Position numbers and translations under genes: made by a program
Part shown: positions 1-64,000 of the stretch, in pieces
Layout: every line of letters begins with the position of its first letter
Numbering within the stretch: position 1 is the first letter of the stretch
From: Arcobacter lacus
GTDB taxonomy: Bacteria > Campylobacterota > Campylobacteria > Campylobacterales > Arcobacteraceae
Reading direction: 5' to 3'
NCBI RefSeq assembly: GCF_003063295.1
Contig: NZ_MUXF01000001.1
Coordinates: 186,001-250,000, forward strand
DNA: 64,000 nucleotides
Notes under the pieces: model-generated
Told to the model about the DNA's origin: nothing
What the model saw: the letters and a program-made list of their open reading frames with translations, nothing else
Databases searched by the model: none

Positions 1-383
1 GTAATATTTGAAAATTCATATTTTTTATTTAGTTTAAAAGTTGAATAAAGTTCAAATGGTAAAGTCAAAATCCAATTTATAATGATAAATAAATCTACAA
101 AAACAATAGCTTTTAACCAATATGAATCAATTTGAACTAAAGAATCTAAATATGATAAACCAAAACCAATCCATAAAATAAATAAAACAAAATCATAAAA
201 TGTTGAAGTAAGCGCAAGTTTTTCTTTTTCAATTGCATAATTTGCAGCTTCAAGATATTTATTTGAATCTAAAATAATAGCTTTTAAATTTCTTGCATCT
301 TTTATAAAACCTATTTGCATAAATGAAGTATAAATATTGAATGCAAAGTAAATACAAAATGCTATAACAAATATTTCTAACAC
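1..383 (-). CDS. M48 family (Ste24/CAAX protease-like) metallopeptidase, N-terminal part only
   Basis: This gene is cut by the left edge; only about 127 N-terminal residues are visible, starting at a GTG (381-383) behind an AAGG ribosome site. The visible part has a first membrane helix, a charged stretch (FIKDARNLKAIILDS), two more hydrophobic segments and the sequence LPFELYSTFKLNKKYEF. That last pattern is typical of the N-terminal membrane domain of Ste24-type M48 proteases just before the HExxH domain. The HExxH zinc site lies outside the window and cannot be checked. The family cleaves membrane or misfolded proteins at the inner membrane. The next gene on the same strand starts about 40 bases downstream, so the two may be co-transcribed. 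Confidence 0.7.
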   Translation of the reverse strand, partial: MLEIFVIAFCIYFAFNIYTSFMQIGFIKDARNLKAIILDSNKYLEAANYAIEKEKLALTSTFYDFVLFILWIGFGLSYLDSLVQIDSYWLKAIVFVDLFIIINWILTLPFELYSTFKLNKKYEFSNI

Positions 384-422
384 TAAAAATCCTTTATATT
401 TTTATTAAAAATGTTATTCTAG

Positions 423-893
423 TCAAATTTTGCTCACAAACTCTTTTAATTTTAAAATAAGCTTTTTATCATCAGTTATATAAATTAAATCGTAATTTTC
501 TTCAAAAGACTCTTTTGTCCAATTTGTACTTCCAATTATTGCAGTTTTTGAATCAATCAAAACAACTTTTAGATGCATTTTATTTTTATCTTTATTTACA
601 ACAGTTTTTATACCATTTTCTTTTAATAAATCTAGTATTTCATCATCTTTTTTTGTCTTTTTTTGATCAAATAATACTGTAATTCTTACACCATGTTTTG
701 AAGCTTCAATCAAATCATTTGCAAACTTTTTATATGAAAAATTGTACATTCCTATAAATATTTCTGAATTAGCTTCTTGTATGAGTTCACTTATTTTACT
801 TTCTGCATCATCAGACTCTTTAGGAAGTAAATAAACTTCACTCGAATATAAATTTATAATAAATAAAAAAGATATTACTATTATTTTTAACAT
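423..893 (-). CDS. Phospholipase D-family nuclease, NucT-like, exported
   Basis: A 156-residue protein with an N-terminal hydrophobic signal or anchor (about residues 3-16) and one PLD domain. The HKD motif is complete: H107, K109, D114, then G121-S122 and N124 in IIGSTNW. Single-HKD proteins of this size dimerise to build the active site. Helicobacter pylori NucT and its Campylobacter homologues are membrane-associated nucleases of this kind, NucT having a role in DNA uptake and nucleotide salvage. A periplasmic DNase role is therefore likely by family. The start ATG follows a GTAAGG ribosome site. It sits between the M48 protease and a YbgC thioesterase on the same strand with short gaps. 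Confidence 0.82.
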   Translation of the reverse strand: MLKIIVISFLFIINLYSSEVYLLPKESDDAESKISELIQEANSEIFIGMYNFSYKKFANDLIEASKHGVRITVLFDQKKTKKDDEILDLLKENGIKTVVNKDKNKMHLKVVLIDSKTAIIGSTNWTKESFEENYDLIYITDDKKLILKLKEFVSKI

Positions 894-902
894 ATTTTTT
901 CC

Positions 903-1268
903 TTACTCTAAAATTTCAAAAATCTCTAAAGGAATTTTTGCTGGTTTAAAGTTTTTTAAAAAAGCTAGTTTAAAAGTAGCTTTAAAAATCACCTCATCAT
1001 TTCGCAATATCTCTTGATACATTACAATAGAAGCTGATTTTTTCTCAACCAGTTTTGTTTTAACTTCTAATAAATCAGCAAAAACAGCTGGTTTTATCCA
1101 ATCAATTGTTGCACTTCTTACAACAAAAAACTCATTATTGTTGTGAGGACTTAAACCTTTTTGAAAAAAAAGTTCACTTCTTGCTCGTTCGCAAAAATTT
1201 AAATAATTTGAATGATAAACAACTCCACCACAATCAGTAGATTCATAATAAACCCTTGTTTGCACCAA
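903..1268 (-). CDS. ybgC: YbgC/4-hydroxybenzoyl-CoA-type acyl-CoA thioesterase
   Basis: A 121-residue hotdog-fold protein. The N-terminus RVYYESTDCGGVVYHSNYL contains the family's active-site signature with the conserved aspartate before CGG, followed by the CERAR helix. YbgC proteins hydrolyse short or medium acyl-CoA and are often linked to membrane lipid metabolism or the Tol-Pal system, but no tol gene is present here. The start is either TTG at 1266-1268 or the adjacent GTG at 1263-1265; the ribosome site AGGTGGAG lies just upstream and suits both. The gene ends 9 bases before the NucT-like gene, suggesting one transcript. Confidence 0.85.
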   Translation of the reverse strand: MVQTRVYYESTDCGGVVYHSNYLNFCERARSELFFQKGLSPHNNNEFFVVRSATIDWIKPAVFADLLEVKTKLVEKKSASIVMYQEILRNDEVIFKATFKLAFLKNFKPAKIPLEIFEILE

Positions 1269-1359
1269 AAAACTCCACCTATTTAATATTTTAATTTATT
1301 TTACACTCTTATATGTTAAAATTCATTTTCAAAATTGTATATAATTAAAGGTGTTTTTT

Positions 1360-1761
1360 GTGTCTATTTTTGCTTTACAATCAATAGCAGGTGGTTTTTT
1401 AGATGAAGATTTACAACATTTTAATAAAAAATTTGATGACTGGTGTATTTATTTTAATACATATGAAGATGCTATAAATATAGCAAAAACGCTCGAAGAT
1501 CCAGAAAAAATTGATGTTGTTGAAATTACACCATTAAGTTATCCAAAATATTTTTTTCCAAATCTTCAAGGTACTATTTATGTAACAAGACAAATTGAAG
1601 ATAAAATCATTTGTGTTGTAGAACCATCTATAGGTTCAAGTTTTAGAATCGCAATATGTGATTTAAAAACAAAAAATGTGAGACTAACTCAAACTCATTA
1701 TAAAAATATTCCAAGTATTGAAAATGCCTTTGCTAATTTTAAAGAGATAATTTTATCTTAA
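1360..1761 (+). CDS. Conserved hypothetical protein, about 133 residues
   Basis: I do not recognise a family. The reading frame is open from GTG at 1351, but GTG at 1360 has the better distance to the AAAGG ribosome site. The product begins with a short hydrophobic run (SIFALQSIAGGF), possibly a weak signal, and is otherwise a soluble acidic protein with a central IYVTRQIEDKIICVV beta-rich segment. It is alone on the plus strand between two minus-strand genes. No catalytic motif is visible. Confidence 0.55.
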   Translation: MSIFALQSIAGGFLDEDLQHFNKKFDDWCIYFNTYEDAINIAKTLEDPEKIDVVEITPLSYPKYFFPNLQGTIYVTRQIEDKIICVVEPSIGSSFRIAICDLKTKNVRLTQTHYKNIPSIENAFANFKEIILS

Positions 1762-1821
1762 TCTGCTTTTCAAACTAACTTTAATAATCAATTAAAATTT
1801 AGAAAAGAGAAAAGAAACTCT

Positions 1822-4365
1822 TTACTCTTTTTCGCAGTTAATCTCTCTAACTTTATTTAATAAATCAAAAACTATTTCTATATTATCTTCGATATCTTTT
1901 GTAACTGGAAAAATTTCTTTATTTTCAGCTTTTGAAGCATATAAGTCACAAGTTTTTTGAACAAGTTTATGAACATTTTCATGAGCAACTTTTAAATCTT
2001 GCCACTCTTTTGATTTTGCAAATTTTTTGTCTTCATTTGAATCAATCCATTTTCCAAGATTACATTCATGACAAGTTTTAACTGTAAATTTAAAACCTTC
2101 TTTTGCTTGAGAAAAATTCATATTTTTGAAGTTTATATGATCTGATTTTAATTTATTTATATCAATAATCATAGTTGTATCACAAATTCTTTTGTGAGCA
2201 CTTCTATCAAAACTTGTTTGTTTTATTGTATCATCAAGATGGATTACAAGCTGTGAAGTTTTATTTGCCATTTCACTAATAGTTGAAGCTAAATTAGCGT
2301 TTTGTTGTGTTGCTCTATCTAAAGAATTTACCGTATCATTTATTTGTGCCATTGCTAGTTGCTGCTCTTTCGAAGCAGTTGCAACATCTTCAATTAACTT
2401 AATTGTAATATCAATATTCTCATTTAATTCATTATATCCTTCTATCATTTCAGAAGTAATATTTTTTCCTTCATTTGCTTTTAAAGTTGCATTTCCAACT
2501 ATTGTTTTTATTTCATGTGCTGCTTCTGCACTTCTGCTTGCTAAGTTTCGTACTTCTTGTGCAACAACTGCAAATCCTTTTCCTGCTTCACCTGCAGTTG
2601 CTGCTTCTACTGCTGCATTTAAAGAAAGAATATTTGTTTGGAATGCTATATTATCTATAACACCTATTGCTTCATTGATTAGATTTACTTGGTTATTTAT
2701 TTCATCCATTGAAGTTGCTGTTTTTAGAGCTAACTCTTTCCCAACATTTGTTGATTTTGTTACATTTTGTGCATACATAGCCATTTTAGAAGCATTTTCT
2801 GTACTTCTTGTAACAGTTGCTGATATTTCCTCAATTGCAGCAGCTGTTTCTTCTAATGATGCAGCTTGAATATTTGAAGAGTTACTCAATTTTTTTGAAG
2901 CATCAGCTAATTCTGTTGAACTTGTGTTTAATTCTATATTAGATTTTTCAATTAAACACATAATTTCATTGATTGAAGATTGAGTAACTTTTGCTCCACT
3001 TAATAAAGAAGCCATAACACCAGTAACTCCTTGTATATTAGGAATATTATAATCAAATTTCGCATTTGATAAAGCAACTAAAACATCACTTAAAACTAAA
3101 AGATTTTTTTGAGTTGTTGTTATCATATTATTTATTTCAGATATTAAAGAATTAACTCTTTTTGAATTTGCTTTTTGTTTAATAGTGTCATTGAATAATC
3201 CTGCATTTACTTTTTCTATAACAGTTTGTGCTTCTTCTATTACTTTTTGATCTTGAATCAATCCTTTTTCAATAGAATCTAAATAATTATTAAAACTATC
3301 TACTAAGTCTCCAATTTCATCTTTTGAAGTTACTTCAATTTTTGTAGTTTCAGAAGAATTGTTCGATATATTTTCAATTGATTTTTTAAGATTAAAAATT
3401 GGTTTTAAAATATTATTTTTCATATTTAATAATGAAATTACCATAATTAGCACAACAGCGAAAACTAAAATTACTAAAGCTACCCAAATAATGCTAGAAG
3501 CATGTTCAATGGCATTGTTTACATAACTTATTGGCTCGGCAACAAGGGCAATACCAAGTTTTCTACCTTCAAAATCTGTAATATCATTGAAAGTATAAAA
3601 ATATTTGCTAGATTCAAAATGCTTGTCAGTTAATAATTTATTAAAATCTATTTTTTTAGCATCTTCTAAAAAATCTTTATTGATAAATTTTTGAGAAATA
3701 AGATATTTGTCTAATTTATTTTCATCTTTTACATTTTCTACAGATAAAGATAAATCCATAAGTAGTAAAAATGCTCTTTTTTCTTCGTCAAAAGAAATAG
3801 CAACAGAATTCAATCCTTGCATAAACTCTAAAGAACCAACTGGAATTTTATTTGAATCAAAAACAGGAACAACTGCCCTTAAACTAAGCCCTTCTTTTCC
3901 TATTTCAAATCCATTAACCGCAATATGTTCTTTATTTACTTTTACTACACTATTTCTAAAAGAACTTAAATCATCTCCAAATTTATCAACTTGCCAAGAT
4001 CTTAAAAAAGAGTGATTATCTTTTGTATGAAGATGAATTTGAATATTTTTAAAAGGTGTTGACTCTTTCATATTAGAAGATAAGTTTGCTAAAGTACTAA
4101 TGGCTAATTCTCTATTTTTTGTAGCCAAACTCTCTTTTATAGAAGAATCATTTGCAACAGATATTGCATTTGAAATTCCTACTTCTAATTTTGCTTTAAT
4201 TCTTTGTTCACTTAGAGATTTTAAGTTTACAACTACGTCATTATGGACTTCATCAATTAAATCATTTTTATATTTATTCAATATAAAATAACCTATAATT
4301 AAAACTAATAATGTAACTATTAAGTTTATCAAAGTAAATTTTTTACTAATATTCAAGTCCTTCAT
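1822..4365 (-). CDS. Methyl-accepting chemotaxis protein with double-Cache sensor and C-terminal CZB zinc domain
   Basis: An 847-residue chemoreceptor. Helix 1 is at about residues 12-28, followed by a large periplasmic region of dCache_3 type ([17 protein letters not shown]), helix 2 at about 293-313, HAMP, then the signalling domain with the conserved hairpin tip region [20 protein letters not shown]. After it lies a chemoreceptor zinc-binding (CZB) domain: H743, C768 in CHECNLGKW, and H795/H799 in HENVH, matching the H-Cx(L)GxW-HxxxH pattern. CZB domains bind zinc and in other bacteria respond to zinc loss or hypochlorite. The periplasmic ligand is unknown. No chemotaxis genes adjoin it. 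The 280-base region upstream shows no clear promoter to me. Confidence 0.93.
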
Positions 4366-4605
4366 CTCAATCCTTTTATATAAATAGCGTATATTCTATT
4401 TAAAATCATATTAAGAAAAATTAAATATTAAAAAATAAATTATATCATTGGATATAAAACTATTGTTTTTTTCTAATATAAATCGAGTATTTCGAAGTTT
4501 AATAGTATAAAATAAAAAACTACACAATCTAAAAATTTACTTATATTTTTAAAGTATTTTTTTATATTAATTTTGTAAAAAAGTTAAAGATTAAGAAGTT
4601 AATAT

Positions 4606-4636
4606 AATTGAGAGATTATATCTCTCAATTTTTTAT
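4606..4636 (+). terminator. Hairpin with T-run
   Basis: A 10-bp inverted repeat (AATTGAGAGA / TCTCTCAATT, 4606-4615 and 4621-4630) followed on the plus strand by six T. It lies 16 bases past the end of the Pit transporter gene, which is on the minus strand; in that direction it is preceded by an A-run but lacks a good T-run, so it would be a weaker terminator for Pit. Confidence 0.5.
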
Positions 4637-4645
4637 ATAAAATAA

Positions 4646-6130
4646 TCAGATTTTTGTAATATAACTTAAAGCTACGTAAATAGCAGCTCCCATTATAGCT
4701 GTAACAGGTAAGGTAAAAATCCATGCAATTAAAATTGTGTTAATAGTCTTTTTTTGTACTCCACCATCTGGTTCAGCAACCATAGTTCCAGCAACAGCAC
4801 TAGAAACAATATGAGTTGTACTAACAGGAGCATGAGCAAAGTTTGCTAATAAAATAGTTATCATTGCCATTGCTTGAGATACTGTACCTTGCATATGATT
4901 GATTGGTTTAGAGCCAATTTTTTCTCCAATAGTATGCACTACTCTTTTGTAACCTATCATTGTTCCAATTCCTAACATTAAAGCAACTGCAAAAATTACC
5001 CAAAATGGAACATATTCAGTAGAAATAATCATTTGTTTTCTTTGATCTGCTATATAATCAGATTTATCTTTATCTATTAATTTATAAGCTCTTTCAACTT
5101 GTCCAAAGAAGTTATCAGAACATAAAACAGCTGTATGAATTTTCCATCTATCTTCTTTTGAAAGTTCCGAGTATGATTTTAATCCATCTAATTTTTTAGA
5201 AATTTCTAGTGTTGTGTTATACACTTGATTAACATTGCACTCTGCAATTTTATTTTCTATTTTTAGTGCACTAATAAGTAATTTTTCATCTAAAAGTTTT
5301 GTAAGAGTATCATTATTATCTGCATAGAATTTTGCTAAATTTGCAGCGCCATCTCTGGTTTGCATAATTTTGTATTGATGAGCTTCCATATTTAAAGCAT
5401 AATAAGTTGGTAAAATACCAATAAGAATAATCATAATAAGACCAATTCCTTTTTGACCATCATTAGAACCATGAGCAAAACTAACTCCTGCGCCTGTTGC
5501 TATAATTCCAGTTCTCATCCAGAAATTTGGTTTCTTTTTTTTATCTCCAGTTGGTGTTTTATAAAACTTTGGATTTTTAACAAGTTTTCTTGATAGTTTC
5601 ATAATCAAAAAAGCAAAACCAAAACCTAATAAAGGAGAAACAGCTAATGCTGTTAAAATACCATAAACAACTTTCCAATTTACACTTTGAGAGAAAGTAA
5701 ATCCATTCATCATACCAAAAGCGATACTAACACCTACGATTGAACCTATTAAAGAGTGTGAACTAGAAACTGGTAAACCAAAATACCATGTTCCTAAATT
5801 CCAAACAACAGCAGATATAAGTAATGAGAAAACCATTACTAAAGTAGCATTTTGATTTGAAGAAACCATTATATCAAGCGGTAACAAATGCACAATAACA
5901 TAAGCAACACCAATTCCCCCTAAAACAACTCCTATAAAGTTCATAATTCCAGCCATGATAACAGAGTATCCTGCTTTCATAGAATTAGTATATATAATCA
6001 TTGCAACAGCATTTGCAGTATCATGAAAACCATTAATCATCTCATAAAATAATGCGATACTTAATGACAAAAGTAGTAAAACTATTGCAAAGTTATCAAT
6101 ATTATTTAAAGCATCCCACAAGACAGACAT
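4646..6130 (-). CDS. pit: Pit-family inorganic phosphate transporter
   Basis: A 494-residue inner-membrane protein of the PHO4/Pit family, which takes up phosphate (as metal-phosphate) with protons or sodium. The two inverted family repeats are visible: the N-terminal half has GFHDTANAVA and SSSHSLIGSIVG, the C-terminal half has FAHGSNDGQKGIG and NFAHAPVSTTHIVSSAVAG. A roughly 120-residue hydrophilic loop separates them (about residues 240-360), longer than in E. coli PitA-type minimal forms but common in the family. No PhoU-like partner gene adjoins it. The start ATG is preceded by GGAATACATAA. Confidence 0.93.
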   Translation of the reverse strand: MSVLWDALNNIDNFAIVLLLLSLSIALFYEMINGFHDTANAVAMIIYTNSMKAGYSVIMAGIMNFIGVVLGGIGVAYVIVHLLPLDIMVSSNQNATLVMVFSLLISAVVWNLGTWYFGLPVSSSHSLIGSIVGVSIAFGMMNGFTFSQSVNWKVVYGILTALAVSPLLGFGFAFLIMKLSRKLVKNPKFYKTPTGDKKKKPNFWMRTGIIATGAGVSFAHGSNDGQKGIGLIMIILIGILPTYYALNMEAHQYKIMQTRDGAANLAKFYADNNDTLTKLLDEKLLISALKIENKIAECNVNQVYNTTLEISKKLDGLKSYSELSKEDRWKIHTAVLCSDNFFGQVERAYKLIDKDKSDYIADQRKQMIISTEYVPFWVIFAVALMLGIGTMIGYKRVVHTIGEKIGSKPINHMQGTVSQAMAMITILLANFAHAPVSTTHIVSSAVAGTMVAEPDGGVQKKTINTILIAWIFTLPVTAIMGAAIYVALSYITKI

Positions 6131-6198
6131 TTATGTATTCCTTATATTTAGTTTTAGCTAAAAAGTTTGTTATTATATTCTAGTTTTACTTTAATCTA

Positions 6199-7218
6199 TT
6201 ATCCCATTGGATATAAAATCTCTTTTTGTATTGTTTCAATTTTTGATAGAAGTTCATCATCTATTTTAAAAGCAAAAGCTTTTAAGCTATCATCTAGTTG
6301 AGATAATACTCTAGCTCCAATTATAGTTGATGCTACAAAATCGAAGTGTTTTGAATATGAGATAGCTAAAGTTACTGGTGAAACATTATATTCTTTTGCT
6401 AATTCAAAATATTTTGCTGTTGCTTTTAGTGTTTTATCATTTACAAACCTATCAGCCATAAGTCTAACTCTTTTGCTTTCATTGTTTAAATAACTTGTAA
6501 ATCTTGCATCTTGAGGATAAAAGTTTCCATTATATTTTCCACTTAAAACTCCTCCTGCCATCGGAGAATATGGTAAAAGTGAAATATTTTCTTTTCGGCA
6601 AACAGTTGCTAATTCATCAAAAAATCTTGGATTTAATAAAGAAAAATTATTTTGAATTGATTCAAATCTTGATAAATTTTTATTTTTTGAAGTTTCATTT
6701 GCTTTTGTAAGTCCATAAGCACTATCATTTGAAGTTCCTATATATCTTACTTTTCCTTCTTTAACTAATTCATCAAAAGCTTTTAGTGATTCTTCAATAG
6801 GCACGATAGTATCTGGCCAATGCATCTGATAAAGATCTATATAATCAGTTTGAAGTCTTTTTAAACTTCCTTCAATTGCTTTTTTTATATGAAAAGAGTC
6901 AATGGCCGTAAGTCCATGTCTTACAGGTGGAACAAACCAACCAGAAGCTGCACCAGCGACTTTAGTTGCTAAGATGACAGAATCTCTTTGTTTTGTTTTT
7001 AACCATTTTCCTACTATATTTTCAGTAATTCCAACTGTATTTGCTTTGGGAGGTACTGGATAAATCTCAGCTGTATCAAAAAAATTTATTCCATTTTCAT
7101 AAGCTTTATCCATAATATTAAAAGCTTCTTTTTCATCTGTTGTTGAACCAAATGTCATAGTTCCTAAACAAATACTTGAAACTCTTAATCCACTTTTTCC
7201 AATATATCTAAATTCCAT
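6199..7218 (-). CDS. Aldo/keto reductase, Tas-like
   Basis: A 339-residue NADPH-dependent oxidoreductase of TIM-barrel fold. The start SGLRVSSICLGTMTFG is the family signature, the tetrad can be placed as D and Y in FFDTAEIYPVP, K in ILATKV and H in LYQMHWPD, and the C-terminal cofactor site is STIIGARVLSQLDDSL. The IYPVPP stretch places it near E. coli Tas. The substrate cannot be told from sequence. AAAAAGGATT before the ATG is a good ribosome site. The neighbours give no functional clue. Confidence 0.9.
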   Translation of the reverse strand: MEFRYIGKSGLRVSSICLGTMTFGSTTDEKEAFNIMDKAYENGINFFDTAEIYPVPPKANTVGITENIVGKWLKTKQRDSVILATKVAGAASGWFVPPVRHGLTAIDSFHIKKAIEGSLKRLQTDYIDLYQMHWPDTIVPIEESLKAFDELVKEGKVRYIGTSNDSAYGLTKANETSKNKNLSRFESIQNNFSLLNPRFFDELATVCRKENISLLPYSPMAGGVLSGKYNGNFYPQDARFTSYLNNESKRVRLMADRFVNDKTLKATAKYFELAKEYNVSPVTLAISYSKHFDFVASTIIGARVLSQLDDSLKAFAFKIDDELLSKIETIQKEILYPMG

Positions 7219-7258
7219 AATAAATCCTTTTTACATTTTTAAAAAAGCTTATTATACC

Positions 7259-8230
7259 TTATTCCATTATACAAATTTCTTTTTTCTTCATATGTTTTAT
7301 AGTGGCAATTGCAACTAAAAGAACAATTATTGTAGTAATAAAAGTTAAAACATAAGCAAAGATTGCATAAATACCATTTTTTGTTAATTCATACATTAAA
7401 ACAGTACTTAAAGTAACTGCTGCCATTGGAAATGTAAATGCCCACCATGAAATAAAGAATTTTATTTTTACAAAATTTTTATACATAACAAAAACTAAAA
7501 TTGTGAAAAATATTCCTAAATTAAATAAAATTTGAGCAAAAAAGTCTAAACTTCCAGTCAATTTTATGTAAGAGATAAATCCAATAGCAGGAGGCGCTAT
7601 TAAAATAAAAAGTGTTGGCATAAATTTTGGAGCAAATTGATTATGAAAAATAATTCTATTCAAAATAATAGCAAACAAAATTATCCAAAAAAATATTCCT
7701 ATTGAAAAATAAAAATATAATATTGTATTATCAACTATTCCAACACCAGCAATGGGAACTATCAAGTTTCCAACAATAGGAATAAACCAAGCTGGATTTG
7801 AGTGTTGTATTTCAAGATTGTTATTTATCCAAAATCTGATTGTATAGTAAGTAAAAAATATATGGAAAAGTGCACCTATAATAAAAAATATTTCTGAAAT
7901 TTCTATAGAAAAAACTCTAAAATCTATTGATAAAATAAGCATAGAAATAGAAAAAGCTGCAAAAAAATTGACTCTTATTGGGTGAGAAAACTCTTTTTTT
8001 ACTTCTTCTTTAAATCTAATAATTTTTAATATATAAAAAAATAAAACTAAAAAAAACAGACAAACAGTAACAACTAGTATTGCCATAGCAACAGATATTG
8101 GAAAGAAAAAAACCGAAGTCATTCGTTCATAAACTAAAGTTAAACCACCTAATCCCATAATCACTGCAAACATCATTATAGGGAAAAATTGCAATCTATT
8201 TGAAGGAATTGCTTTTATATGCTCTTGCAT
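7259..8230 (-). CDS. TDT/SLAC1-family anion channel or transporter (TehA-like)
   Basis: A 323-residue protein made almost entirely of about ten hydrophobic helices. The N-terminus IPSNRLQFFPIMMFAVIMGLGG and the internal NPAWFIPIVGNLIVPIAG match the TDT (tellurite resistance/dicarboxylate) family that includes TehA and plant SLAC1. Members pass small anions such as nitrate, chloride or dicarboxylates; the substrate here is unknown. The gene ends 40 bases before the aldo/keto reductase and shares its strand. The start is ATG behind AGGATTTAATA. Confidence 0.85.
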   Translation of the reverse strand: MQEHIKAIPSNRLQFFPIMMFAVIMGLGGLTLVYERMTSVFFFPISVAMAILVVTVCLFFLVLFFYILKIIRFKEEVKKEFSHPIRVNFFAAFSISMLILSIDFRVFSIEISEIFFIIGALFHIFFTYYTIRFWINNNLEIQHSNPAWFIPIVGNLIVPIAGVGIVDNTILYFYFSIGIFFWIILFAIILNRIIFHNQFAPKFMPTLFILIAPPAIGFISYIKLTGSLDFFAQILFNLGIFFTILVFVMYKNFVKIKFFISWWAFTFPMAAVTLSTVLMYELTKNGIYAIFAYVLTFITTIIVLLVAIATIKHMKKKEICIME

Positions 8231-8276
8231 TATTAAATCCTAGTAAGATATAATTTATAAAATTTTGGAGTTTATT

Positions 8277-8486
8277 TTGGCAAAAAGTAAAATAATAGTA
8301 GATTTGAGTAAAGAAAATCTTTTTTTTGAAGAAAAAAATCAAACAATAAAACTACTAAATTTTAGATTAGATAATATGAGTTTAGATATAGCAATTTATG
8401 AAAAAGATAAACTTATTAAAAATAGTTCTATGGTTTTTGCACATCTTCCTAAAAAACTCAAAGCAAAATTAAATCCAAAGAAATAA
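8277..8486 (+). CDS. Small hypothetical protein, 69 residues
   Basis: A short lysine-rich protein divergently transcribed from the TDT gene. I chose TTG at 8277 because GGAG at 8267-8270 lies 6 bases before it; the upstream TTG at 8265 overlaps that ribosome site. The product starts AKSKIIVDLSKENLFFEEK and ends in KKLKAKLNPKK, so it has a basic tail. No domain is recognised. Codon use is like the neighbours, and the frame is plausible but unproven. Confidence 0.5.
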   Translation: MAKSKIIVDLSKENLFFEEKNQTIKLLNFRLDNMSLDIAIYEKDKLIKNSSMVFAHLPKKLKAKLNPKK

Positions 8487-8561
8487 TTATATCTCATAAA
8501 ATATAAATTTTGTTTTATTTTAAATAAGTAAATATTATAAATTAATTAAAATTAAAACTTA

Positions 8562-9851
8562 TTATATTTTAGAACTTAATATTTTTAAAACTTCATCTTT
8601 ATCAGAGAATTCAAATTTTTTATCACCAATTATTTGCGTTGCTTCATCACCTTTTCCAAGAACTAAAACAACACTTTTTTCATTTGCTAAAGATATAGCT
8701 TTTTTCAAAGCTTCTTTTCTATCGATTAAAACTTCAACATTTGATTTATCGTTTATTCCAGCTAAAATATCTTCAATTATCATTTTTGGTTCTTCAAATC
8801 TTGGATTATCGCTAGTTACAATAATATGTTTTGAATATTTTTTTGCAACTTCTCCCATAAGTGGTCGTTTTGCACTATCTCTATTTCCACCTGCACCAAA
8901 AACACAAATAATATCTTTATTTGGGAAGCTTTTTAAAACTTCATCCATTCCATCAGGAGTATGTGCAAAATCCACAATTACGAGTGGATTTAAACTAATT
9001 ATTTCCATTCGTCCACTAACACAAGAAAAGTTTTTTAATGTTTGACAAATATCTTCAAGAGATTTTTGTGTTGTAATATGAACAGCAGCAATACTTGCCA
9101 TAAGATTATAAATATTAAAAATTCCCATCATCATAGAAGTAAAACTATAAGTTTTTTCTTTATAAAAAAACTCAACTTTCATGCCATGTTCAAACTCATA
9201 TTTACTTACTTTATAATCAGAAAGATTTTTTAAAGAATATGTAAAAGCATTTGTAAAATTATATTTCATAACATTATCATCTATATTTACTAGCTTTACA
9301 GACTCATCACTTAAAAACGAATTTTTAACTCTTATATATTCTTCAATAGTTTTATGATAATCAAGATGGTCTCTTGTAATATTTGTATGAATTTTTAAAG
9401 CAAAAGTTAAACCTTCAATTCTATTTTGTTCTATTGCATGAGAGCTTACTTCCATAACAAAAAATTGACAACCATTTTGAATAGCTTTTTGAATATGTAC
9501 AAAATTTCCAAGTTGAATTGGAGTTGTCAAAGAATAATCTTCGACTTGTGTTTCATTTATAAAAAATCCACGAGTTCCTTGAAGTGCAACTTTAAAGCCC
9601 AAACTTAAAAGTATTTTGTAAATTGTTGTTGCAGTTGTTGTTTTACCATTTGTTCCAGTTATTCCAATGATTTTTATAGAACTCATGTCTAAATGATTTT
9701 TTAACTCACTTGAGTTTAAAAACTCAATACAACCATTTTCTTTGGCATTTTGTATATATTTTTCATTATATTTTGAAACAACAAAAATTGAATTTTTATC
9801 AGCTTCACCTGAATTGTCTGTATATGTTTTATCGTTTATGATTAGTTTCAA
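8562..9851 (-). CDS. murE: UDP-N-acetylmuramoyl-L-alanyl-D-glutamate--2,6-diaminopimelate ligase MurE
   Basis: A 429-residue Mur ligase that adds meso-diaminopimelate to the peptidoglycan precursor in the cytoplasm. The ATP loop GITGTNGKTTTA is at about residues 63-74, the central domain has VMEVSSHAIEQ and HTNITRDHLDYH, and the C-terminal domain contains DNPR within TSDNPRFEEP, the motif that selects diaminopimelate. It is shorter than E. coli MurE (495) because the N-terminal uridine domain is reduced, as in other Campylobacterota. The TTG start lies inside the preceding gene (23-base overlap), so translation is probably coupled. The order NifU-domain, unknown, murE matches C. jejuni. Confidence 0.95.
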   Translation of the reverse strand: MKLIINDKTYTDNSGEADKNSIFVVSKYNEKYIQNAKENGCIEFLNSSELKNHLDMSSIKIIGITGTNGKTTTATTIYKILLSLGFKVALQGTRGFFINETQVEDYSLTTPIQLGNFVHIQKAIQNGCQFFVMEVSSHAIEQNRIEGLTFALKIHTNITRDHLDYHKTIEEYIRVKNSFLSDESVKLVNIDDNVMKYNFTNAFTYSLKNLSDYKVSKYEFEHGMKVEFFYKEKTYSFTSMMMGIFNIYNLMASIAAVHITTQKSLEDICQTLKNFSCVSGRMEIISLNPLVIVDFAHTPDGMDEVLKSFPNKDIICVFGAGGNRDSAKRPLMGEVAKKYSKHIIVTSDNPRFEEPKMIIEDILAGINDKSNVEVLIDRKEALKKAISLANEKSVVLVLGKGDEATQIIGDKKFEFSDKDEVLKILSSKI

Positions 9852-10425
9852 GTTTTTTCTCTTCTAATTTTTTATATAGTTTTTCTATCTCTTTATCATA
9901 AGTAAAATATTCATTAAAACCATCAAGATAAGAGTATGCTGTACTATTAAAATCGTTATCTATCAACTTTGTTACAAAATCATAAAAATCATCTTTATTT
10001 TCAATTGCAACTTTTGTTGAAAACATAATATCTTCAAAAGCAATTCTAAAAGAACCTCTAACTTCTATTAATTTTTTAAAATCTTCATATCTTATTGCAT
10101 CTAGAGATTCAACTGTTGAAGTGCTTAAATCTTTTAAAATTTCCATCATTTTGTCAATATCACCATCATAAGCATTAATTATATCTTCTACATATCTTAT
10201 TGCTTCATCTAAACTATCATCTTTAATTACTGTAAAATAATCATACAAAGATAAAGCTTTTGATACATCTTCGCTAGCAATATCACAAAAAAGTGCATAA
10301 ATAGGATATTCTTTGTTATCTGGAAAATTTGATGATAACTGTGAATATAAAAATAAAGCATCTTTAAATTTTTTTTGTAAAAATAAAGAGTTTGCATCAT
10401 TTAATAATCTATCTTCATTTATCAT
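9829..10425 (-). CDS. Conserved unknown protein with tetratricopeptide-like helices
   Basis: A 198-residue acidic, all-helical soluble protein. The N-terminus LLNDANSLFLQKKFKDALFLYSQLSSNFP resembles one or two TPR helices, but no full repeat array can be drawn. A protein of unknown function sits at the same position, between NifU-domain and murE genes, in C. jejuni, so this is a conserved lineage gene rather than a spurious frame. It begins 2 bases after the NifU-domain stop and overlaps murE, so it is part of the operon. Function is not known to me. Confidence 0.75.
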   Translation of the reverse strand: MINEDRLLNDANSLFLQKKFKDALFLYSQLSSNFPDNKEYPIYALFCDIASEDVSKALSLYDYFTVIKDDSLDEAIRYVEDIINAYDGDIDKMMEILKDLSTSTVESLDAIRYEDFKKLIEVRGSFRIAFEDIMFSTKVAIENKDDFYDFVTKLIDNDFNSTAYSYLDGFNEYFTYDKEIEKLYKKLEEKKLETNHKR

Positions 10426-10427
10426 TA

Positions 10428-10706
10428 TTATAATTCCTCTAAATTATTTTCCATACCTTGTGGTACATTTATAATTTCTAAATCAGGATGAATTGCAGCT
10501 TTTAATTCTTTTTCTACAATATACTTTAAAGTACTTCCACTTGCACTACAGCCAACACATGCACCTTGTAACTGTACAAAAACTTTTGCATTTTTTATAG
10601 CTAAAAGTTTTATAGCTCCACCATCACGTGCTAGCATTGGTGAAATTTTATTTTCAATTATAGAACTTACTGGATTTTGTAAATCTTCATCAGAAAATGG
10701 CATCAT
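10428..10706 (-). CDS. NifU C-terminal-domain iron-sulfur scaffold protein
   Basis: A 92-residue Nfu-type protein. The core IENKISPMLARDGGAIKLLAI and the CVGCSASGSTLK segment give the CxxC pair that binds a 4Fe-4S cluster at a dimer interface. Proteins of this size carry only the Nfu domain and hand clusters to target enzymes. Its ATG overlaps the stop of a 39-residue membrane protein gene (ATGA arrangement), so translation is probably coupled. A second in-frame ATG follows directly. Confidence 0.9.
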   Translation of the reverse strand: MMPFSDEDLQNPVSSIIENKISPMLARDGGAIKLLAIKNAKVFVQLQGACVGCSASGSTLKYIVEKELKAAIHPDLEIINVPQGMENNLEEL

Positions 10707-10822
10707 TTATTTTTTACCTCTTTTTCTTTTCTTTTTACAAAATATATTCCAATAGCAGTAACTATCAATATTACTGCTATTGTTTGAAATATAAAAGAGA
10801 GTGTTACTTCTTCTTGAAACAT
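10703..10822 (-). CDS. Small single-span membrane protein, 39 residues
   Basis: A short frame not usually called because of its size. It starts with ATG at 10820-10822, seven bases after the ileS stop, behind a strong AGGAAAAAA ribosome site, and its TGA overlaps the ATG of the NifU-domain gene. The product has an acidic start (MFQEEVT), one hydrophobic helix of about 20 residues (SFIFQTIAVILIVTAIGIYF) and a basic tail ending KRKEKEVKNK, so it would insert with its C-terminus in the cytoplasm. Both gene junctions are those of a translated operon member. The function is unknown. Confidence 0.72.
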   Translation of the reverse strand: MFQEEVTLSFIFQTIAVILIVTAIGIYFVKRKEKEVKNK

Positions 10823-10829
10823 TTTTTTC

Positions 10830-13559
10830 CTATTTTACTACTTCTTCACATCTATTACAAAGTGATTCTTCTTTAGTTGCTGTAAATTTCCAGCATCTTG
10901 GACATTTATGAGCAGTTGCTTTATAAACTTCAAATTCTTTTCCATCAACTTCAAATTTACCTAAAACTTCACTACTTTGTTTTGTTGTAAAGACACTACT
11001 TACCAAAAACCAATCACTTGATTCAACTTCATCTAAAGCCAAAATATTTTCACTGTTTGTATATAAAGATAATTCTAAAGTAGATTTTATAATTTTTTCT
11101 TTACTTAAAGCATCTTTAATTTCAGAAAATTTCTCTTTTGCTTCTATCAAATTTTCTTCATTTATAGAAGATTCAACTTGTGGTAAATCAAATTTTTTGT
11201 AATCAAAAATATCTTCACAACCATCTTTTATAAATGCTGGTGCAAACTCTAATAATTCATCCATTGTATATGTTAAAATACAAGCTAAAGTTGAAATAAG
11301 TTTTTTTGCAATCAGTGCCATTGCACTTTGACTTGCAAGCCTATGAATATCTTTTTTATCATCACAATATAATCTATCTTTACAAACATCAAGATAAATC
11401 CCAGATAAATCAACAACTAAGAAGTTATTTAATTTATTTAAACCTTTTGAAAATTCATAAACATTAAATGCAGCTTCAATTTCATCAAATACTTTTTTAG
11501 CTTTATTTAAAATCCATTTATCTAATGGTCCCATTTTAGAAACATCAATAATCTCTTCTAAATCATCAATATTTGCAAGTAAGAATCTTGCTGTGTTTCT
11601 TATTTTTCTATATAACTCACCATTTTGTTTTAAGATATTATCAGAGATTTTTAAATCACTTTGATAATCACTCATTGCAACCCAAAGTCTTAAAATTTCA
11701 CTTCCATACTCTTTTATAACTTTATCAGGAGCAACAACATTTCCTTTTGATTTAGACATTTTTTCACCTTTTTCATCAACAGTGAAGCCGTGAGTCAAAA
11801 TCGATTTATAAGGAGCAATTTCACTTGAAGCTAAAGTTGTTAAAAGTGAAGATTGGAACCAACCTCTATGTTGATCACTTCCTTCAAGATACATATCCGC
11901 AGGGAAAGTTCCAGCATCATAATTTCTACTTCTTAAAACTGCATTTTGAGTTGAACCACTATCAAACCAAACATCTAAAATATCTAAAGTTTTTTCCAAA
12001 TCATCAGGATTTAATCCACTTCCTGGATATAGTAAATCAGAAATCTCTAAATCATACCAAGCATCACAACCATATTGCTCGAAAATCATTGCTGTATAAT
12101 TTAAAACTTTTTCATCAAAAATGATTTCATCAGTCTTTTTATTTCTAAAAAATGCAATTGGAACTCCCCAATCTCTTTGTCTTGAAATACACCAATCAGG
12201 TCTTCCTTCTAACATCGCTTTTAATCTATTTCTTCCCCACTCTGGATAGAATTTTAGATTTTCTACAACTTCTAAAGCATTTTCTCTTAATGTATTATTT
12301 TTATTTCCATATTTATCATCAATTGAGATAAACCATTGTTTTGTTGCTCTAAAAATAATTGGTGTATGAGTTCTCCAACAGTGTGGATAAGAGTGTCTAA
12401 TATCTACTCTTTTTAATAAAGCACTTCCTAATTCTTCTAAAATTAACTCATTTGCTTTAAATACATTTAATCCTAAATATTTATCTGTATCTCTAAATAA
12501 TTTTTCTCTTACTATTGTCTCATCATATTTACCATAAGCATCAACTGGCATAATCACATCTAAGTTATATCTTAATCCAACTTTATAGTCATCTTCTCCA
12601 TGTCCAGGTGCAGTATGAACTGCTCCAGTTCCTGAATCCATCATAACATGGTCACCTAAAACAATTTTAGAAGTTCTTCCATTTAATGGATTAATTGCAA
12701 ATGTATTTTCTAAATCTTTTGGATTTATAGTTTCAACTACTTCACCACTTATAACTCCACTTTCTATTAAAGAGTTATATAATTTTTTTGCTACAACAAA
12801 TTTATCAGAAGTTTTTACATACTCTTCTTCACCATTTAAAGAAATTCCCGTATTTGCAGGAAGTGTCCAAGGAGTAGTTGTCCAGATAATTATACTTGCA
12901 TCGATATTTTCGTGTTTAAATGCAACAAATATTGATGGAGATGTTTTATCTTCATACTCAACTTCTGCTTCAGCAAGTGCAGTTTGTGCAGCCCAAGACC
13001 AATAAACTGGTTTACTTCTTTGAATTAAAAGACCTTGTTTTGCAATTGCACATAACTCTCTATAAATATTTGCTTCAAATTTAAAATCCATTGTTAAATA
13101 TGGATTTTCCCAATCAGCAATTACACCTAATTTTTTGAATTCATCTTTTTGAATTTCAACAAATTTAGTTGCATGATCACGACAAAGTTGTCTTAATTTT
13201 GATTTTGGAAGTTCTTTTTTCTTTTCACTTCCTATTTTTTCTTCTACTTTTTGTTCAATTGGTAATCCATGACAATCCCAACCTGGAACATATCTAATTG
13301 ATTTTCCTTCAAAATAATGAAATTTGTTAATAATATCTTTTAAAATTTTATTTAAAGCATGACCAATATGAATATTTCCATTTGCATAAGGAGGTCCATC
13401 ATGTAGAGTAAATGATGGAGCCCCTACTCTATTTTTTTTCATTTTCTCGTAAACTTTTTTGTCATCCCATTGCTTATATTTTACAGGTTCATTTTGAGGA
13501 AGATTTCCTCTCATTGGAAAATCTGTTTTTGGAAGCAATAAACTATCTTTATAATCCAT
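10830..13559 (-). CDS. ileS: Isoleucyl-tRNA synthetase
   Basis: A 909-residue class I synthetase charging tRNA-Ile. HIGH is at residues 64-67 within GNIHIGHAL, the editing domain contains TTTPWTLPAN and GTGAVHTAPGHG(E)DD, and KMSKS lies near residue 600. The C-terminus carries the zinc ribbon CPRCWKF...CNRC expected of the bacterial type. Length is close to E. coli IleS (938). It leads the operon that continues with the 39-residue membrane protein and the NifU-domain gene. No T-box-like leader was seen in the 264 bases that separate it from divergent mqo. Confidence 0.98.
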   Translation of the reverse strand: MDYKDSLLLPKTDFPMRGNLPQNEPVKYKQWDDKKVYEKMKKNRVGAPSFTLHDGPPYANGNIHIGHALNKILKDIINKFHYFEGKSIRYVPGWDCHGLPIEQKVEEKIGSEKKKELPKSKLRQLCRDHATKFVEIQKDEFKKLGVIADWENPYLTMDFKFEANIYRELCAIAKQGLLIQRSKPVYWSWAAQTALAEAEVEYEDKTSPSIFVAFKHENIDASIIIWTTTPWTLPANTGISLNGEEEYVKTSDKFVVAKKLYNSLIESGVISGEVVETINPKDLENTFAINPLNGRTSKIVLGDHVMMDSGTGAVHTAPGHGEDDYKVGLRYNLDVIMPVDAYGKYDETIVREKLFRDTDKYLGLNVFKANELILEELGSALLKRVDIRHSYPHCWRTHTPIIFRATKQWFISIDDKYGNKNNTLRENALEVVENLKFYPEWGRNRLKAMLEGRPDWCISRQRDWGVPIAFFRNKKTDEIIFDEKVLNYTAMIFEQYGCDAWYDLEISDLLYPGSGLNPDDLEKTLDILDVWFDSGSTQNAVLRSRNYDAGTFPADMYLEGSDQHRGWFQSSLLTTLASSEIAPYKSILTHGFTVDEKGEKMSKSKGNVVAPDKVIKEYGSEILRLWVAMSDYQSDLKISDNILKQNGELYRKIRNTARFLLANIDDLEEIIDVSKMGPLDKWILNKAKKVFDEIEAAFNVYEFSKGLNKLNNFLVVDLSGIYLDVCKDRLYCDDKKDIHRLASQSAMALIAKKLISTLACILTYTMDELLEFAPAFIKDGCEDIFDYKKFDLPQVESSINEENLIEAKEKFSEIKDALSKEKIIKSTLELSLYTNSENILALDEVESSDWFLVSSVFTTKQSSEVLGKFEVDGKEFEVYKATAHKCPRCWKFTATKEESLCNRCEEVVK

Positions 13560-13824
13560 TATTACACCTTCATTTTCAAATATTATAGTTTTAATTAGAA
13601 CCTAGATTATATCTAAATATATTTTAAAAATTATCTTTTGTTAAATTTAGCACAAAATTATGTTTAATTACGTAAATTTTAATTTAACAACAAATTATAT
13701 TTTTTCCATACATAAAAATTTAAAAAAATAAAATAATTACTAACTACTATTTATCTAAAATAAAAAATTTATATGTTAGAATCCCTAAATTTTTATGACA
13801 AAAATATAGGAGAAGGAAAGCAAG

Positions 13825-15183
13825 ATGAATGAGAAACACTATGAAGTAGTAATTGTTGGTGGGGGTATCTCTGGAGCAGCTTTATTTTTTGAATTAGCAA
13901 AATACTCTGATGTAAACTCAATTTGTTTACTTGAGAAATATGAGGACTTAGCTACATTAAACTCAAAAGGTACAAGTAACTCTCAAACAATTCACGTAGG
14001 TGATATCGAAACAAACTATACATTTGAGAAAGCAAAAATCACAAAAAGAACTGCAAAAATGATTGAAAAATTCAATCTTATGTATGATTTACAAGATAAA
14101 ATTATGTTTAAACACCAAAAAATGGCTTTAGGTGTTGGAGAAAAAGAAGTTCAATTTATTACTGATAGATATAATAAATTTAAAGAAATTTTCCCTTATT
14201 TAGAATTATGGGATAAAGAAGCTTTAAGAGAAAAAGAACCTTTATTAGTTTATGCAGATAAAGAAAGAACAAAAGATAGACCAGAACCAATTGTAGCTAT
14301 GGGAACAAATGATCAATATACAACAGTTGATTTTGGAGCAATGACTAAAGAATTAGTAAAAGCTGGACAAAATGCAGATTCATCTAAAACGACTGATGTT
14401 TTCTTTAACTCTGAAGTAGAAGAAATTGAACAAGTTGGTAAAAAATTCAAACTTACAACTGTTCATGGTACAGTTTATACTGCTGATTTCGTTGTTGTTG
14501 ATGCTGGAGCCCACTCATTATTCTTAGCTCACAAAATGGGTTATGGAAAACATATGGGTTCTTTATCAATGGCAGGATCATTCTATATTACAAGTGGACA
14601 TTTCTTAAATGGTAAAGTTTATATGGTACAAAATGATAAATTACCATTCGCTGCACTTCATGGAGATCCAGATATTTTATGTGAAGGTAAAACTAGATTT
14701 GGGCCAACTGCACTTGCATTATTAGTTTTAGAGAGATATAAAGGTGGAAAATCATTTTTTCAATGCTTAAAAACTATGAATTTTGATGGAAGCATTATGA
14801 AAATTTTCTGGGACTTATTAAAAGATTCAGATATTAGAAATTATGTATTCAAAAACTTTTTATTTGAAGTTCCTGGAATTAATAAAGGTTTATTTGTTAA
14901 AGATGCAAGAAAAATTGTTCCATCTTTAAGCGTAGAAGATATTGAATATGCAAAAGGATTTGGAGGAGTTAGACCACAAGTACTTAATAAAGATGAGAAA
15001 AAATTAATGCTTGGAGAAGCTTCAATTACTGAGCTTGAAGGTATCATCTTTAATATGACTCCATCACCAGGTGCTACATCTTGTTTAGGAAATGCAGAAA
15101 GAGATATTAAAAAAGTGTGCCAATATTTAGGTAAAACTTTCTATGAAGATAAATTCTTAAGCGATTTTACTGACGACAAATAA
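13825..15183 (+). CDS. mqo: Malate:quinone oxidoreductase
   Basis: A 452-residue FAD enzyme that oxidises malate to oxaloacetate and passes electrons to menaquinone at the membrane. The N-terminus VVIVGGGISGAALFFELAK is the FAD-binding Rossmann motif, and NSKGTSNSQTIHVGDIETNY matches the Mqo substrate region. It is about 100 residues shorter than E. coli Mqo, as in Campylobacter and Helicobacter, where Mqo replaces or assists NAD malate dehydrogenase. The ribosome site AGGAGAAGG is strong. A rho-independent terminator follows the stop directly, so it is a single-gene unit. Confidence 0.95.
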   Translation: MNEKHYEVVIVGGGISGAALFFELAKYSDVNSICLLEKYEDLATLNSKGTSNSQTIHVGDIETNYTFEKAKITKRTAKMIEKFNLMYDLQDKIMFKHQKMALGVGEKEVQFITDRYNKFKEIFPYLELWDKEALREKEPLLVYADKERTKDRPEPIVAMGTNDQYTTVDFGAMTKELVKAGQNADSSKTTDVFFNSEVEEIEQVGKKFKLTTVHGTVYTADFVVVDAGAHSLFLAHKMGYGKHMGSLSMAGSFYITSGHFLNGKVYMVQNDKLPFAALHGDPDILCEGKTRFGPTALALLVLERYKGGKSFFQCLKTMNFDGSIMKIFWDLLKDSDIRNYVFKNFLFEVPGINKGLFVKDARKIVPSLSVEDIEYAKGFGGVRPQVLNKDEKKLMLGEASITELEGIIFNMTPSPGATSCLGNAERDIKKVCQYLGKTFYEDKFLSDFTDDK

Positions 15184-15185
15184 TA

Positions 15186-15221
15186 AAAAATAGAAGAATA
15201 TTTTTCTTCTATTTTTCTTTC
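15186..15221 (+). terminator. Rho-independent terminator of mqo
   Basis: A 13-bp inverted repeat (AAAAATAGAAGAA at 15186-15198, its complement at 15204-15216) with a short loop and trailing T-rich sequence, starting three bases after the mqo stop. Confidence 0.8.
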
Positions 15222-15277
15222 CTCAACTTTAATCAATTTATTACTAAAATACATTATTCTTAAAAAAAGGATTAGTT

Positions 15278-15784
15278 GTGTTTAAAAAAATATTTAATAA
15301 AAAAGATATGATTGAACTTCAAGACATTCTAAGAAATAATAAAAAAACAATAACGACAGCAGAATCTTGCACAGGTGGATTAGTTGCAAGTATGATTACA
15401 AAAGTTTCTGGTTCTTCTGATATTTTTAATGGAAGTATTGTCTCTTATTCAAATAAGATAAAAAATCAAGAATTGAATGTAAATAATGAAACATTAGAAA
15501 AGTTTGGAGCAGTAAGCACTGAAGTTGTAAATGAGATGCTAGATGGTGCTATAAAAAAATTTGAAGCAGATTTTGCTATTGCAATATCAGGAATTGCAGG
15601 ACCAACAGGAGCAACAAAGAACAAACCAGTAGGAACAGTTGTAATTGGTATTTCAGATGCAAATAATGTAAAAATTATTGATACTTTTTACTTTAAAGGT
15701 ACAAGAGAAGAGGTTCAAATACAAGCAGCAAAAACTGCTTTGAAAAAAATTTTGAAATTTGTAAAAAAAACTCTTGACAATTAA
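15278..15784 (+). CDS. CinA C-terminal-type nicotinamide-nucleotide amidohydrolase
   Basis: A 168-residue stand-alone CinA C-terminal domain (PncC type), which converts nicotinamide mononucleotide to nicotinate mononucleotide in NAD salvage. The family start TTAESCTGGLVASMITKVSGSS includes the catalytic serine region, followed by GAVSTEVVNEM and AISGIAGPTGATKNKPVGTV. E. coli PncC is 165 residues, so the length is right. The GTG start has AAAAGG seven bases upstream. The end of the gene carries the promoter for the tRNA cluster that follows. Confidence 0.9.
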   Translation: MFKKIFNKKDMIELQDILRNNKKTITTAESCTGGLVASMITKVSGSSDIFNGSIVSYSNKIKNQELNVNNETLEKFGAVSTEVVNEMLDGAIKKFEADFAIAISGIAGPTGATKNKPVGTVVIGISDANNVKIIDTFYFKGTREEVQIQAAKTALKKILKFVKKTLDN

Positions 15785-15802
15785 TTGATTTTCCAATATA
15801 AT
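15774..15802 (+). promoter_or_regulatory. Consensus sigma-70 promoter of the tRNA cluster
   Basis: TTGACA at 15774-15779 and TATAAT at 15797-15802 with a 17-base spacer, a perfect match to the housekeeping consensus. The -35 box lies inside the last codons of the CinA-type gene. Full -35 boxes are rare in this window, which fits strong tRNA transcription. Confidence 0.85.
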
Positions 15803-15848
15803 TCCAGTCCATTTTGAGTTTAACACTTAAAAATGTTTGTTGTTTTGT

Positions 15849-15924
15849 GACCCGTTAGCTCAGCTGGTAGAGCATCTCACTTTTAATGAGGGGGCCAATG
15901 GTTCGAATCCATTACGGGTCACCA
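15849..15924 (+). tRNA. tRNA-Lys (UUU)
   Basis: A 76-base cloverleaf: acceptor GACCCGT pairs with ACGGGTC, D-arm GCTCAGCTGGTAGAGC, anticodon stem CTCAC/GTGAG-type around loop CTTTTAA giving anticodon TTT, T-arm with GTTCGAATCC, and encoded CCA. It is the first of four tandem tRNAs and a substrate of MnmA thiolation. Confidence 0.97.
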
Positions 15925-15946
15925 CTTTTTATTGTTGCATAGTCTT

Positions 15947-16021
15947 GGCCCCTTCATCTAACGGTTAGGATTCATGGTTTTCATCCATGCCACAGGGGTT
16001 CGAATCCCCTAGGGGTCACCA
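15947..16021 (+). tRNA. tRNA-Glu (UUC)
   Basis: A 75-base cloverleaf: acceptor GGCCCCT pairs with AGGGGTC (one G-T pair), anticodon stem CATGG/CCATG around loop TTTTCAT giving TTC, T-loop GTTCGAATCC and encoded CCA. It lies 22 bases after tRNA-Lys; also an MnmA substrate. Confidence 0.97.
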
Positions 16022-16040
16022 AGCCAAAATATGCAACTTC

Positions 16041-16116
16041 GGTCGATTAGCTCAGTTGGTAGAGCGCTACCCTTACAAGGTAGATGTCATAAGTTCGAGT
16101 CTTATATCGACCACCA
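16041..16116 (+). tRNA. tRNA-Val (UAC)
   Basis: A 76-base cloverleaf: acceptor GGTCGAT pairs with ATCGACC, anticodon stem CTACC/GGTAG around loop CTTACAA giving TAC, T-loop GTTCGAGTC and encoded CCA. Confidence 0.97.
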
Positions 16117-16136
16117 CTTTTTATTATTTCCCAAGT

Positions 16137-16213
16137 GCGGCCGTAGTTTAGTTGGTTAGAATGCCTGCCTGTCACGCAGGAGGTCGCGAGTTCGAGTCTC
16201 GTCGGCCGCGCCA
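16137..16213 (+). tRNA. tRNA-Asp (GUC)
   Basis: A 77-base cloverleaf: acceptor GCGGCCG pairs with CGGCCGC, anticodon stem CCTGC/GCAGG around loop CTGTCAC giving GTC, T-loop GTTCGAGTC, discriminator G and encoded CCA. It is the last of the cluster. Confidence 0.97.
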
Positions 16214-16288
16214 CTTGGAAATATCACTTTCAAAGTTTATTATTACTAAAATCTAGCTATCATTTAACTTCAATTTTAAAGGTTTAAA

Positions 16289-17872
16289 ATGTTAAAAGCA
16301 AAGAGTTTATATCACCTAATAGTTTATAGTATCTTATTTATAATAGTTTTGATATCTTTTTTTACTTTTATAATTATAAATAATGCACATGAAGAACTAC
16401 AAGAGAAAATACATACCCTAAAAGAAGATTACACAACTAATCAAAAAGCTCTAATAAGAAATCATATTGACTATATGATAAAATTTATAGATTATTACTA
16501 CAAAGAAAATATAAATACAAAAGATTTAGAAACAATAAAAAAAGAAGTAATTATTGCAATTAAAGAATTAAATTTAAGCAATAATCCAAATGAGTACATT
16601 TTCATTTATGATTTTGATGGTAATTTACTTCAAAATTCTGTTGAAAAAACAAACATTGGTAAGAATTTTATAAACTTTACAGATCAAAATGGTAAAAAAG
16701 TTATAGAAGAACTTATAAATATCTCTAAAAATAAAGATGGAGGATTTATAAACTATTTTTGGTCAAAACCCGAAATTCATAAAGAAGCAAATAAAATATC
16801 TTATGTAAAATCTTATGATAAATGGAACTGGACAATAGGAAAAGGTGTTTATTTAGATGAGATAGATAAACTTATAAAATTAAAAGAAGATGATTATAAT
16901 CAAAAAATATCAAATTACACACTTCAAGTAACTTCTCTTACGATTTTACTTATATTTTACTCAATATTTATTTATAAAAATGCAACTATTTTAATAGTAA
17001 ATGATGTAAAAGAAATAGGGAAATACTTCAAAGAATCACAAAAAAATGATGAACCTCTAAATCAAAACAACATCATTTTTGGTGAATTTAAAGTCATAGC
17101 AAATTATGCAACAGATGCAATGAATAATATAAAATTAAAAACAACTATGCTTGAAGATTTAAATAAAAATTTAGAAGATAAAGTAAAAGAAAAAACTAAA
17201 GAATTAACAGATTTAGTTGATTCTCAAAAAAGTTTTATCAAAAATTCTGTACATGAAATAAATACTCCATTAAGTATTATTAGAACAAATATAGATTTAC
17301 TAAAAATGAAAATACCAAATAATAACTATATTACAAATATTGAATCTGGTTCAAAAACTATTCAATATATCTATGATGATTTATCATATTTAATAAAAAA
17401 AGATAGAGTTGTTTATGAAAAAGAGTATCTAGATTTTACTTCTATATTAAAAGAGAGATTAGAATTCTTTGATGAAATCATCAAATCAAATTCTTTATAT
17501 CTTATTCAAAATTTAGAAGATGATTTATATATAAAATTCAATATGACTGAGCTTCAAAGAATTATTGATAATAATTTATCAAATGCAGTAAAATACTCTT
17601 TTTCAAAATCTCCCATATTTGTAAAACTTTATTATTTAAATGATGATGAAATAGAGTTTAGTATTGCAACTAATTCAAAAAAGATAGAAAATCTTGACAA
17701 AATTTTTGAGGATTATTATAGAGAAAATTCTTCTCGAGGTGGTTTTGGATTAGGACTAAAAATTGTAAAAGAAATATGTGATAAAAATTTAGTTATAATC
17801 AATATCGACTCAAATGAAAAAGAGACAAAATTTACTTATAGGTTTAAAATAAATGAAAATACTACTTCTTGA
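16289..17872 (+). CDS. Membrane sensor histidine kinase with periplasmic Cache domain
   Basis: A 527-residue sensor. Helix 1 spans about residues 10-31; the periplasmic part contains NPNEYIFIYDFDGNLLQN and WNWTIGKGVYLDEID, the pattern of a single-Cache (sCache_2) ligand domain; helix 2 is near residues 210-230. A coiled linker leads to the H-box VHEINTPLSII with H322, the N-box IIDNNLSNAVKYS and the G-box RGGFGLGLKIVKEIC. It overlaps the response regulator by 20 bases. Its position heading an acetate uptake and activation island suggests it senses acetate or another small carboxylate; Cache_2 domains often bind such ligands, but the ligand is inference. Confidence 0.93.
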   Translation: MLKAKSLYHLIVYSILFIIVLISFFTFIIINNAHEELQEKIHTLKEDYTTNQKALIRNHIDYMIKFIDYYYKENINTKDLETIKKEVIIAIKELNLSNNPNEYIFIYDFDGNLLQNSVEKTNIGKNFINFTDQNGKKVIEELINISKNKDGGFINYFWSKPEIHKEANKISYVKSYDKWNWTIGKGVYLDEIDKLIKLKEDDYNQKISNYTLQVTSLTILLIFYSIFIYKNATILIVNDVKEIGKYFKESQKNDEPLNQNNIIFGEFKVIANYATDAMNNIKLKTTMLEDLNKNLEDKVKEKTKELTDLVDSQKSFIKNSVHEINTPLSIIRTNIDLLKMKIPNNNYITNIESGSKTIQYIYDDLSYLIKKDRVVYEKEYLDFTSILKERLEFFDEIIKSNSLYLIQNLEDDLYIKFNMTELQRIIDNNLSNAVKYSFSKSPIFVKLYYLNDDEIEFSIATNSKKIENLDKIFEDYYRENSSRGGFGLGLKIVKEICDKNLVIINIDSNEKETKFTYRFKINENTTS

Positions 17873-18515
17873 AGATGAGTTAATGTTAAATAATGCTATT
17901 AGTGAGTATTTAAGAAATATTGGTCACATGGTTGAAAGTTTTCAAGATGGTCAAGATGTATTAAATAATGTTGATACAACTTTTGACTTACTAATTTTAG
18001 ACATAAATGTTCCAACAATTGATGGTTTTGGAGTTTTAGCTCACTTAAATAGTAAAAAAATTCATATACCAACTATATTTATTTCTGCATTGGTTGATAT
18101 TGAAGATATCACAAAAGCTTACAATTTAGGATGTAGAGAATACATAAAAAAACCTTTTCATTTAGGTGAACTTGGAATTAAAATAAACCAGATTTTGAAA
18201 AAAGAACAAAATAACACTTCACATATTAGATTTTCAGAAAACTACTCTTATTCAAAAGATAAACAAACTCTTTATTTTAATGGAGAACCACAAAATCTTA
18301 CAAAAAAACAATTGGAAATTATCCATATTTTAGCTCTAAATATAAATATGATTGTAGATTTCGAAAGATTTAGAGTTGATGTTTGGGATGCTGAAAATAT
18401 TGATAATCCTACAATTAGAGCTGAAATTTCAAGATTAAAAAAAGCACTAAAAGAAGACTTTATTAAAAATATTCGTGGACTTGGTTATAAAATAGATAGA
18501 TATTATTCTGTATAA
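17853..18515 (+). CDS. OmpR-family response regulator, probable controller of the acetate island
   Basis: A 220-residue regulator. The receiver domain has the acidic pair in LLEDE, the phospho-acceptor D50 in LLILDINVPTIDGFG and the lysine in REYIKKPFH. The C-terminal winged helix (about residues 125-218) reads NLTKKQLEIIHILALN and ends IRGLGYKID, as in OmpR/PhoB proteins, which bind tandem direct repeats spaced 10-11 bases. Exactly such repeats (TGCTAT-N5-TGCTAT) occur 10 bases before the -10 box of three operons downstream, the nearest starting 16 bases after this gene's stop. It is co-translated with the kinase. Confidence 0.93.
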   Translation: MKILLLEDELMLNNAISEYLRNIGHMVESFQDGQDVLNNVDTTFDLLILDINVPTIDGFGVLAHLNSKKIHIPTIFISALVDIEDITKAYNLGCREYIKKPFHLGELGIKINQILKKEQNNTSHIRFSENYSYSKDKQTLYFNGEPQNLTKKQLEIIHILALNINMIVDFERFRVDVWDAENIDNPTIRAEISRLKKALKEDFIKNIRGLGYKIDRYYSV

Positions 18516-18531
18516 TTAATTTATTTGCAAA

Positions 18532-18564
18532 TGCTATTTTTTTGCTATTAAACATCACTATAAT
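18532..18564 (+). promoter_or_regulatory. Direct-repeat operator and -10 box, symporter operon 1
   Basis: TGCTAT at 18532-18537 and again at 18543-18548 (11-base period), then 10 bases, then TATAAT at 18559-18564. There is no separate -35 box; the repeat takes its place, as at activator-dependent OmpR-type promoters. The same layout recurs at 23146 and 33535. Confidence 0.65.
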
Positions 18565-18590
18565 TGCCCTAAATTTTACAAAGGCAAAAA

Positions 18591-18845
18591 GTGAATCAAA
18601 AAAAAGCAAAAGAGTATTGGAAAGAAAATGTCTTTTTAATTATTAAATTGCTTATTGTTTGGTTTGTAATCTCTTTTGGCTGTGGTATCTTATTTGTAGA
18701 ACAACTCAATCTTATCGAAATAAACGGTGTTAAACTTGGTTTCTTTATGGCACAACAAGGTGCTATTTATCTTTTTATTATCTTAATTATTATTTATATA
18801 AGAAAAATGTCTCAAATAGATAAAAAATATGATGTAAGTGAATAG
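18591..18845 (+). CDS. DUF4212 sodium:solute symporter small subunit
   Basis: An 84-residue protein with two hydrophobic helices (about residues 14-34 and 50-72). The opening AKEYWKENVFLIIKLLIVWF and the FFMAQQGAIYLFIILIIIYI stretch are typical of DUF4212 (TIGR03647), found next to VC_2705-type symporters and presumed to be a subunit. The GTG start follows AAAGG. It ends 5 bases before the large subunit gene. It is the first gene of an operon preceded by the direct-repeat promoter. Confidence 0.9.
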   Translation: MNQKKAKEYWKENVFLIIKLLIVWFVISFGCGILFVEQLNLIEINGVKLGFFMAQQGAIYLFIILIIIYIRKMSQIDKKYDVSE

Positions 18846-18850
18846 ATTTT

Positions 18851-20620
18851 ATGGAATTACAATCGTTAATTTACCTATTTGGAACTATAACTTTTGCAAT
18901 TTATGTTGGTCTTGCGTTGTGGACGAAAGCTAGTTCAACAAAAGATTTTTATATTGCAAACAATAAAGTTCATCCAATTTTTATTGGTGTTTCTATCGCA
19001 ACAGAGTGGATTGGAGCAGCTTCATTTATATCAATTGCAGGAACAATTTCATATTTAGGATACAATGGAACACCTTATATACTTGGATTTACAGGTGGAT
19101 TTGTTTTACTTACCCTTTTAATAGTTCCCTATTTGAGAAAGTTTGGAAAATTTACAATTCCTGATTTTATTGCTCAAAGATATTACTCAAATAAAGCTAG
19201 ATTACTTACAATTATTATAATTGTTTTAGCCTCATTTATTTATATTTCAGCACAAATGAAAGGTTTAGGAATAATTTTTTCAAGATTTTTTCAAGTAGAT
19301 ATGTACATTGGTTTATTGAGTGCTATTGGTATTTTATTTTTATATGCAATTTTTACGGGTATGAGAACAAACAATTATACACAAATAGCTCAATATATTA
19401 TTATACTTTTTGCATATACATTTTGTGCAATATTTTTATCATTGCAATTAACTAACAGCTTCTTACCTCAATTAGCAATATTTTCACCTATAAACTTTGA
19501 TTTTATTACTCCTCTTCAAACAATAAAAGAAGGAACACCTTTTTTAATTGCTTTAGATAAAATATTAGTAGATTTTGGATTTGATAGTTACTCTAAATCT
19601 CTTGATTTAATAAATGTATTTATGATAACTATGGCTTTAATGTTAGGTACAGCAACTCTTCCTCATTTATTAATAAAGTTTTTTACACTTTCTACAGTAA
19701 AAGATACTAGGAAATCTGCTCTTTGGGCATTAATATTTGTAGCTTTGATATTTACAACTATTTCATCAGTTGCATCTTTTTCAAAAATTAATCTTTTAAA
19801 AAATGTTCAAAATGTTGAATATGAAGCATTTATTCAAGGTGAAATAAAAAATAATGATACTTCAATAAACAATGGGAAATGGCTTCAAATATGGCAAAAT
19901 AGTGGTTTTATATCTTGGAATGACAAAAATGAAGATAAAAAAATACAAATAGATGGAACAAAAAATAATGAATTATTTATAAATCCTGATATTGTAACTT
20001 TAGTAAATGCAGAAATTGCAAACTTGCCAAACTGGATAATTGCACTTTTAATTTCTGGAGCCTTAGCAGCAATCTTAGCTACAACAACAGGTTTGCTTCT
20101 GATAATTACAACAACAATTTCTTATGACTTATGGGATGAATTTATATATAAAAACAATTATAAATATCCACATAAAAATAAAACAAAAAGATTATCAATT
20201 ATTTTAATAGTTTTTATTCTTGTTGCTTTCGCTACATTTTTTACAATACCTTTTTATTCAATTGTTCAAACTGTTACAATTTCATTTACTTTAATTGCAG
20301 CTACGATTTTTCCAGCAGTTGTGCTTGGAATATTTGATAAAAGGATGAATAAAGAAGGTGCATTCTTTGGAATTTTAACTGCTTTTATATTCACTTTTTG
20401 TTATATTGTGTACTTCTTATTTATTGATAATTCAATAGAAAATATGAGAAATTATTTGTTTGGAATCACTCCAGAAGGGATTGGAACAATTGGAGCAATA
20501 TTAAATTTTATAGTTGCATTAATTGTATCAAGATTAACACCACTTCCTCCCAAAAGTGTACAAAAATTAATTCAGAAAATTAGGATTCCTACAAATATAA
20601 AAAACAAAATAGAACTTTAA
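18851..20620 (+). CDS. Sodium:solute symporter, VC_2705 type
   Basis: A 589-residue SSS-family transporter with about 13 helices. Family marks include STKDFYIANNKVHPIFIGVSIATEWIGAASF in the N-terminal part and GTATLPHLLIKFFT in the middle. A hydrophilic insert of about 75 residues (near residues 320-390, rich in N, D and K) separates helices before GALAAILATTTGLLLIITT. VC_2705-type proteins occur with DUF4212 subunits and are regulated with acetate genes in Vibrio. Acetate or a related short carboxylate is the likely substrate, by context. It is followed 15 bases later by the DUF294 gene. Confidence 0.88.
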   Translation: MELQSLIYLFGTITFAIYVGLALWTKASSTKDFYIANNKVHPIFIGVSIATEWIGAASFISIAGTISYLGYNGTPYILGFTGGFVLLTLLIVPYLRKFGKFTIPDFIAQRYYSNKARLLTIIIIVLASFIYISAQMKGLGIIFSRFFQVDMYIGLLSAIGILFLYAIFTGMRTNNYTQIAQYIIILFAYTFCAIFLSLQLTNSFLPQLAIFSPINFDFITPLQTIKEGTPFLIALDKILVDFGFDSYSKSLDLINVFMITMALMLGTATLPHLLIKFFTLSTVKDTRKSALWALIFVALIFTTISSVASFSKINLLKNVQNVEYEAFIQGEIKNNDTSINNGKWLQIWQNSGFISWNDKNEDKKIQIDGTKNNELFINPDIVTLVNAEIANLPNWIIALLISGALAAILATTTGLLLIITTTISYDLWDEFIYKNNYKYPHKNKTKRLSIILIVFILVAFATFFTIPFYSIVQTVTISFTLIAATIFPAVVLGIFDKRMNKEGAFFGILTAFIFTFCYIVYFLFIDNSIENMRNYLFGITPEGIGTIGAILNFIVALIVSRLTPLPPKSVQKLIQKIRIPTNIKNKIEL

Positions 20621-20635
20621 AAAAGAAGGTATAAA

Positions 20636-22456
20636 ATGAGCATACAAGATCAAGAAAGTTTTTTATCAAACATTCATCCGTTTGAAGTTCTAACTCCAAG
20701 CCAAATGGCTATGTGTGTTCAACATATGGATATTGCATATTATCCCAAAGATACAATTTTAATCAGCCCAGAAAAAATTCCTGAACACTTTTTTATAATT
20801 ATAAAAGGTTCAGTATATGAATACTCAAATGAAAATATTGTTGTAATGGATTATCAAAATGAGGACTCTTTTGATTCAAACTCATTAATTTATGGAAAAT
20901 GTGAACATACATTTAAAGTAAATGAAGAACTTATCTGTTATGAAATAGAAAAAAAGACTTTTCTAAGTCTAATTGAAAAAAATCAAGAATTCAAAGATTT
21001 CTTTTTGAAAGATTTAGTAAATAAAATTCAAAGTTTAAAAGACAAAGAATATACTTCACAACTTTCATCTTTTATGATTGCAAAAGTTGGAGACACTTTA
21101 ATCCATGAAGCCTGTATGGTAGATGAAAATACAAAATTAATTGATGCTATAGAAAAATCTATGCAATTTAAAACTTCAACAATTATTGTAAAAAAATCTG
21201 ATGGAGAATATGGAATAATTACAGATTCTTTACTAAAAGTTAAAGTTTTATTGCAAGGAAGGGATTTGACAATTCCTGTACGTGATATTGCTATTTTTCC
21301 ACTTTTAACAATTCAAAAAGATGATTACTTGTTTGAAGCATTAACAATTTTAATAAAAAGAAATATTAAAAGAATTGGCGTTACAAATAGTAATGGTGAA
21401 ATGATTGGTATTTTAGAACAAATAGATATTCTTTCTCACTTTGCAAATCACACCTATGTTATAGAATCAAAAATAAAAAATGCGAATAAAGTTGAAGATT
21501 TAAAAATAGCTAGCAATGAATTTTTGAATATTATCAAAAGTTTACAAGCAAAAGGCGTAAAAATATATCATATTTCAAACTTAATTGGACAGTTAAATAC
21601 AAAAGTTTATCAAAAGCTTTATAGTTTAGTTCTTCCTGAAGAATTACAAAAAAATGCTTGTTTAATTGTTATGGGAAGTGAAGGAAGAAATGAACAAATT
21701 GTTAAAACTGATCAAGACAATGCTCTTGTAGTAAAAAATGGTATTGATGTTGAACAATATAGACCTTATATGCAACAATTAACTGAACATCTAATTGATT
21801 TAGGATATCCACCTTGTGATGGAAATATTATGGTTTCAAATCCTTATTGGTGCAAAACAGAAGATGAATATAAAAGTGATATTATAAAATGGCTAAATTC
21901 TCCTGATATGAAAAATTATCTTGATTTAGCAATTTTTATAGATGCTTTTGCAGTTGCAGGAGATAAAGAATTACTAATCAATTTAAAAGATTATTTATAT
22001 GGTAAAGTTCAAAATAAAGATATTTTTATGGCATATTTTGCAAAAGCTACGATTACTTTTGATACTCCAACAACATTTTCAAACTTTATGGCAAAAGATG
22101 ATTTAATTAATATAAAAAAAGCTGCAATTTTTCCAATAGTTCAAGGAATTAGAAGTTTAGCTTTAAGAGAAAAAATAAAAGAAACAACAACAATAAAAAG
22201 AATAAAAATACTTGAAGCAAAAAATATTTTAGAAAAAACTAAAGCTGCTGAATTAATAGAAGCATTTGAAATAGCAAGTACTATAAGATTGAAAAATCAA
22301 CTAGATTGTATTCAAGAAGGAATTGCTTTAACAAATGAAATAGATACAAATAATTTAGGGAAAATTGAAAGAGATTTATTAAAAGAATCTTTTAAAATTG
22401 TTGTTGAATTCAAGAAATTTATAAATTACATATTTAAACTGGATAAAATATACTAA
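20636..22456 (+). CDS. cNMP-binding / CBS-pair / DUF294 nucleotidyltransferase regulator, copy 1
   Basis: A 606-residue cytosolic protein. A cyclic-nucleotide-binding fold occupies about residues 10-130, a CBS pair about 150-275, a DUF294 nucleotidyltransferase domain about 290-430 with MGSEGRNEQIVKTDQDNAL, and the DUF294 C-terminal helical domain the rest (FPIVQGIRSLALREKIKETT). The G-S...D-x-D catalytic pattern of GlnD-like nucleotidyltransferases is intact. The family is regulatory by architecture, but target and product are not established. It lies between a symporter and a DEDDh exonuclease, overlapping the latter by one base; the same pair recurs at 27.4-29.9 kb. Confidence 0.9.
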   Translation: MSIQDQESFLSNIHPFEVLTPSQMAMCVQHMDIAYYPKDTILISPEKIPEHFFIIIKGSVYEYSNENIVVMDYQNEDSFDSNSLIYGKCEHTFKVNEELICYEIEKKTFLSLIEKNQEFKDFFLKDLVNKIQSLKDKEYTSQLSSFMIAKVGDTLIHEACMVDENTKLIDAIEKSMQFKTSTIIVKKSDGEYGIITDSLLKVKVLLQGRDLTIPVRDIAIFPLLTIQKDDYLFEALTILIKRNIKRIGVTNSNGEMIGILEQIDILSHFANHTYVIESKIKNANKVEDLKIASNEFLNIIKSLQAKGVKIYHISNLIGQLNTKVYQKLYSLVLPEELQKNACLIVMGSEGRNEQIVKTDQDNALVVKNGIDVEQYRPYMQQLTEHLIDLGYPPCDGNIMVSNPYWCKTEDEYKSDIIKWLNSPDMKNYLDLAIFIDAFAVAGDKELLINLKDYLYGKVQNKDIFMAYFAKATITFDTPTTFSNFMAKDDLINIKKAAIFPIVQGIRSLALREKIKETTTIKRIKILEAKNILEKTKAAELIEAFEIASTIRLKNQLDCIQEGIALTNEIDTNNLGKIERDLLKESFKIVVEFKKFINYIFKLDKIY

Positions 22457-23067
22457 TGCTAAAAAACTTTTTAAGAAATTGGAATAGAAAACAACTAAAA
22501 AATAAAAGATATGATTTTTTATTTGATACTCCAGCACAAAATGAATTTGTAAGTCTAGATTGTGAAACAACAGGATTAAATCCTAAAAAAGACGAAATAT
22601 TATCTATTGGAGCAGTTTTAATAAGAGATAATAAAATATTGATGAGAAAAACATTTAATATTTTTTTAAAACCTTCAAAAGATATAAATATCGAATCTAT
22701 AAAAGTGCATCACTTAAGACAAATAGATTTAGAAAATGCACTTGAACCAGAAATTGCTATTTATCAATTATTAGACTTTATTGGTTCAAGACCAATTGTT
22801 GGTTATTATATAGAATTTGATATGGCTATTATTTCTAAATATACAAAAAAATATCTTGGTATTAAACTTCCAAATGAACCAATAGAAGTCTCTGGAATAT
22901 ATTATGATAGTAGAAAATCTACAAGTAACTATGGATTTATAGATTTAAAATTTGATACTATTATGAAAAATTTAAATATACCTGTTTTAGGTAAGCATGA
23001 TGCATTAAATGATGCTATTATGACTTCTATGATCTTTCTAAAATTAAAACAATTTATAAAACAATAA
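22456..23067 (+). CDS. DEDDh 3'-5' exonuclease (DnaQ-like), copy 1
   Basis: A 203-residue exonuclease of the polymerase III epsilon superfamily. The DEDDh residues are all visible: D and E in SLDCETTGLNPKKDE, D in GYYIEFDMAII, and H and D in GKHDALNDAIMTS. It has no polymerase or clamp-binding partner nearby and instead overlaps the DUF294 gene by one base (TAATG), so translation is coupled. In many proteobacteria a DEDDh protein pairs with DUF294 and an acetate-type symporter; the substrate may be an oligonucleotide or nucleotide adduct rather than chromosomal DNA, which is speculation. Confidence 0.9.
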   Translation: MLKNFLRNWNRKQLKNKRYDFLFDTPAQNEFVSLDCETTGLNPKKDEILSIGAVLIRDNKILMRKTFNIFLKPSKDINIESIKVHHLRQIDLENALEPEIAIYQLLDFIGSRPIVGYYIEFDMAIISKYTKKYLGIKLPNEPIEVSGIYYDSRKSTSNYGFIDLKFDTIMKNLNIPVLGKHDALNDAIMTSMIFLKLKQFIKQ

Positions 23068-23110
23068 TATAATTATAAAACATAATATCCCTAAAAATCG
23101 CTTCTTTTAT

Positions 23111-23141
23111 AAAAAGTTTAAAGTTTTTTTTAAACTTTTTT
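23111..23141 (+). terminator. Terminator after exonuclease copy 1
   Basis: AAAAAGTTTAAA (23111-23122) and its complement (23129-23140), loop of six bases, T-rich 3' side. It closes the first symporter operon before the DUF485/actP promoter. Confidence 0.7.
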
Positions 23142-23145
23142 GAAA

Positions 23146-23178
23146 TGCTATGCTTTTGCAACTAAAATATTTTACTAT
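23146..23178 (+). promoter_or_regulatory. Direct-repeat operator and -10 box, actP operon 1
   Basis: TGCTAT (23146-23151), five bases, TGCAAC (23157-23162), ten bases, TACTAT (23173-23178). The second half-site and the -10 box are weaker than at the other two sites but spacing is identical to the base. Confidence 0.5.
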
Positions 23179-23206
23179 TTCAATGAATCTTATTTTAGGA
23201 GAAAAA

Positions 23207-23524
23207 ATGGATAACAAATTAGTAGAAAGGATTAAAGCTAATCCTAAATACCATGAACTTGTTTCAAAAAGAAGTTCTTTTGCTGTTAAACTAGCAGTTT
23301 TCATGTTAGTAATTTACTATGGTTTCGTTTTAACTATTGCATTTGACAAAGAGTTTTTTGCAACAAAAGTTTCAGCTGATAGTGTTATGACTGTTGCTTT
23401 CCCGATTGCAACTGTAATCATTATAATTGCATTTATTTCAACACTTATTTATGTTGTTAAAGCAAATGGTGAGTTTGAAAGCTTAACTAATGATATCAAA
23501 AATGATGTAAAGGATATTTTATAA
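23207..23524 (+). CDS. DUF485 membrane protein, ActP partner, copy 1
   Basis: A 105-residue protein with two hydrophobic helices (about 25-45 and 62-84) and a charged C-terminus. [20 protein letters not shown] is the DUF485 signature; E. coli YjcH, encoded next to actP, is the best-known member. The chosen ATG at 23207 has AGGAG five to six bases upstream; the longer open frame upstream lacks a ribosome site. Its stop overlaps the actP ATG by one base. Confidence 0.92.
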
Positions 23525-25161
23525 TGTTAAAAATACTTACTTTATTAGGTTTATCTTCATTAGCACTATTTGCGGCTGATGGTGAAAGTAGTGTAAATGT
23601 AGCTGCTGTTATTATGTTCTTCGTATTTATCGCAGGTACTATGGGTATTACAAAATGGGCTGCTAGTAAAACTAAATCTGCTTCAGATTTTTATACAGCA
23701 GGTGGAGGAATAAGTGGATTCCAAAATGGTCTAGCAATTGCTGGAGATTATATGTCAGCTGCTTCATTCTTAGGTATTTCAGGAATGATTTTCTTACACG
23801 GATTTGATGGTATGATTTATGCTATTGGATTCTTAGTTGGTTGGCCAATTATCCTATTCTTAATGGCTGAAAAATTAAGAAATTTAGGTAAATTCAACTT
23901 TACAGATATTGCTGCATATAGACTAGATGAGCAAAAAATCAGAATTTTAGCTGCATTTGGTTCTTTAACAGTTGTAACTTTCTATTTAATTGCACAAATG
24001 GTTGGAGCTGGAAAACTAATTGAAGTTTTATTCCATATTCCATATGGTTGGGCTGTTATTTTAGTTGGAGCATTAATGATTGTTTATGTAACATTTGGTG
24101 GAATGCTTGCTACTACTTGGGTACAAATTATTAAAGCTGTATTACTTCTATCTGGAGTTACATTTATTGCAATAATGGTTCTTTCTCATTATGGTTTCTC
24201 GTTTACAAATTTAGCAACAGAAGCTGTTAATGTTCATACTAAAGGTGCAGATATTTTAAAACCAGGACCTTTCGTTAAAGATCCAATCTCAGCTATTTCT
24301 TTAGGGTTAGCATTAATGTTAGGAACTGCAGGATTACCACACATTTTAATGAGATTCTTTACAGTTGGAAATGCAAAAGAAGCTAGAAAATCTGTTGTTT
24401 ATGCAACTGGATTTATTGGTTATTTCTACTTAATTATTGGTGTTGTTGGTTTAGGTGCTATCGTTTTCTTAAATAGTCCAGAGGGTGCTATATTCTTTGA
24501 ATCTACTGGTAAATTAATCGGTGGAAATAATATGGCTGCTGTTCACTTATCTGAAGCTGTTGGTGGTTCAATCTTCTTAGGATTTATTGCAGCTGTTTCA
24601 TTTGCTACAATTTTAGCGGTTGTGGCAGGACTTACATTAGCTGCTTCTAACTCTATTGCACATGATTTATATGCAATCGTTATTAGAAAAGGTCAAGCAA
24701 CAGATGAAGAAGAAATGAAAGTTTCAAAAAGAACAGTTATTGTAATTGGTATAGTTGCTATTCTTTTAGGATTTGCATTTGAAAACCAAAATATTGCATT
24801 CATGGTTGGTTTAGCATTTGCTATTGCAGCATCAGCTAACTTCCCTATATTGTTCTTATCAATTTATTGGTCTAAACTTACAACAAGAGGTGCATTCATT
24901 GGTGGATTTATCGGTCTATTAACTGCAGTTATTCTAGTTGTTTTAAGTAAAACTGTATGGGTTGATATCTTTGGATTTGAAAGTGCTATTTTCCCTTATA
25001 CTCAACCTGCATTATTCTCTATAGTTGCAGCATTTGTTGGTATTTGGTTCTTCTCTATCACTGATAGCTCAGCTAGAGCAGAAGAAGATAAATCTGGATT
25101 CGAAGCTCAACAAATTAGAGCAGAAACTGGAATTGGTGCTGATGGAGCTGTTTCACACTAA
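23524..25161 (+). CDS. actP: Cation/acetate symporter ActP, copy 1
   Basis: A 545-residue SSS transporter. A cleavable-looking leader ([18 protein letters not shown]) precedes about 13 helices with [52 protein letters not shown] and [16 protein letters not shown], all hallmarks of ActP (E. coli 549 residues). It imports acetate and similar short carboxylates with sodium. It is co-translated with DUF485 and followed by a strong terminator, so this is a two-gene unit. A close paralogue with its own DUF485 gene starts 540 bases further on. Confidence 0.93.
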
Positions 25162-25168
25162 TCTTAAG

Positions 25169-25199
25169 TACTAAAGAGAGAACTCTCTTTAGTATTTTT
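25169..25199 (+). terminator. Terminator after actP copy 1
   Basis: TACTAAAGAGAG (25169-25180) and its perfect complement (25183-25194) with a two-base AA loop region, followed by a T-run. Confidence 0.88.
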
Positions 25200-25388
25200 A
25201 TTTCTTTAAAATTAACTTAATAATTATAATTAAATATAATAATTAAAATATTATTTCTTTGTTACATTTCTACCATTTTTATATTTTTTTAATTCTATTT
25301 TTTTGTTTTAATAAATACAAATTTAAATTTAGTTTGTATAATCAAATTATCTTTTTATTTAAATTTAAATAAAAACTAAGGAGAAAAA

Positions 25389-25703
25389 ATGAATGAAAAA
25401 TTAATCGAAAGGATTGAATCTAACCCGAAATATATTGAGTTAGTTTCAAAAAGAAATAATCTAGCACTCAAACTTGGTTTTTTTGTGTTAATAATGTTTT
25501 ATGGTTATATATCAATCGTTGCATTTGACAAAGAGTTATTTGCTACAAAAATTGGAGATGGTGTAACAACTATAGCTATTCCTATTGCTTTTGCAATATT
25601 AATAATAAGTTTTTTAACAACTCTAATTTATGTAAAAAAAGCAAATACAGAATTTGAAGATTTAACAAATCAAATTAAAAAAGATGTAAAGGATTTATTA
25701 TAA
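25389..25703 (+). CDS. DUF485 membrane protein, ActP partner, copy 2
   Basis: A 104-residue paralogue of the DUF485 protein at 23207 (shared ERIxxNPKYxELVSKR opening, [13 protein letters not shown] loop and two helices). AAGGAG precedes the ATG. It overlaps actP copy 2 by one base. The 227 bases upstream contain no copy of the TGCTAT direct repeat; a TATAAT at 25337-25342 could be its -10 box, so this unit may be regulated differently from copy 1. Confidence 0.92.
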
Positions 25704-27370
25704 TGTTAAAAGTTTTAGCACTACTATCTATATTTGTTATATCAGTTTTTGCAGCTGGTGATGCAACTTTTGAGGGGAAAAGAGATTTAAATATTCCTGC
25801 AATTATTATGTTTTTTGTATTTATTGCTGGAACTTTAGGAATTACTTATTGGGCAGCAAGAAAAACTAAATCTGCTTCAGATTTTTATACAGCTGGTGGA
25901 GGAATAAGTGGTTTCCAAAATGGTTTAGCAATCGCAGGTGATTATATGTCTGCCGCTGCATTTTTAGGAGTATCTGGACTTATTTATATGAGTGGATATG
26001 ATGGTGTTATTTATGCTGTTTCATTTTTAGTTGGTTGGCCTGTAATTTTATTTTTTATGGCTGAAAAATTAAGAAATTTAGGTAAATTTACTTTTGCAGA
26101 TATTGCTGCTTATAGATTAGGACAAAAAGAGATAAGAACTTTAGCGGCATTTGGTTCACTTTCTGTTGTTGTTTTATACTTAATTGCACAAATGGTAGGA
26201 GCAGGTAAACTTATCCAAATTTTATTTGGAATGGAATATGAATATGCTGTATTTATGGTTGGGGCGCTGATGATTATTTATGTAACATTTGGTGGAATGC
26301 TTGCAACTACTTGGGTACAAATTATCAAAGCTATTTTACTGTTATCTGGTGTTTCATTTATGGCTGTTATGATTTTATATCATTTTGACTTCTCTTTTGA
26401 GTCTTTAGCTGTTCAAGCTGTTGAACATCATAAGAATGGTGAAGCTATTTTAAAACCAGGTGGATTTTTATCAGACCCAATTTCAGCAATTTCTTTAGGG
26501 ATGGCTTTAATGCTTGGAACTGCTGGTCTTCCTCACGTTTTAATGAGATTTTTTACAGTTGGAAATGCAAAAGAAGCTAGAAAATCTGTTGTTTATGCAA
26601 CTGGATTTGTGGCATATTTTTGGATTATTATTACTATTGTTGGATTTGGAGCGATTGCTTTTTTAAATACAGCAGAAGGTGCTCAATATTTTGATGGTGC
26701 AAAAGCATATCTTGATGGTGGAAAATTATTTGGTGGAAGTAATATGGCTTCTGTTCACTTATCTCATATGTTAGGTGGAAATGCTTTCTTAGGATTTATC
26801 TCTGCGGTTGCATTTGCTACTATTTTAGCAGTTGTTTCAGGATTAACACTTGCAGGAGCAAGTGCTATTTCACATGATATTTATGCAAATGTTATAAATC
26901 CTAATGCAAGTGATGAACAAGTTGTGAAAATATCTAAAATCACAGTTATTATTGTCGGAATTGTTGGTGTTACTTTAGGTATTGCATTTGAATCACAAAA
27001 TATTGCATATATGGTTGGTCTTGCTTTTGGTATTGCAGCAAGTGCTAATTTTCCTATTTTATTTTTATCAATTTATTGGAGCCAATTAACTACAAGAGGC
27101 GCATTTATTGGTGGATTTATGGGATTAATTACTGCTGTTGTACTTGTAATTTTAGGACCAAATGTTTGGGTTCAAATTTTAGGAAATGAAAAAGCAATAT
27201 TCCCTTATGCTCACCCTGCACTATTTTCTGTAACAGTAGCATTTGTTTCTATTTGGTTTTTTTCTAAAATTGATAACTCTGAAAGAGCTTTAAAAGAAAG
27301 AGCTTTATTTAGAGGACAAAATATAAGAGCTAACACAGGTATTGGTGCAGCAGGAGCTGTTTCACATTAA
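25703..27370 (+). CDS. actP: Cation/acetate symporter ActP, copy 2
   Basis: A 555-residue paralogue of the transporter at 23524, with the same [19 protein letters not shown] and [25 protein letters not shown] blocks and a very similar C-terminus ([15 protein letters not shown]). It differs by a slightly longer loop around residues 325-345 ([17 protein letters not shown]). The pair is a tandem duplication that has diverged. A strong hairpin terminator follows, yet only 49 bases separate it from the next DUF294 gene, so the downstream genes may depend on read-through. Confidence 0.93.
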
Positions 27371-27375
27371 TATTT

Positions 27376-27407
27376 ATCAAAGGATCTTTATCCTTTGATT
27401 TTTTTTA
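27376..27407 (+). terminator. Intrinsic terminator between actP copy 2 and DUF294 copy 2
   Basis: ATCAAAGGAT (27376-27385) and ATCCTTTGAT (27390-27399) with a four-base loop, then at least seven T. It ends about 13 bases before the start of the next same-strand gene, so it probably sets relative expression within the operon. Confidence 0.82.
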
Positions 27408-27419
27408 AAAAGGACATTT

Positions 27420-29261
27420 ATGAGTATCTTAGAACAAAAAACTTTTATCTCTTCAATTCATCCATTTGAGAATTTAACTGCTAACGAACTTGATGATTTT
27501 GCTGAAAATCTTGATATTGTCTATTTTAAAGAAAATGAAGTTATTCAAGCTCAAGAAAGTTCTCCTAAATTTTTATACTTTATTTTAAAAGGTTTAATAC
27601 AAGAAAAACAAGATGATGAAGTCTTAAGTGTTTATTCAAAAAATGAAATCTTTGATTCTATTTCACTGATTGAAAACTTCTCCAAAAATAGTTTTGTAAC
27701 AGCAGAAGAAACTATTTGCTACATTTTACCAAGAGAAATTTTTTTAAAGATACTTCACGAAAATATTACATTAGAAAAATACTTTTTTCAATCAATTTCT
27801 GAAAAATTAAACAACAATATCTTGCATGAAAAAAACAGAGAAATGGCAAATATCATGATTGCAAAAGTTAAAGATGCAAGAATACATAAAGCTGTTATTA
27901 TCGATACTGAAAAGACAATTTTTGAAGCTGCATCAATAATAAAAAAAGAGAAAATCCCAACTATTTTATTAAAAGATGAAAATGACGAAATGTACATAGT
28001 TACAGATTCTGATTTTAGACAAAAAGTTATTTTAAATAGAATGGACTTTGATGATAAAGTAGTAAAAATAGCTACAAAAGGTCTTATTTATATAGATGAA
28101 AATGATTTTTTATTTAATGCTCAACTTATGATGGCAAAACATGGATTAAAAAGAGTTGTAGTAAAAAATGAGAAAAATGAAATTATCGGAATACTTGATC
28201 AAATCTCTTTATCTTCATTCTTTGCTACAAATATTTTTTCTGTATCAAATCAAATAGTAAAAGCTGAAACAATCGAAGAGTTAAAAGAAGCATCTTTATC
28301 TTTTATAAAAATTATTAAATCTCTGAATGCTAAAGGTGTAAAAATCGATTTTATTTCAAGATTAATAAATCAATTAAATAAAAAACTTTTAGATAAATTG
28401 TACAGAATATTAGCACCAAAAGAGTTAGTTGAAAAATCTTGTTTAGTTGTAATGGGTAGTGAAGGAAGAGGTGAACAAATCTTAAGAACTGACCAAGATA
28501 ACGCTTTAATAATTTCAGATGATTGCACAATAAGCGATGAAGAGTTAAAAAACTTCACACAAAACTTCACAGAAACTTTGGTTGATTTTGGTTTTCCTAG
28601 ATGTGAAGGAAATATTATGATTTCAAATCCTTATTGGTGTAGAAAAATATCTGATTTTAAAGATTTAATTTTTACTTGGGTAAATGAACCAAGTGGTGAT
28701 AACTTTATGAATATTGCAATTTTTTATGATGCTCTTTGTGTATCTGGAGACATAAAAATGATAAAAGAGCTAAAAGAATATCTATTTAAAGTATCTTCTA
28801 ATTCTCAGACTTTTTACGCACATTTTGCAAAAGTAATATCAAGTTTTGATGTTCCTTTAGGATTTTTTGATGGTTTTGTTTTTAATAATAAAGATGAAAA
28901 ACACAAAGATGAAATTGATATAAAAAGAGGTGGAATATTTATTCTTGTTCAAGGAATAAGATCTTTAAGTTTAGAAAATAAAGTTTTAAATACTAACACA
29001 ATAAAAAGAATAAATAAACTTGTGGAGTTAGGTATTCTTGAAAATGAAATGGCAAGAGAATTAATCATGGCTTTTAATTTTTTATTAAATTTGAAGCTAA
29101 AATCAAATTTAGCAAAACTAGACAAAAATTTAACTATCGATAATTATATAAATCCAAATAGTTTAAATAAAATGGAAAAAGAGTTATTAAAAGATTCTTT
29201 TAAAATTATAAATAAATTAAAGAAAAATTTAGAATTTCATTTCAAGTTAAACTATGTTTAG
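27420..29261 (+). CDS. cNMP-binding / CBS-pair / DUF294 nucleotidyltransferase regulator, copy 2
   Basis: A 613-residue paralogue of the protein at 20636 with the same order: cNMP-binding fold, CBS pair, nucleotidyltransferase with MGSEGRGEQILRTDQDNAL, and DUF294 C-terminal domain with ILVQGIRSLSLENKV. The catalytic D-x-D is intact. The CBS region is more diverged than the nucleotidyltransferase core, as expected if the two copies sense different ligands. It lies downstream of actP copy 2 across a terminator and overlaps the exonuclease gene by 8 bases. Confidence 0.9.
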   Translation: MSILEQKTFISSIHPFENLTANELDDFAENLDIVYFKENEVIQAQESSPKFLYFILKGLIQEKQDDEVLSVYSKNEIFDSISLIENFSKNSFVTAEETICYILPREIFLKILHENITLEKYFFQSISEKLNNNILHEKNREMANIMIAKVKDARIHKAVIIDTEKTIFEAASIIKKEKIPTILLKDENDEMYIVTDSDFRQKVILNRMDFDDKVVKIATKGLIYIDENDFLFNAQLMMAKHGLKRVVVKNEKNEIIGILDQISLSSFFATNIFSVSNQIVKAETIEELKEASLSFIKIIKSLNAKGVKIDFISRLINQLNKKLLDKLYRILAPKELVEKSCLVVMGSEGRGEQILRTDQDNALIISDDCTISDEELKNFTQNFTETLVDFGFPRCEGNIMISNPYWCRKISDFKDLIFTWVNEPSGDNFMNIAIFYDALCVSGDIKMIKELKEYLFKVSSNSQTFYAHFAKVISSFDVPLGFFDGFVFNNKDEKHKDEIDIKRGGIFILVQGIRSLSLENKVLNTNTIKRINKLVELGILENEMARELIMAFNFLLNLKLKSNLAKLDKNLTIDNYINPNSLNKMEKELLKDSFKIINKLKKNLEFHFKLNYV

Positions 29262-29865
29262 AAATATAAAAAATTATTTTAATAAAAAAAATCTAAGAGA
29301 TAAAAAATATTTATATCTCTTTGAAGATTCACGAAAAAAGGACGAATATGTTTGTTTTGACTGCGAAACAACTGGGCTTAATCCCAAAAAGGATGATATT
29401 ATCTCCATAGGTGCAGTAATTATAAAAGATAATATGATTATTTCTAGTAAAAAATTTATTAGATATGTAAAACCAAAAACTAAACTTCAAGCAGAAGCTA
29501 TAAAAGTTCATCATATAAGAGAATGTGATTTAAATAATGCAAATGATATAGATTTAGTTATTGAAGAATTTTTGGAATTTATAGGTAATAGAACTTTAGT
29601 TGGATATTTTTTAGAGTTTGATATCTCTATGATAAACAAATATCTTAAACCAAAACTTGGAATAACTCTTCCAAATAAAACTCTTGAAGTATCCGAAATT
29701 TATCACGATTATAAAATAGAGATAATTCCTCAAGGGCATATAGATTTAAGATTTAACTCAATTATGGAAGAGTTACAAATTCCAAGTCTAGGGAAACATG
29801 ATGCGTATAATGATGCATTAATGACTGCTATGATTTTTTTAAAACTAAAAAATACAGTGAAATGA
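29254..29865 (+). CDS. DEDDh 3'-5' exonuclease (DnaQ-like), copy 2
   Basis: A 203-residue paralogue of the exonuclease at 22456 with identical length. The DEDDh residues are in CFDCETTGLNPKKDD, GYFLEFDISMI and GKHDAYNDALMTA. Its start is inside the end of the DUF294 gene. Acetate kinase copy 1 follows 17 bases later on the same strand, tying the regulator/exonuclease pair to acetate activation. Confidence 0.9.
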   Translation: MFRNIKNYFNKKNLRDKKYLYLFEDSRKKDEYVCFDCETTGLNPKKDDIISIGAVIIKDNMIISSKKFIRYVKPKTKLQAEAIKVHHIRECDLNNANDIDLVIEEFLEFIGNRTLVGYFLEFDISMINKYLKPKLGITLPNKTLEVSEIYHDYKIEIIPQGHIDLRFNSIMEELQIPSLGKHDAYNDALMTAMIFLKLKNTVK

Positions 29866-29882
29866 ATTAAGGAAAAATAATA

Positions 29883-31073
29883 ATGTTAGTATTTGTATTA
29901 AATGCAGGTTCATCCTCATTAAAATATCAATTAATAAATGCAAAAAATGGTGAATTAAAAGCAAGTGGTATAGTTGAAAGAATTGGAATTGATGGTATTT
30001 TAAAACAAATAGTTAGTGAAAATAGAAAATTAACAATTGAAGCCTGTATACCAACACATAAAGAAGCAATTGAACTTATTTTAGAAACTTTAACACACGA
30101 TGATACAAAAATAATTAATTCTATTGATGAAATTCAAGCAATAGGACATAGAGTTGCCCATGGTGGAGAATATTTTAAAAAATCAACTCTTGTTACAGAA
30201 AAAGTTATAAAAAAAATTGAAGAGCTAATTCCTTTAGCTCCATTACATAATCCTGCTAACATCTTAGGAATGAAGATTTGTATGCAGTTACTTCCAAAAG
30301 TTCCAAATGTAGCTGTATTTGATACTGCATTTCATCAAACAATGCCAGAAGTTCACTTCTTATTTCCCGTACCTCATGAAGATTATACTGAACATCATTT
30401 AAGAAAATATGGATTTCATGGAACAAGCCACTTTTTTGTTTCTCAACAAGCTATAAAGCTTTTAGGAAATAAAAAAGATTCAAAAATCATAGTTTGTCAT
30501 TTAGGAAATGGTTCTTCTGTTTGTGCTGTAAGAGATGGAAAATCAATTAATACTTCTATGGGATTAACTCCACTTGGAGGTTTAATGATGGGAACAAGAA
30601 GTGGTGATATAGATCCAGGAATTATTCCATATTTAATGGATAAAAAAGGTATGAATACTCATCAAATCATCGATTATTTAAATAAAAAATCAGGAATTTT
30701 AGGAGTTTCTGGTATTAGTTCAGATTTAAGAGAAATTATAAGTGCAGCAAATGATGGAGATCAAAGAGCACAAGTTACAATAGATATGATGTGTAATAGA
30801 GTAAAAAAATATGTATGTTCTTATGCTGGATTACTTGGAGGAGTTGATGCTATTTGTTTTACTGCTGGAATTGGAGAAAATTCTGACATAGTAAGAGAAA
30901 AAGTCTGTCATAACTTAGAGTTTATGGGAATAGAAATTGATAAAGAAAAAAATCAATTAAAAAATCACCAAACTAGAGAAATTAGTAAAAATAATTCAAA
31001 AACAAAAATTTTTGTTATCCCTACAAATGAAGAGTTAGTAATCGCACAAGATACTTTTAATCTTGTAAAATAA
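29883..31073 (+). CDS. ackA: Acetate kinase, copy 1
   Basis: A 396-residue enzyme that interconverts acetate plus ATP and acetyl phosphate. Active-site blocks are present: N7 in VLNAGSSSLKYQL, GHRVAHGGEYF, FDTAFHQTMP, RKYGFHGTSH, VCHLGNGSSVCAV, GTRSGDIDPG and the C-terminal VIPTNEEL glutamate. It is in an apparent operon with actP copy 2, DUF294 copy 2 and exonuclease copy 2. It is a close paralogue of copy 2 (32174), the two sharing nearly the same first 60 bases. One of three ackA genes within 6 kb. Confidence 0.95.
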   Translation: MLVFVLNAGSSSLKYQLINAKNGELKASGIVERIGIDGILKQIVSENRKLTIEACIPTHKEAIELILETLTHDDTKIINSIDEIQAIGHRVAHGGEYFKKSTLVTEKVIKKIEELIPLAPLHNPANILGMKICMQLLPKVPNVAVFDTAFHQTMPEVHFLFPVPHEDYTEHHLRKYGFHGTSHFFVSQQAIKLLGNKKDSKIIVCHLGNGSSVCAVRDGKSINTSMGLTPLGGLMMGTRSGDIDPGIIPYLMDKKGMNTHQIIDYLNKKSGILGVSGISSDLREIISAANDGDQRAQVTIDMMCNRVKKYVCSYAGLLGGVDAICFTAGIGENSDIVREKVCHNLEFMGIEIDKEKNQLKNHQTREISKNNSKTKIFVIPTNEELVIAQDTFNLVK

Positions 31074-31132
31074 TTTTTTTTATGTGTTATAATATGAAGT
31101 AGTTGTAATCTATAATATTTAAGAGTACTTTT

Positions 31133-32071
31133 ATGAATTTATATTTAAAAAATGAACAAAACCTACTTCGTATCTCTATATTTAGCACAATATTACTTGC
31201 AGGTATTGGAATAATATTTGGTTTACTTGCAAGATCTTCAACAATAATTTTTGATAGTATTTATGCAATGATAGATGCAGTAATGACAACTCTTGCTTTA
31301 ATTGTAGCAAGATTAATTACTTCATCTACTTCTAAAGATTTTATTCATAATAAACTGGAAAAACATTTTACTATGGGCTTTTGGCACCTTGAACCTATTG
31401 TTTTAGGAGTAAATGGTATATTACTTATTGGAGCTGCAACTTATGCTTTCATAAATGCACTTGATAGCTTCTTACATGGAGGTAGAGAAATACTATTTGG
31501 ATATGCAATAGTTATTACTTTAATATCTATTGTAGTTGAACTTAGTTTAGGAATTTTCATAAAAAAAGCAAATAAATCAATCAAATCTGAGTTTTTAACT
31601 CTTGATTCAATAAGTTGGTTAATTTCAGCTTCTATGTCTTTAGGATTTCTTTTTGCTTTTAGTTTTGGATATATTATAAAAGATACTAATTTACAGTGGA
31701 TAACTCCGTATATTGACCCTTTTATTTTAATTGTTGTTTGTATATTCATAATACCAATGCCATTAAAAACAGTAAAAAAAGCACTTTCTGACATTTTACT
31801 TGTAACTCCACTAGAATTAAAAGAACAAGTTGATAAAATAGCAGAAAATATTGTAAAAAAATATAGTTTTGATTCTTTTAGAGCCTATGTTGCTAGAGTT
31901 GGAAGAGGAAGACAAATAGAACTATATTTTATAGTCCCAAAAAGTTGGCCAGCTAAAAAACTTGAAGAGTGGGATTTATTAAGAGATGAAATCGAAAAAG
32001 AGCTAGGGAACGAAGATCCTGACCTTTGGTTGACTATTGTATTTACAACTGATTTTGAATGGGCTGAGTAG
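31133..32071 (+). CDS. Cation diffusion facilitator-type transporter
   Basis: A 312-residue protein with about six helices followed by a cytoplasmic C-terminal domain (SFRAYVARVGRGRQIELYFIVP). Helix 2 has FDSIYAMIDAVMT, giving the two aspartates of the CDF metal site. In helix 5 the usual HxxxD is not seen; the sequence reads LTLDSISWLISASMS. The family exports divalent metals by proton exchange, but with an incomplete site the substrate may differ. It is inserted between two acetate kinases without an obvious metabolic link. The start ATG has a weak ribosome site. Confidence 0.82.
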   Translation: MNLYLKNEQNLLRISIFSTILLAGIGIIFGLLARSSTIIFDSIYAMIDAVMTTLALIVARLITSSTSKDFIHNKLEKHFTMGFWHLEPIVLGVNGILLIGAATYAFINALDSFLHGGREILFGYAIVITLISIVVELSLGIFIKKANKSIKSEFLTLDSISWLISASMSLGFLFAFSFGYIIKDTNLQWITPYIDPFILIVVCIFIIPMPLKTVKKALSDILLVTPLELKEQVDKIAENIVKKYSFDSFRAYVARVGRGRQIELYFIVPKSWPAKKLEEWDLLRDEIEKELGNEDPDLWLTIVFTTDFEWAE

Positions 32072-32173
32072 TATTATATAAAAATTTTAAGTTTTAATAA
32101 GATATTATTTTAAATAATTAAATTTATTTCTTAAATCTTATTTAAGTTTAAATCAAAAATATAAGGAAAATAT

Positions 32174-33364
32174 ATGTTAGTATTTGTATTAAATGCAGGT
32201 TCATCTTCACTAAAATATCAATTAATAAATGCAAAAACACATGAATTAAAAGCAAGTGGATTAGTTGAAAGAATTGGTATAGATGGTATTTTAAAACATG
32301 AAATTGGTGAAAATAAAAAGCTAACTTTTGAAACACCTATCCCAACTCATAAAGAGGCTATTGAATTAGTTTTAAGAATTTTAACAAATGATGAAACAAA
32401 AGTAATAAACTCTATTGATGAAATTCAAGCAATAGGACATAGAGTTGTTCACGGTGGAGAATATTTCAAAGGTTCAATAATTGTTGATGATGACGTTCTT
32501 AGCAAAATTGAAGAACTAATTCCTTTAGCTCCTTTACATAATCCAGCTCACCTTTTAGGAATTAAAATTTGTATGCAATTACTTCCAAAAGTTCCAAATG
32601 TTACAACATTTGATACAGCATTTCACCAAACAATGCCAATTGAAAACTTCTTATATGCTGTACCTTATGGTGATTATACAGAACATCATTTAAGAAAATA
32701 TGGATTCCATGGAACAAGTCATTACTACGTTTCAAACGAAGCTGTAAAACTTTTAAATAAAAAAGATTCAAAAATTATCGTTTGTCACTTAGGAAATGGT
32801 TCTTCTGTTTGTGCAGTAAGAGATGGAAAATCTGTTAATACTTCTATGGGATTAACTCCACTTGAAGGTTTAGTAATGGGTACAAGATGTGGAGATATCG
32901 ATGCTAGTGTTATTCCATACTTAATGGAGAAAAAATCTTTAAACACTCACCAAATTATTGATTATTTAAATAAAAAATCAGGAATTTTAGGAGTTTCTGG
33001 TATTAGTTCAGATTTAAGAGAAGTTATAAAAGCTGCAAACGATGGAGATAATAGATCAAAAATAGCTATTATTATGTTATGTGATAGAATCAAAAAATAT
33101 CTTTGTTCTTATGCTGGAATAATGCATGGTGTTGACGCTATTTGTTTCACTGCTGGAATTGGTGAAAACTCTGACTTAATAAGAGAAAAAGTTTGTGAAG
33201 GTTTAGAATTCATGGGTATCGAACTAGATATTGAAAAAAATAAAGTTAGAGAAAAAGGTATTAGAGAAATAAATACAAAATCATCAAAAACTAAAATTTT
33301 TGTAATTCCTACAAATGAAGAGTTAGTAATCGCTCAAGATACTTATAGACTTGTAAAAAAATAG
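32174..33364 (+). CDS. ackA: Acetate kinase, copy 2
   Basis: A 396-residue paralogue close to copy 1. It keeps N7, GHRVVHGGEYF, FDTAFHQTMP, RKYGFHGTSH, CHLGNGSSVC and VIPTNEEL. Around the active-site arginine it differs from copy 1: GTRCGDIDASV replaces GTRSGDIDPGI. It stands alone with AAGGAAA before its ATG; no terminator or TGCTAT repeat was seen upstream. Function as acetate or propionate kinase is likely, but which acyl group each paralogue prefers cannot be read from sequence. Confidence 0.94.
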   Translation: MLVFVLNAGSSSLKYQLINAKTHELKASGLVERIGIDGILKHEIGENKKLTFETPIPTHKEAIELVLRILTNDETKVINSIDEIQAIGHRVVHGGEYFKGSIIVDDDVLSKIEELIPLAPLHNPAHLLGIKICMQLLPKVPNVTTFDTAFHQTMPIENFLYAVPYGDYTEHHLRKYGFHGTSHYYVSNEAVKLLNKKDSKIIVCHLGNGSSVCAVRDGKSVNTSMGLTPLEGLVMGTRCGDIDASVIPYLMEKKSLNTHQIIDYLNKKSGILGVSGISSDLREVIKAANDGDNRSKIAIIMLCDRIKKYLCSYAGIMHGVDAICFTAGIGENSDLIREKVCEGLEFMGIELDIEKNKVREKGIREINTKSSKTKIFVIPTNEELVIAQDTYRLVKK

Positions 33365-33534
33365 TTCAAAGTGTTACAAATAATAAAAATTTAAAAAATT
33401 GAGTATTATGTATAATTTTTGTACATAATACCATTTTTACTTACATTTTTAAAATACAAAAGCTTTATTTTGCTACTTTAAAAAAAATCCATCTTCATAA
33501 ATCATATATTTTTTTCTAATTTACCATAATTTTT

Positions 33535-33567
33535 TGCTATACAAATGCTATGTTTTTCAATTATAAT
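33535..33567 (+). promoter_or_regulatory. Direct-repeat operator and -10 box, pta-ackA operon
   Basis: TGCTAT (33535-33540), five bases, TGCTAT (33546-33551), ten bases, TATAAT (33562-33567). It is identical in both half-sites and all spacings to the site upstream of the DUF4212/symporter operon, 15 kb away. Confidence 0.65.
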
Positions 33568-33605
33568 CCTCTTCGAAAGTTTAAATTGGAAAGGATAACT
33601 TATAA

Positions 33606-34601
33606 ATGGGTTTAATTGAAACTATTAAAGAAAAAGCAAAATTAAAATTAAGAACTATCGTTCTTCCTGAACCGGAAGATGAAAGAGTTTTAAAAGCTAC
33701 TGAGCAAGTTTTAAAAGATAAAACTGCAAACGTTGTTTTAATTGGAAATGCTGATACTATAAAAGCAGATGCTGCTAAACATGGTGCAAATATTGATGGA
33801 GCAACAATAGTTGATCCAAAAAAATTTGATAATATCAATAAATATATTGATGAGTTAGTTGAATTAAGAAAAAATAAAAACCTTTCAAGAGATGAAGCAA
33901 CTGAAATTATGTTAAATGAACCAAGATTTTTTGGTTGTATGATGGTAAGACTTGGTGATGCTGATGGTTTAGTTGCGGGTTCAAATTCTCCAACAGCTGA
34001 TGTATTAAAAGCTGCTATTCAAGTTATCAAAACGGCACCTGGAATAAATACTGTTTCATCTACATTCATTATGGAAACAGCTGATGGTAAATTTGGAGAT
34101 AATGGATTAATTTTATTTGCAGATTGTGCTGTTATTCCAGAACCAAATGCAGAACAATTAGCTGATATTGCTTGTGCTACTGCTGCTACTGCTGCTAGTG
34201 TTGTTGGATTAGATCCAAGAGTTGCTATGTTATCTTTTTCTACAAAAGGAAGTGCTGCACACCCACTAGTAGATAAAGTACAATTTGCTTGTGATATTTT
34301 AAATGAAAGAAATGTTAATTTCTCATTTGATGGAGAGCTTCAAGCTGATGCTGCTATTGTTGAATCTATTGGTGCAAAAAAAGCTCCTGGTTCAAAAGTT
34401 GCAGGAAAAGCAAATATTTTAGTATTCCCTGATTTACAATCTGGAAATATTGGATATAAACTTGTTCAAAGATTTGCAGGAGCAGAAGCTCATGGACCAA
34501 TTGTACAAGGATTAAATAAACCTGTAAACGATCTTTCAAGAGGTTGTTCGGTTGAAGATATTGCAAATTTAGTTGCAATTACTGCTACACAAATTAAATA
34601 A
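33606..34601 (+). CDS. pta: Phosphate acetyltransferase
   Basis: A 331-residue short-form Pta, linking acetyl-CoA and acetyl phosphate. TIVLPEPEDERVLKATEQVL starts the PTA_PTB fold; MVRLGDADGLVAGSNSPTADVL and VFPDLQSGNIGYKLVQRFAGAEA are conserved active-site blocks. It lacks the N-terminal regulatory domain of enterobacterial Pta. GGAAAGGAT precedes the ATG. It is followed 26 bases later by ackA copy 3, the classical pta-ackA pair, and is preceded by the shared direct-repeat promoter. Confidence 0.96.
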   Translation: MGLIETIKEKAKLKLRTIVLPEPEDERVLKATEQVLKDKTANVVLIGNADTIKADAAKHGANIDGATIVDPKKFDNINKYIDELVELRKNKNLSRDEATEIMLNEPRFFGCMMVRLGDADGLVAGSNSPTADVLKAAIQVIKTAPGINTVSSTFIMETADGKFGDNGLILFADCAVIPEPNAEQLADIACATAATAASVVGLDPRVAMLSFSTKGSAAHPLVDKVQFACDILNERNVNFSFDGELQADAAIVESIGAKKAPGSKVAGKANILVFPDLQSGNIGYKLVQRFAGAEAHGPIVQGLNKPVNDLSRGCSVEDIANLVAITATQIK

Positions 34602-34627
34602 CTATTTACTAAACTAAGGAGAGAAAA

Positions 34628-35842
34628 ATGTTAGTATTCGTTTTAAATGCGGGGAGTTCATCATTAAAATACCAATTAATGAATCCAGTTATTAAAAAAG
34701 TTCTTGCAACAGGATTATGTGAAAGAATCGGGATTGATGGTGTTTTAAAACATGAATATGGTGAAAATGGACAAAAATTAACTTTAAATGTTCCAATGCC
34801 AACTCACAAAGAAGCTATCGAAGCTGTTTTAACAACTTTAACTGCTGGTGAAGGAAAAGTTATTAATTCAATAAATGATATTGATGCAATCGGACATAGA
34901 ACAGTTCATGGTGGAGAAGAATTTTCAGGTTCAGTAATGATTACTCCAGAAGTAATTGATACTATGAAAAAATTATCACCATTAGCACCTTTACATAATC
35001 CTGCAAATATCTTAGGTATTGAAATTTGCCAACAATTAATGCCAGGGAAACCAAATGTTGGTGTATTTGATACAGCATTCCACCAAACTATGCCTGATTA
35101 TGCTTATATGTATGCTTTACCATATGAAATGTACACTAAACATGGTATTAGAAAATATGGTTTCCATGGAACAAGTCACTTTTTTGTTTCAAATGAAGCT
35201 AGAGGAATGTTAGATAAAAAATATAATACTAGAATTATTGTTTGTCACTTAGGTAATGGTTCTTCTGTTAGTGCTGTTTTAAATGGAAGATGTATTGACA
35301 CTTCTATGGGACTTACTCCTATTCAAGGTCTAATGATGGGAACAAGAAGTGGAGATGTAGGAGCAGGAGCATTACAATATATGATGAGCCAAGAAAATCT
35401 TACTATTGACCAAGCTATAGATATCATGAATAAAAAATCTGGTATTTTAGGAATTTCTGGAAAATCTTCTGATTTAAGAGAAGTTTTACAAGGTATGCAA
35501 GATGGTGATGAAAGATGTAGATTAGCAGTTGATATGGTTGCTTATAACATCAAAAAATATGTAGGTTCTTATGTTGCAGCACTTGATGGTATCGATGCTC
35601 TTTGCTTTACAGGTGGAATTGGTGAAAATGCAGCACTAATTAGAGAAAAAGTTTGTGCAGGACTTGACTCTATGGGACTTGTAATCGACCCAGTTAAAAA
35701 TAATAAAAGATCAAATGTTGCAAGAGATATTGCTACAAATGGCTCTGCTTCAAGAATCTTTGTTATTCCTACAAATGAAGAATATGTTATTGCAAATGAT
35801 ACTTATAAAATCGTTTCAGGACAAGCTAATACTTGCCAATAA
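34628..35842 (+). CDS. ackA: Acetate kinase, copy 3 (partner of pta)
   Basis: A 404-residue enzyme, the most diverged of the three ackA genes here and the one in the conserved pta-ackA arrangement, so probably the ancestral housekeeping copy. N7, GHRTVHGGEEF, FDTAFHQTMP, RKYGFHGTSH, CHLGNGSSVS and VIPTNEEYVIA are present; the loop after the arginine reads GTRSGDVGAGALQY. AAGGAGAG precedes the ATG. A terminator follows the stop. Confidence 0.96.
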   Translation: MLVFVLNAGSSSLKYQLMNPVIKKVLATGLCERIGIDGVLKHEYGENGQKLTLNVPMPTHKEAIEAVLTTLTAGEGKVINSINDIDAIGHRTVHGGEEFSGSVMITPEVIDTMKKLSPLAPLHNPANILGIEICQQLMPGKPNVGVFDTAFHQTMPDYAYMYALPYEMYTKHGIRKYGFHGTSHFFVSNEARGMLDKKYNTRIIVCHLGNGSSVSAVLNGRCIDTSMGLTPIQGLMMGTRSGDVGAGALQYMMSQENLTIDQAIDIMNKKSGILGISGKSSDLREVLQGMQDGDERCRLAVDMVAYNIKKYVGSYVAALDGIDALCFTGGIGENAALIREKVCAGLDSMGLVIDPVKNNKRSNVARDIATNGSASRIFVIPTNEEYVIANDTYKIVSGQANTCQ

Positions 35843-35843
35843 A

Positions 35844-35882
35844 TTAAAAGGTGAATTTTCTTCACCTTTTAAACTTCTTTTT
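35844..35882 (+). terminator. Terminator after pta-ackA
   Basis: TTAAAAGGTGAA (35844-35855) and its complement (35861-35872), five-base loop, T-rich tail. It begins two bases after the ackA stop. Confidence 0.85.
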
Positions 35883-35972
35883 TTTACTTCAAATTACTAC
35901 AAATCAATCCTTACAAAGAAATAGAGATTATCATTTTAAAAACTTTTACTTTTTTCTATCAAAAAATAAAAT

Positions 35973-36017
35973 TGTGACGCAAACTGTGACAAGTTTTTGA
36001 TATAGTTATATATCAAA
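35973..36017. promoter_or_regulatory. Operator-like repeats before the lipoprotein gene
   Basis: Two features lie 47-91 bases before the lipoprotein ATG: a direct repeat TGTGAC-N6-TGTGAC (35973-35990) and a perfect 9-bp inverted repeat TTTGATATA / TATATCAAA with a four-base spacer (35996-36017). No T-run follows, so it is not a terminator. A regulator-binding site is inferred from symmetry only. Confidence 0.35.
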
Positions 36018-36063
36018 GTGATAATTGATTTCAAAGTAAGATTTTATAAAGGAGAAATATAGA

Positions 36064-37347
36064 ATGAAAACTTATATTAAAATATTTTTTTTACCGCTTT
36101 TAATAGTATTTACTTTTAGTGGGTGTAGTGCTAAGTTACCACAATATGAATTAAAAGAAACATATTCAGAAAAACAAGTATTAGTTTATGATAAAACTAT
36201 TAGTTTAGCTACAAAAGCATATATATCTAAAATGAAATTTTCTCCAACAAATAAAGATGAATTAGTTATGTCATTATTAGATACTTACTATCAAACACAT
36301 CATACTGACCACTTTATCGTTATGGATTTAAAAAGTGGAAAAGTAAAAAAAGACATGAAACTTGATAACAATAGATATATATATTCTAAAAGATTTACTT
36401 TTTCAGATGATGGGAAAAAACTGTATTTAAGAGATGTTTATGAAAACGGTAGCCCTAAAGATATATGTAAAAGTAATAAAGAAAAATGTCAAGAAAGTTT
36501 TAGATTATGGGCAATATATGATAAGTTTACTATATTAGACTTAGATACAGGAGAGTTATCTCCTTATTATAGTTATAACTGTAGAGAATTAATACCAAAA
36601 AATTTAAACAATGTAGAAGATGGTATAGAAGCTGATTGTTCTGTAAATAAAAGTGTTTATTTTAGAATAGACTTACTAAAAAGCAATTTTATAGATTATA
36701 AATATAAAGATGAAAAAGGATTTGGGGCTGGTATTGCTGTACTTGATAAAGATAGTTTTAAACCAAAAAAGATTATTACTGCAGATAATAAACTAGATAC
36801 AGAATTTAATGTAGAAATTATAAGCGAAGATGGACAATATGTGCTTTTTGAAAAAATTATTATGGATAGTAAAAGATATAAAACAAATAAAAAATATGTA
36901 GTATATGATTTAAAAAATGATAAAGCTATTCATAGTTTTGATGCTCCATTTCCTATAAATGGAAGAGCAGAAGCATTTATAGATAAAGATACTTTAGTTT
37001 TTATGTATAGTAGTGATTTTACTGTAATTAGAAATACTCAGTATTCCAAAAAACATTTAGGTATTATAAATCTAGCTACAAATGAAAAAAAGGTATTTTC
37101 TGATTGTGGGGGTAGTATTAATAGTGGAGGGAAATGCCTTATAACTGAGGATGTTTATAACTTAAACGATAGATATATGATGTGGAGAAATTATTCAAAT
37201 TATTATGTTTTTGATAAAAAAGATATGAAAATAGTTCAAGAGTTTAAAGGAGCAGCTAGTTTTACAGTGAGTAGAGATTTTAAAAAAGTTGCTTTTTATA
37301 CAATTAATAATGATTTATATTTATACGATATATCACAAGGAGAGTAG
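36064..37347 (+). CDS. Lipoprotein of unknown function, possible beta-propeller
   Basis: A 427-residue secreted lipoprotein: the leader MKTYIKIFFLPLLIVFTFSGC ends in the lipobox FSGC, with Cys the mature first residue. The body contains repeated short strand units of the type ISEDGQYVLFEK, FTFSDDGKKLYLRD and SRDFKKVAFYTINNDLYLYDIS, which suggest a TolB/YncE-like propeller, but I cannot count blades reliably. I do not recognise a named family. It is followed 3 bases later by a broken lipase-like gene, so it may have been part of a periplasmic effector or immunity pair (inference). Confidence 0.72.
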   Translation: MKTYIKIFFLPLLIVFTFSGCSAKLPQYELKETYSEKQVLVYDKTISLATKAYISKMKFSPTNKDELVMSLLDTYYQTHHTDHFIVMDLKSGKVKKDMKLDNNRYIYSKRFTFSDDGKKLYLRDVYENGSPKDICKSNKEKCQESFRLWAIYDKFTILDLDTGELSPYYSYNCRELIPKNLNNVEDGIEADCSVNKSVYFRIDLLKSNFIDYKYKDEKGFGAGIAVLDKDSFKPKKIITADNKLDTEFNVEIISEDGQYVLFEKIIMDSKRYKTNKKYVVYDLKNDKAIHSFDAPFPINGRAEAFIDKDTLVFMYSSDFTVIRNTQYSKKHLGIINLATNEKKVFSDCGGSINSGGKCLITEDVYNLNDRYMMWRNYSNYYVFDKKDMKIVQEFKGAASFTVSRDFKKVAFYTINNDLYLYDISQGE

Positions 37348-37350
37348 ATT

Positions 37351-37689
37351 ATGGCAAAGATTTTAGATATTGCAAAATTTGCAAATGATGCTTATGAAAT
37401 TGAAACTAAATTAGGTACAAATACGGACTTTACAAGAATATATTCGGAAAATAATGTTTCAAATGGTTTTCAAGCTTCTGCTTATTTTAATTCTAAAATA
37501 AATGAGTTAGTTGTAGCTTAAGCTGGTACAAATTTTACTAGTATAAAAGATTTAAAAGCTGATTTTGGAATATTTATTTCTGTAACAGATCAATAATAGA
37601 TTGGATATGGTGTAAAAATTGGGAATAGAATAGGTATTACATTAATATCTATTGGTGTAATAATATATATAGTTAAGTATATTTTATAA
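37351..37689 (+). pseudogene. Broken lipase-like gene fused to a membrane-protein remnant
   Basis: A frame with good start (ATG 37351, AAGGAGAG upstream) reads MAKILDIAKFANDAYEIETK and continues to NELVVA, then meets TAA at 37519-37521 and goes on in the same frame with AGTNFTSIKDLKADFG. That join resembles the VxxYAGTN...DxxxD region of class 3 lipase-like proteins, with TAA where a Tyr codon would be expected. After DQ come TAA and TAG (37594-37599), and the frame then encodes a short hydrophobic tail (GITLISIGVIIYIVKYIL) up to TAA at 37687. The lipase GxSxG core is missing, so at least a nonsense change and an internal deletion have occurred. Confidence 0.6.
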
Positions 37690-37701
37690 GGAGTGAGATT
37701 T

Positions 37702-38373
37702 ATGAAACAAATATCTATAATTTTAATATTTTTTGTTAATTTAATATATGCGCAAAATATAGAATTTTATAGTCCAAGTTTTGATTGTAAGAATGTAAAA
37801 AAAGATAGTATTGAATATAAGATTTGTATTGATGAAATACTATCTTTGCAAGACTCAATTTTGACAAATATATATAATTCTTTAATTAAACTAAGAAAGC
37901 TAAATATAAATAAATTAAAATATGAACAAAAAATTTGGTTAATAAATAGAAATCAATGTAAAGATTATAAATGTATAAAAATGTCTTATGAAGAGAGAAT
38001 AAAACAGCTCAATTATATTTATGAACTATTTATTAAAAACGATTTTCTTGCACTGGAAAGAATAAATATATCTAATCCAGATGAAGAACAAAATAATATT
38101 ACTTTAAAATATAGTTTTATTTGTAAACCTAATAAAGATTTACCAATAATTGCAAGAGATAAAGACTTTTATTTTATAGAAGAGTTAAGTAATTATCAAG
38201 ATAGAAATTTTGTTTTTTTTGTAAAAAATACTTTTATTGATGAAATATCAAATGAGCAAATATTAAAAGGAACTCTTATATTCGATGGTGGAGAGACTTA
38301 TCAACCAACTGCAATAGAATTTTTTATATATAGCAAAAATTGGGATTGTAAATTAGAAACTTCTAAATATTAA
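37702..38373 (+). CDS. Exported protein with LprI/DUF1311-like N-terminal domain
   Basis: A 223-residue protein with signal peptide (MKQISIILIFFVNLIYA). Residues about 25-110 have the four-cysteine, helical pattern of the LprI/DUF1311 family (CKNVKKDSIEYKICIDEILSLQ, then WLINRNQCKDYKC), members of which inhibit lysozyme or are of unknown role. The C-terminal half is not recognised. The ATG at 37702 was preferred to GTG at 37693 because TAAGGAG (37688-37694) lies seven bases before it. It sits right after the lipase-like remnant. Confidence 0.7.
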   Translation: MKQISIILIFFVNLIYAQNIEFYSPSFDCKNVKKDSIEYKICIDEILSLQDSILTNIYNSLIKLRKLNINKLKYEQKIWLINRNQCKDYKCIKMSYEERIKQLNYIYELFIKNDFLALERINISNPDEEQNNITLKYSFICKPNKDLPIIARDKDFYFIEELSNYQDRNFVFFVKNTFIDEISNEQILKGTLIFDGGETYQPTAIEFFIYSKNWDCKLETSKY

Positions 38374-38380
38374 GAAGATA

Positions 38381-38415
38381 AATTCTAATAGAAAAAAATC
38401 TATTAGAATTTTTTG
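38381..38415. terminator. Bidirectional terminator between convergent genes
   Basis: AATTCTAATAGA (38381-38392) and its complement (38399-38410) with T-run on the plus side and A-run on the other, placed between the convergent LprI-like gene and sppA. Confidence 0.8.
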
Positions 38416-38417
38416 TA

Positions 38418-39302
38418 TCAATAAGCTTTCAATCCAGTTACGAAATTCATACTTATTTGAGAAACAGCTTCACTTACAAGTTTATCCATAAATTTCTCAA
38501 ATTTATCCTCTTTTTTCCAAACAGGATTTTCAACTTTTGATAACTCTGCCAAAGTTTTTTGAGCAACTGTGATATTTGCAACCTCATCTACTAAACCTAC
38601 ATCTTTTGCTTGTTTTGAAGTGAAGATTTTTGCATCAGCAAATGAAGTATAATTTTTTATATCAAGATTTCTTGCAGTTGCAACATCAGTTATAAACATA
38701 TTATAAGTATCATCTATCACACTTTGAAGTTGTTTTTCTTCAAACTCTGTCCATTTTCGTGTTGGAGTTCCTGATTCTTTATATTTTCCAGCTTTTACTG
38801 TTTGTGTTTGGATTCCGATTTTATCCATAAGCTCTTTAGTATTTACTCCTTGCATAATAACACCAATAGAACCAACCATACTTCCAGGATTTGCGATAAT
38901 TTTATCTGCCCAAATAGAAGCGTAGTAACTTCCACTTGCTATTACTCCACTTGCATAAACAACTACTGGTTTAATCTGCTTTAACTCTTTTATAGCGTAA
39001 GCTACTTCAACTGAAGGAGCAACTGCCCCACCAGGACTATCAACAACAAATAAAACGCCTTTTATATTTGTATCAGTTTTTGCTTTTTCTATATTTTCCA
39101 AAGTTTTAGATACATCTATTATTGGACCAACTAACTCTATTTTTTGCAAATTTGCAGTACTTTTAGTAGTTATTCTTTCTTCATCAGAATTAAAAAACAC
39201 CACATAAATAATAGTTAGAAAAACTATTGTCTTAAAATATTTAGTTATAAAATCCAATATTGCTATAACTGGTGAAAACAGTTTTCTAAAAAACTCAAAC
39301 AT
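38418..39302 (-). CDS. sppA: Signal peptide peptidase SppA (S49)
   Basis: A 294-residue inner-membrane serine protease that degrades cleaved signal peptides. One helix (about 22-38) anchors it. The short single-domain form has its Ser-Lys dyad as in Bacillus SppA: Ser in VIASGSYYASIWADKI and Lys in TVKAGKYKESGTPTRKW. GSMVGSIGVIMQG is also conserved. It overlaps the upstream amidohydrolase by 8 bases. In C. jejuni the same order (folK, aroQ, hydrolase, sppA) is found. Confidence 0.93.
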   Translation of the reverse strand: MFEFFRKLFSPVIAILDFITKYFKTIVFLTIIYVVFFNSDEERITTKSTANLQKIELVGPIIDVSKTLENIEKAKTDTNIKGVLFVVDSPGGAVAPSVEVAYAIKELKQIKPVVVYASGVIASGSYYASIWADKIIANPGSMVGSIGVIMQGVNTKELMDKIGIQTQTVKAGKYKESGTPTRKWTEFEEKQLQSVIDDTYNMFITDVATARNLDIKNYTSFADAKIFTSKQAKDVGLVDEVANITVAQKTLAELSKVENPVWKKEDKFEKFMDKLVSEAVSQISMNFVTGLKAY

Positions 39303-40518
39303 ACTCTCCTCCTATAATTACATCATCAACAAATTTTGTATGTAGTATTATTTGCATACAAATATCATTTATATCTTCTATTTTATTTGGTAATTTGAAA
39401 CTTATCATATCAGCATCAAAACTCTCTTTTAATACACCTTTATTTAGTCCCAATGCCCTACTTCCATTAAAAGTTGCAGCTTTTAAAAGTGTTTTTGAAA
39501 ACTCTACAACATTTTTATCATAATGAGCCATCAAAGCATTTCTTAACTCATCAAACATAGACAAAGAGTTATTTGAACTAAGACCATCAGTTCCAATAGT
39601 AAAAGGAATATCTTTTAATTTATCTAAATCTAGTTTTGTATTATTTAAAAGCCTATTTGAAGTAACACAATGATTTATACTTGCACCCAAATCTTTTATT
39701 TTTTCTAAATCATCATCACTTGCTTCAACGCAATGAGTAAAAGATAAATTTTTAACTTTTGAAAACAGACCTAAAAATTCCATAGGTTTTGAAGTAGCTT
39801 TTTCTTGATTTAAAAAGTTTTTAAAAAATTCCAAAAATGAACCTTCATCTTTATGCAACCACTCAAACTCTTCTTGTGATTCTAAAAAGTGAGAACTAAC
39901 AGCTAAGTTTTCATCTCTTGCTACATTTAAAGCTTCTCTTACTAAAAAAGGATGAACAGAATATGGAGAGTGTATTGCAATTGCAGGAATAAAGTTTTTT
40001 GATGCAAATTTTTTTGCATTATTTAATCTACTTCTAAAATCAGCAAAAAGTGTATCAACCATATCAGCTTTTGAACCAATAACCTCACAAAAGAAAACTG
40101 TATTAATTGGAGATTTTATACAAGCTTCCATATCAAATGAATATGATGAAATTGCTCCAATTGTTGTAGTTCCAGTCTTTTTTATTTTATTTAATTTTGT
40201 TGAGATTAGTTCATTTGTAGCTTTATTTATCAAATCTTCTCTATGTTTTATAACTGAATTTAACCATGAATAAAAATTACCATATTTAAGTGTTGTTGTA
40301 TTTGCACTAAATTCCAAGTGAATATGAGAGTTTACAAGTCCTGGCATCAATATAGAGTTTTCTTCGAGTTCTTTTATCTCTAAATTGGGATATTTATTTT
40401 TTATTTCAAAAAGAGTATTGATTTCTACAATTTTATCACTAAAAACAACAGCACCATCTTTTATGATTCTGTTATTTTCATCGCAAGTTACTACATAAGA
40501 AGCACTTATTGCTTTCAT
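39295..40518 (-). CDS. Amidohydrolase, aminofutalosine deaminase family (MqnX-like)
   Basis: A 407-residue metal-dependent hydrolase. Metal ligands are visible: HIH in LMPGLVNSHIHLEFSA, H in AVSSHFLESQEE and D in FTIGTDGLSSNNSLSMFDEL. Campylobacterota members of this group deaminate 6-amino-6-deoxyfutalosine in the futalosine route to menaquinone, as shown for a Nitratiruptor enzyme; a similar role is likely but no other mqn gene is in the window. I chose ATG at 40516-40518; the longer frame would run into aroQ. It is 4 bases after the aroQ stop and overlaps sppA. Confidence 0.75.
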   Translation of the reverse strand: MKAISASYVVTCDENNRIIKDGAVVFSDKIVEINTLFEIKNKYPNLEIKELEENSILMPGLVNSHIHLEFSANTTTLKYGNFYSWLNSVIKHREDLINKATNELISTKLNKIKKTGTTTIGAISSYSFDMEACIKSPINTVFFCEVIGSKADMVDTLFADFRSRLNNAKKFASKNFIPAIAIHSPYSVHPFLVREALNVARDENLAVSSHFLESQEEFEWLHKDEGSFLEFFKNFLNQEKATSKPMEFLGLFSKVKNLSFTHCVEASDDDLEKIKDLGASINHCVTSNRLLNNTKLDLDKLKDIPFTIGTDGLSSNNSLSMFDELRNALMAHYDKNVVEFSKTLLKAATFNGSRALGLNKGVLKESFDADMISFKLPNKIEDINDICMQIILHTKFVDDVIIGGEYV

Positions 40519-40522
40519 AAAA

Positions 40523-41017
40523 TTATTTGTTTTCTTCTGTTTGAGCTTGAATTTGCGCATTTCTAGCTTGTGCAATAGCTTTTAATTCATTTATCATTTG
40601 CATTAAAGCGATTAATCCCATATGATAACCAAATGCACCAAATCCAGAAATAACTCCTGTACTTGCACCTGCAGTAATTGATTTTTGTCTAAACTCTTCT
40701 CTTTTATAAATATTTGAAATATGTACTTCAACAACTGGCATATTAACTGCACTTAAAGCATCTTTTATAGCAATTGAAGTATGAGAATAAGCCGCTGGAT
40801 TTATCATAATTCCATCAACTGTTCCTAAACATTCTTGAACTCTATCTACGATTTCACCCTCAAAATTTGATTGGAAAAATTCTAATTCAACTCCATTTTG
40901 TTCTGCTGCTGTTTGAAGTTGTTGATGAATTTGTTCTAAACTCATATTTCCATAAATATGTTGTTCTCTAATTCCTAACATATTTAAGTTTGGTCCTTGA
41001 ATTACCGCAATTTTCAT
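40523..41017 (-). CDS. aroQ: 3-dehydroquinate dehydratase, type II
   Basis: A 164-residue shikimate-pathway enzyme. [18 protein letters not shown] carries the catalytic Tyr/Arg region, [15 protein letters not shown] and [17 protein letters not shown] the other active-site residues, all as in dodecameric type II enzymes. The ATG at 41015-41017 follows AAAGGAATATAATT; an open extension of 19 codons upstream has no ribosome site. A C-terminal tail of about 15 polar residues goes beyond the family core. Confidence 0.95.
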
Positions 41018-41094
41018 AATTATATTCCTTTTATAAATTTTTGGTAAGATTATAATTAAATTATTGTTAAACAATCCATAAAAAGGGAATTTTA

Positions 41095-42120
41095 GTGAAA
41101 AATTTTATTTTAAAAAATGAGAATGCTATATATTTTGAGTGTAAATTTTCTTGCGACAATGTAATTTTTATAAACCTAGAAAAAGATAAATATTTTATTA
41201 CAGATGCAAGATATACAACAGAAGCAAAAGAGTATGCAAAAAAATGTGAAGTTATTGAATCTTCAAATCTAATAGAAACAGCAAAAGAGATTTTAAAAAA
41301 GAATAAAGTTAAAAAAATCGTATTTGATCCAAATGATTTTAGTTTTGCTTCATATACAAAATTAACTGAAAATTTAAAAACGCAGTTTATACAAAAAGAG
41401 AACTTTTCAAAACTAAAAAGAATCATAAAAAGTGATAAAGAGATAACTTTACTTAAAAAGGCAGCTGTTGCTGGACGTGAAGGTTTCAAAGAACTTGCAA
41501 AATATATAAGAAAAAATGGTTTTAATCAGACTGAGCAATTTTTATATTTTAAAGCTTTTGAAAAGATGAGCCAAACTGGAAAACTAGATATTTCTTTTGA
41601 GCCAATAGTTGCAATAAATGAAAATGCGGCAAAACCTCACGCACTTCCAACTTCAAAAAAATTAAAACTTCATGATTTATTATTGGTTGATGCAGGAATA
41701 AAATATAAAAGATATTGTTCAGATAGAACTTGTACAAGTCATGTTGATTTTGAAAATTTCAATTTTAAAAGAGAGCAAAAGTTTAAAAATCCTAAACATC
41801 AAAAAGTCTATGATATTGTTTTAAAAGCTCAACTAAATGCTATTACAAATGCTAGAAGTGGTATGAAAGCAAGTGAAATTGACAAATTAACTAGAGATGT
41901 TATAGAAAAAGCTGGTTTTGGAAAATATTTTATTCACAGTACTGGTCATGGTGTTGGTCTTGATATTCACGAGTTTCCAAATATAAATTCAAAATCTGAT
42001 GTAATAATTGAAGATAATATGGTATTTACAATAGAACCTGGGATTTATCTTCCAAATGAATTTGGAGTTAGAATAGAAGATACAGTTGTAATGCGAAATG
42101 GTAAAGCTGTAATACTTTAA
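41095..42120 (+). CDS. M24 family Xaa-Pro aminopeptidase
   Basis: A 341-residue metallopeptidase that removes N-terminal residues before proline. Metal ligands: D in [11 protein letters not shown] in [11 protein letters not shown] in [15 protein letters not shown] in [10 protein letters not shown] and E in [10 protein letters not shown]. An N-terminal creatinase-like domain of about 115 residues precedes the catalytic domain. The GTG start is close to the divergent aroQ gene (77 bases). folK follows after 31 bases. Confidence 0.92.
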
Positions 42121-42151
42121 AATCAAAAGATTATATAAAAAAGAGAAAAAT

Positions 42152-42637
42152 TTGAAAAAGAAATTGAGCCCAACTTTAACACTTTTTTATTATTCTAATT
42201 TTCCTAAAAAATTCAATAATTCTTCAAAAAAGAAATATTGTGTAACAATCGGTATTGGTGGAAATATTGGAAATACAAAAAAAATATTTGATAAATTAAT
42301 CTTATGTTTAAAAAAAGATGTAAGATTTACTTTACTTATGACTTCACCACTTCTTAAAAATCCTCCTTTTGGATTTTTGGAACAAAGTGATTTTTTAAAT
42401 GGTATAATTCGCCTCAAAACAAATCTTTGTCCTAATGCTTTTTTAAAAGCAATGCAAAGATATGAAAAGAAATTCGGAAGAAAGCGATCCTTTCAAGATG
42501 CGCCTAGAACCTTAGATATAGATATTATATTTTTTGATGATAAGAAAATAGATACAAAAAATCTTATTATCCCTCACAAAAATTGGGCAAATAGAGAGTC
42601 AGTGATTATTCCTTTAAAACATATGCAAAACAACTAA
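42152..42637 (+). CDS. folK: Hydroxymethyldihydropterin pyrophosphokinase
   Basis: A 161-residue folate-pathway kinase. The N-terminal GIGGNIGNTKKIFDKL and the catalytic block RYEKKFGRKRSFQDAPRTLDIDIIFFD match HPPK. An unusual basic N-terminal extension of about 30 residues (KKKLSPTLTLFYYSNFPKK) precedes the core. The start is TTG at 42152; no better start is seen. Clustering with aroQ matches C. jejuni. Confidence 0.92.
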   Translation: MKKKLSPTLTLFYYSNFPKKFNNSSKKKYCVTIGIGGNIGNTKKIFDKLILCLKKDVRFTLLMTSPLLKNPPFGFLEQSDFLNGIIRLKTNLCPNAFLKAMQRYEKKFGRKRSFQDAPRTLDIDIIFFDDKKIDTKNLIIPHKNWANRESVIIPLKHMQNN

Positions 42638-42685
42638 ATTGTTGTAAATACAGTTCTAAAAAAAGAACTTTTTAAAGGTAAAAAG

Positions 42686-43789
42686 ATGAACAAAAATAAA
42701 AAAATTGTTGTAGGAATGTCAGGTGGAGTTGATTCATCTGTTACTGCGTTATTGTTAAAACAACAAGGATATGATGTTGTTGGACTATTTATGCGTAACT
42801 GGGAGTATGGAATTAAAGGTAGCCAATGTCCTAATCGTATAGAATTTGAAGATGCTAAAAAAGTTGGTGCATTAATAGGAATTGAAGTAAGAGGAAAAGA
42901 CTTCGTAAAAGAGTACAGAGATAGAGTTTTTGATGTATTTTTAGAAGGTTTAAAGCAAGGTCTAACACCAAATCCTGATATTTTATGTAACAAAGAAATA
43001 AAATTTAATGTATTTTTAAATGAAGCAAAAAGTATGGGTGCAGATATGATTGCAACTGGACATTATGCAAAAATTGCAAAATACAAAGATCATTTTGTAT
43101 TAGACACTCCAAAAGATAATACAAAAGACCAAAGTTATTTTTTACACGCATTATCAAGTGAACAATTATCACATGCTATGTTTCCACTTGGAGATTTAAC
43201 AAAAAAAGAAGTTAGAGAAATAGCAAGAGCTCATAATCTTCCAGTTAGTGATAAAAAAGATAGTACAGGAATTTGTTTTATTGGAAATCAAAAATTTGAT
43301 GAATTTATTACTCAACACTTACAAGCAATTCCAGGTGATATTTTAGATGAAAATGGAAAAGTTATAGGAAAGCACAAAGGTCTTGTTTGTTATACATTAG
43401 GTCAACGAAAAGGTATTGGTCTTGGTGGTATTAAAGGCAATGAAAGTGAAAATAATACACACAAACCTTGGTTTGTAGCTTCTAAAGATGTAGTAAATAA
43501 TACCTTAACTATTGTTCAAGATACAAATCATCCACTACTTATGAGTAAAACGGTAGAAGCAAGCCATATGCATTGGGTACTTGAAGAAGCACCAAAAGTT
43601 GGTGATAAATTAATGGCACAAGTTAGATATAGACAACAAAAACAAGCTTGTACAGTGGTTGAAGCAAATGAGGAAAAAGTAGTAGTTGAGTTTGATCGTC
43701 CTCAAAGAGCTGTAACATTAGGACAAAGTCTTGTTTTATATTCAGGTGATTACTGTCTTGGTGGTGGCTTTATAAGTTTCTACAAATAA
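42686..43789 (+). CDS. mnmA: tRNA 2-thiouridylase MnmA, copy 1 (general bacterial type)
   Basis: A 367-residue enzyme that thiolates U34 of tRNA-Lys, Glu and Gln. PP-loop GMSGGVDSSVT is at residues 10-20, the two catalytic cysteines are C101 in NPDILCNKEIKF and C197 in STGICFIG, and the C-terminal PUA-like part reads GQSLVLYSGDYCLGGG. The sequence follows the E. coli/Bacillus pattern more than that of other Campylobacterota. It lies 11 bases before a second, diverged mnmA, suggesting co-transcription and division of labour. Confidence 0.93.
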   Translation: MNKNKKIVVGMSGGVDSSVTALLLKQQGYDVVGLFMRNWEYGIKGSQCPNRIEFEDAKKVGALIGIEVRGKDFVKEYRDRVFDVFLEGLKQGLTPNPDILCNKEIKFNVFLNEAKSMGADMIATGHYAKIAKYKDHFVLDTPKDNTKDQSYFLHALSSEQLSHAMFPLGDLTKKEVREIARAHNLPVSDKKDSTGICFIGNQKFDEFITQHLQAIPGDILDENGKVIGKHKGLVCYTLGQRKGIGLGGIKGNESENNTHKPWFVASKDVVNNTLTIVQDTNHPLLMSKTVEASHMHWVLEEAPKVGDKLMAQVRYRQQKQACTVVEANEEKVVVEFDRPQRAVTLGQSLVLYSGDYCLGGGFISFYK

Positions 43790-43800
43790 AAAGGCAAAAA

Positions 43801-44838
43801 ATGAGCAAAAAAAAAGTAATGGTTGGAATGAGTGGTGGAATTGATTCTTCAGTTACTGCTTATATGTTACAAAATGAAGGATATGAAGTTGAAGGAATTT
43901 ATCTAAAACTTCATAATCGAACAGACGGTTATCATGAAAAAAATTTAGGTTATATAGAAGATGTAGCTAAATTTTTAAATATCAAATACCATATATTAGA
44001 CTTAGCTGATGAGTTTTCAAAAGAAGTTTATGACTATTTTGTTGATTCTTATCTAACTGGAACAACTCCAAATCCATGTGTAAAATGTAACAAACAGATA
44101 AAATTTGGAGCTATGCTTGATTTTGCAAAAAAACATGGAGCAGATTTTTTAGCAACTGGACATTATGCAAAAACTGATGGTAAGTTTTTTTACGAAGCTG
44201 ATGATAAAACAAAAGACCAAAGCTATTTTTTATCACAAGTAGATAAAAATGCCTTACAATATATGATGTTTCCATTAAGCACTTATAAAAAAGAAGATAT
44301 CGTAAAATTTGGTGCAAAGCTTGATGTAGCTTACAAAAAAATTACTGAAAAAAGTGAATCTCAAGAGATTTGTTTTGTTGAAACAGTTTATACAGATGTT
44401 GTAAAAAGACATGCAAACATTGACCAAGAAGGTGATGTTTTAGATGAAAATGGAAAAGTTGTTGGGAAACATAAAGGTTTTGCACACTATACAATAGGGA
44501 AAAGAAGAGGATTTACAGTTAAAGGTGCTCAAGAAGCACACTTCGTTACAAAACTAAATCCAAAAGATAATACTATTGTTGTTGGTAAAAAAGAAGCTTT
44601 AGAAGTAAATGAAGTTGTTGGAAACAATTTAAATATGTTTATTGATGATACTAAATTTTCATGTAATGTAAAACTAAGATATCGTTCAGTTTCAACACCT
44701 TGTGAAGTGCAAATAAAAGATGAAAAAGCTTATATCACTTTAAAAGAACCAGTTTTTGGAGTAGCAAATGGACAACTTGCTGTTTTTTATGATAAAGAAA
44801 AAGTGATTGGAAGTGCTTGGATAGAGAGTACTAAATAG
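43801..44838 (+). CDS. mnmA: tRNA 2-thiouridylase MnmA, copy 2 (Campylobacter type)
   Basis: A 345-residue paralogue. PP-loop GMSGGIDSSVTA is at 9-20; the cysteine loop is NPCVKCNKQIKF with C93 and C96, and the second catalytic cysteine is C191 in SQEICFVE. GIYLKLHNRTDGYHEKN resembles the MnmA of C. jejuni, so this is likely the lineage's original copy. The extra cysteine in NPCxxC may bind an iron-sulfur cluster, as proposed for some MnmA/TtuA-type thiolases (inference). It ends before a strong bidirectional terminator. Confidence 0.92.
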   Translation: MSKKKVMVGMSGGIDSSVTAYMLQNEGYEVEGIYLKLHNRTDGYHEKNLGYIEDVAKFLNIKYHILDLADEFSKEVYDYFVDSYLTGTTPNPCVKCNKQIKFGAMLDFAKKHGADFLATGHYAKTDGKFFYEADDKTKDQSYFLSQVDKNALQYMMFPLSTYKKEDIVKFGAKLDVAYKKITEKSESQEICFVETVYTDVVKRHANIDQEGDVLDENGKVVGKHKGFAHYTIGKRRGFTVKGAQEAHFVTKLNPKDNTIVVGKKEALEVNEVVGNNLNMFIDDTKFSCNVKLRYRSVSTPCEVQIKDEKAYITLKEPVFGVANGQLAVFYDKEKVIGSAWIESTK

Positions 44839-44848
44839 TTTTGAAGTT

Positions 44849-44880
44849 AATAATTTAGGAGAATCTCCTAAATTATTTTA
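44849..44880. terminator. Bidirectional terminator, mnmA copy 2 / porin
   Basis: TAATTTAGGAGA (44851-44862) and its perfect complement (44864-44875) around one base, flanked by AA and TT(TT), between convergent genes. Confidence 0.85.
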
Positions 44881-44882
44881 TA

Positions 44883-46016
44883 TTAGAATGTATATTCTAT
44901 AGTTGCAATCCATTTATCATAATCACTATAATCTGGCTCATTAGAATCTGCATCAACATTTACATATAATACTGAAGTACTTAAAGATTCAGTAAATGCA
45001 TATCCTACAGATAGATTCAACTCTTTTTCTTTTAAATTTTTAACAGTTGTATCGTAATCATAATCAGTTTGTCCATATAATGCTCCGAAAGTAACATCAG
45101 CTATTGTATATCCTAAGCTTCCATATACAGTTTTAGCATCTAAACCGTAGTTATAATTTCCATCTTCAAATGGAGAGATGTTATCACCTGCCGCAGCCAT
45201 AGTTCCTGTTCCACCGTCTTTATCAGTTTTGATATATCCAACAGCCGCAGTAAATCCATCTATTTCAGTATTTAATTCAAGATGTGCAATAGAACCATCT
45301 TCAACATCTTGAACATCTTCATTTGAAGCTGCATAATGAGCAACTATACCAAAATAATCTGTATTAAATGTAGTTTTTAAACCATACCAATCAGCTAAAT
45401 CTGGAGCTGAATAATAGTAAGGATTTAATTCAACACCTTCAAATCCTGCATATTTAATATCAGCTACATAAGCACCTTTATTTTCATTAATTTTCCAAAA
45501 ATCTTCACTTAATTCAGATGTTGATTCAGCTTTTCTTTTTGTCCACCCTAATACTATTGTTGTATCAGGAACTGCTGTAATTCCAGCAACAACAGCCTCA
45601 TGGTAATCACTTAACCATTCTAAATCAATAGCTTGTCTACCAGCACTTACAAAAAATGATTCATTAGCATATTTTAAATATGCTTCTGTCATTAATCCAT
45701 CATTTTCAAATGGAGCATAATCTCTATCATTATTATGCACTTCACCTAAATCTAAATTTCCTTTAAATTCAGCTTTTGCACTAAATCCATATAAAGAAGC
45801 TGTTTCAAAACCAATAGCTGCATTACCATTTAAATAACCATAATCTTTTTCATCAAGACCTTTATCATTTTTTGGATCAACACTTTTTCCATATAAACTT
45901 AAACTTCCAGATGCTTTTCCATTTTTAAAAGCATCATCAAAAGTTTTTACTTCATTTGCAAATACAAATGAAGAACTTAAAACTAATCCACAAGTAATTA
46001 AACTTAATCTTTTCAT
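44883..46016 (-). CDS. Outer-membrane porin, Opr-like
   Basis: A 377-residue protein with signal peptide (cleavage likely after SSSFVFA), many alternating polar/hydrophobic strands and a terminal phenylalanine (ATIEYTF), the mark of an outer-membrane beta-barrel. The N-terminal FKNGKASGSLSLYG is like Opr-family porins of Campylobacterota. The channel specificity is unknown. A Fur-box-like palindrome lies 125 bases upstream in the shared region with prs, so iron control is possible. Confidence 0.82.
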   Translation of the reverse strand: MKRLSLITCGLVLSSSFVFANEVKTFDDAFKNGKASGSLSLYGKSVDPKNDKGLDEKDYGYLNGNAAIGFETASLYGFSAKAEFKGNLDLGEVHNNDRDYAPFENDGLMTEAYLKYANESFFVSAGRQAIDLEWLSDYHEAVVAGITAVPDTTIVLGWTKRKAESTSELSEDFWKINENKGAYVADIKYAGFEGVELNPYYYSAPDLADWYGLKTTFNTDYFGIVAHYAASNEDVQDVEDGSIAHLELNTEIDGFTAAVGYIKTDKDGGTGTMAAAGDNISPFEDGNYNYGLDAKTVYGSLGYTIADVTFGALYGQTDYDYDTTVKNLKEKELNLSVGYAFTESLSTSVLYVNVDADSNEPDYSDYDKWIATIEYTF

Positions 46017-46140
46017 TCTGTGTTTCCTTTTAATTAGAATTTTTTTGTTTTAGAAGAACAATCAAATTATATTATCAATTAAACAATTTTTTTTGTTTTT
46101 TCTGTATAAATAATATACTATGCCAAAAAATAGCACTAAT

Positions 46141-46155
46141 TGATATGAATTATCA
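46141..46155. promoter_or_regulatory. Fur-box-like palindrome between porin and prs
   Basis: TGATATGAATTATCA matches the 7-1-7 Fur consensus (TGATAATnATTATCA) at 12 of 14 defined positions. It is midway in the 262-base divergent region, about 125 bases from each start codon. In so AT-rich a genome chance matches occur, so this is moderate evidence. Confidence 0.4.
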
Positions 46156-46278
46156 TTTTATATACTATTTACTTAAGAATTTATTAATTTTCAGTTAATA
46201 ATCCATTAATATTTAAAATAAATTTATTAAGTACATTTTTGATAATATTCTTTTTCAATCAAATCTAAGGAAATTTTT

Positions 46279-47211
46279 ATGTCAAATTTTAAACTTTTTA
46301 GTGGTTCAGCTAATCCTGAATTTGCCAAAAAAGTGGGTGAATATTTAGGTATGCCTGTATCTGATGCCACTTTAAATAAATTTAGTGATGGTGAAATATC
46401 TGTTCAGATCACTGAAAGTGTTAGAGGTCAAGATGTATTTATAATCCAACCAACATGTGCTCCAACTAATGATAATTTAATGGAATTATTAATAATGGTA
46501 GATGCACTTAAGCGTTCAAGTGCAAAATCTATTTCTGCAGTTATTCCATATTATGGTTATGCAAGACAAGACAGAAAAGCAGCACCAAGAGTTCCAATTA
46601 GTGCAAAATTAGTAGCAGATTTACTTGAAGCAGCAGGAATTACAAGAGTTGTAACTATCGATTTACATGCTGCTCAAATTCAAGGTTTTTTTAATATTCC
46701 AGCTGATAATTTATTTGGTTCTATTCTATTTGTAAATTATCTTAGAAGCAAAAATTTAAAAAATCCTATTATTGCAAGTCCAGATATTGGAGGAGTTGCT
46801 CGAGCTAGATTATACGCAGATAAACTAGGTTATGACTTAGTAATAGTTGATAAAAAAAGAGAAAAAGCAAATGTTGCTGAAGTTATGAATATCATTGGTG
46901 AAGTAAAAGGAAAAGATGTTATTTTAGTAGATGATATGGTTGACACAGCGGGAACTTTAGTAAAAGCAGCTGAAGTATTGAAAAAAAGAGGTGCAACTTC
47001 TGTTATGGCTTGTTGTACACATGGAGTTTTAAGTGGGCCTGCTTATGATAGAATCGAAAAAGGTGAGCTTGATGAACTTGTAATTTCAGATACTATCCCT
47101 GCAAAAAAAGAGATAAAAAAGATAACAGTATTAACAGCTTCAACTATAATAGGAGAAGCAATTAGACGAATTCATAATAATGAATCTGTTAATTCAATTT
47201 TTAACAATTAA
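46279..47211 (+). CDS. prs: Ribose-phosphate pyrophosphokinase
   Basis: A 310-residue PRPP synthase. ATP-site region VIPYYGYARQDRKAAPRVPISAKL, metal histidine in VVTIDLHAAQIQGFF and the PRPP loop VILVDDMVDTAGTL are all present. It feeds nucleotide, histidine (hisH, hisA at 56-58 kb) and tryptophan synthesis. CTAAGGAAA precedes the ATG. Confidence 0.97.
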   Translation: MSNFKLFSGSANPEFAKKVGEYLGMPVSDATLNKFSDGEISVQITESVRGQDVFIIQPTCAPTNDNLMELLIMVDALKRSSAKSISAVIPYYGYARQDRKAAPRVPISAKLVADLLEAAGITRVVTIDLHAAQIQGFFNIPADNLFGSILFVNYLRSKNLKNPIIASPDIGGVARARLYADKLGYDLVIVDKKREKANVAEVMNIIGEVKGKDVILVDDMVDTAGTLVKAAEVLKKRGATSVMACCTHGVLSGPAYDRIEKGELDELVISDTIPAKKEIKKITVLTASTIIGEAIRRIHNNESVNSIFNN

Positions 47212-47287
47212 CTATTCATTAATCTTCTTCTAATAAAAATTATCATAAAATTATTATTAGAAACTAAATTTTAAAAAAGGAAAGCTT

Positions 47288-48304
47288 ATGAAAAAAGTAT
47301 TATTATCAACAATTGCTTGTGCTTCTTTAGCATTAGCTGCAAATAGCGATTACAAATATGAAATTACTCCATTAATTGGTGGAGTTTTAACTGAAGGGAA
47401 TACAGGATTAGAAAAAAACTATGCTAATGCTGGTTTATCTTTTGGTTTTAATCAATTTGATTCATTTATTGATCAAGTTGAATTAGGATTTTTAAGAACT
47501 CTTGAAGACGTTGATGGAAAAGGTAATTTCAAAGGTCAAGATACAGGTGTTACAAGAGTATTTGCTAACTTAGTAAAAGATTATGATTTAACTTCTGATT
47601 TATCTTTATATACATTAGTTGGAGCAGGTGTTGAGTTTTTTGACAATGAATTTGAAGACAATGAAAATGGTTTATTTGGTAACTACGGTGTAGGATTAAA
47701 ATATAACCTAGCTGAAAGATTAGCTTTAAAATTCGATGTTAGACATTTAATTGAAGTTGATCATGGAGATAATACATTATTATATACATTAGGATTATCA
47801 GTTCCATTTGGAGAAGTTTCAAAACCAGCTCCAGTTGCTGAAAAACCAGCTCCAGTTGCTACTCCAGTTGCTGCACCAAAAGATTCTGATGGTGATGGTG
47901 TTATTGATAGTTTAGATGAGTGCCCAAATACAATGAAAGGTGCAAAAGTTGACAATATTGGTTGTATGACTTTAGTTAACTTAAATATCAACTTTGATAC
48001 TGCAAAAGCAAACATTAAAGATTCTTACAATTCAAGAATTAATGAATTTGCAAAAGTTATGAAAGCTGATCCAAAATTAAAAGCAAACATTGAAGCTCAT
48101 ACAGATTCAGTTGGAACAGATGCTTATAATCAAAAATTATCAGAAAGAAGAGCTACATCTGCTGTTAATGCTTTAGTTGCAGCTGGTGTTGAAAAAGATA
48201 GAATTAAAGCTGTTGGATATGGTGAGTCTAGACCAATCGCTTCTAATGATACAGTTGAAGGTAGAGCTGAAAACAGAAGAGTTGAAGCTGTAATGGTTAA
48301 ATAA
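47288..48304 (+). CDS. OmpA-family outer-membrane protein
   Basis: A 338-residue protein: signal peptide 1-18 (ending ALAA), an N-terminal eight-strand-type barrel to about residue 180, a Pro/Ala-rich hinge (PAPVAEKPAPVATPVAAP), a thrombospondin type 3 calcium motif DSDGDGVIDSLDECPNT, and a C-terminal OmpA peptidoglycan-binding domain with NIEAHTDSVGTDAYNQKLSERR. It anchors the outer membrane to the wall. Similar proteins are major surface antigens in Campylobacterota. AAAAAAGGAAAGC precedes the ATG; a strong terminator follows. Confidence 0.93.
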   Translation: MKKVLLSTIACASLALAANSDYKYEITPLIGGVLTEGNTGLEKNYANAGLSFGFNQFDSFIDQVELGFLRTLEDVDGKGNFKGQDTGVTRVFANLVKDYDLTSDLSLYTLVGAGVEFFDNEFEDNENGLFGNYGVGLKYNLAERLALKFDVRHLIEVDHGDNTLLYTLGLSVPFGEVSKPAPVAEKPAPVATPVAAPKDSDGDGVIDSLDECPNTMKGAKVDNIGCMTLVNLNINFDTAKANIKDSYNSRINEFAKVMKADPKLKANIEAHTDSVGTDAYNQKLSERRATSAVNALVAAGVEKDRIKAVGYGESRPIASNDTVEGRAENRRVEAVMVK

Positions 48305-48323
48305 TTTAACTGTTTTCTTTTTT

Positions 48324-48357
48324 AAAGGGTTAGAAAATATTTTCTAACCCTTTTTTA
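48324..48357. terminator. Terminator after the OmpA-like gene
   Basis: A perfect 15-bp palindromic pair (AAAGGGTTAGAAAAT 48324-48338; complement 48339-48353) followed by T-run, between the convergent OmpA-like gene and copA. Confidence 0.9.
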
Positions 48358-48368
48358 TTGTCTAATTT

Positions 48369-48572
48369 TTATTTGATAACTTCATATCCAGCATCTACTA
48401 TTACATCAGATAAAGTTTGTTCTGATATATCTTTTGACATTTTAACTGTAACATTTTTAGAAGCTAAATCAACTTCAACATTATCAACACCATCAATTGC
48501 ACTAACCACTTTTTCAACTCTTGCTTTACAATGTCCGCAAGTCATTCCATCAACTTTTAAAATTTTTTCCAT
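48369..48572 (-). CDS. copZ: Nested in-frame copper chaperone CopZ, 67 residues (possible separate product)
   Basis: The last 67 codons of copA start with ATG (48570-48572) preceded by AAAAGGAG (48578-48585) with a five-base spacer, the best-placed ribosome site in the region. From this ATG the product is a complete HMA protein: MEKILKVDGMTCGHCKARVE then a normal CopZ fold ending DAGYEVIK. CopZ delivers Cu(I) to CopA. Either the stop between copA and copZ was lost, leaving a fusion, or both fused and free forms are made. Free CopZ production is inference. Confidence 0.55.
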   Translation of the reverse strand: MEKILKVDGMTCGHCKARVEKVVSAIDGVDNVEVDLASKNVTVKMSKDISEQTLSDVIVDAGYEVIK

Positions 48573-50888
48573 TTTATCTCCTTTTGAAATATTATTTTGT
48601 TCTATTAAATTTTTACTAATTCTTGGTTCAAATAACTTTAATCTTAAAGCATTTAAAACAACCGTCACACTACTTAAACTCATAGCTGCACCTGCAAACA
48701 TTGGACTTAATTTCCAACCAAGTATTGTATAAAATACTCCTGCAGCTAAAGGAATACCTATTATATTATAAAAAAATGCCCAAAATAGATTTTGTTTTAT
48801 ATTTTTTATAACTGCATTACTTAATTGAATTGCTTTTACAGCATCTAATAAATCACTTTTTACAAGTACAATATTTGCAGATTCTATTGCTATATCAGTT
48901 CCAGCTCCTATTGCGATTCCTACATCTGCTCGAACTAAAGCTGGTGCATCATTTATTCCGTCACCAATCATTGCAACTTTTTTACCTAAACTTTGAAGTT
49001 TTTGTATCTCTTTTTCTTTATCTTGAGGTAAAACTTCTGCTATTACATTATTTATATTTATTTGTTTTGCTATTGCATTTGCTGTTTTATAATTATCACC
49101 TGTTAGCATTATTACTTCTAAGCCCATTTTTTCGAACTCTAAAATAGCATCTTTGCTTGTTGGTTTTACAACATCAGAAATAGCAATCAATCCTAAAACT
49201 TCACTTTCGTCTGCAATAAATATTGGTGTTTTACCTTCATTTGCCAGTTTTTCACTCTTTTCATAAAATAAATCTAAAGAGATATTTTTACTATCTAATA
49301 ATTTTTTATTTCCAATATAAAAAAGTCTATCTTGAACTTTTGCTTTTATTCCTAAACCATTAAGTGCTTCAAAATCAGTTGCGTTTAAAAGTTCAATTTC
49401 TTTTTCTTGTGCTTTTTTTAATATTGCATCAGCTAAAGGGTGTTCTGAGTTTTTTTCAATTGTTGCACATAATTGAAGTAATTTATCTTGAGTAATTTTT
49501 TCGTTTGTAAAAATATCCGTTACTTGAGTTTTTCCTTCAGTTATAGTTCCTGTTTTATCAATAACAACTGTATTTATAGTGTGAGCTATCTCTAAAGATT
49601 CTGCACTTTTGATTAATATTCCATTTTGAGCACCTTTTCCAGTTCCAACCATAATAGCTGTTGGTGTGGCAAGTCCTAAAGCACAAGGGCAAGAAATAAC
49701 TAAAATAGCAATACCAATAGATAAAGCAAATTCAAATGAATATCCTAAAAACAACCATGTAACAGTTGCAAGTATTGATATAACTATAACTGTTGGTACA
49801 AAAATAGCACTTATTCTATCTGCGAGTTTTGAAATAGGAGCTTTTGAAGAACTTGCTTCTTCAATCAATTTTATAATTTGTGATAAAACTGTATCTTCTC
49901 CCAATTTTGTAACTTCAAATTTGAAAGAACCAGATTTATTTATACTTGCACCTATTACTTTATCTCCAACTTTTTTAGAGACTGGTAAACTCTCACCTGT
50001 TAACATTGACTCATCAATAGAACTACTTCCAAAGATAATAACACCATCTGTTGGAACGATATTTCCAGGTTTTACAATAACTATATCTTTTAAAACAAGT
50101 TCATCAACAGGAATTTCAATCTCTTGATTATTTCTTAAAACTAAAGCTGTTTTGGGAGTTAAATTTATAAGTTTGTTTATAGCTTCGCTAGTATTTTCTT
50201 TTGCTCTTGCTTCTAAAAACTTTCCAAGTGTTATTAAAGTTAAAACAATAGCTGCTGATTCAAAATATAAATCATGAGAATATTGTATCACCATATCTAT
50301 ATCATTATTTCCTAAACCATAAGCTATTTTATAGATTGAAAATACTCCATAAATCATAGCTGCGCTTGTTCCAATAGCTATCAAAGAATCCATATTAGGA
50401 GAACCTTTATATAAGGTTTTAAATCCTACTTTATAATATTTGATATTTATAAAAACTATTGGTAAAGCTAATAAAAATTGAGTAAAAGAAAAAGTTATAG
50501 CATTTGAATATCCATGAAATAAATGAGGAAGATACCAATTTAGCATATGTCCCATTGATATATAAAATAATGGTATCGCAAAAATAAAAGATATAATTAA
50601 TCTATTTTTCAACTCATTAGTTTCTGTTTTAGCAAGATTATCTTCTGTTGAATTTTTTTGAGTTTTTTTACCATTTTCAACTAAAAATGCTTCATAACCT
50701 GCATCTTGAACTTTTTTGATAATTGTTTCATTATTAAGTACATTTTCATCATATTTTACAATCATACTATTATTTAGTAAGTTGACATTAACTTCATTTA
50801 TTCCTTCTAATTTTTTTACATTTCTATCAACAGCAGTAGAACAAGCGGAGCAAGTCATACCTTTTATGTCAAATTTTTGTGATTTCAT
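48369..50888 (-). CDS. copA: Copper-exporting P1B-type ATPase CopA with C-terminal CopZ-like domain
   Basis: An 839-residue inner-membrane pump. The N-terminal metal domain has GMTCSAC at residues 10-16; the core has TGES, SCPCALGLATPT (CPC near 398-400), DKTGTITEGKT and MIGDGINDAPAL. After the last helices and the usual C-terminus (LRLKLFEP) a linker leads to a second heavy-metal domain, VDGMTCGHCKARVEKV, residues 773-839. A metal domain at the C-terminus is unusual for CopA. The sequence before residue 773 is an intact Shine-Dalgarno and ATG in the same frame (see nested feature). It is 11 bases downstream of csoR, so copper-induced. Confidence 0.95.
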   Translation of the reverse strand: MKSQKFDIKGMTCSACSTAVDRNVKKLEGINEVNVNLLNNSMIVKYDENVLNNETIIKKVQDAGYEAFLVENGKKTQKNSTEDNLAKTETNELKNRLIISFIFAIPLFYISMGHMLNWYLPHLFHGYSNAITFSFTQFLLALPIVFINIKYYKVGFKTLYKGSPNMDSLIAIGTSAAMIYGVFSIYKIAYGLGNNDIDMVIQYSHDLYFESAAIVLTLITLGKFLEARAKENTSEAINKLINLTPKTALVLRNNQEIEIPVDELVLKDIVIVKPGNIVPTDGVIIFGSSSIDESMLTGESLPVSKKVGDKVIGASINKSGSFKFEVTKLGEDTVLSQIIKLIEEASSSKAPISKLADRISAIFVPTVIVISILATVTWLFLGYSFEFALSIGIAILVISCPCALGLATPTAIMVGTGKGAQNGILIKSAESLEIAHTINTVVIDKTGTITEGKTQVTDIFTNEKITQDKLLQLCATIEKNSEHPLADAILKKAQEKEIELLNATDFEALNGLGIKAKVQDRLFYIGNKKLLDSKNISLDLFYEKSEKLANEGKTPIFIADESEVLGLIAISDVVKPTSKDAILEFEKMGLEVIMLTGDNYKTANAIAKQININNVIAEVLPQDKEKEIQKLQSLGKKVAMIGDGINDAPALVRADVGIAIGAGTDIAIESANIVLVKSDLLDAVKAIQLSNAVIKNIKQNLFWAFFYNIIGIPLAAGVFYTILGWKLSPMFAGAAMSLSSVTVVLNALRLKLFEPRISKNLIEQNNISKGDKMEKILKVDGMTCGHCKARVEKVVSAIDGVDNVEVDLASKNVTVKMSKDISEQTLSDVIVDAGYEVIK

Positions 50889-50899
50889 AAATATCCTTA

Positions 50900-51166
50900 T
50901 TATTTATCAAGAATTTTTGATAATACTTGGGTGATTTCATCAATTTTATTATTAGCATCACCACTATTTACTGCTTCTAAAACACAATGATTCATATGTT
51001 GTTTCAATATCAATAAATTTGCTTTTTTTACCAAAGAAGAAACTGCAAAAATTTGATTTGATACATCAATACAATATCTTCCATCTTCAAGCATTTTTAT
51101 AATACCTTCTATTTGTCCTTTTGCTGTTTTAAGAGCCTGAACAGCTTTTTGTTTTTCTTCATTCAC
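50900..51166 (-). CDS. csoR: Copper-sensing repressor CsoR
   Basis: An 88-residue all-helical repressor. The Cu(I) ligands are C32 (in GRYCIDVSNQ), H57 and C61 (in KQHMNHCV), the C-H-C pattern of copper-type CsoR rather than formaldehyde or nickel members. It represses until Cu(I) binds. The ATG follows CTTAGGAGT-type sequence, 15 bases after a perfect palindromic operator. It is first gene of the csoR-copA operon and divergent from lepA. Confidence 0.92.
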   Translation of the reverse strand: MNEEKQKAVQALKTAKGQIEGIIKMLEDGRYCIDVSNQIFAVSSLVKKANLLILKQHMNHCVLEAVNSGDANNKIDEITQVLSKILDK

Positions 51167-51180
51167 TTTTAACTCCTAAG

Positions 51181-51219
51181 TTGCATATACCCTACCCCTA
51201 GTGGGTGGGGTATATGCAA
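51181..51219. promoter_or_regulatory. CsoR operator
   Basis: A perfect 12-bp inverted repeat (TTGCATATACCC at 51181-51192; complement at 51208-51219) whose 15-base centre is itself ACCCCTAG/TGGGT-like and nearly symmetrical. GC-rich TACCC/GGGTA arms in an AT-rich genome match known CsoR boxes. It lies 15 bases before csoR, consistent with autorepression. Confidence 0.85.
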
Positions 51220-51340
51220 TTGTAAATCACTTTAGTTAAAATGTCAATATAGCAATAAATTTTTTTAACAAAAAACTTACTATAAATTAGATATAATCGC
51301 TAAATTTTAAGAAAACAAGAAACAATTAATAGGAAAAAAC

Positions 51341-53128
51341 TTGCAAAAAAATATTAGAAATTTTAGTATTATTGCACATATTGACCATGGTAAATCAACA
51401 CTAGCTGATAGAATCATTCAAGAGTGTGGAGCGATTGCTGATAGAGAAATGACTTCACAAGTTATGGATACAATGGATATCGAAAAAGAAAGAGGTATCA
51501 CAATAAAAGCTCAAAGTGTTAGACTTGATTATATAAAAGATGGTCAAAAATATGTTTTAAACTTAATTGACACTCCAGGTCACGTTGATTTTTCATATGA
51601 AGTTAGTCGTTCTTTAGCTTCATCAGAAGGTGCTTTACTTATAGTTGATTCAACACAAGGTGTTGAAGCACAAACTATTGCAAATGTTTATATTGCTATG
51701 GATAATGATTTAGAATTACTTCCAGTAGTTAATAAAATAGATTTACCAAGTGCTGATCCTATAAGAGTTTTAGAAGAAGTTGAAGAAGCTATCGGACTTG
51801 ATTGTACTTTACACAATTTAATTTCTGCAAAAACTGGTCTTGGAGTAAAAGACTTGATTGATTCAATAGTTGATAGAGTTCCAGCACCAACAGGAGATGA
51901 AAATGCTCCTACAAAAGCACTTATTTATGACTCTTGGTTTGACAACTATCTTGGAGCTTTAGCACTTGTAAGAGTTTACGATGGAAGTATCAAAAAAGGT
52001 CAAAAAATAAAACTTATGAATACAAAAGTTGAACATCAAGTATTAAGTTTGATGTATCCACACCCAATAAGAAGACAAGATACAAATGAGATAAAAACTG
52101 GTGAAATTGGTATTGTTGTACTTGGTCTTAAAACTCTTGATGGAATTGCAGTTGGTGATACGATGACTGATGCAAAAACACCAACACAAGAGCCAATTGA
52201 TGGATTTGAACCAGCTAAACCTTTTGTATTTGCAGGAATTTATCCAATAGAAACTGATAAATTTGAAGATTTAAGAGAAGCATTAAATAAATTAAAATTA
52301 AATGACTCTTCTATCTCTTTTGAACCTGAAAGTTCAGCAGCACTTGGAAGTGGATTTAGAACAGGATTCTTAGGTATGCTTCATATGGAAGTTATCAAAG
52401 AAAGGTTAGAAAGAGAGTTTGATTTAGACTTGATAGCAACTGCACCAACTGTTATTTACCAAGTTGAAAAAAGCAATGGTGAAACAATAGAGATTCAAAA
52501 TCCTAGTGAATTACCTGAGCCAAATTATATAAAAACAATATTTGAGCCTTATGTAAAAGCTACTATTTTAGTTCCTGATGAGTTTTTAGGAAATGTTATC
52601 AAACTTCTAAATGACAAAAGAGGAATCCAAATAAAAATGGATTATATTGGAAAAAGAGTATTACTAGAATATGATTTACCAATGAATGAAATCGTAATGG
52701 ATTTTTATGATAAACTAAAATCAACTACAAAAGGTTATGCTTCATTTGATTATGAGCCAGTTGGATTTAGACCAGGAAACTTAAAAAAACTTGATGTTAG
52801 AGTTGCAGGTGATGTTGTTGATGCATTATCAATCATAGTTCCTGAAGATAAAGCTGTTTCAAAAGGAAGAGAGTTTGTAAAAGCACTAAAAGAACTTATT
52901 CCTAGACAACTTTTTGAAGTTGCAATTCAAGCTAGTATTGGAAGTACAATAATTGCAAGAGAAACTGTAAAATCTATGGGGAAAAACGTAACTGCAAAAT
53001 GTTATGGTGGAGATATTACAAGAAAAAGAAAACTTCTTGAAAAACAAAAAGCTGGTAAAAAAAGAATGAAAGCTATTGGAAAGGTAAATGTTCCTCAAGA
53101 AGCTTTCATGGCAGTTTTAAAAATATAA
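51341..53128 (+). CDS. lepA: Elongation factor 4 (LepA)
   Basis: A 595-residue translational GTPase. G1 is [14 protein letters not shown]3 DTPGHVDF, G4 [10 protein letters not shown]; the LepA-specific C-terminal domain includes [22 protein letters not shown]. It promotes back-translocation or recovery of stalled ribosomes. The start is TTG behind AGGAAAAAAC. It is divergent from csoR. Confidence 0.97.
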
Positions 53129-53164
53129 TTTCATCTTTTGGCAAATTTCTTTGTCAAATCAATA

Positions 53165-53205
53165 ATTTAAATGCTCACGTACTTTTAGTACGCTGCGCTT
53201 TAAAT
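53165..53205. repeat. Imperfect palindrome after lepA
   Basis: Nested symmetry about position 53185: inner CGTACT-TTT-AGTACG (53178-53192) and outer ATTTAAA / TTTAAAT (53165-53171 and 53199-53205), with mismatched bases between. It is not followed by T-run on either strand. AAATGCTCAC within its left arm (53169-53178) reappears inverted at 53727-53736 on the other side of the next gene. Confidence 0.5.
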
Positions 53206-53260
53206 TCTCTCTTTTCCTTGAACCTCACTCAAAATCTAAAACTTTATTTTCAAAATCATA

Positions 53261-53665
53261 CTATATATAATAACAATTTCTGCATACTTTACATTGATAA
53301 TGTTCAGAACTATATTCACTTCTTTTATAATAAGTTAAATGATGATATTTCCCGTCTTTTTCTTTGCATACTGTACAAAATGGTATTTTATCGTTTTCTT
53401 TCCAATAAAGTTTACCATCAAAAATTAAGGATTCTTTTTCTTCAATTTTATTCTTTAATTCTCTAATCACATCATCTTTATCAATTAAATCCACTTTAAT
53501 ATCTGCTAATTCCATTTTTAAATCTGCTAAAGAACTAATCAATTCTGCCAATTTCAATTTTGTTTCTGCTTCACCTAAAGAACTAGCACTATCGCTAATA
53601 AGTTTTGCAATATCCATTGATGTTTTTAAATGTGAAAAGGCTGTTCCAATTATTGTAATATCCAT
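53261..53665 (-). CDS. Hypothetical coiled-coil protein with C-terminal zinc ribbon
   Basis: A 134-residue protein. The N-terminal half is a heptad-rich helix (AETKLKLAELISSLADLKMELADIK region, residues about 35-85); the C-terminus has two CxxC knuckles, CTVC and CKVCRNCYY, separated by 30 residues, so a zinc ribbon is likely. ATG at 53663-53665 follows AAGGAAG. No family is recognised. It sits alone between lepA and comF-like, flanked by inverted 10-base repeats, which may mark it as a small inserted cassette (inference). Confidence 0.65.
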   Translation of the reverse strand: MDITIIGTAFSHLKTSMDIAKLISDSASSLGEAETKLKLAELISSLADLKMELADIKVDLIDKDDVIRELKNKIEEKESLIFDGKLYWKENDKIPFCTVCKEKDGKYHHLTYYKRSEYSSEHYQCKVCRNCYYI

Positions 53666-53811
53666 AAACTTCCTTTTAATAATTTCAACCATTATTATAG
53701 CAAAATCTGAACTACGCTCTTAAAATGTGAGCATTTTCAAAATAGTGAACGCTTTTGTTTCTTTTCTTTACTAAAAAGAAAAGATATATAATATATGATA
53801 CTATTTATCTC

Positions 53812-54384
53812 ATGATTTGCTTAACTTGTAAAAACCTATCATTTGAAATTATTTGCAAAGATTGTCAAAAAAATCTTTTAATTCCCTCTTTTCATAAAAG
53901 AGAAATAGATGATGGATTTTTCAACTACTCTTTTTACTCTTTATCTGAACTTGAAGATTTGATAAACTCAAAATATTATTTTCATGGTGATAGAGTTTTT
54001 AATATTTTGGCAAAACTTTCTTTTGCTAAATTTGCATTAAATTTTGATTTTCCTTCTGAAGTTTTGGCAATTCCTATTGATGACCATACAAGACATGATT
54101 TTTCCCACTGCGCAATCTTGGTAAAACATTTAAAATCAAAAATAATCAAACCAAAATACAACTCATTAAAAGCTACAAATATAGTTAAATATGCAGGAAA
54201 AAATTTAGAATTTAGACAAAAAAATTCAAGAAAATTTCAAATAAATAACCTCTCAGATAAATTTGTAATTTTATGTGATGACTTAATCACAACAGGAACT
54301 ACAATAATTCAAGCAAAAAAAGCTTTGGAGAAAAAAAATAATCAAGTATTATTTTCTTTAACCCTAGCTGATGCAAAACTCTAA
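53812..54384 (+). CDS. ComF-like phosphoribosyltransferase-domain protein
   Basis: A 190-residue protein. The N-terminus MICLTCKNLSFEIICKDCQ has two CxxC pairs (zinc finger) and the C-terminal part has the PRPP-loop KFVILCDDLITTGTTIIQAKK. ComF proteins are needed for DNA uptake in naturally competent bacteria, and the family is named for this. The ATG at 53812 starts the cysteine motif; an upstream open stretch has no ribosome site. It converges with the Na/Pi gene, ending one base from it. Confidence 0.85.
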   Translation: MICLTCKNLSFEIICKDCQKNLLIPSFHKREIDDGFFNYSFYSLSELEDLINSKYYFHGDRVFNILAKLSFAKFALNFDFPSEVLAIPIDDHTRHDFSHCAILVKHLKSKIIKPKYNSLKATNIVKYAGKNLEFRQKNSRKFQINNLSDKFVILCDDLITTGTTIIQAKKALEKKNNQVLFSLTLADAKL

Positions 54385-54385
54385 A

Positions 54386-56134
54386 TTAATTTAAATTTTC
54401 GTCTTCTTCTAATAATAAAAAGTTATCTTCAACAAATAAAGTTATAAAAATATCTATTAAATTTTGACAAATTAAAATTGAAAAAGAGATATCTTTTAAA
54501 ACTTTTGTTGAATTTTTTGCATCTATTTTTTTCTCTTCAAATAATTTCTCAATTTGGCTACTACTTAAATTATCAAAAGAGATTAATTTTTGTTGTAAAG
54601 TTTTAACTTTATACATTTTATCAATATTATCTAAATTAGAATTTGAAGAAATATTTTCAAGTTCTTTTATAATAATTATAAAAATCTCTTTTATAAAAAA
54701 ATATTCTTTGACTATATCTTTATTTTTTGATTCTAAAAAAGGGTCAATATTTTTATCTAAATTTTTTATACTTTTTAGCAACTTAAATATTTGTTTTGTA
54801 ATTCCTTGAAAATTATTAATCTCATAAAAATCGTCTTTATTTATTCTTTCTTGTGCAATTGAAACATACTCTAAAATTTCATCATGCAAATTTTTTATCT
54901 TATCTTTGTAAAGTTTATCTATTTTGTGATTTTTATCTTTTTTTATATTTTTATGTTTTTTGCTCCAATAAATATCTTCATCATTTATACTAAGTTGATG
55001 TCTTATAGCTTTTATCAAATTATTATATAAAACTATATTTTCTTTCTTTAATCCTATAATTATAGATTTTGAAGATTCAAGAGATTCGTTATCTAAAAAC
55101 TCCAATCTTGACCAAGATTTAACCTTAGGAATAAACATTTTTTTTATTTTTTCCACTAATTTTGGCAATATCGGTATCATAATTAAAACAGCTGATAAAT
55201 TGAAAATAGTAACAAATATTGTGAGTTTTATAACTTCACTTTTTATTTCAAAATATGTTGATAAATAATCTATTAGATTTATAATTGGATAGAAAAATAT
55301 TATTCCAAATAGTGCAGCAACTAGATTTAAAATAAATTGCGCAAAAGCTAATCTTTTTCCATTTGAATTTGAAGTTGTTGAACCAATCAAAGTTGTAGCT
55401 GTACTTCCTATTTTACCACCAATAACAGCTGCTATTGCATTATAATATAAGATTTGTGAACTAGCTAATGCAGATAAAATTATAGCAATACTTGCAGAGC
55501 TTGATTGAACAACAAATGTCATAAATGCACCAATTATTGAAAAAATAAACATTCCAAAAAATCCATCAAAAGAGTACACTGATAAATCTACATTTTGTTT
55601 TAACTCAAAAAATCCATTTACCATATATGATATTCCTAAAAATATAAACCCTAAACCCAAAAGAATATTTCCAAAACCTTTTTGCTTTTGATTTTTTGAA
55701 AACCTAAAAAATATTCCAAAAGCAATTATTGGCATAGCATAATGAGAAATTTTTATCTTTAATCCAAAAAGTGAAATAAGCCAAGCAGTTGTGGATGAAC
55801 CTAAACTTGAACCTAAAAGAACACTTATGGCGGCTTCTAAACTAATAAGTGAAGCTCCTAAAAATGAAATTAAAATTACACTCGTAAGAGATGAACTTTG
55901 AACAACTGAAGTTATCAAAAATCCATTTAAAATTGATTTTGGCATACTATTTGTAAACTTTTCTAATACTTTTTCTAAAAAACCACCTGAAAATAGTTTA
56001 AAACCATCTTCCATAAAAAACATACCTACTAGAAATATTGAAATACCCGCTATTATCTCTTTTGCACTCTCATAACTTAGTACAAAATAGGCTAAAACTA
56101 AAAATAATAGCGGAAATAAAACTTTTTTAATCAT
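54386..56134 (-). CDS. Na/Pi cotransporter family protein with PhoU-like C-terminal domain
   Basis: A 582-residue protein. The membrane half has the two QSSS repeats (TSVVQSSSLTSVILIS and TFVVQSSSASIAIILS) of the NptA/PNaS family; the C-terminal roughly 230 residues are a soluble helical domain like PhoU. E. coli YjbB is of this type and exports phosphate. Together with the Pit gene at 4.6 kb this gives one likely importer and one possible exporter in the window. Confidence 0.9.
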   Translation of the reverse strand: MIKKVLFPLLFLVLAYFVLSYESAKEIIAGISIFLVGMFFMEDGFKLFSGGFLEKVLEKFTNSMPKSILNGFLITSVVQSSSLTSVILISFLGASLISLEAAISVLLGSSLGSSTTAWLISLFGLKIKISHYAMPIIAFGIFFRFSKNQKQKGFGNILLGLGFIFLGISYMVNGFFELKQNVDLSVYSFDGFFGMFIFSIIGAFMTFVVQSSSASIAIILSALASSQILYYNAIAAVIGGKIGSTATTLIGSTTSNSNGKRLAFAQFILNLVAALFGIIFFYPIINLIDYLSTYFEIKSEVIKLTIFVTIFNLSAVLIMIPILPKLVEKIKKMFIPKVKSWSRLEFLDNESLESSKSIIIGLKKENIVLYNNLIKAIRHQLSINDEDIYWSKKHKNIKKDKNHKIDKLYKDKIKNLHDEILEYVSIAQERINKDDFYEINNFQGITKQIFKLLKSIKNLDKNIDPFLESKNKDIVKEYFFIKEIFIIIIKELENISSNSNLDNIDKMYKVKTLQQKLISFDNLSSSQIEKLFEEKKIDAKNSTKVLKDISFSILICQNLIDIFITLFVEDNFLLLEEDENLN

Positions 56135-56253
56135 ATTTATCTCCTTTTTTCTTTATATTTTATAAGAAATAAATAGCTTAAAAATAACTTCTATTAAAAA
56201 TTTAAGAAAATCAAATTTCTACTAAGATATAATAAACAATTAAAGGAATATAA

Positions 56254-56862
56254 ATGATTGGAATAATAGATTATAATATGGGAAATTTGGCAAGCGTTTA
56301 TAATGCCTGTCATTTACTTGATGCAAAAGCAACTATAGTTAAAAACCCTGAAGATTTAAAAAATTTCAGTAGAGTTATTTTACCAGGAGTTGGTGCATAT
56401 AAAGATGCAATGGAACATCTAATCAAAACAGGTATGAATGAAGCTGTTTATGAATTTGCAAAAAGTGGAAAACCAATGCTTGGAATTTGTCTTGGTATGC
56501 AACTTTTATTTGAAAGTTCACAAGAATTTGGTCATACAGATGGTTTAGGTTTAATTGATGGTGTTGTAGTAAAATTTGATAAATCAAAAATGAATGAAGA
56601 CTTCAAAATCCCACACATGGGTTGGAATACAATTGTAAATAAAGAACACCCTTTATTTGAAGGACTTCATAATCCTTATTTATATTTTGTTCACTCTTAC
56701 CATGCAGTAACAGAAGAAAGAAATATAATAGGGAAAACAACTTACGGATATGAATTTGCAAGTGCTGTAAATAAAGATAATATTTATGGTTTTCAACCAC
56801 ATCCTGAAAAATCTCACGATAATGGATTGAAAATTTTGAAGAATTTTATGAGCCTTAATTAA
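56254..56862 (+). CDS. hisH: Imidazole glycerol phosphate synthase, glutaminase subunit
   Basis: A 202-residue class I glutamine amidotransferase. Catalytic cysteine in PMLGICLGMQLLFE, histidine and glutamate in GFQPHPEKS. It supplies ammonia to HisF, whose gene is not in the window. TAAAGGAATATAA precedes the ATG. A TIGR01777 oxidoreductase lies between it and hisA. Confidence 0.96.
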   Translation: MIGIIDYNMGNLASVYNACHLLDAKATIVKNPEDLKNFSRVILPGVGAYKDAMEHLIKTGMNEAVYEFAKSGKPMLGICLGMQLLFESSQEFGHTDGLGLIDGVVVKFDKSKMNEDFKIPHMGWNTIVNKEHPLFEGLHNPYLYFVHSYHAVTEERNIIGKTTYGYEFASAVNKDNIYGFQPHPEKSHDNGLKILKNFMSLN

Positions 56863-56882
56863 TTTAAAAAAAAGGATTTTGT

Positions 56883-57743
56883 ATGAAAACTATTGCAATT
56901 AGTGGTGCTAATGGATTTGTAGGAACAAGTTTAACAAACTTTTTTTCAAGCTTTGGATATAAAATCGTACCTTTATCAAGAGATATTTTAAACAATAAAA
57001 GTAAATTAGAAGAAGTACTAGATTCTGCTGATATTGTGATAAATCTTGCAGGTGCAAATATCATAAATAGATGGAGTGAAACTTATAAAAAACTTCTTTA
57101 TTCTAGCCGAATTGATACAACTTCAAAAATAGTAAATGCAATAAGTAGTATTTCAAACAAACCAAAATTACTTATTTCAACTTCTGCTGTTGGAATATAT
57201 GATAATAAATCAATTTATGATGAAAATGGCTCTTTTTCAAATGATTTTTTATCAAATCTTTGTCAAGATTGGGAAAAAGAAGCTTTAAAAGCAAAAAATG
57301 GGACAACAAAAATTGCTATTTTTAGATTTGGAATAATTTTAGGAAAAGATGGTGGAGCACTACAAAAAATGATTACTCCATTCAAATTTGGTCTTGGTGG
57401 AACAATAGGAAGTGGAAAACAAGCTTTTTCTTTTATTCATATAAATGATTTATTAAATGCTTACAAATTCGTTATAGAAAACAATTATGATGGAGTATTT
57501 AACCTAACAGCACCAACTCCAACAACAAATAAAGGTCTAACTCTTGCTTTAGGAAAAACACTAAAAAGACCTACTATACTTCCAATACCAGAGTTTGTTT
57601 TAAAACTTATTTTTAGTGAAGGAGCACGTGTTTTAACAGATGGACAAAGTGCAATTCCAAAAAAATTATTAGATTTGGGATTTGAATTCAAATTTAAAAC
57701 AATAGAAGAAGCAATAGAAAATTTATGCAGTAAAAAGGACTAA
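56883..57743 (+). CDS. TIGR01777-family epimerase-like SDR oxidoreductase
   Basis: A 286-residue extended SDR. NAD(P) loop [11 protein letters not shown] at the N-terminus, [15 protein letters not shown] and the family-specific [10 protein letters not shown], then a C-terminal DUF1731-like end ([15 protein letters not shown]). E. coli YfcH is a member; the reaction is unknown. It lies 20 bases after hisH and 1 base before hisA, so it is an operon member although it is not a known histidine enzyme. Confidence 0.9.
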
Positions 57744-57744
57744 G

Positions 57745-58452
57745 ATGGACATATTACCAGCGATTGATTTAAAAGATGGAAAAGCAGTAAGATTAAGTAA
57801 AGGTTTAATGGATAGTGCAAAAATCTATTCTGATGAACCTTGGCAAGTAGCAAAAAGATTTGAAGAATTAGGTTCAAAATGGGTTCATATTGTTGATTTA
57901 AATGGAGCATTTGCTGGAAAACCTGCAAATTTAGAACAAATCAAAAAAATTAGAGAAAATTGTAATCTAAAAATTGAACTTGGTGGTGGAATTAGAGATG
58001 AAGAAACTATCAAAATGTATCTAGAACTTGGAGTTGATAGACTTATTCTTGGTTCAATTGCTGTAAAAGATCCAATGTTTGTAAAAAAAATGGCTTCAAA
58101 ATATCCAATTGCTGTTGGAATTGATGCAATGAATGGAATGGTTGCAGTTGAAGGTTGGGCGGAAGTTTCAACAATGAAAGCAACTTCTTTAGCAAAAGAG
58201 TTTGCAAATGCAGGTGTTCAAGCAATTATTTGTACAGATATTAGCAAAGATGGAATGCTTTGTGGAGTTAATGTTGAGTTCACTGAATCAATTGCACTTG
58301 CAAGTAAAGTTGACACAATTGCAAGCGGTGGGGTAAAAGATATTCAAGATATTATAAATTGTAAAAACAATGGAAATATTTCAGGTGTTATTGTTGGAAA
58401 AGCATTTTATGAAGGAACTCTTGATTTAGAAGAGGCTTTTAGAATTTTATAA
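57745..58452 (+). CDS. hisA: ProFAR isomerase
   Basis: A 235-residue TIM barrel of histidine synthesis. The catalytic aspartates are in [14 protein letters not shown] and [10 protein letters not shown]; phosphate-binding loops are [11 protein letters not shown] and [22 protein letters not shown] precedes the ATG. No terminator was identified after it. Confidence 0.96.
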
Positions 58453-58523
58453 AATACCTATAAAAGTTATAAAAATAAAAATAATTTTATGATATTATAT
58501 TTTATTAAAGAAAAGGGAAATAG

Positions 58524-60383
58524 ATGAGCTCAAATAAAAAAATAACTCTTATAATTTTTACTATGATTTCAATACTTGCTGTTATAATAATAATTCTAAT
58601 AGCACTTGGTTCAAGACACAGTGGATATGATGGAGCAAAAAAAAGAGCTTATTTAACAGCCGAATTAGTTAAAAATTCATTGACAAGCCATATGATAAAT
58701 GGAACAATGCACCAAAGAGACACTTTTTTAAATAGTTTGAATAACCTACAAGGTATCAAAGGACTTTGGGTTGTAAGATCTAAAAGTGTTAGTGAACAGT
58801 TTGGAAATTCTTTATTAGCTACAGAAAAAGCAAGAGATCAAATTGACCAAAATGTATTAAAAACGGGGATAGAAGAAGTTGTTATCAAAGAAAGTTTAGA
58901 AGATGCTACTTTAAGAATAACTATTCCATATACTGCTTCATCTCTTGATAAACCTAACTGTATGTCATGTCACAATGCTCAAGAAGGACAAGTTTTAGGG
59001 GCAATTTCTCTAACTTTTGATATTAAGGACGATAGAGTTTCAAATATTATAGTACTATTAAAAGTTGTCGCTACAATTTCTATATTTTTAATCTTTATTT
59101 TAATTTATTTAAGAAAAAAAATCACTCCATTTACAAGTTCATTTGACTCAATAACGGAAGCTTTAAAAAGAGTGCATGAAGGTGATTATTCAGTTAGAGT
59201 TAAAGAAGGTGTTCTAAAAGAAGATAAAGAAGCTTCTATTTGGTTAAATGAACTTATAGAAAAACTTGAAACAGTTTTAACAGGTATTGAAAAAAATCTT
59301 ACTTCATTTGTGCATAATAGAGCTACGATTTTTAGTAATGACAAACTTCTAACAGCAAAAGAGATTATTGAAGATATTACTGAAATTTATAACTATAAAA
59401 AAACTATTGAAACTGACTTAACAAAAGATGATATTTTTTATAGATTAATTCAAGTTTTAAAAAATAAATTAAATATTGAATCTTTTTATATTTTTGAAAC
59501 TGATTTAATAAAAGATGAAAGAAAAACAATTTATCCTATAAAAGAGACTGAAAAACCTTGTTGTAGTATTTCAAAAGGTATAAAATATGGTTGTAGAGCA
59601 GAAAGAACAAACACTATTGTTTCTTCAGAAAATTTTCCTGAAATTTGTAGAATTGCAAAATGTTCAGGTGATATAAACCATATTTGTATTCCATTTTTAA
59701 TAAATGAACAAAAAAATATTGTTATACATATAGTTTGTAAAGATAAAGAAAGTTTACAAAATACTAAATATCAAATAGGAATAATCAAAAAATATTTAGA
59801 AGAGACAAAACCTATTTTAGAAAGTAAACTTTTAATGGATGCATTAAGAGAAAAGAATTTAGTAGATGGTTTAACAGGACTTTATAATCGTAGATATTTA
59901 GATGAATTTATCGATAAAAAGTTACCTCATGAATTGCAAAATGGTACAAAATTTGCAATTATGTTCTTAGATATTGATTACTTTAAAATGATAAATGATA
60001 CTTATGGACATGATGCAGGAGATGCCATACTACAAAAATTATCAGATACAATGAAAGAATCTATTTCTGAAAATGAGTTTATTGTTAGATTTGGTGGTGA
60101 AGAGTTCTTAATTATTATGAAAAATCCAACTGAAGTTACAGCAAAAGAACTTGCTGCAAAAATAAATGAAGAGTTTGCAAAACTTGTGTTTAATTACAAT
60201 GGTCAAGCATTTAGTAAAACTGTAAGTATCGGTTATTCTTTCTTCCCAGATGATGCTGATCAAATTTGGAAATGTATAAAATATGCAGATATATCTTTAT
60301 ATCAAGCGAAAGAAACGGGTAGAAATAAAATAGTAAGATTCCAAAAAGAGTTCTTAAAAAGTGCAGATAAAAAGAGTTATTAA
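58524..60383 (+). CDS. Diguanylate cyclase with periplasmic haem-c sensor and Cys-rich cytoplasmic domain
   Basis: A 619-residue signalling enzyme. Helix 1 about 7-28, a periplasmic domain with CMSCH at 146-150 (CxxCH haem-c attachment; DUF3365/Tll0287-like), helix 2 about 174-196, a HAMP-like linker, a GAF-like domain at roughly 305-430 holding six cysteines (CCSIS, GCRAE, ICRIAKC, HICIP), and a C-terminal GGDEF domain with GGEEF at 524-528. The RxxD inhibitory site before GGEEF is absent. It makes c-di-GMP, probably in response to redox or gas ligands (inference). It converges with qhpG. Confidence 0.9.
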   Translation: MSSNKKITLIIFTMISILAVIIIILIALGSRHSGYDGAKKRAYLTAELVKNSLTSHMINGTMHQRDTFLNSLNNLQGIKGLWVVRSKSVSEQFGNSLLATEKARDQIDQNVLKTGIEEVVIKESLEDATLRITIPYTASSLDKPNCMSCHNAQEGQVLGAISLTFDIKDDRVSNIIVLLKVVATISIFLIFILIYLRKKITPFTSSFDSITEALKRVHEGDYSVRVKEGVLKEDKEASIWLNELIEKLETVLTGIEKNLTSFVHNRATIFSNDKLLTAKEIIEDITEIYNYKKTIETDLTKDDIFYRLIQVLKNKLNIESFYIFETDLIKDERKTIYPIKETEKPCCSISKGIKYGCRAERTNTIVSSENFPEICRIAKCSGDINHICIPFLINEQKNIVIHIVCKDKESLQNTKYQIGIIKKYLEETKPILESKLLMDALREKNLVDGLTGLYNRRYLDEFIDKKLPHELQNGTKFAIMFLDIDYFKMINDTYGHDAGDAILQKLSDTMKESISENEFIVRFGGEEFLIIMKNPTEVTAKELAAKINEEFAKLVFNYNGQAFSKTVSIGYSFFPDDADQIWKCIKYADISLYQAKETGRNKIVRFQKEFLKSADKKSY

Positions 60384-60396
60384 TACTCTTTTTATC
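60366..60396. terminator. Hairpin shared by convergent gene ends
   Basis: GATAAAAAGAGT (60366-60377) and its complement (60385-60396) span the stops of the diguanylate cyclase and the flavoprotein gene, giving a bidirectional terminator that overlaps both coding ends. Confidence 0.65.
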
Positions 60397-61738
60397 CTAA
60401 AACTTCTTCTTTTATACACCAATTTTTTAAAGAATTAGATACTTGAGATGAAATATTTTTTTCTTTACAAAAAACATCAAAATATTCCAAAGATTTTTCA
60501 AAGTTATTTTCTAAACAATATTTAGCTAAATCTATAATTTCAATATTTCCAAAATAGCAAGCACCAAAAGGATTATCTTTTGTAATTACTACCTCACTTT
60601 CCTTTACAAAACCATCTTTTACAACTGCTTTTTTTTCTATTCTTGGAAGTTTTTTTTCTATTCTTGGAAGTTTTTTTTCTAATTCATTCTTATCTTGAGG
60701 CCAAGTTTGTCTTTTTTGCCAAAAATTTGTATCAAACCTATTTTCAAGTAGATAAAACTCTTTTCCAACTTTTGTAAATTTATCAAATATAAACTCTACC
60801 CTACTTTTATAAAAATCAATTGCAACTTTTTGTTCATTTTCATTTTTGTTTAAAATTGTGTTTATTACATATGGAGCGATACTTGACATACTCATAGCTT
60901 GAAAAGCGCCATTTCCAGAAAGTGGGTCCACACTAGATGCACTATCTCCTATTAACATCATTTTACTATTTATTATCTCTTTATGGATTTTACAAAATGA
61001 ATCTCTTTTAACTAATTTTCCAATAACTTTATAGTTATTTAAACTCCAAAGTTTTATATTTTGCTCTTTTAGAATTTTTAACATATCTTCAAAACTAGTA
61101 ACTTTATTAGCTAATTCTTCATCACAAGAAAATTGGATATAACCTCTTTTTTCTCCAACATAAGCTTGCCAAATCCAACCATCTTTTACAGAATCAATTG
61201 AAGTTTTATTCTCTTTTACATTTTCAAGTTCTAGTTCTTGTAGAAGTGAATAACTTTTTGGACCAGTTATATATTCATCTTTAAAAGGGGTAAATCTTCC
61301 CCTTGCATCAACTATAAAATCAGCAATTAATTCATATTTATCTTCATCTATTTTATAATTAACTTTAGGTTTTAATTCACTTGTATCAATAGAACCAACA
61401 ACTTTTGCTTCAATTATTTTTATATCATTTTCACCAACATCTTTTAATAATGCTTCATCTAAATCTCTTCTATTTACAACATATTCATAATTTACTTTAT
61501 CTGCTTTTGCTGCCCAATTTGAGTTTCGTAAAGATTGATCAACTAAAAGTTTTGAAGCTTTTATACAACCTAATGAGATAAGTCCCTCTTTTGTTTTTTG
61601 ACTAAATCCTTCATAAGCAGTAAATGGTCTTTTTTTGTAAATAACAGTTACATCAAAACCTAATTTTTTAAGTCCAATAGCAGTAGAACTACCTGCAATT
61701 CCTGCACCTAAAATCAATATTTTTTCATTTTGGTTCAT
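60392..61738 (-). CDS. qhpG: FAD-dependent monooxygenase, probable QhpG (CTQ maturation)
   Basis: A 448-residue flavoprotein of the halogenase/PHBH-like fold. FAD loop ILGAGIAGSSTAIGL at the N-terminus and GDSASSVDPLSGNGAFQAM in the middle. Beside a subtilase and an ABC exporter it fits QhpG, which hydroxylates the tryptophan that becomes cysteine tryptophylquinone in quinohemoprotein amine dehydrogenase. ATG at 61736-61738 lies inside the subtilase gene end (14-base overlap). Near the C-terminus is a tandem 7-residue repeat (KLPRIEK twice) from a 21-base DNA repeat with eight-base homopolymers. Confidence 0.65.
   Translation of the reverse strand: MNQNEKILILGAGIAGSSTAIGLKKLGFDVTVIYKKRPFTAYEGFSQKTKEGLISLGCIKASKLLVDQSLRNSNWAAKADKVNYEYVVNRRDLDEALLKDVGENDIKIIEAKVVGSIDTSELKPKVNYKIDEDKYELIADFIVDARGRFTPFKDEYITGPKSYSLLQELELENVKENKTSIDSVKDGWIWQAYVGEKRGYIQFSCDEELANKVTSFEDMLKILKEQNIKLWSLNNYKVIGKLVKRDSFCKIHKEIINSKMMLIGDSASSVDPLSGNGAFQAMSMSSIAPYVINTILNKNENEQKVAIDFYKSRVEFIFDKFTKVGKEFYLLENRFDTNFWQKRQTWPQDKNELEKKLPRIEKKLPRIEKKAVVKDGFVKESEVVITKDNPFGACYFGNIEIIDLAKYCLENNFEKSLEYFDVFCKEKNISSQVSNSLKNWCIKEEVLG
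60629..60680. repeat. 21-bp tandem repeat inside the flavoprotein gene
   Basis: Two perfect 21-base units (60629-60649, 60650-60670) and a 10-base partial third, each opening with eight T on this strand. Because 21 is a multiple of three, unit gain or loss keeps frame; slippage in the homopolymers would break it. Confidence 0.9.
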
Positions 61739-62363
61739 TGATAATCCTTTTAGAAAACTCTTCAATTATTTCCTCTTTTTTAAAACCTTTTTTTAAATAG
61801 CTACAAAACTCTTTTGTAAACTTTGCAACAGCCACACTTGAACCTGCCACATTTTTTACACTAGAAAAGGGATTTGCTCCAAAAAATAGTTTTTCTTTAT
61901 CTAAAGCTACAACTTTATCATCTTTACACATGCCTTCTGATGTTACTTTTATAACTCCATTATATGAAGCTGGATAGACAAAATCTTCTCCTCGTCTAGG
62001 AAATGATGAAACTATAACTACACCTTTATTTATAAGTTCATTCACTAAATTTTCTATCTCTTTATAGTTTGTTTTTAAACCTAAACTCATACTAATTACA
62101 TCAACTTTTTTATCTTTTAAATAGTTTAATGCTCCAAAAATATGATTTGGAGTAGTTGATAAATTTTCATTAAATACTTGAATGTCATAAATATTTGTGT
62201 TTTCATCTTTTATGATGTTTCCAATAACATTTCCATGTTCAAAATTTATATTATTTTGTTTTTTAATTTTTATTCTATTGTTTTCTATATGTATGGCAAT
62301 TTTTTCATAAGTTTCAAAACTACAACCACTATCAATAATTGCTACATAAATCTCTTTAGACAT
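61725..62363 (-). CDS. qhpE: Small subtilisin-like protease, probable QhpE
   Basis: A 212-residue S8 protease without signal peptide, so cytoplasmic. The triad can be placed at D11 (VAIIDSGC), H43 (FEHGNVIGN) and S176 (VAGSSVAVAKF). The usual AGN of the oxyanion hole reads SSF. QhpE, of this size, removes the leader peptide of the small gamma subunit (QhpC) in quinohemoprotein amine dehydrogenase maturation. It overlaps the ABC gene by 8 bases and the flavoprotein gene by 14, so the three are translationally coupled. Confidence 0.68.
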   Translation of the reverse strand: MSKEIYVAIIDSGCSFETYEKIAIHIENNRIKIKKQNNINFEHGNVIGNIIKDENTNIYDIQVFNENLSTTPNHIFGALNYLKDKKVDVISMSLGLKTNYKEIENLVNELINKGVVIVSSFPRRGEDFVYPASYNGVIKVTSEGMCKDDKVVALDKEKLFFGANPFSSVKNVAGSSVAVAKFTKEFCSYLKKGFKKEEIIEEFSKRIINEPK

Positions 62364-63993
62364 TTTTATACTCTTTTAAATTTTTATCTTCAAGTAGATA
62401 AACCTCATCAAAATTATTTAACATATTTAGATGATGAGTTATTGCAATAATAGTTGAATCTGGGAAAATTTTTGAAATATTTTCATAAAACCAAAAAGTA
62501 TCTTTTTCATCAATAGAAGAGGTAAATTCATCTAAAATGATAATTTTTGGATTTAATAAAATTATTCTTGAAAGAGCTATTCTTTGTTTTTGACCACCAG
62601 ATAAATTTGCTCCAGATTCAAAAATATTTGTATCTAATCCATTTTCAAGAGAATTGTACCAATCAAACATACCAGTTTTTTTCAAAGAATTTATCAATTC
62701 TTCATCTTTTGCTTTTTCATTTGCTAAAAGAAGATTTCCTCTTAAACTGTCATCAAATATAATTGGAGTTTGTTCAAGTTTTACCAAATATTTTGAAAAG
62801 TTTATAAAATCTTTTTTCCCTATTTCTTCATTTCCAATAAATATATTTCCATTTTGAGCTTTTAGAAATCCACAAAGTAAATCTCCAAATGTACTTTTTC
62901 CTGCACCATTTTTTCCAATAATCGCAATTTTACTTTTCTCTTTTATATGAAGATTTAATTTTTCAAATATTTTATTATTAGCATAAGAAAAATCTAAATC
63001 TTTTACTACAATCTCAAAATTTGTACTTTTAAAAGTTTCAGTTTTTTCATCTTTTGGTAAAATTTCTAAAACTCTATTTAAACTAACTTTCATTTTTGGA
63101 AGATTATTTACAACTCCTAAGATTGTATGAACTGGTGCTAGAATCATCGTAAAATATGTCAAAAATGCAAAAAGTTCACCAACTTTTAGCTCACCTTGAA
63201 TAGTTAAGTATCCACCATATGCTATGATTATTGTTTTTCCAAGAAGTGAAATAAATGCTGGAATTTGTGAAAAGATTAGATTTATCTTTTTATTTTTTAT
63301 TACAACTTTTTTATAATCATCTTGAATAAAATCTAGCTTTTCTAAAGTTTGTTTTTTTGCTCCAAGATTTTTTAGAACTAATAAATATCTAAAATTTTCA
63401 ATAAAAAATTTTCCAATATTTGAAGTTGATTCTCTCATAGTTTTTGTACTTTTTTGAACATGAGGATAAAGTGGTTTTAAACAAATAAACTCAATTGGCA
63501 AAAATATAAAAATAAGTATCATTAGTTTTATATTATACGAATATATAATACAAGAGATAAATACAAGACTAATGATAGTTGAAAATAGTGAGAAAACACT
63601 ATCAGTATAAAATCTTTGAAGTTCACTAATATCACCTTGAACTCTTGACATCAAATCAGCAGAGTGATATTTGTTTAAAAAAGTTTTATCATGTAAAAAT
63701 AGTCTATTAAAGACAATTCTTCTAAACTCAAACAAAATATTCATAGAGTTTTTTGTGTAATAAATCTCATTTATATAACTTATTATCATAACAAAAACAG
63801 TAAGAAAAAATGAGATAGAAACTAAAAAAATAAGCTGATTTATATTTGAAGCTAGAATAGCATTATCAATTATGTGTTGCATGATATATGGTTGAATCGC
63901 TCCACCAAGAGAGACAAGAATAGAAAATAAAAAAATGACAAAAAATCCTCTCTTATTTTTTCGTAAGAGAGGATATATAATACTTTTAAACAT
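62356..63993 (-). CDS. qhpF: ABC exporter (half transporter), probable QhpF
   Basis: A 545-residue protein with six helices (residues about 18-290) fused to an ATPase: Walker A GKNGAGKST at 360-368, signature LSGGQKQ from 464, Walker B IIILDE at 484-489, H-loop H520. QhpF moves the matured gamma subunit to the periplasm. It is the first visible gene of the operon; the catalytic and radical-SAM genes expected of a qhp cluster would lie upstream, beyond 64000. The ATG is only 7 bases from the window edge, so its ribosome site cannot be judged. Confidence 0.7.
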   Translation of the reverse strand: MFKSIIYPLLRKNKRGFFVIFLFSILVSLGGAIQPYIMQHIIDNAILASNINQLIFLVSISFFLTVFVMIISYINEIYYTKNSMNILFEFRRIVFNRLFLHDKTFLNKYHSADLMSRVQGDISELQRFYTDSVFSLFSTIISLVFISCIIYSYNIKLMILIFIFLPIEFICLKPLYPHVQKSTKTMRESTSNIGKFFIENFRYLLVLKNLGAKKQTLEKLDFIQDDYKKVVIKNKKINLIFSQIPAFISLLGKTIIIAYGGYLTIQGELKVGELFAFLTYFTMILAPVHTILGVVNNLPKMKVSLNRVLEILPKDEKTETFKSTNFEIVVKDLDFSYANNKIFEKLNLHIKEKSKIAIIGKNGAGKSTFGDLLCGFLKAQNGNIFIGNEEIGKKDFINFSKYLVKLEQTPIIFDDSLRGNLLLANEKAKDEELINSLKKTGMFDWYNSLENGLDTNIFESGANLSGGQKQRIALSRIILLNPKIIILDEFTSSIDEKDTFWFYENISKIFPDSTIIAITHHLNMLNNFDEVYLLEDKNLKEYKNV

Positions 63994-64000
63994 ACTAAAA

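Follow-up and report, generated by a model that had tools for sequence, protein, structure and literature searches.

Three acetate kinase genes in an Arcobacter lacus acetate locus, one carrying a propionate-type pocket residue

Genes of the acetate uptake and activation locus

The window analyzed here, a 64,000-nt stretch of the Arcobacter lacus genome, holds a locus of the Arcobacteraceae for uptake and activation of acetate, made up of ActP symporters, acetate kinases and one phosphotransacetylase (Pta), with all of the genes described on the plus strand. Two pairs of a DUF485 protein and an ActP-type acetate symporter come first (23150–25161, NF006903 at 873.4 bits; 25389–27370, 868 bits, above cut-off), followed by a cNMP-binding/CBS/DUF294 protein (27420–29261, assigned by Pfam), a conserved neighbor in relatives, and by a DnaQ-type 3'-5' exonuclease (29254–29865; NF006601 at 264 bits, above cut-off, and PF00929). 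Beyond these lie ack1 (29883–31073, 396 aa), a gene for a CDF (cation-efflux) family protein (31133–32071, PF01545), ack2 (32174–33364, 396 aa), pta (33606–34601; TIGR00651 at 372.5 bits, above cut-off) and ack3 (34628–35842, 404 aa), and a terminator-like hairpin stands 3' of ack3 (35844–35872).

The initial annotation had drawn attention to three AckA paralogues within 6 kb, and this is borne out: the three ORFs are full length, free of internal stops, and account for every PF00871 match in the 2.2-Mb genome. The pta gene is the sole PTA_PTB match above cut-off in a PF01515 search, a second match falling below it. An assembly artefact is rejected, since the order ack1–CDF–ack2–pta–ack3 recurs in a genome assembled as one contig (G005), whose Ack1, Ack2 and Ack3 proteins are 93, 94 and 99% identical to those described here. 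The accompanying premise that most bacteria have one ackA is too strong; multiples make up about 45% of the acetate kinase entries in UniProt, spread over more than 300 species, by the count given in PMC3956926.

Membership in the acetate/propionate kinase family is clear for all three proteins (TIGR00016 at 531, 526.6 and 501 bits for Ack1, Ack2 and Ack3, cut-off 293.4; PF00871 at 523, 511 and 500 bits, cut-off 22), and each keeps the hallmark residues N7, S10, S12, K14, R91, L122, H123, D148, F179, H180, N211, P232, R241, G331 and E384 (Methanosarcina AckA numbering). Because TIGR00016 gives all three the same label, acetate/propionate kinase, models of short-chain fatty acid metabolism would miss any difference among them. 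The TdcD equivalog model NF009045 (cut-off 580) scores Ack1 at 424 bits and the others at 415 and 414, so that Ack1 may be said to work like TdcD, not to be TdcD. Butyrate kinase is excluded as an assignment, with TIGR02707 scores of 61.7, 56.2 and 77.8 bits for Ack1, Ack2 and Ack3 under a cut-off of 289.1.

Copies 1 and 2 are close duplicates of equal length, as first described, with 78.0% protein identity and 58 of the first 60 bases shared. This 5' near-identity maps to the conserved region of the phosphate motif and is unexceptional: three other 20-codon windows of the same pair reach 91–97%, and the first window stands at 82–93% in five other genomes. Gene conversion between the 5' ends of ack1 and ack2 in the window accordingly finds no support beyond a conserved gene start. 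Copy 3 is indeed the diverged partner of pta, beginning 26 bp after it and encoding a protein 58.1 and 60.4% identical to Ack1 and Ack2. The further suggestion that each copy has a different transcriptional context holds only in part: the gaps from the exonuclease through ack3 do vary (17, 59, 102, 241 and 26 bp, in order), and the six terminator-like sites on both strands of 29700–36100 (1.9 in shuffles) include a lone plus-strand one, which follows ack3; promoter-like matches in the same interval are not enriched (29, against a shuffle mean of 38).

Residue 92 as a marker of one copy

When the hallmark positions of Methanosarcina AckA are mapped onto the three kinases, only the equivalent of its Val93, residue 92 here, differs between Ack1 and Ack2/Ack3. 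Codon 92 of ack1 (30156–30158) is GCC, alanine, and both other copies encode valine. The division is complete across the genus set, with Ala in 10 of 10 Ack1 and Val in 30 of 30 Ack2 and 30 of 30 Ack3, and it extends through the family. From 104 family genomes, the present one included, 89 have an AckA match, and their 171 AckA proteins carry Ala (17) or Val (154) at this position and nothing else. Clusters for the family tree came from 77 genomes, with complete genes in 76, giving 158 AckA (17 Ala, 141 Val) in which the 15 other hallmark positions are invariant (158/158). The remaining 13 AckA-bearing genomes, inspected separately from the tree, have one AckA each, with Val92 in all 13. Out of 396 sites, residue 92 alone has a residue that is universal in both of the Ala clades described below and absent from Val rows; site 360 is partially shared between the Ala clades.

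The initial annotation had looked instead to the loop after the active-site arginine, and its letters are as given (GDIDPG, GDIDAS and GDVGAG in Ack1, Ack2 and Ack3). As a marker of specificity the loop fails, varying among orthologues and leaving copies 1 and 2 unseparated: Ack1 has DPG in 6 and DAG in 4 of 10 genus orthologues, and Ack2 has DAG in 29 of 30, the one DAS being that of the present genome. It is fixed in the Ack3 lineage alone, where all 79 rows have Gly at residue 244; the other 79 rows have Asp.

Known enzymes give residue 92 a possible functional meaning. The equivalent residue is Val in E. coli AckA and Ala in TdcD. Among PDB chains, those named propionate kinase in 1x3m (TdcD) and 7fj7 ("Probable propionate kinase," which ranks among the top five PDB hits for Ack1) have Ala, and Val is found in the acetate kinase chains 2iir, 1tuu, 1g99 and 6ioy, two of which seem to come from the same enzyme. 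The comparison leaves out 3khy, also named a propionate kinase; 4xh4 and 4xh5, so named as well, show Val and Gly at the pocket position, are otherwise TdcD and, to judge from their sequences, look like engineered variants. Val93 is cited as an acetate-binding determinant in PMC4390882, and in the Salmonella AckA model of PMC3475010 the additional methyl group of propionate is in short contact with Val93, a contact that according to the authors a small adjustment can relieve. A literature search for a published V93A variant returned only an unrelated EutQ residue. Among the titles listed on acetate kinase or propionate metabolism in Arcobacter or Arcobacteraceae, and on duplication of acetate and propionate kinases, none concerns the residue-92 pattern, which we do not claim to be unpublished.

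By residue-92 state, the 76 tree genomes comprise 50 with two Val copies, 15 with one Ala and two Val, 9 with a single Val and 2 with one Ala and one Val. Since two Val copies are the commonest state, the third copy is the extra one, and each of the 15 genomes with three full copies has exactly one Ala copy. One of these (G079) has a fourth AckA match, which is a stop-containing C-terminal fragment and does not extend to residue 92. All 17 Ala genomes retain a Val copy; two of them (G117 and G120) hold only two copies, so the Ala state can occur without a third. This distribution offers a one-residue prediction, readable from sequence, of which "acetate kinase" of an Arcobacteraceae genome handles propionate.

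Descent of the alanine lineages

Within Aliarcobacter, the genus of the present genome, ack2 and ack3 are present in all 29 other genomes whose locus is uncut (in the thirtieth, G025, one of the 13 single-AckA genomes, a contig end cuts it). By comparison, ack1 occurs in 9 of 30 other genomes, or in 10 of the 30 of the set that includes the present one, and the CDF gene stands at the ack1–ack2 position in only some relatives. Of the 12 other genera in the tree, 8 also have ack–pta–ack3 in this order downstream of DUF294 genes, usually with the exonuclease gene intervening; the arrangement was not seen in g3, g4, g5 and g36. An apparent DUF294–AckA fusion in one genome (G007) was discarded, as a run of N lies inside the ORF that joins the two.

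A genus-centered tree of 82 sequences places ack1 (10 rows) and ack2 (30 rows) as sister clades, each with SH-aLRT support of 98, and sets ack3 apart. The ack1 clade of the family tree (158 rows) also takes in three genomes of another genus, g6, one of which (G115) has ack1, ack2 and ack3; on this evidence, either the ack1/ack2 split would predate the divergence of Aliarcobacter and g6 or the genes have moved between genera. The ack3 rows of Aliarcobacter are split on the tree, and horizontal replacement of ack3 within the genus was considered and set aside, since the AU test does not reject a single clade (p-AU 0.359).

Ala rows, 17 in all, fall into two clades: the ack1 clade (13 rows) and a duplicated pta–ack3 cassette found in 4 of 16 genomes of genus g33. 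A single Ala clade is rejected at p-AU 9.9e-6, a value that is indicative only, because the group was named after the tree had been seen. Paired Pta proteins in the four duplicated cassettes are identical at 324–325 of 325 positions. Near-identity at the DNA level also covers the first 60–80 ack codons in three of the four, and residue 92 differs in all four. The Ala and Val sister genes of G082 are 100% identical over codons 1–80, 58–60% over codons 81–120 and mixed thereafter; those of G093 and G094 share 90–100% and then 67–80% over the same intervals, and those of G079 lack such a block (58–88%, then 53–70%). Over codons 81–120, identity among the Val orthologues of the same four genomes is 78–93%. 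Such a pattern fits gene conversion that stopped before the pocket, and selection may have favored a boundary there. A broader proposal, which we put forward tentatively, is that extra AckA copies of the Arcobacteraceae were repeatedly made into propionate kinases by the same pocket change, in two lineages, with gene conversion homogenizing the rest of the sequence and selection holding the pocket segment apart. If so, the family would offer a small natural experiment in repeated enzyme specialization after duplication, at the same site in two lineages and with the Val sister always kept.

In a different history for the second lineage, a duplicated ack3 would have received codons of about 81–135 from an ack1-type gene, without any independent mutation. 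The sharp drop in identity to the sister ack3 after codon 80 in three of four cassettes agrees with such a graft, as does a free tree of codons 81–135 (91–92 omitted) that puts the four g33 rows outside the ack3 group; within the segment, changes toward the common ack1 state are found at 91 (Val), 112 (Ile), 113 (Glu) and 131 (Lys). On the other side, a placement with ack3 (p-AU 0.857) and one with ack1 (p-AU 0.701) both survive the held-clade tests, and the stretch from codon 136 to codon 396 puts the four rows firmly in ack3. Fifteen other ack1-only states are unshared by the g33 Ala rows, but all lie outside the segment and hence carry little weight. We regard the graft as less likely than not; it concerns history, not function, and is compatible with the functional reading preferred below.

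Propionate, acetate or gene dosage

On balance, comparison of the sequences favors a role for Ack1 as a kinase that can use propionate and acts together with the shared Pta, and for Ack2 and Ack3 as acetate kinases. Two old AckA lineages, ack1/2 and the pta-linked ack3, would have been joined in a minority of genomes by a third copy, ack1, in which a single Val-to-Ala replacement enlarged the acyl pocket. Ack2 and Ack3 would interconvert acetate and acetyl-phosphate, and Ack1 would handle propionate sufficiently well to do the same for propionate and propionyl-phosphate. The shared Pta would link propionyl-phosphate to propionyl-CoA and so to the methylcitrate pathway (PrpB). Ala92 is thus predicted to confer propionate use here and Pta to accept propionyl-phosphate, with the net direction being either activation or a TdcD-like, ATP-yielding release. 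The extra gene would then probably add propionate as a fuel, not merely more enzyme.

Two known systems lend shape to this proposal. TdcD of E. coli and Salmonella is like Ack1 in family and in Ala at the acyl-pocket position, but it is only 43.7% identical and belongs to the tdc operon; as ack1 groups with Arcobacteraceae AckA, the shared alanine is convergent. Neisseria, without PrpE, likewise has a second AckA paralogue, NMB0435, which uses propionate and is thought to pass it to Pta, although its gene lies in the prp cluster and ack1 in an acetate uptake and activation cluster. For the N. meningitidis enzyme PMC4441257 reports Km values of 16.3 mM for propionate and 20.8 mM for acetate, alongside a second kinase, NMB1518, described as having no measurable propionate affinity, and Pta mutants described as unable to use propionic acid. 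Gonococcal orthologues, found via published primer starts and read in translations, have Ala in the NMB0435 type and Val in the NMB1518 type. The prp-linked gonococcal copy differs at positions that are conserved elsewhere and is perhaps a degenerate gene; the residue prediction is therefore only partly tested there.

In keeping with a propionate role, PrpB (methylisocitrate lyase) is present in all 17 Ala genomes, and the Acs model (acetyl-CoA synthetase) at 1e-90 has no match in any of them; across the family, 82 of 104 genomes have PrpB and only 24 of 104 pass the Acs cut-off. Several observations pull the other way from a propionate role. The neighboring symporters are of acetate type, and PrpB of this genome lies on another contig than the ack cluster. 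PrpB is found in 30 of 30 Aliarcobacter tested, 20 of which are without ack1, so ack1 is not needed for the methylcitrate pathway. Val-type Salmonella AckA already uses propionate, at about one-tenth of its acetate efficiency (PMC3475010), and A. butzleri RM4018 is reported to show no growth on acetate, propionate or both (PMC2147049). According to PMC12671195, propionate effects in Neisseria involve both kinases, in a manner that varies with the carbon source, so the split between acetate and propionate is not absolute. Other fixed differences of Ack1 (e.g., residues 158, 161, 162, 165 and 232) might serve something else.

These kinases could alternatively all be acetate kinases that divide the acetate range between high affinity and high turnover, Ala92 altering affinity or rate and leaving the cellular substrate unchanged. 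Lactococcus lactis likewise has acetate kinases from neighboring genes, AckA1 and AckA2, whose split as reported in PMC3956926 is in acetate affinity and turnover, and the ActP-type symporters of the locus agree with such a division. So does the record for acetyl-CoA synthetase in Aliarcobacter: the Acs cut-off is passed by none of 30 genomes, so that AckA–Pta may carry acetate at all concentrations. (A weaker match of more than 200 bits is present in each of the 30, in a frame of 842–863 aa in 29, and the enzyme behind it might activate acids.) What a division of the acetate range leaves unexplained is the recurrence, in the extra copy of two lineages, of the same pocket residue as in known propionate kinases, and we judge it unlikely.

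Least probable is a dosage effect of equivalent duplicates with neutral drift at residue 92, for although ack1 is confined to a third of Aliarcobacter (10/30) and a wider AckA sample, Arcobacteraceae rows included, shows Ala (13), Val (35) and Leu (23) among 71 sequences, the family admits only Val (154/171) or Ala (17/171), purifying selection acts on ack1 (dN/dS 0.11 and 0.10 against two orthologues) and on ack2 orthologues as well, and the ack1/ack2 split spans Aliarcobacter and g6.

The copies thus probably differ in more than gene dosage. The annotation's proposal of different acyl specificities rather than dosage survives in the divergence of the copies and, through residue 92, in a candidate role in propionate use; its basis in the loop and its extension to butyrate do not. 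On expression, the other difference it had raised, PMC3445524 reports that an ackA–pta pair of A. butzleri, AB0494–AB0495, responds to two ECF sigma factors.

Duplicated pta-ack cassettes

Both Pta of each duplicated pta-ack cassette, found in four genomes of one genus (L141:3570-6996, L144, L156 and L157), are identical at 324-325 of 325 positions. Despite this near identity, the accompanying AckA pairs are unlike at the pocket (residue 92), one copy having Ala and the other Val. Downstream of the duplicated cassette in one of these genomes (G079) lies an additional AckA fragment containing a stop. In another genome (L039:11276-14209), a 977 aa ORF that looks like a fusion of DUF294 and AckA was rejected as such, since it runs across N bases.

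The ack3 loop and the ack2-pta interval

At residue 244, within the GDxD loop, Gly replaces Asp in 79/79 ack3-lineage sequences (ack3, window 34628-35842) among the 158 complete AckA of the family; the residue is Asp in all 79 others. Between ack2 and pta in relatives, AraC-type regulators are encoded on the opposite strand at L141:7578-8585 and L138:9830-10822; the label has a Pfam basis for these two genes only, and in other genomes of genera g29 and g33 the interval holds unlabelled genes of similar size.

Neighboring genes in the window and in relatives

Preceding the ActP genes, window 16289-23067 includes a Cache-type histidine kinase with a response regulator, a VC_2705-type symporter, and a further DUF294 and exonuclease pair. 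These are perhaps a regulator set; together with the ActP genes, they are found again in many relatives. After the ack3 region, the gene at 36064-37347 encodes a protein of 427 aa whose N-terminus resembles that of a lipoprotein; it gave no match in a Pfam search.

In three family members whose genomes gave no match in the AckA search, an Acs-like gene directly adjoins PrpB (G064:C2, G065:C21 and G067:C18); it scores below the Acs cut-off in all three and may be PrpE.

Follow-up and report, generated by a model that had tools for sequence, protein, structure and literature searches.

A quinohemoprotein amine dehydrogenase operon in an Aliarcobacter-group bacterium and its possible link to nitrogen limitation

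At the 3' end of the window analysed here (the whole stretch of 64,000 nucleotides, positions 186001-250000 of contig C1 of a 2.2 Mb genome) three open reading frames follow each other on the minus strand with successive overlaps of 8-41 bases. They raise the question whether they belong to the maturation machinery of a quinohemoprotein amine dehydrogenase (QHNDH) whose other genes lie past the end of the window and, if so, what purpose such an enzyme would serve. The initial annotation had reported an exporter, a 212-residue subtilase and a flavoprotein overlapping on one strand, and their coordinates are as given there:

60392-61765, minus strand: qhpG, flavoprotein monooxygenase of 457 aa, predicted peptidyl-Trp dihydroxylase
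61725-62363, minus strand: qhpE, cytoplasmic subtilisin-like leader peptidase of 212 aa
62356-63993, minus strand: qhpF, ABC exporter of 545 aa, fused permease-ATPase

The 41-base overlap results from a TTG start of the flavoprotein frame. An in-frame ATG (MNQNEK...) reduces it to about 14 bases, and this ATG near 61738 is probably the true start of qhpG. The three genes had been read as qhpF-E-G and a profile search had been proposed. This search secured two of the names: QhpG matched the NCBIfam equivalog NF049967 (401 bits, cut-off 240) and QhpE matched NF049966 (199 bits, cut-off 165). The best solved relative of QhpG is a peptidyl tryptophan dihydroxylase (PDB 7ctq, E 4.6e-59), and in an alignment with 15 relatives QhpE retains the Asp (IDSG), His (HGN) and Ser (GSS) positions. 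The third gene encodes a general ABC exporter with the domains PF00664 and PF00005. It is without an equivalog model of its own, matched general exporter families below their cut-offs, and is named qhpF by position only, as the gene that stands between qhpB and qhpE in clusters of the Arcobacteraceae.

The DNA past the window is covered by the locus L009 (window position = L009 position + 60000), which contains the following features in L009 coordinates:

4008-5141, minus strand: qhpB, beta subunit (TIGR03907, 343 bits, cut-off 223)
5159-5479, minus strand: qhpC, cysteine-rich gamma subunit (NF037958, 163 bits, cut-off 50)
5490-6863, minus strand: qhpD, radical-SAM maturase (TIGR03906, 578 bits, cut-off 453)
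6873-8480, minus strand: qhpA, dihaem alpha subunit (TIGR03908, 557 bits, cut-off 274)
8562-8581: proposed QhpR block
8586-8602: palindrome TGTATATAAAATATACA
8662-9474, plus strand: qhpR-like gene for an AraC-type regulator, divergent

A radical-SAM gene, a cysteine-rich gamma subunit and dihaem alpha and beta subunits had been predicted upstream of position 64000. Reading on beyond that position revealed all four, on the same strand as qhpF, without real gaps and above their equivalog cut-offs, followed by the divergent AraC-type gene. What was to count against the prediction, a lack of radical-SAM or haem genes or a flanking RiPP precursor, did not turn up: haem and radical-SAM genes are there. 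The locus is a complete QHNDH operon, qhpADCBFEG with divergent qhpR, of an Aliarcobacter-group bacterium, and six of its products (QhpA, B, C, D, E and G) exceed the cut-offs of their equivalog models. The alignment of QhpC with the mature gamma chains 1jmx_G and 1jju_C begins at its residue 29 and covers the whole mature length, which leaves the expected 28-residue leader. The six thioether positions and the Cys and Trp of the cysteine tryptophylquinone (CTQ) are identical to those of 1jmx/1jju; in the residue numbering of 1JJU and 1JMX, the cross-links C7/E16, C27/D33 and C41/D49 are kept, as is C37/W43. QhpA matches PF09098, possesses two haem c sites (CIACH and CVRCH) and probably starts at a TTG behind an AGGAG which is conserved here and in five related promoters. 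QhpD keeps its CxxxCxxC motif (CNLSCTYC) and its SPASM cysteines.

The operon almost certainly makes a functional QHNDH. The periplasmic alpha-beta-gamma enzyme would convert primary amines to aldehyde and ammonium, and the electrons would pass via the two haems to a c-type respiratory chain. The combination of a radical-SAM enzyme, a peptidase, an ABC exporter and a small Cys-rich peptide might also suggest the production of a secreted thioether-bridged RiPP, but this is rejected as extremely improbable because the dihaem alpha and the beta subunits are encoded in the same operon, and it sits badly with a gamma peptide that aligns so completely with known gamma chains.

The genes flanking the operon deserve a brief mention. 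Adjoining qhpG, at 58524-60383 of the window, lies a gene for a 619-aa membrane protein in which only a GGDEF domain was matched in Pfam. Its probable periplasmic part contains a CxxCH motif (CMSCH), which suggests a diguanylate cyclase with a haem-c sensor. On the other side, past the window, a 71-aa frame (L009:9485-9700) matched only the GNVR end of Wzz/Wzc-type chain-length proteins and looks like a gene remnant. Further on (L009:10319-13297) is a gene for a 992-aa MutS with an HNH-like stretch at its C-terminus (DUF968/HNHc_6, below cut-off); it resembles the MutS7 type of Campylobacterota and octocoral mitochondria.

Within the phylum, qhp genes were seen only inside the Arcobacteraceae. 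They were found by protein in 12 of 104 family genomes, while PF08992 was present in 7 of 397 phylum genomes, all seven of them in the same family. A QhpD search of a genome-contig collection gave a single further record, from an Aliarcobacter MAG. The twelve genomes contain at least 14 qhpADCB sets which fall into two groups: a QhpD tree showed clades of nine and six sets (types 1 and 2), apart from four proteobacterial outgroup sequences. In the relative G029 a complete type-1 cluster has, immediately upstream, a type-2 RADCB unit that lacks F, E and G; in G010 such a unit occupies a distant locus. The upstream unit of G020 belongs by its QhpD to a divergent branch of type 1. G010, G020 and G029 have one qhpE and one qhpG each. 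In G011, type-2 RADCB is joined to an F-E-G module 80-87% identical to that of the window, and its QhpF groups in the tree with that of G003, a genome whose operon has the gene order of the window operon and 82-100% protein identity to it. The simplest reading of these arrangements is that each QhpD pairs with its own QhpC while QhpF, E and G may serve either gamma subunit. The pattern suggests that the QhpD step is substrate-specific and that the QhpE, F and G steps are general.

The type-1 cluster of G010 (L012:3983-5686) has a frameshifted qhpD and a qhpC in which the CTQ Trp is replaced by Cys (CWC for CWW), whereas qhpF, qhpE and qhpG are open. It appears to be a natural loss of one QHNDH with retention of the general maturation genes, unless the defects are sequencing errors. 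By analogy, the operon described here could be a decayed and non-functional remnant, but all seven of its genes are open and every catalytic residue checked is kept, so that this is very improbable. A separate observation concerns the qhpD-qhpC segment (L009:4900-7200, window frame 64900-67200). Compared with L011, it has 97-98% DNA identity to the G003 copy, with 91-93% identity at four-fold sites and a QhpD protein that is 100% identical; qhpF and qhpE reach about 86% DNA identity and 56-72% at four-fold sites (qhpG was left out of this comparison owing to an indel). The segment looks like a recent exchange of a maturase-substrate pair between species.

How the operon is controlled can be approached from the region between qhpR and qhpA. 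When six type-1 clusters were aligned, conservation was seen at TGTATA-N5-TATACA and at a second block, TGTCGTTTTnnTACTATACA. In most cases the start of this TGTCG block is 21 bp beyond that of the palindrome. The 17-bp palindrome is present in exact form in 11 qhp units of both types, and with one or two mismatches only in four others (the upstream units of G020 and G029, G079 and G058). The genome has four exact copies, as compared with none for the reversed control: upstream of qhpA, of gltB and of glnA, and between the genes for a urea-type ABC binding protein and a DUF808 protein. One-mismatch palindromes were as frequent in this genome as their reversed controls (27 each) and are therefore no evidence on their own. 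Family-wide, 435 palindromes were found against 109 controls. The neighbours of the sites examined in relatives were amtB (12), qhpA (11), gltB (11), glnA (10) and gdhA (3), besides a narK-like nitrate-transporter gene, porins and a few others. Porins and ribose-phosphate pyrophosphokinase-like genes are not obviously linked to nitrogen; in several genomes (L100, L078, L064, L046) the palindrome precedes an Opr-family porin gene that is divergent from a ribose-phosphate pyrophosphokinase-like gene.

Centre to centre, 42.5 or 43.5 bp separate the palindrome from the -10 box in 11 of 12 amtB, 8 of 8 gltB and 2 of 3 gdhA promoters. The same spacing is seen at glnA, whose -10 box is weak, where a TACAAT or TAGAAT box is picked; a scan for the best hexamer chose other -10 positions in several cases. 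All 11 qhpA promoters have a longer spacing, 52.5 or 53.5 bp, which adds one helical turn. An activator that contacts one face of the helix would require such a fixed phase, and the constant distance of the -10 box points to sigma-70. Control of qhpA by sigma-54 was considered and not adopted, since no -24/-12 element was apparent by eye.

We consider it probable that qhp belongs to a nitrogen-limitation regulon. A site common to qhpA and to core ammonium-assimilation and nitrogen genes (glnA, gltB, amtB, gdhA, narK-like, urea-type binding protein) suggests nitrogen scavenging rather than carbon supply, and the operon would then mainly win ammonium from amines. Alternatively, the same enzyme might provide carbon and energy or detoxify amines from the host or the environment, with QhpR acting alone and the palindrome belonging to another regulator or being incidental. 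The Paracoccus/Pseudomonas operon is amine-induced (PMC7876137). Two full-length aldehyde dehydrogenases are encoded in the genome, and such genes are also found in or near several proteobacterial qhp loci. This alternative has to contend with the palindrome common to glnA, gltB, amtB and gdhA at fixed helical phase, and we regard it as quite unlikely. M9 medium in its standard recipe contains ammonium, and a nitrogen-controlled operon should therefore be silent in an M9-based carbon test such as that published for A. butzleri in 2007. That paper found that A. butzleri failed to grow in M9 when its only carbon source was n-butylamine, benzylamine or methylamine (PMC2147049), which again speaks against use for carbon. 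If the nitrogen reading is true, amines should serve as a nitrogen source when ammonium is absent.

Which protein might read the palindrome? A 250-aa protein whose gene adjoins glnD, and has a palindrome of its own in several genomes, is a candidate. The C-terminal end was matched to the DNA-binding domain of NtrC (residues 183-244, E 4e-8) and also to Fis, and inspection of the sequence found neither a receiver domain nor a GAFTGA loop. With only 250 aa, a weak AAA match at the N-terminus and an NtrC-like C-terminal domain, it is better called NtrC-like than NtrC. In the present genome its gene (contig C3, from 100446) overlaps glnD and is preceded by a palindrome with one mismatch. All 17 genus members that have at least two palindromes encode the protein, as against 0 of the 14 with zero or one, a co-occurrence which is strong but not proof, as these 31 genomes are related and represent fewer independent events. 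Moreover, glnD or other nitrogen genes may have been lost together with the sites.

The NtrC-like protein is our favoured reader, at somewhat better than even odds. The palindrome might instead be a real nitrogen site that is read by another regulator, for example of the CRP/FNR or LysR type, and the co-occurrence could reflect the joint loss of the entire GlnD branch. This we think unlikely, as both the DNA-binding domain of the NtrC-like protein and the 17-bp layout of the site fit NtrC. A CRP-type reader in particular is not favoured because HTH_Crp_2 proteins occur whether or not a genome has the sites; only one was detected here. If the NtrC-like protein is the reader, nitrogen limitation would be signalled via GlnD/GlnK to this short activator at TGTATA-N5-TATACA, and an amine signal would reach QhpR at the TGTCG block. 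On this reading qhp transcription would respond to both. A nitrogen regulon with an NtrC-like reader would also explain why amines fail as a carbon source.

Taken as a whole, the locus is best explained as a QHNDH operon under nitrogen and amine control that would serve mainly to gain ammonium from amines (probability roughly 0.78). The more detailed proposal, an undescribed GAFTGA-less NtrC-like activator at sigma-70 promoters, recruitment of qhp for nitrogen, and two QHNDH types with cognate QhpD that share QhpF-E-G, is in our judgement only marginally favoured. No description of a nitrogen control site or regulator for Arcobacteraceae was found in the literature searched; a candidate for each is now available.

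The initial annotation knew of no studied example in Campylobacterota, which needs correction. The same locus in another species, A. butzleri RM4018 (AB0466/AB0467), was described with its conserved motifs in the 2007 genome paper (PMC2147049), and qPCR assays for A. butzleri have targeted the gamma-subunit gene (PMC6403187). As a qhp cluster the locus is unremarkable and has been seen in this group before. The new part is the palindrome that its promoter has in common with core ammonium-assimilation genes, and the link to nitrogen which this suggests; relative to the available text of the A. butzleri paper, the palindrome, the proposed nitrogen regulon and the shared F-E-G arrangement are new.

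For Paracoccus denitrificans and Pseudomonas putida it has been described what QhpD, E, F and G do and that amines induce the operon (PMC7876137); the clusters of these two have the same eight gene types, leader length, cross-link and CTQ residues. As here, an AraC-type regulator is present in several proteobacterial clusters. With most of the plasmid-borne copies from Proteobacteria, QhpD shares about 42-45% identity. The order A-D-C-B-F-E-G with divergent R prevails in most Arcobacteraceae clusters, whereas proteobacterial records place F, E and G variously. Unlike the P. denitrificans/P. putida operon, the Arcobacteraceae qhp promoter has a palindrome of the nitrogen type. In this respect the closest parallel is enteric NtrC, whose box in E. 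coli is a 17-bp palindrome, TGCACCAnnnTGGTGCA (PMC8743547; also PMC4987338). The Arcobacteraceae system shares with it a 17-bp palindromic site, nitrogen-assimilation targets and an NtrC-like DNA-binding domain. It differs in the half-site (TGTATA instead of TGCACC), in a protein of 250 aa that by inspection lacks the receiver and the GAFTGA loop, and in target promoters with sigma-70-type -10 boxes.
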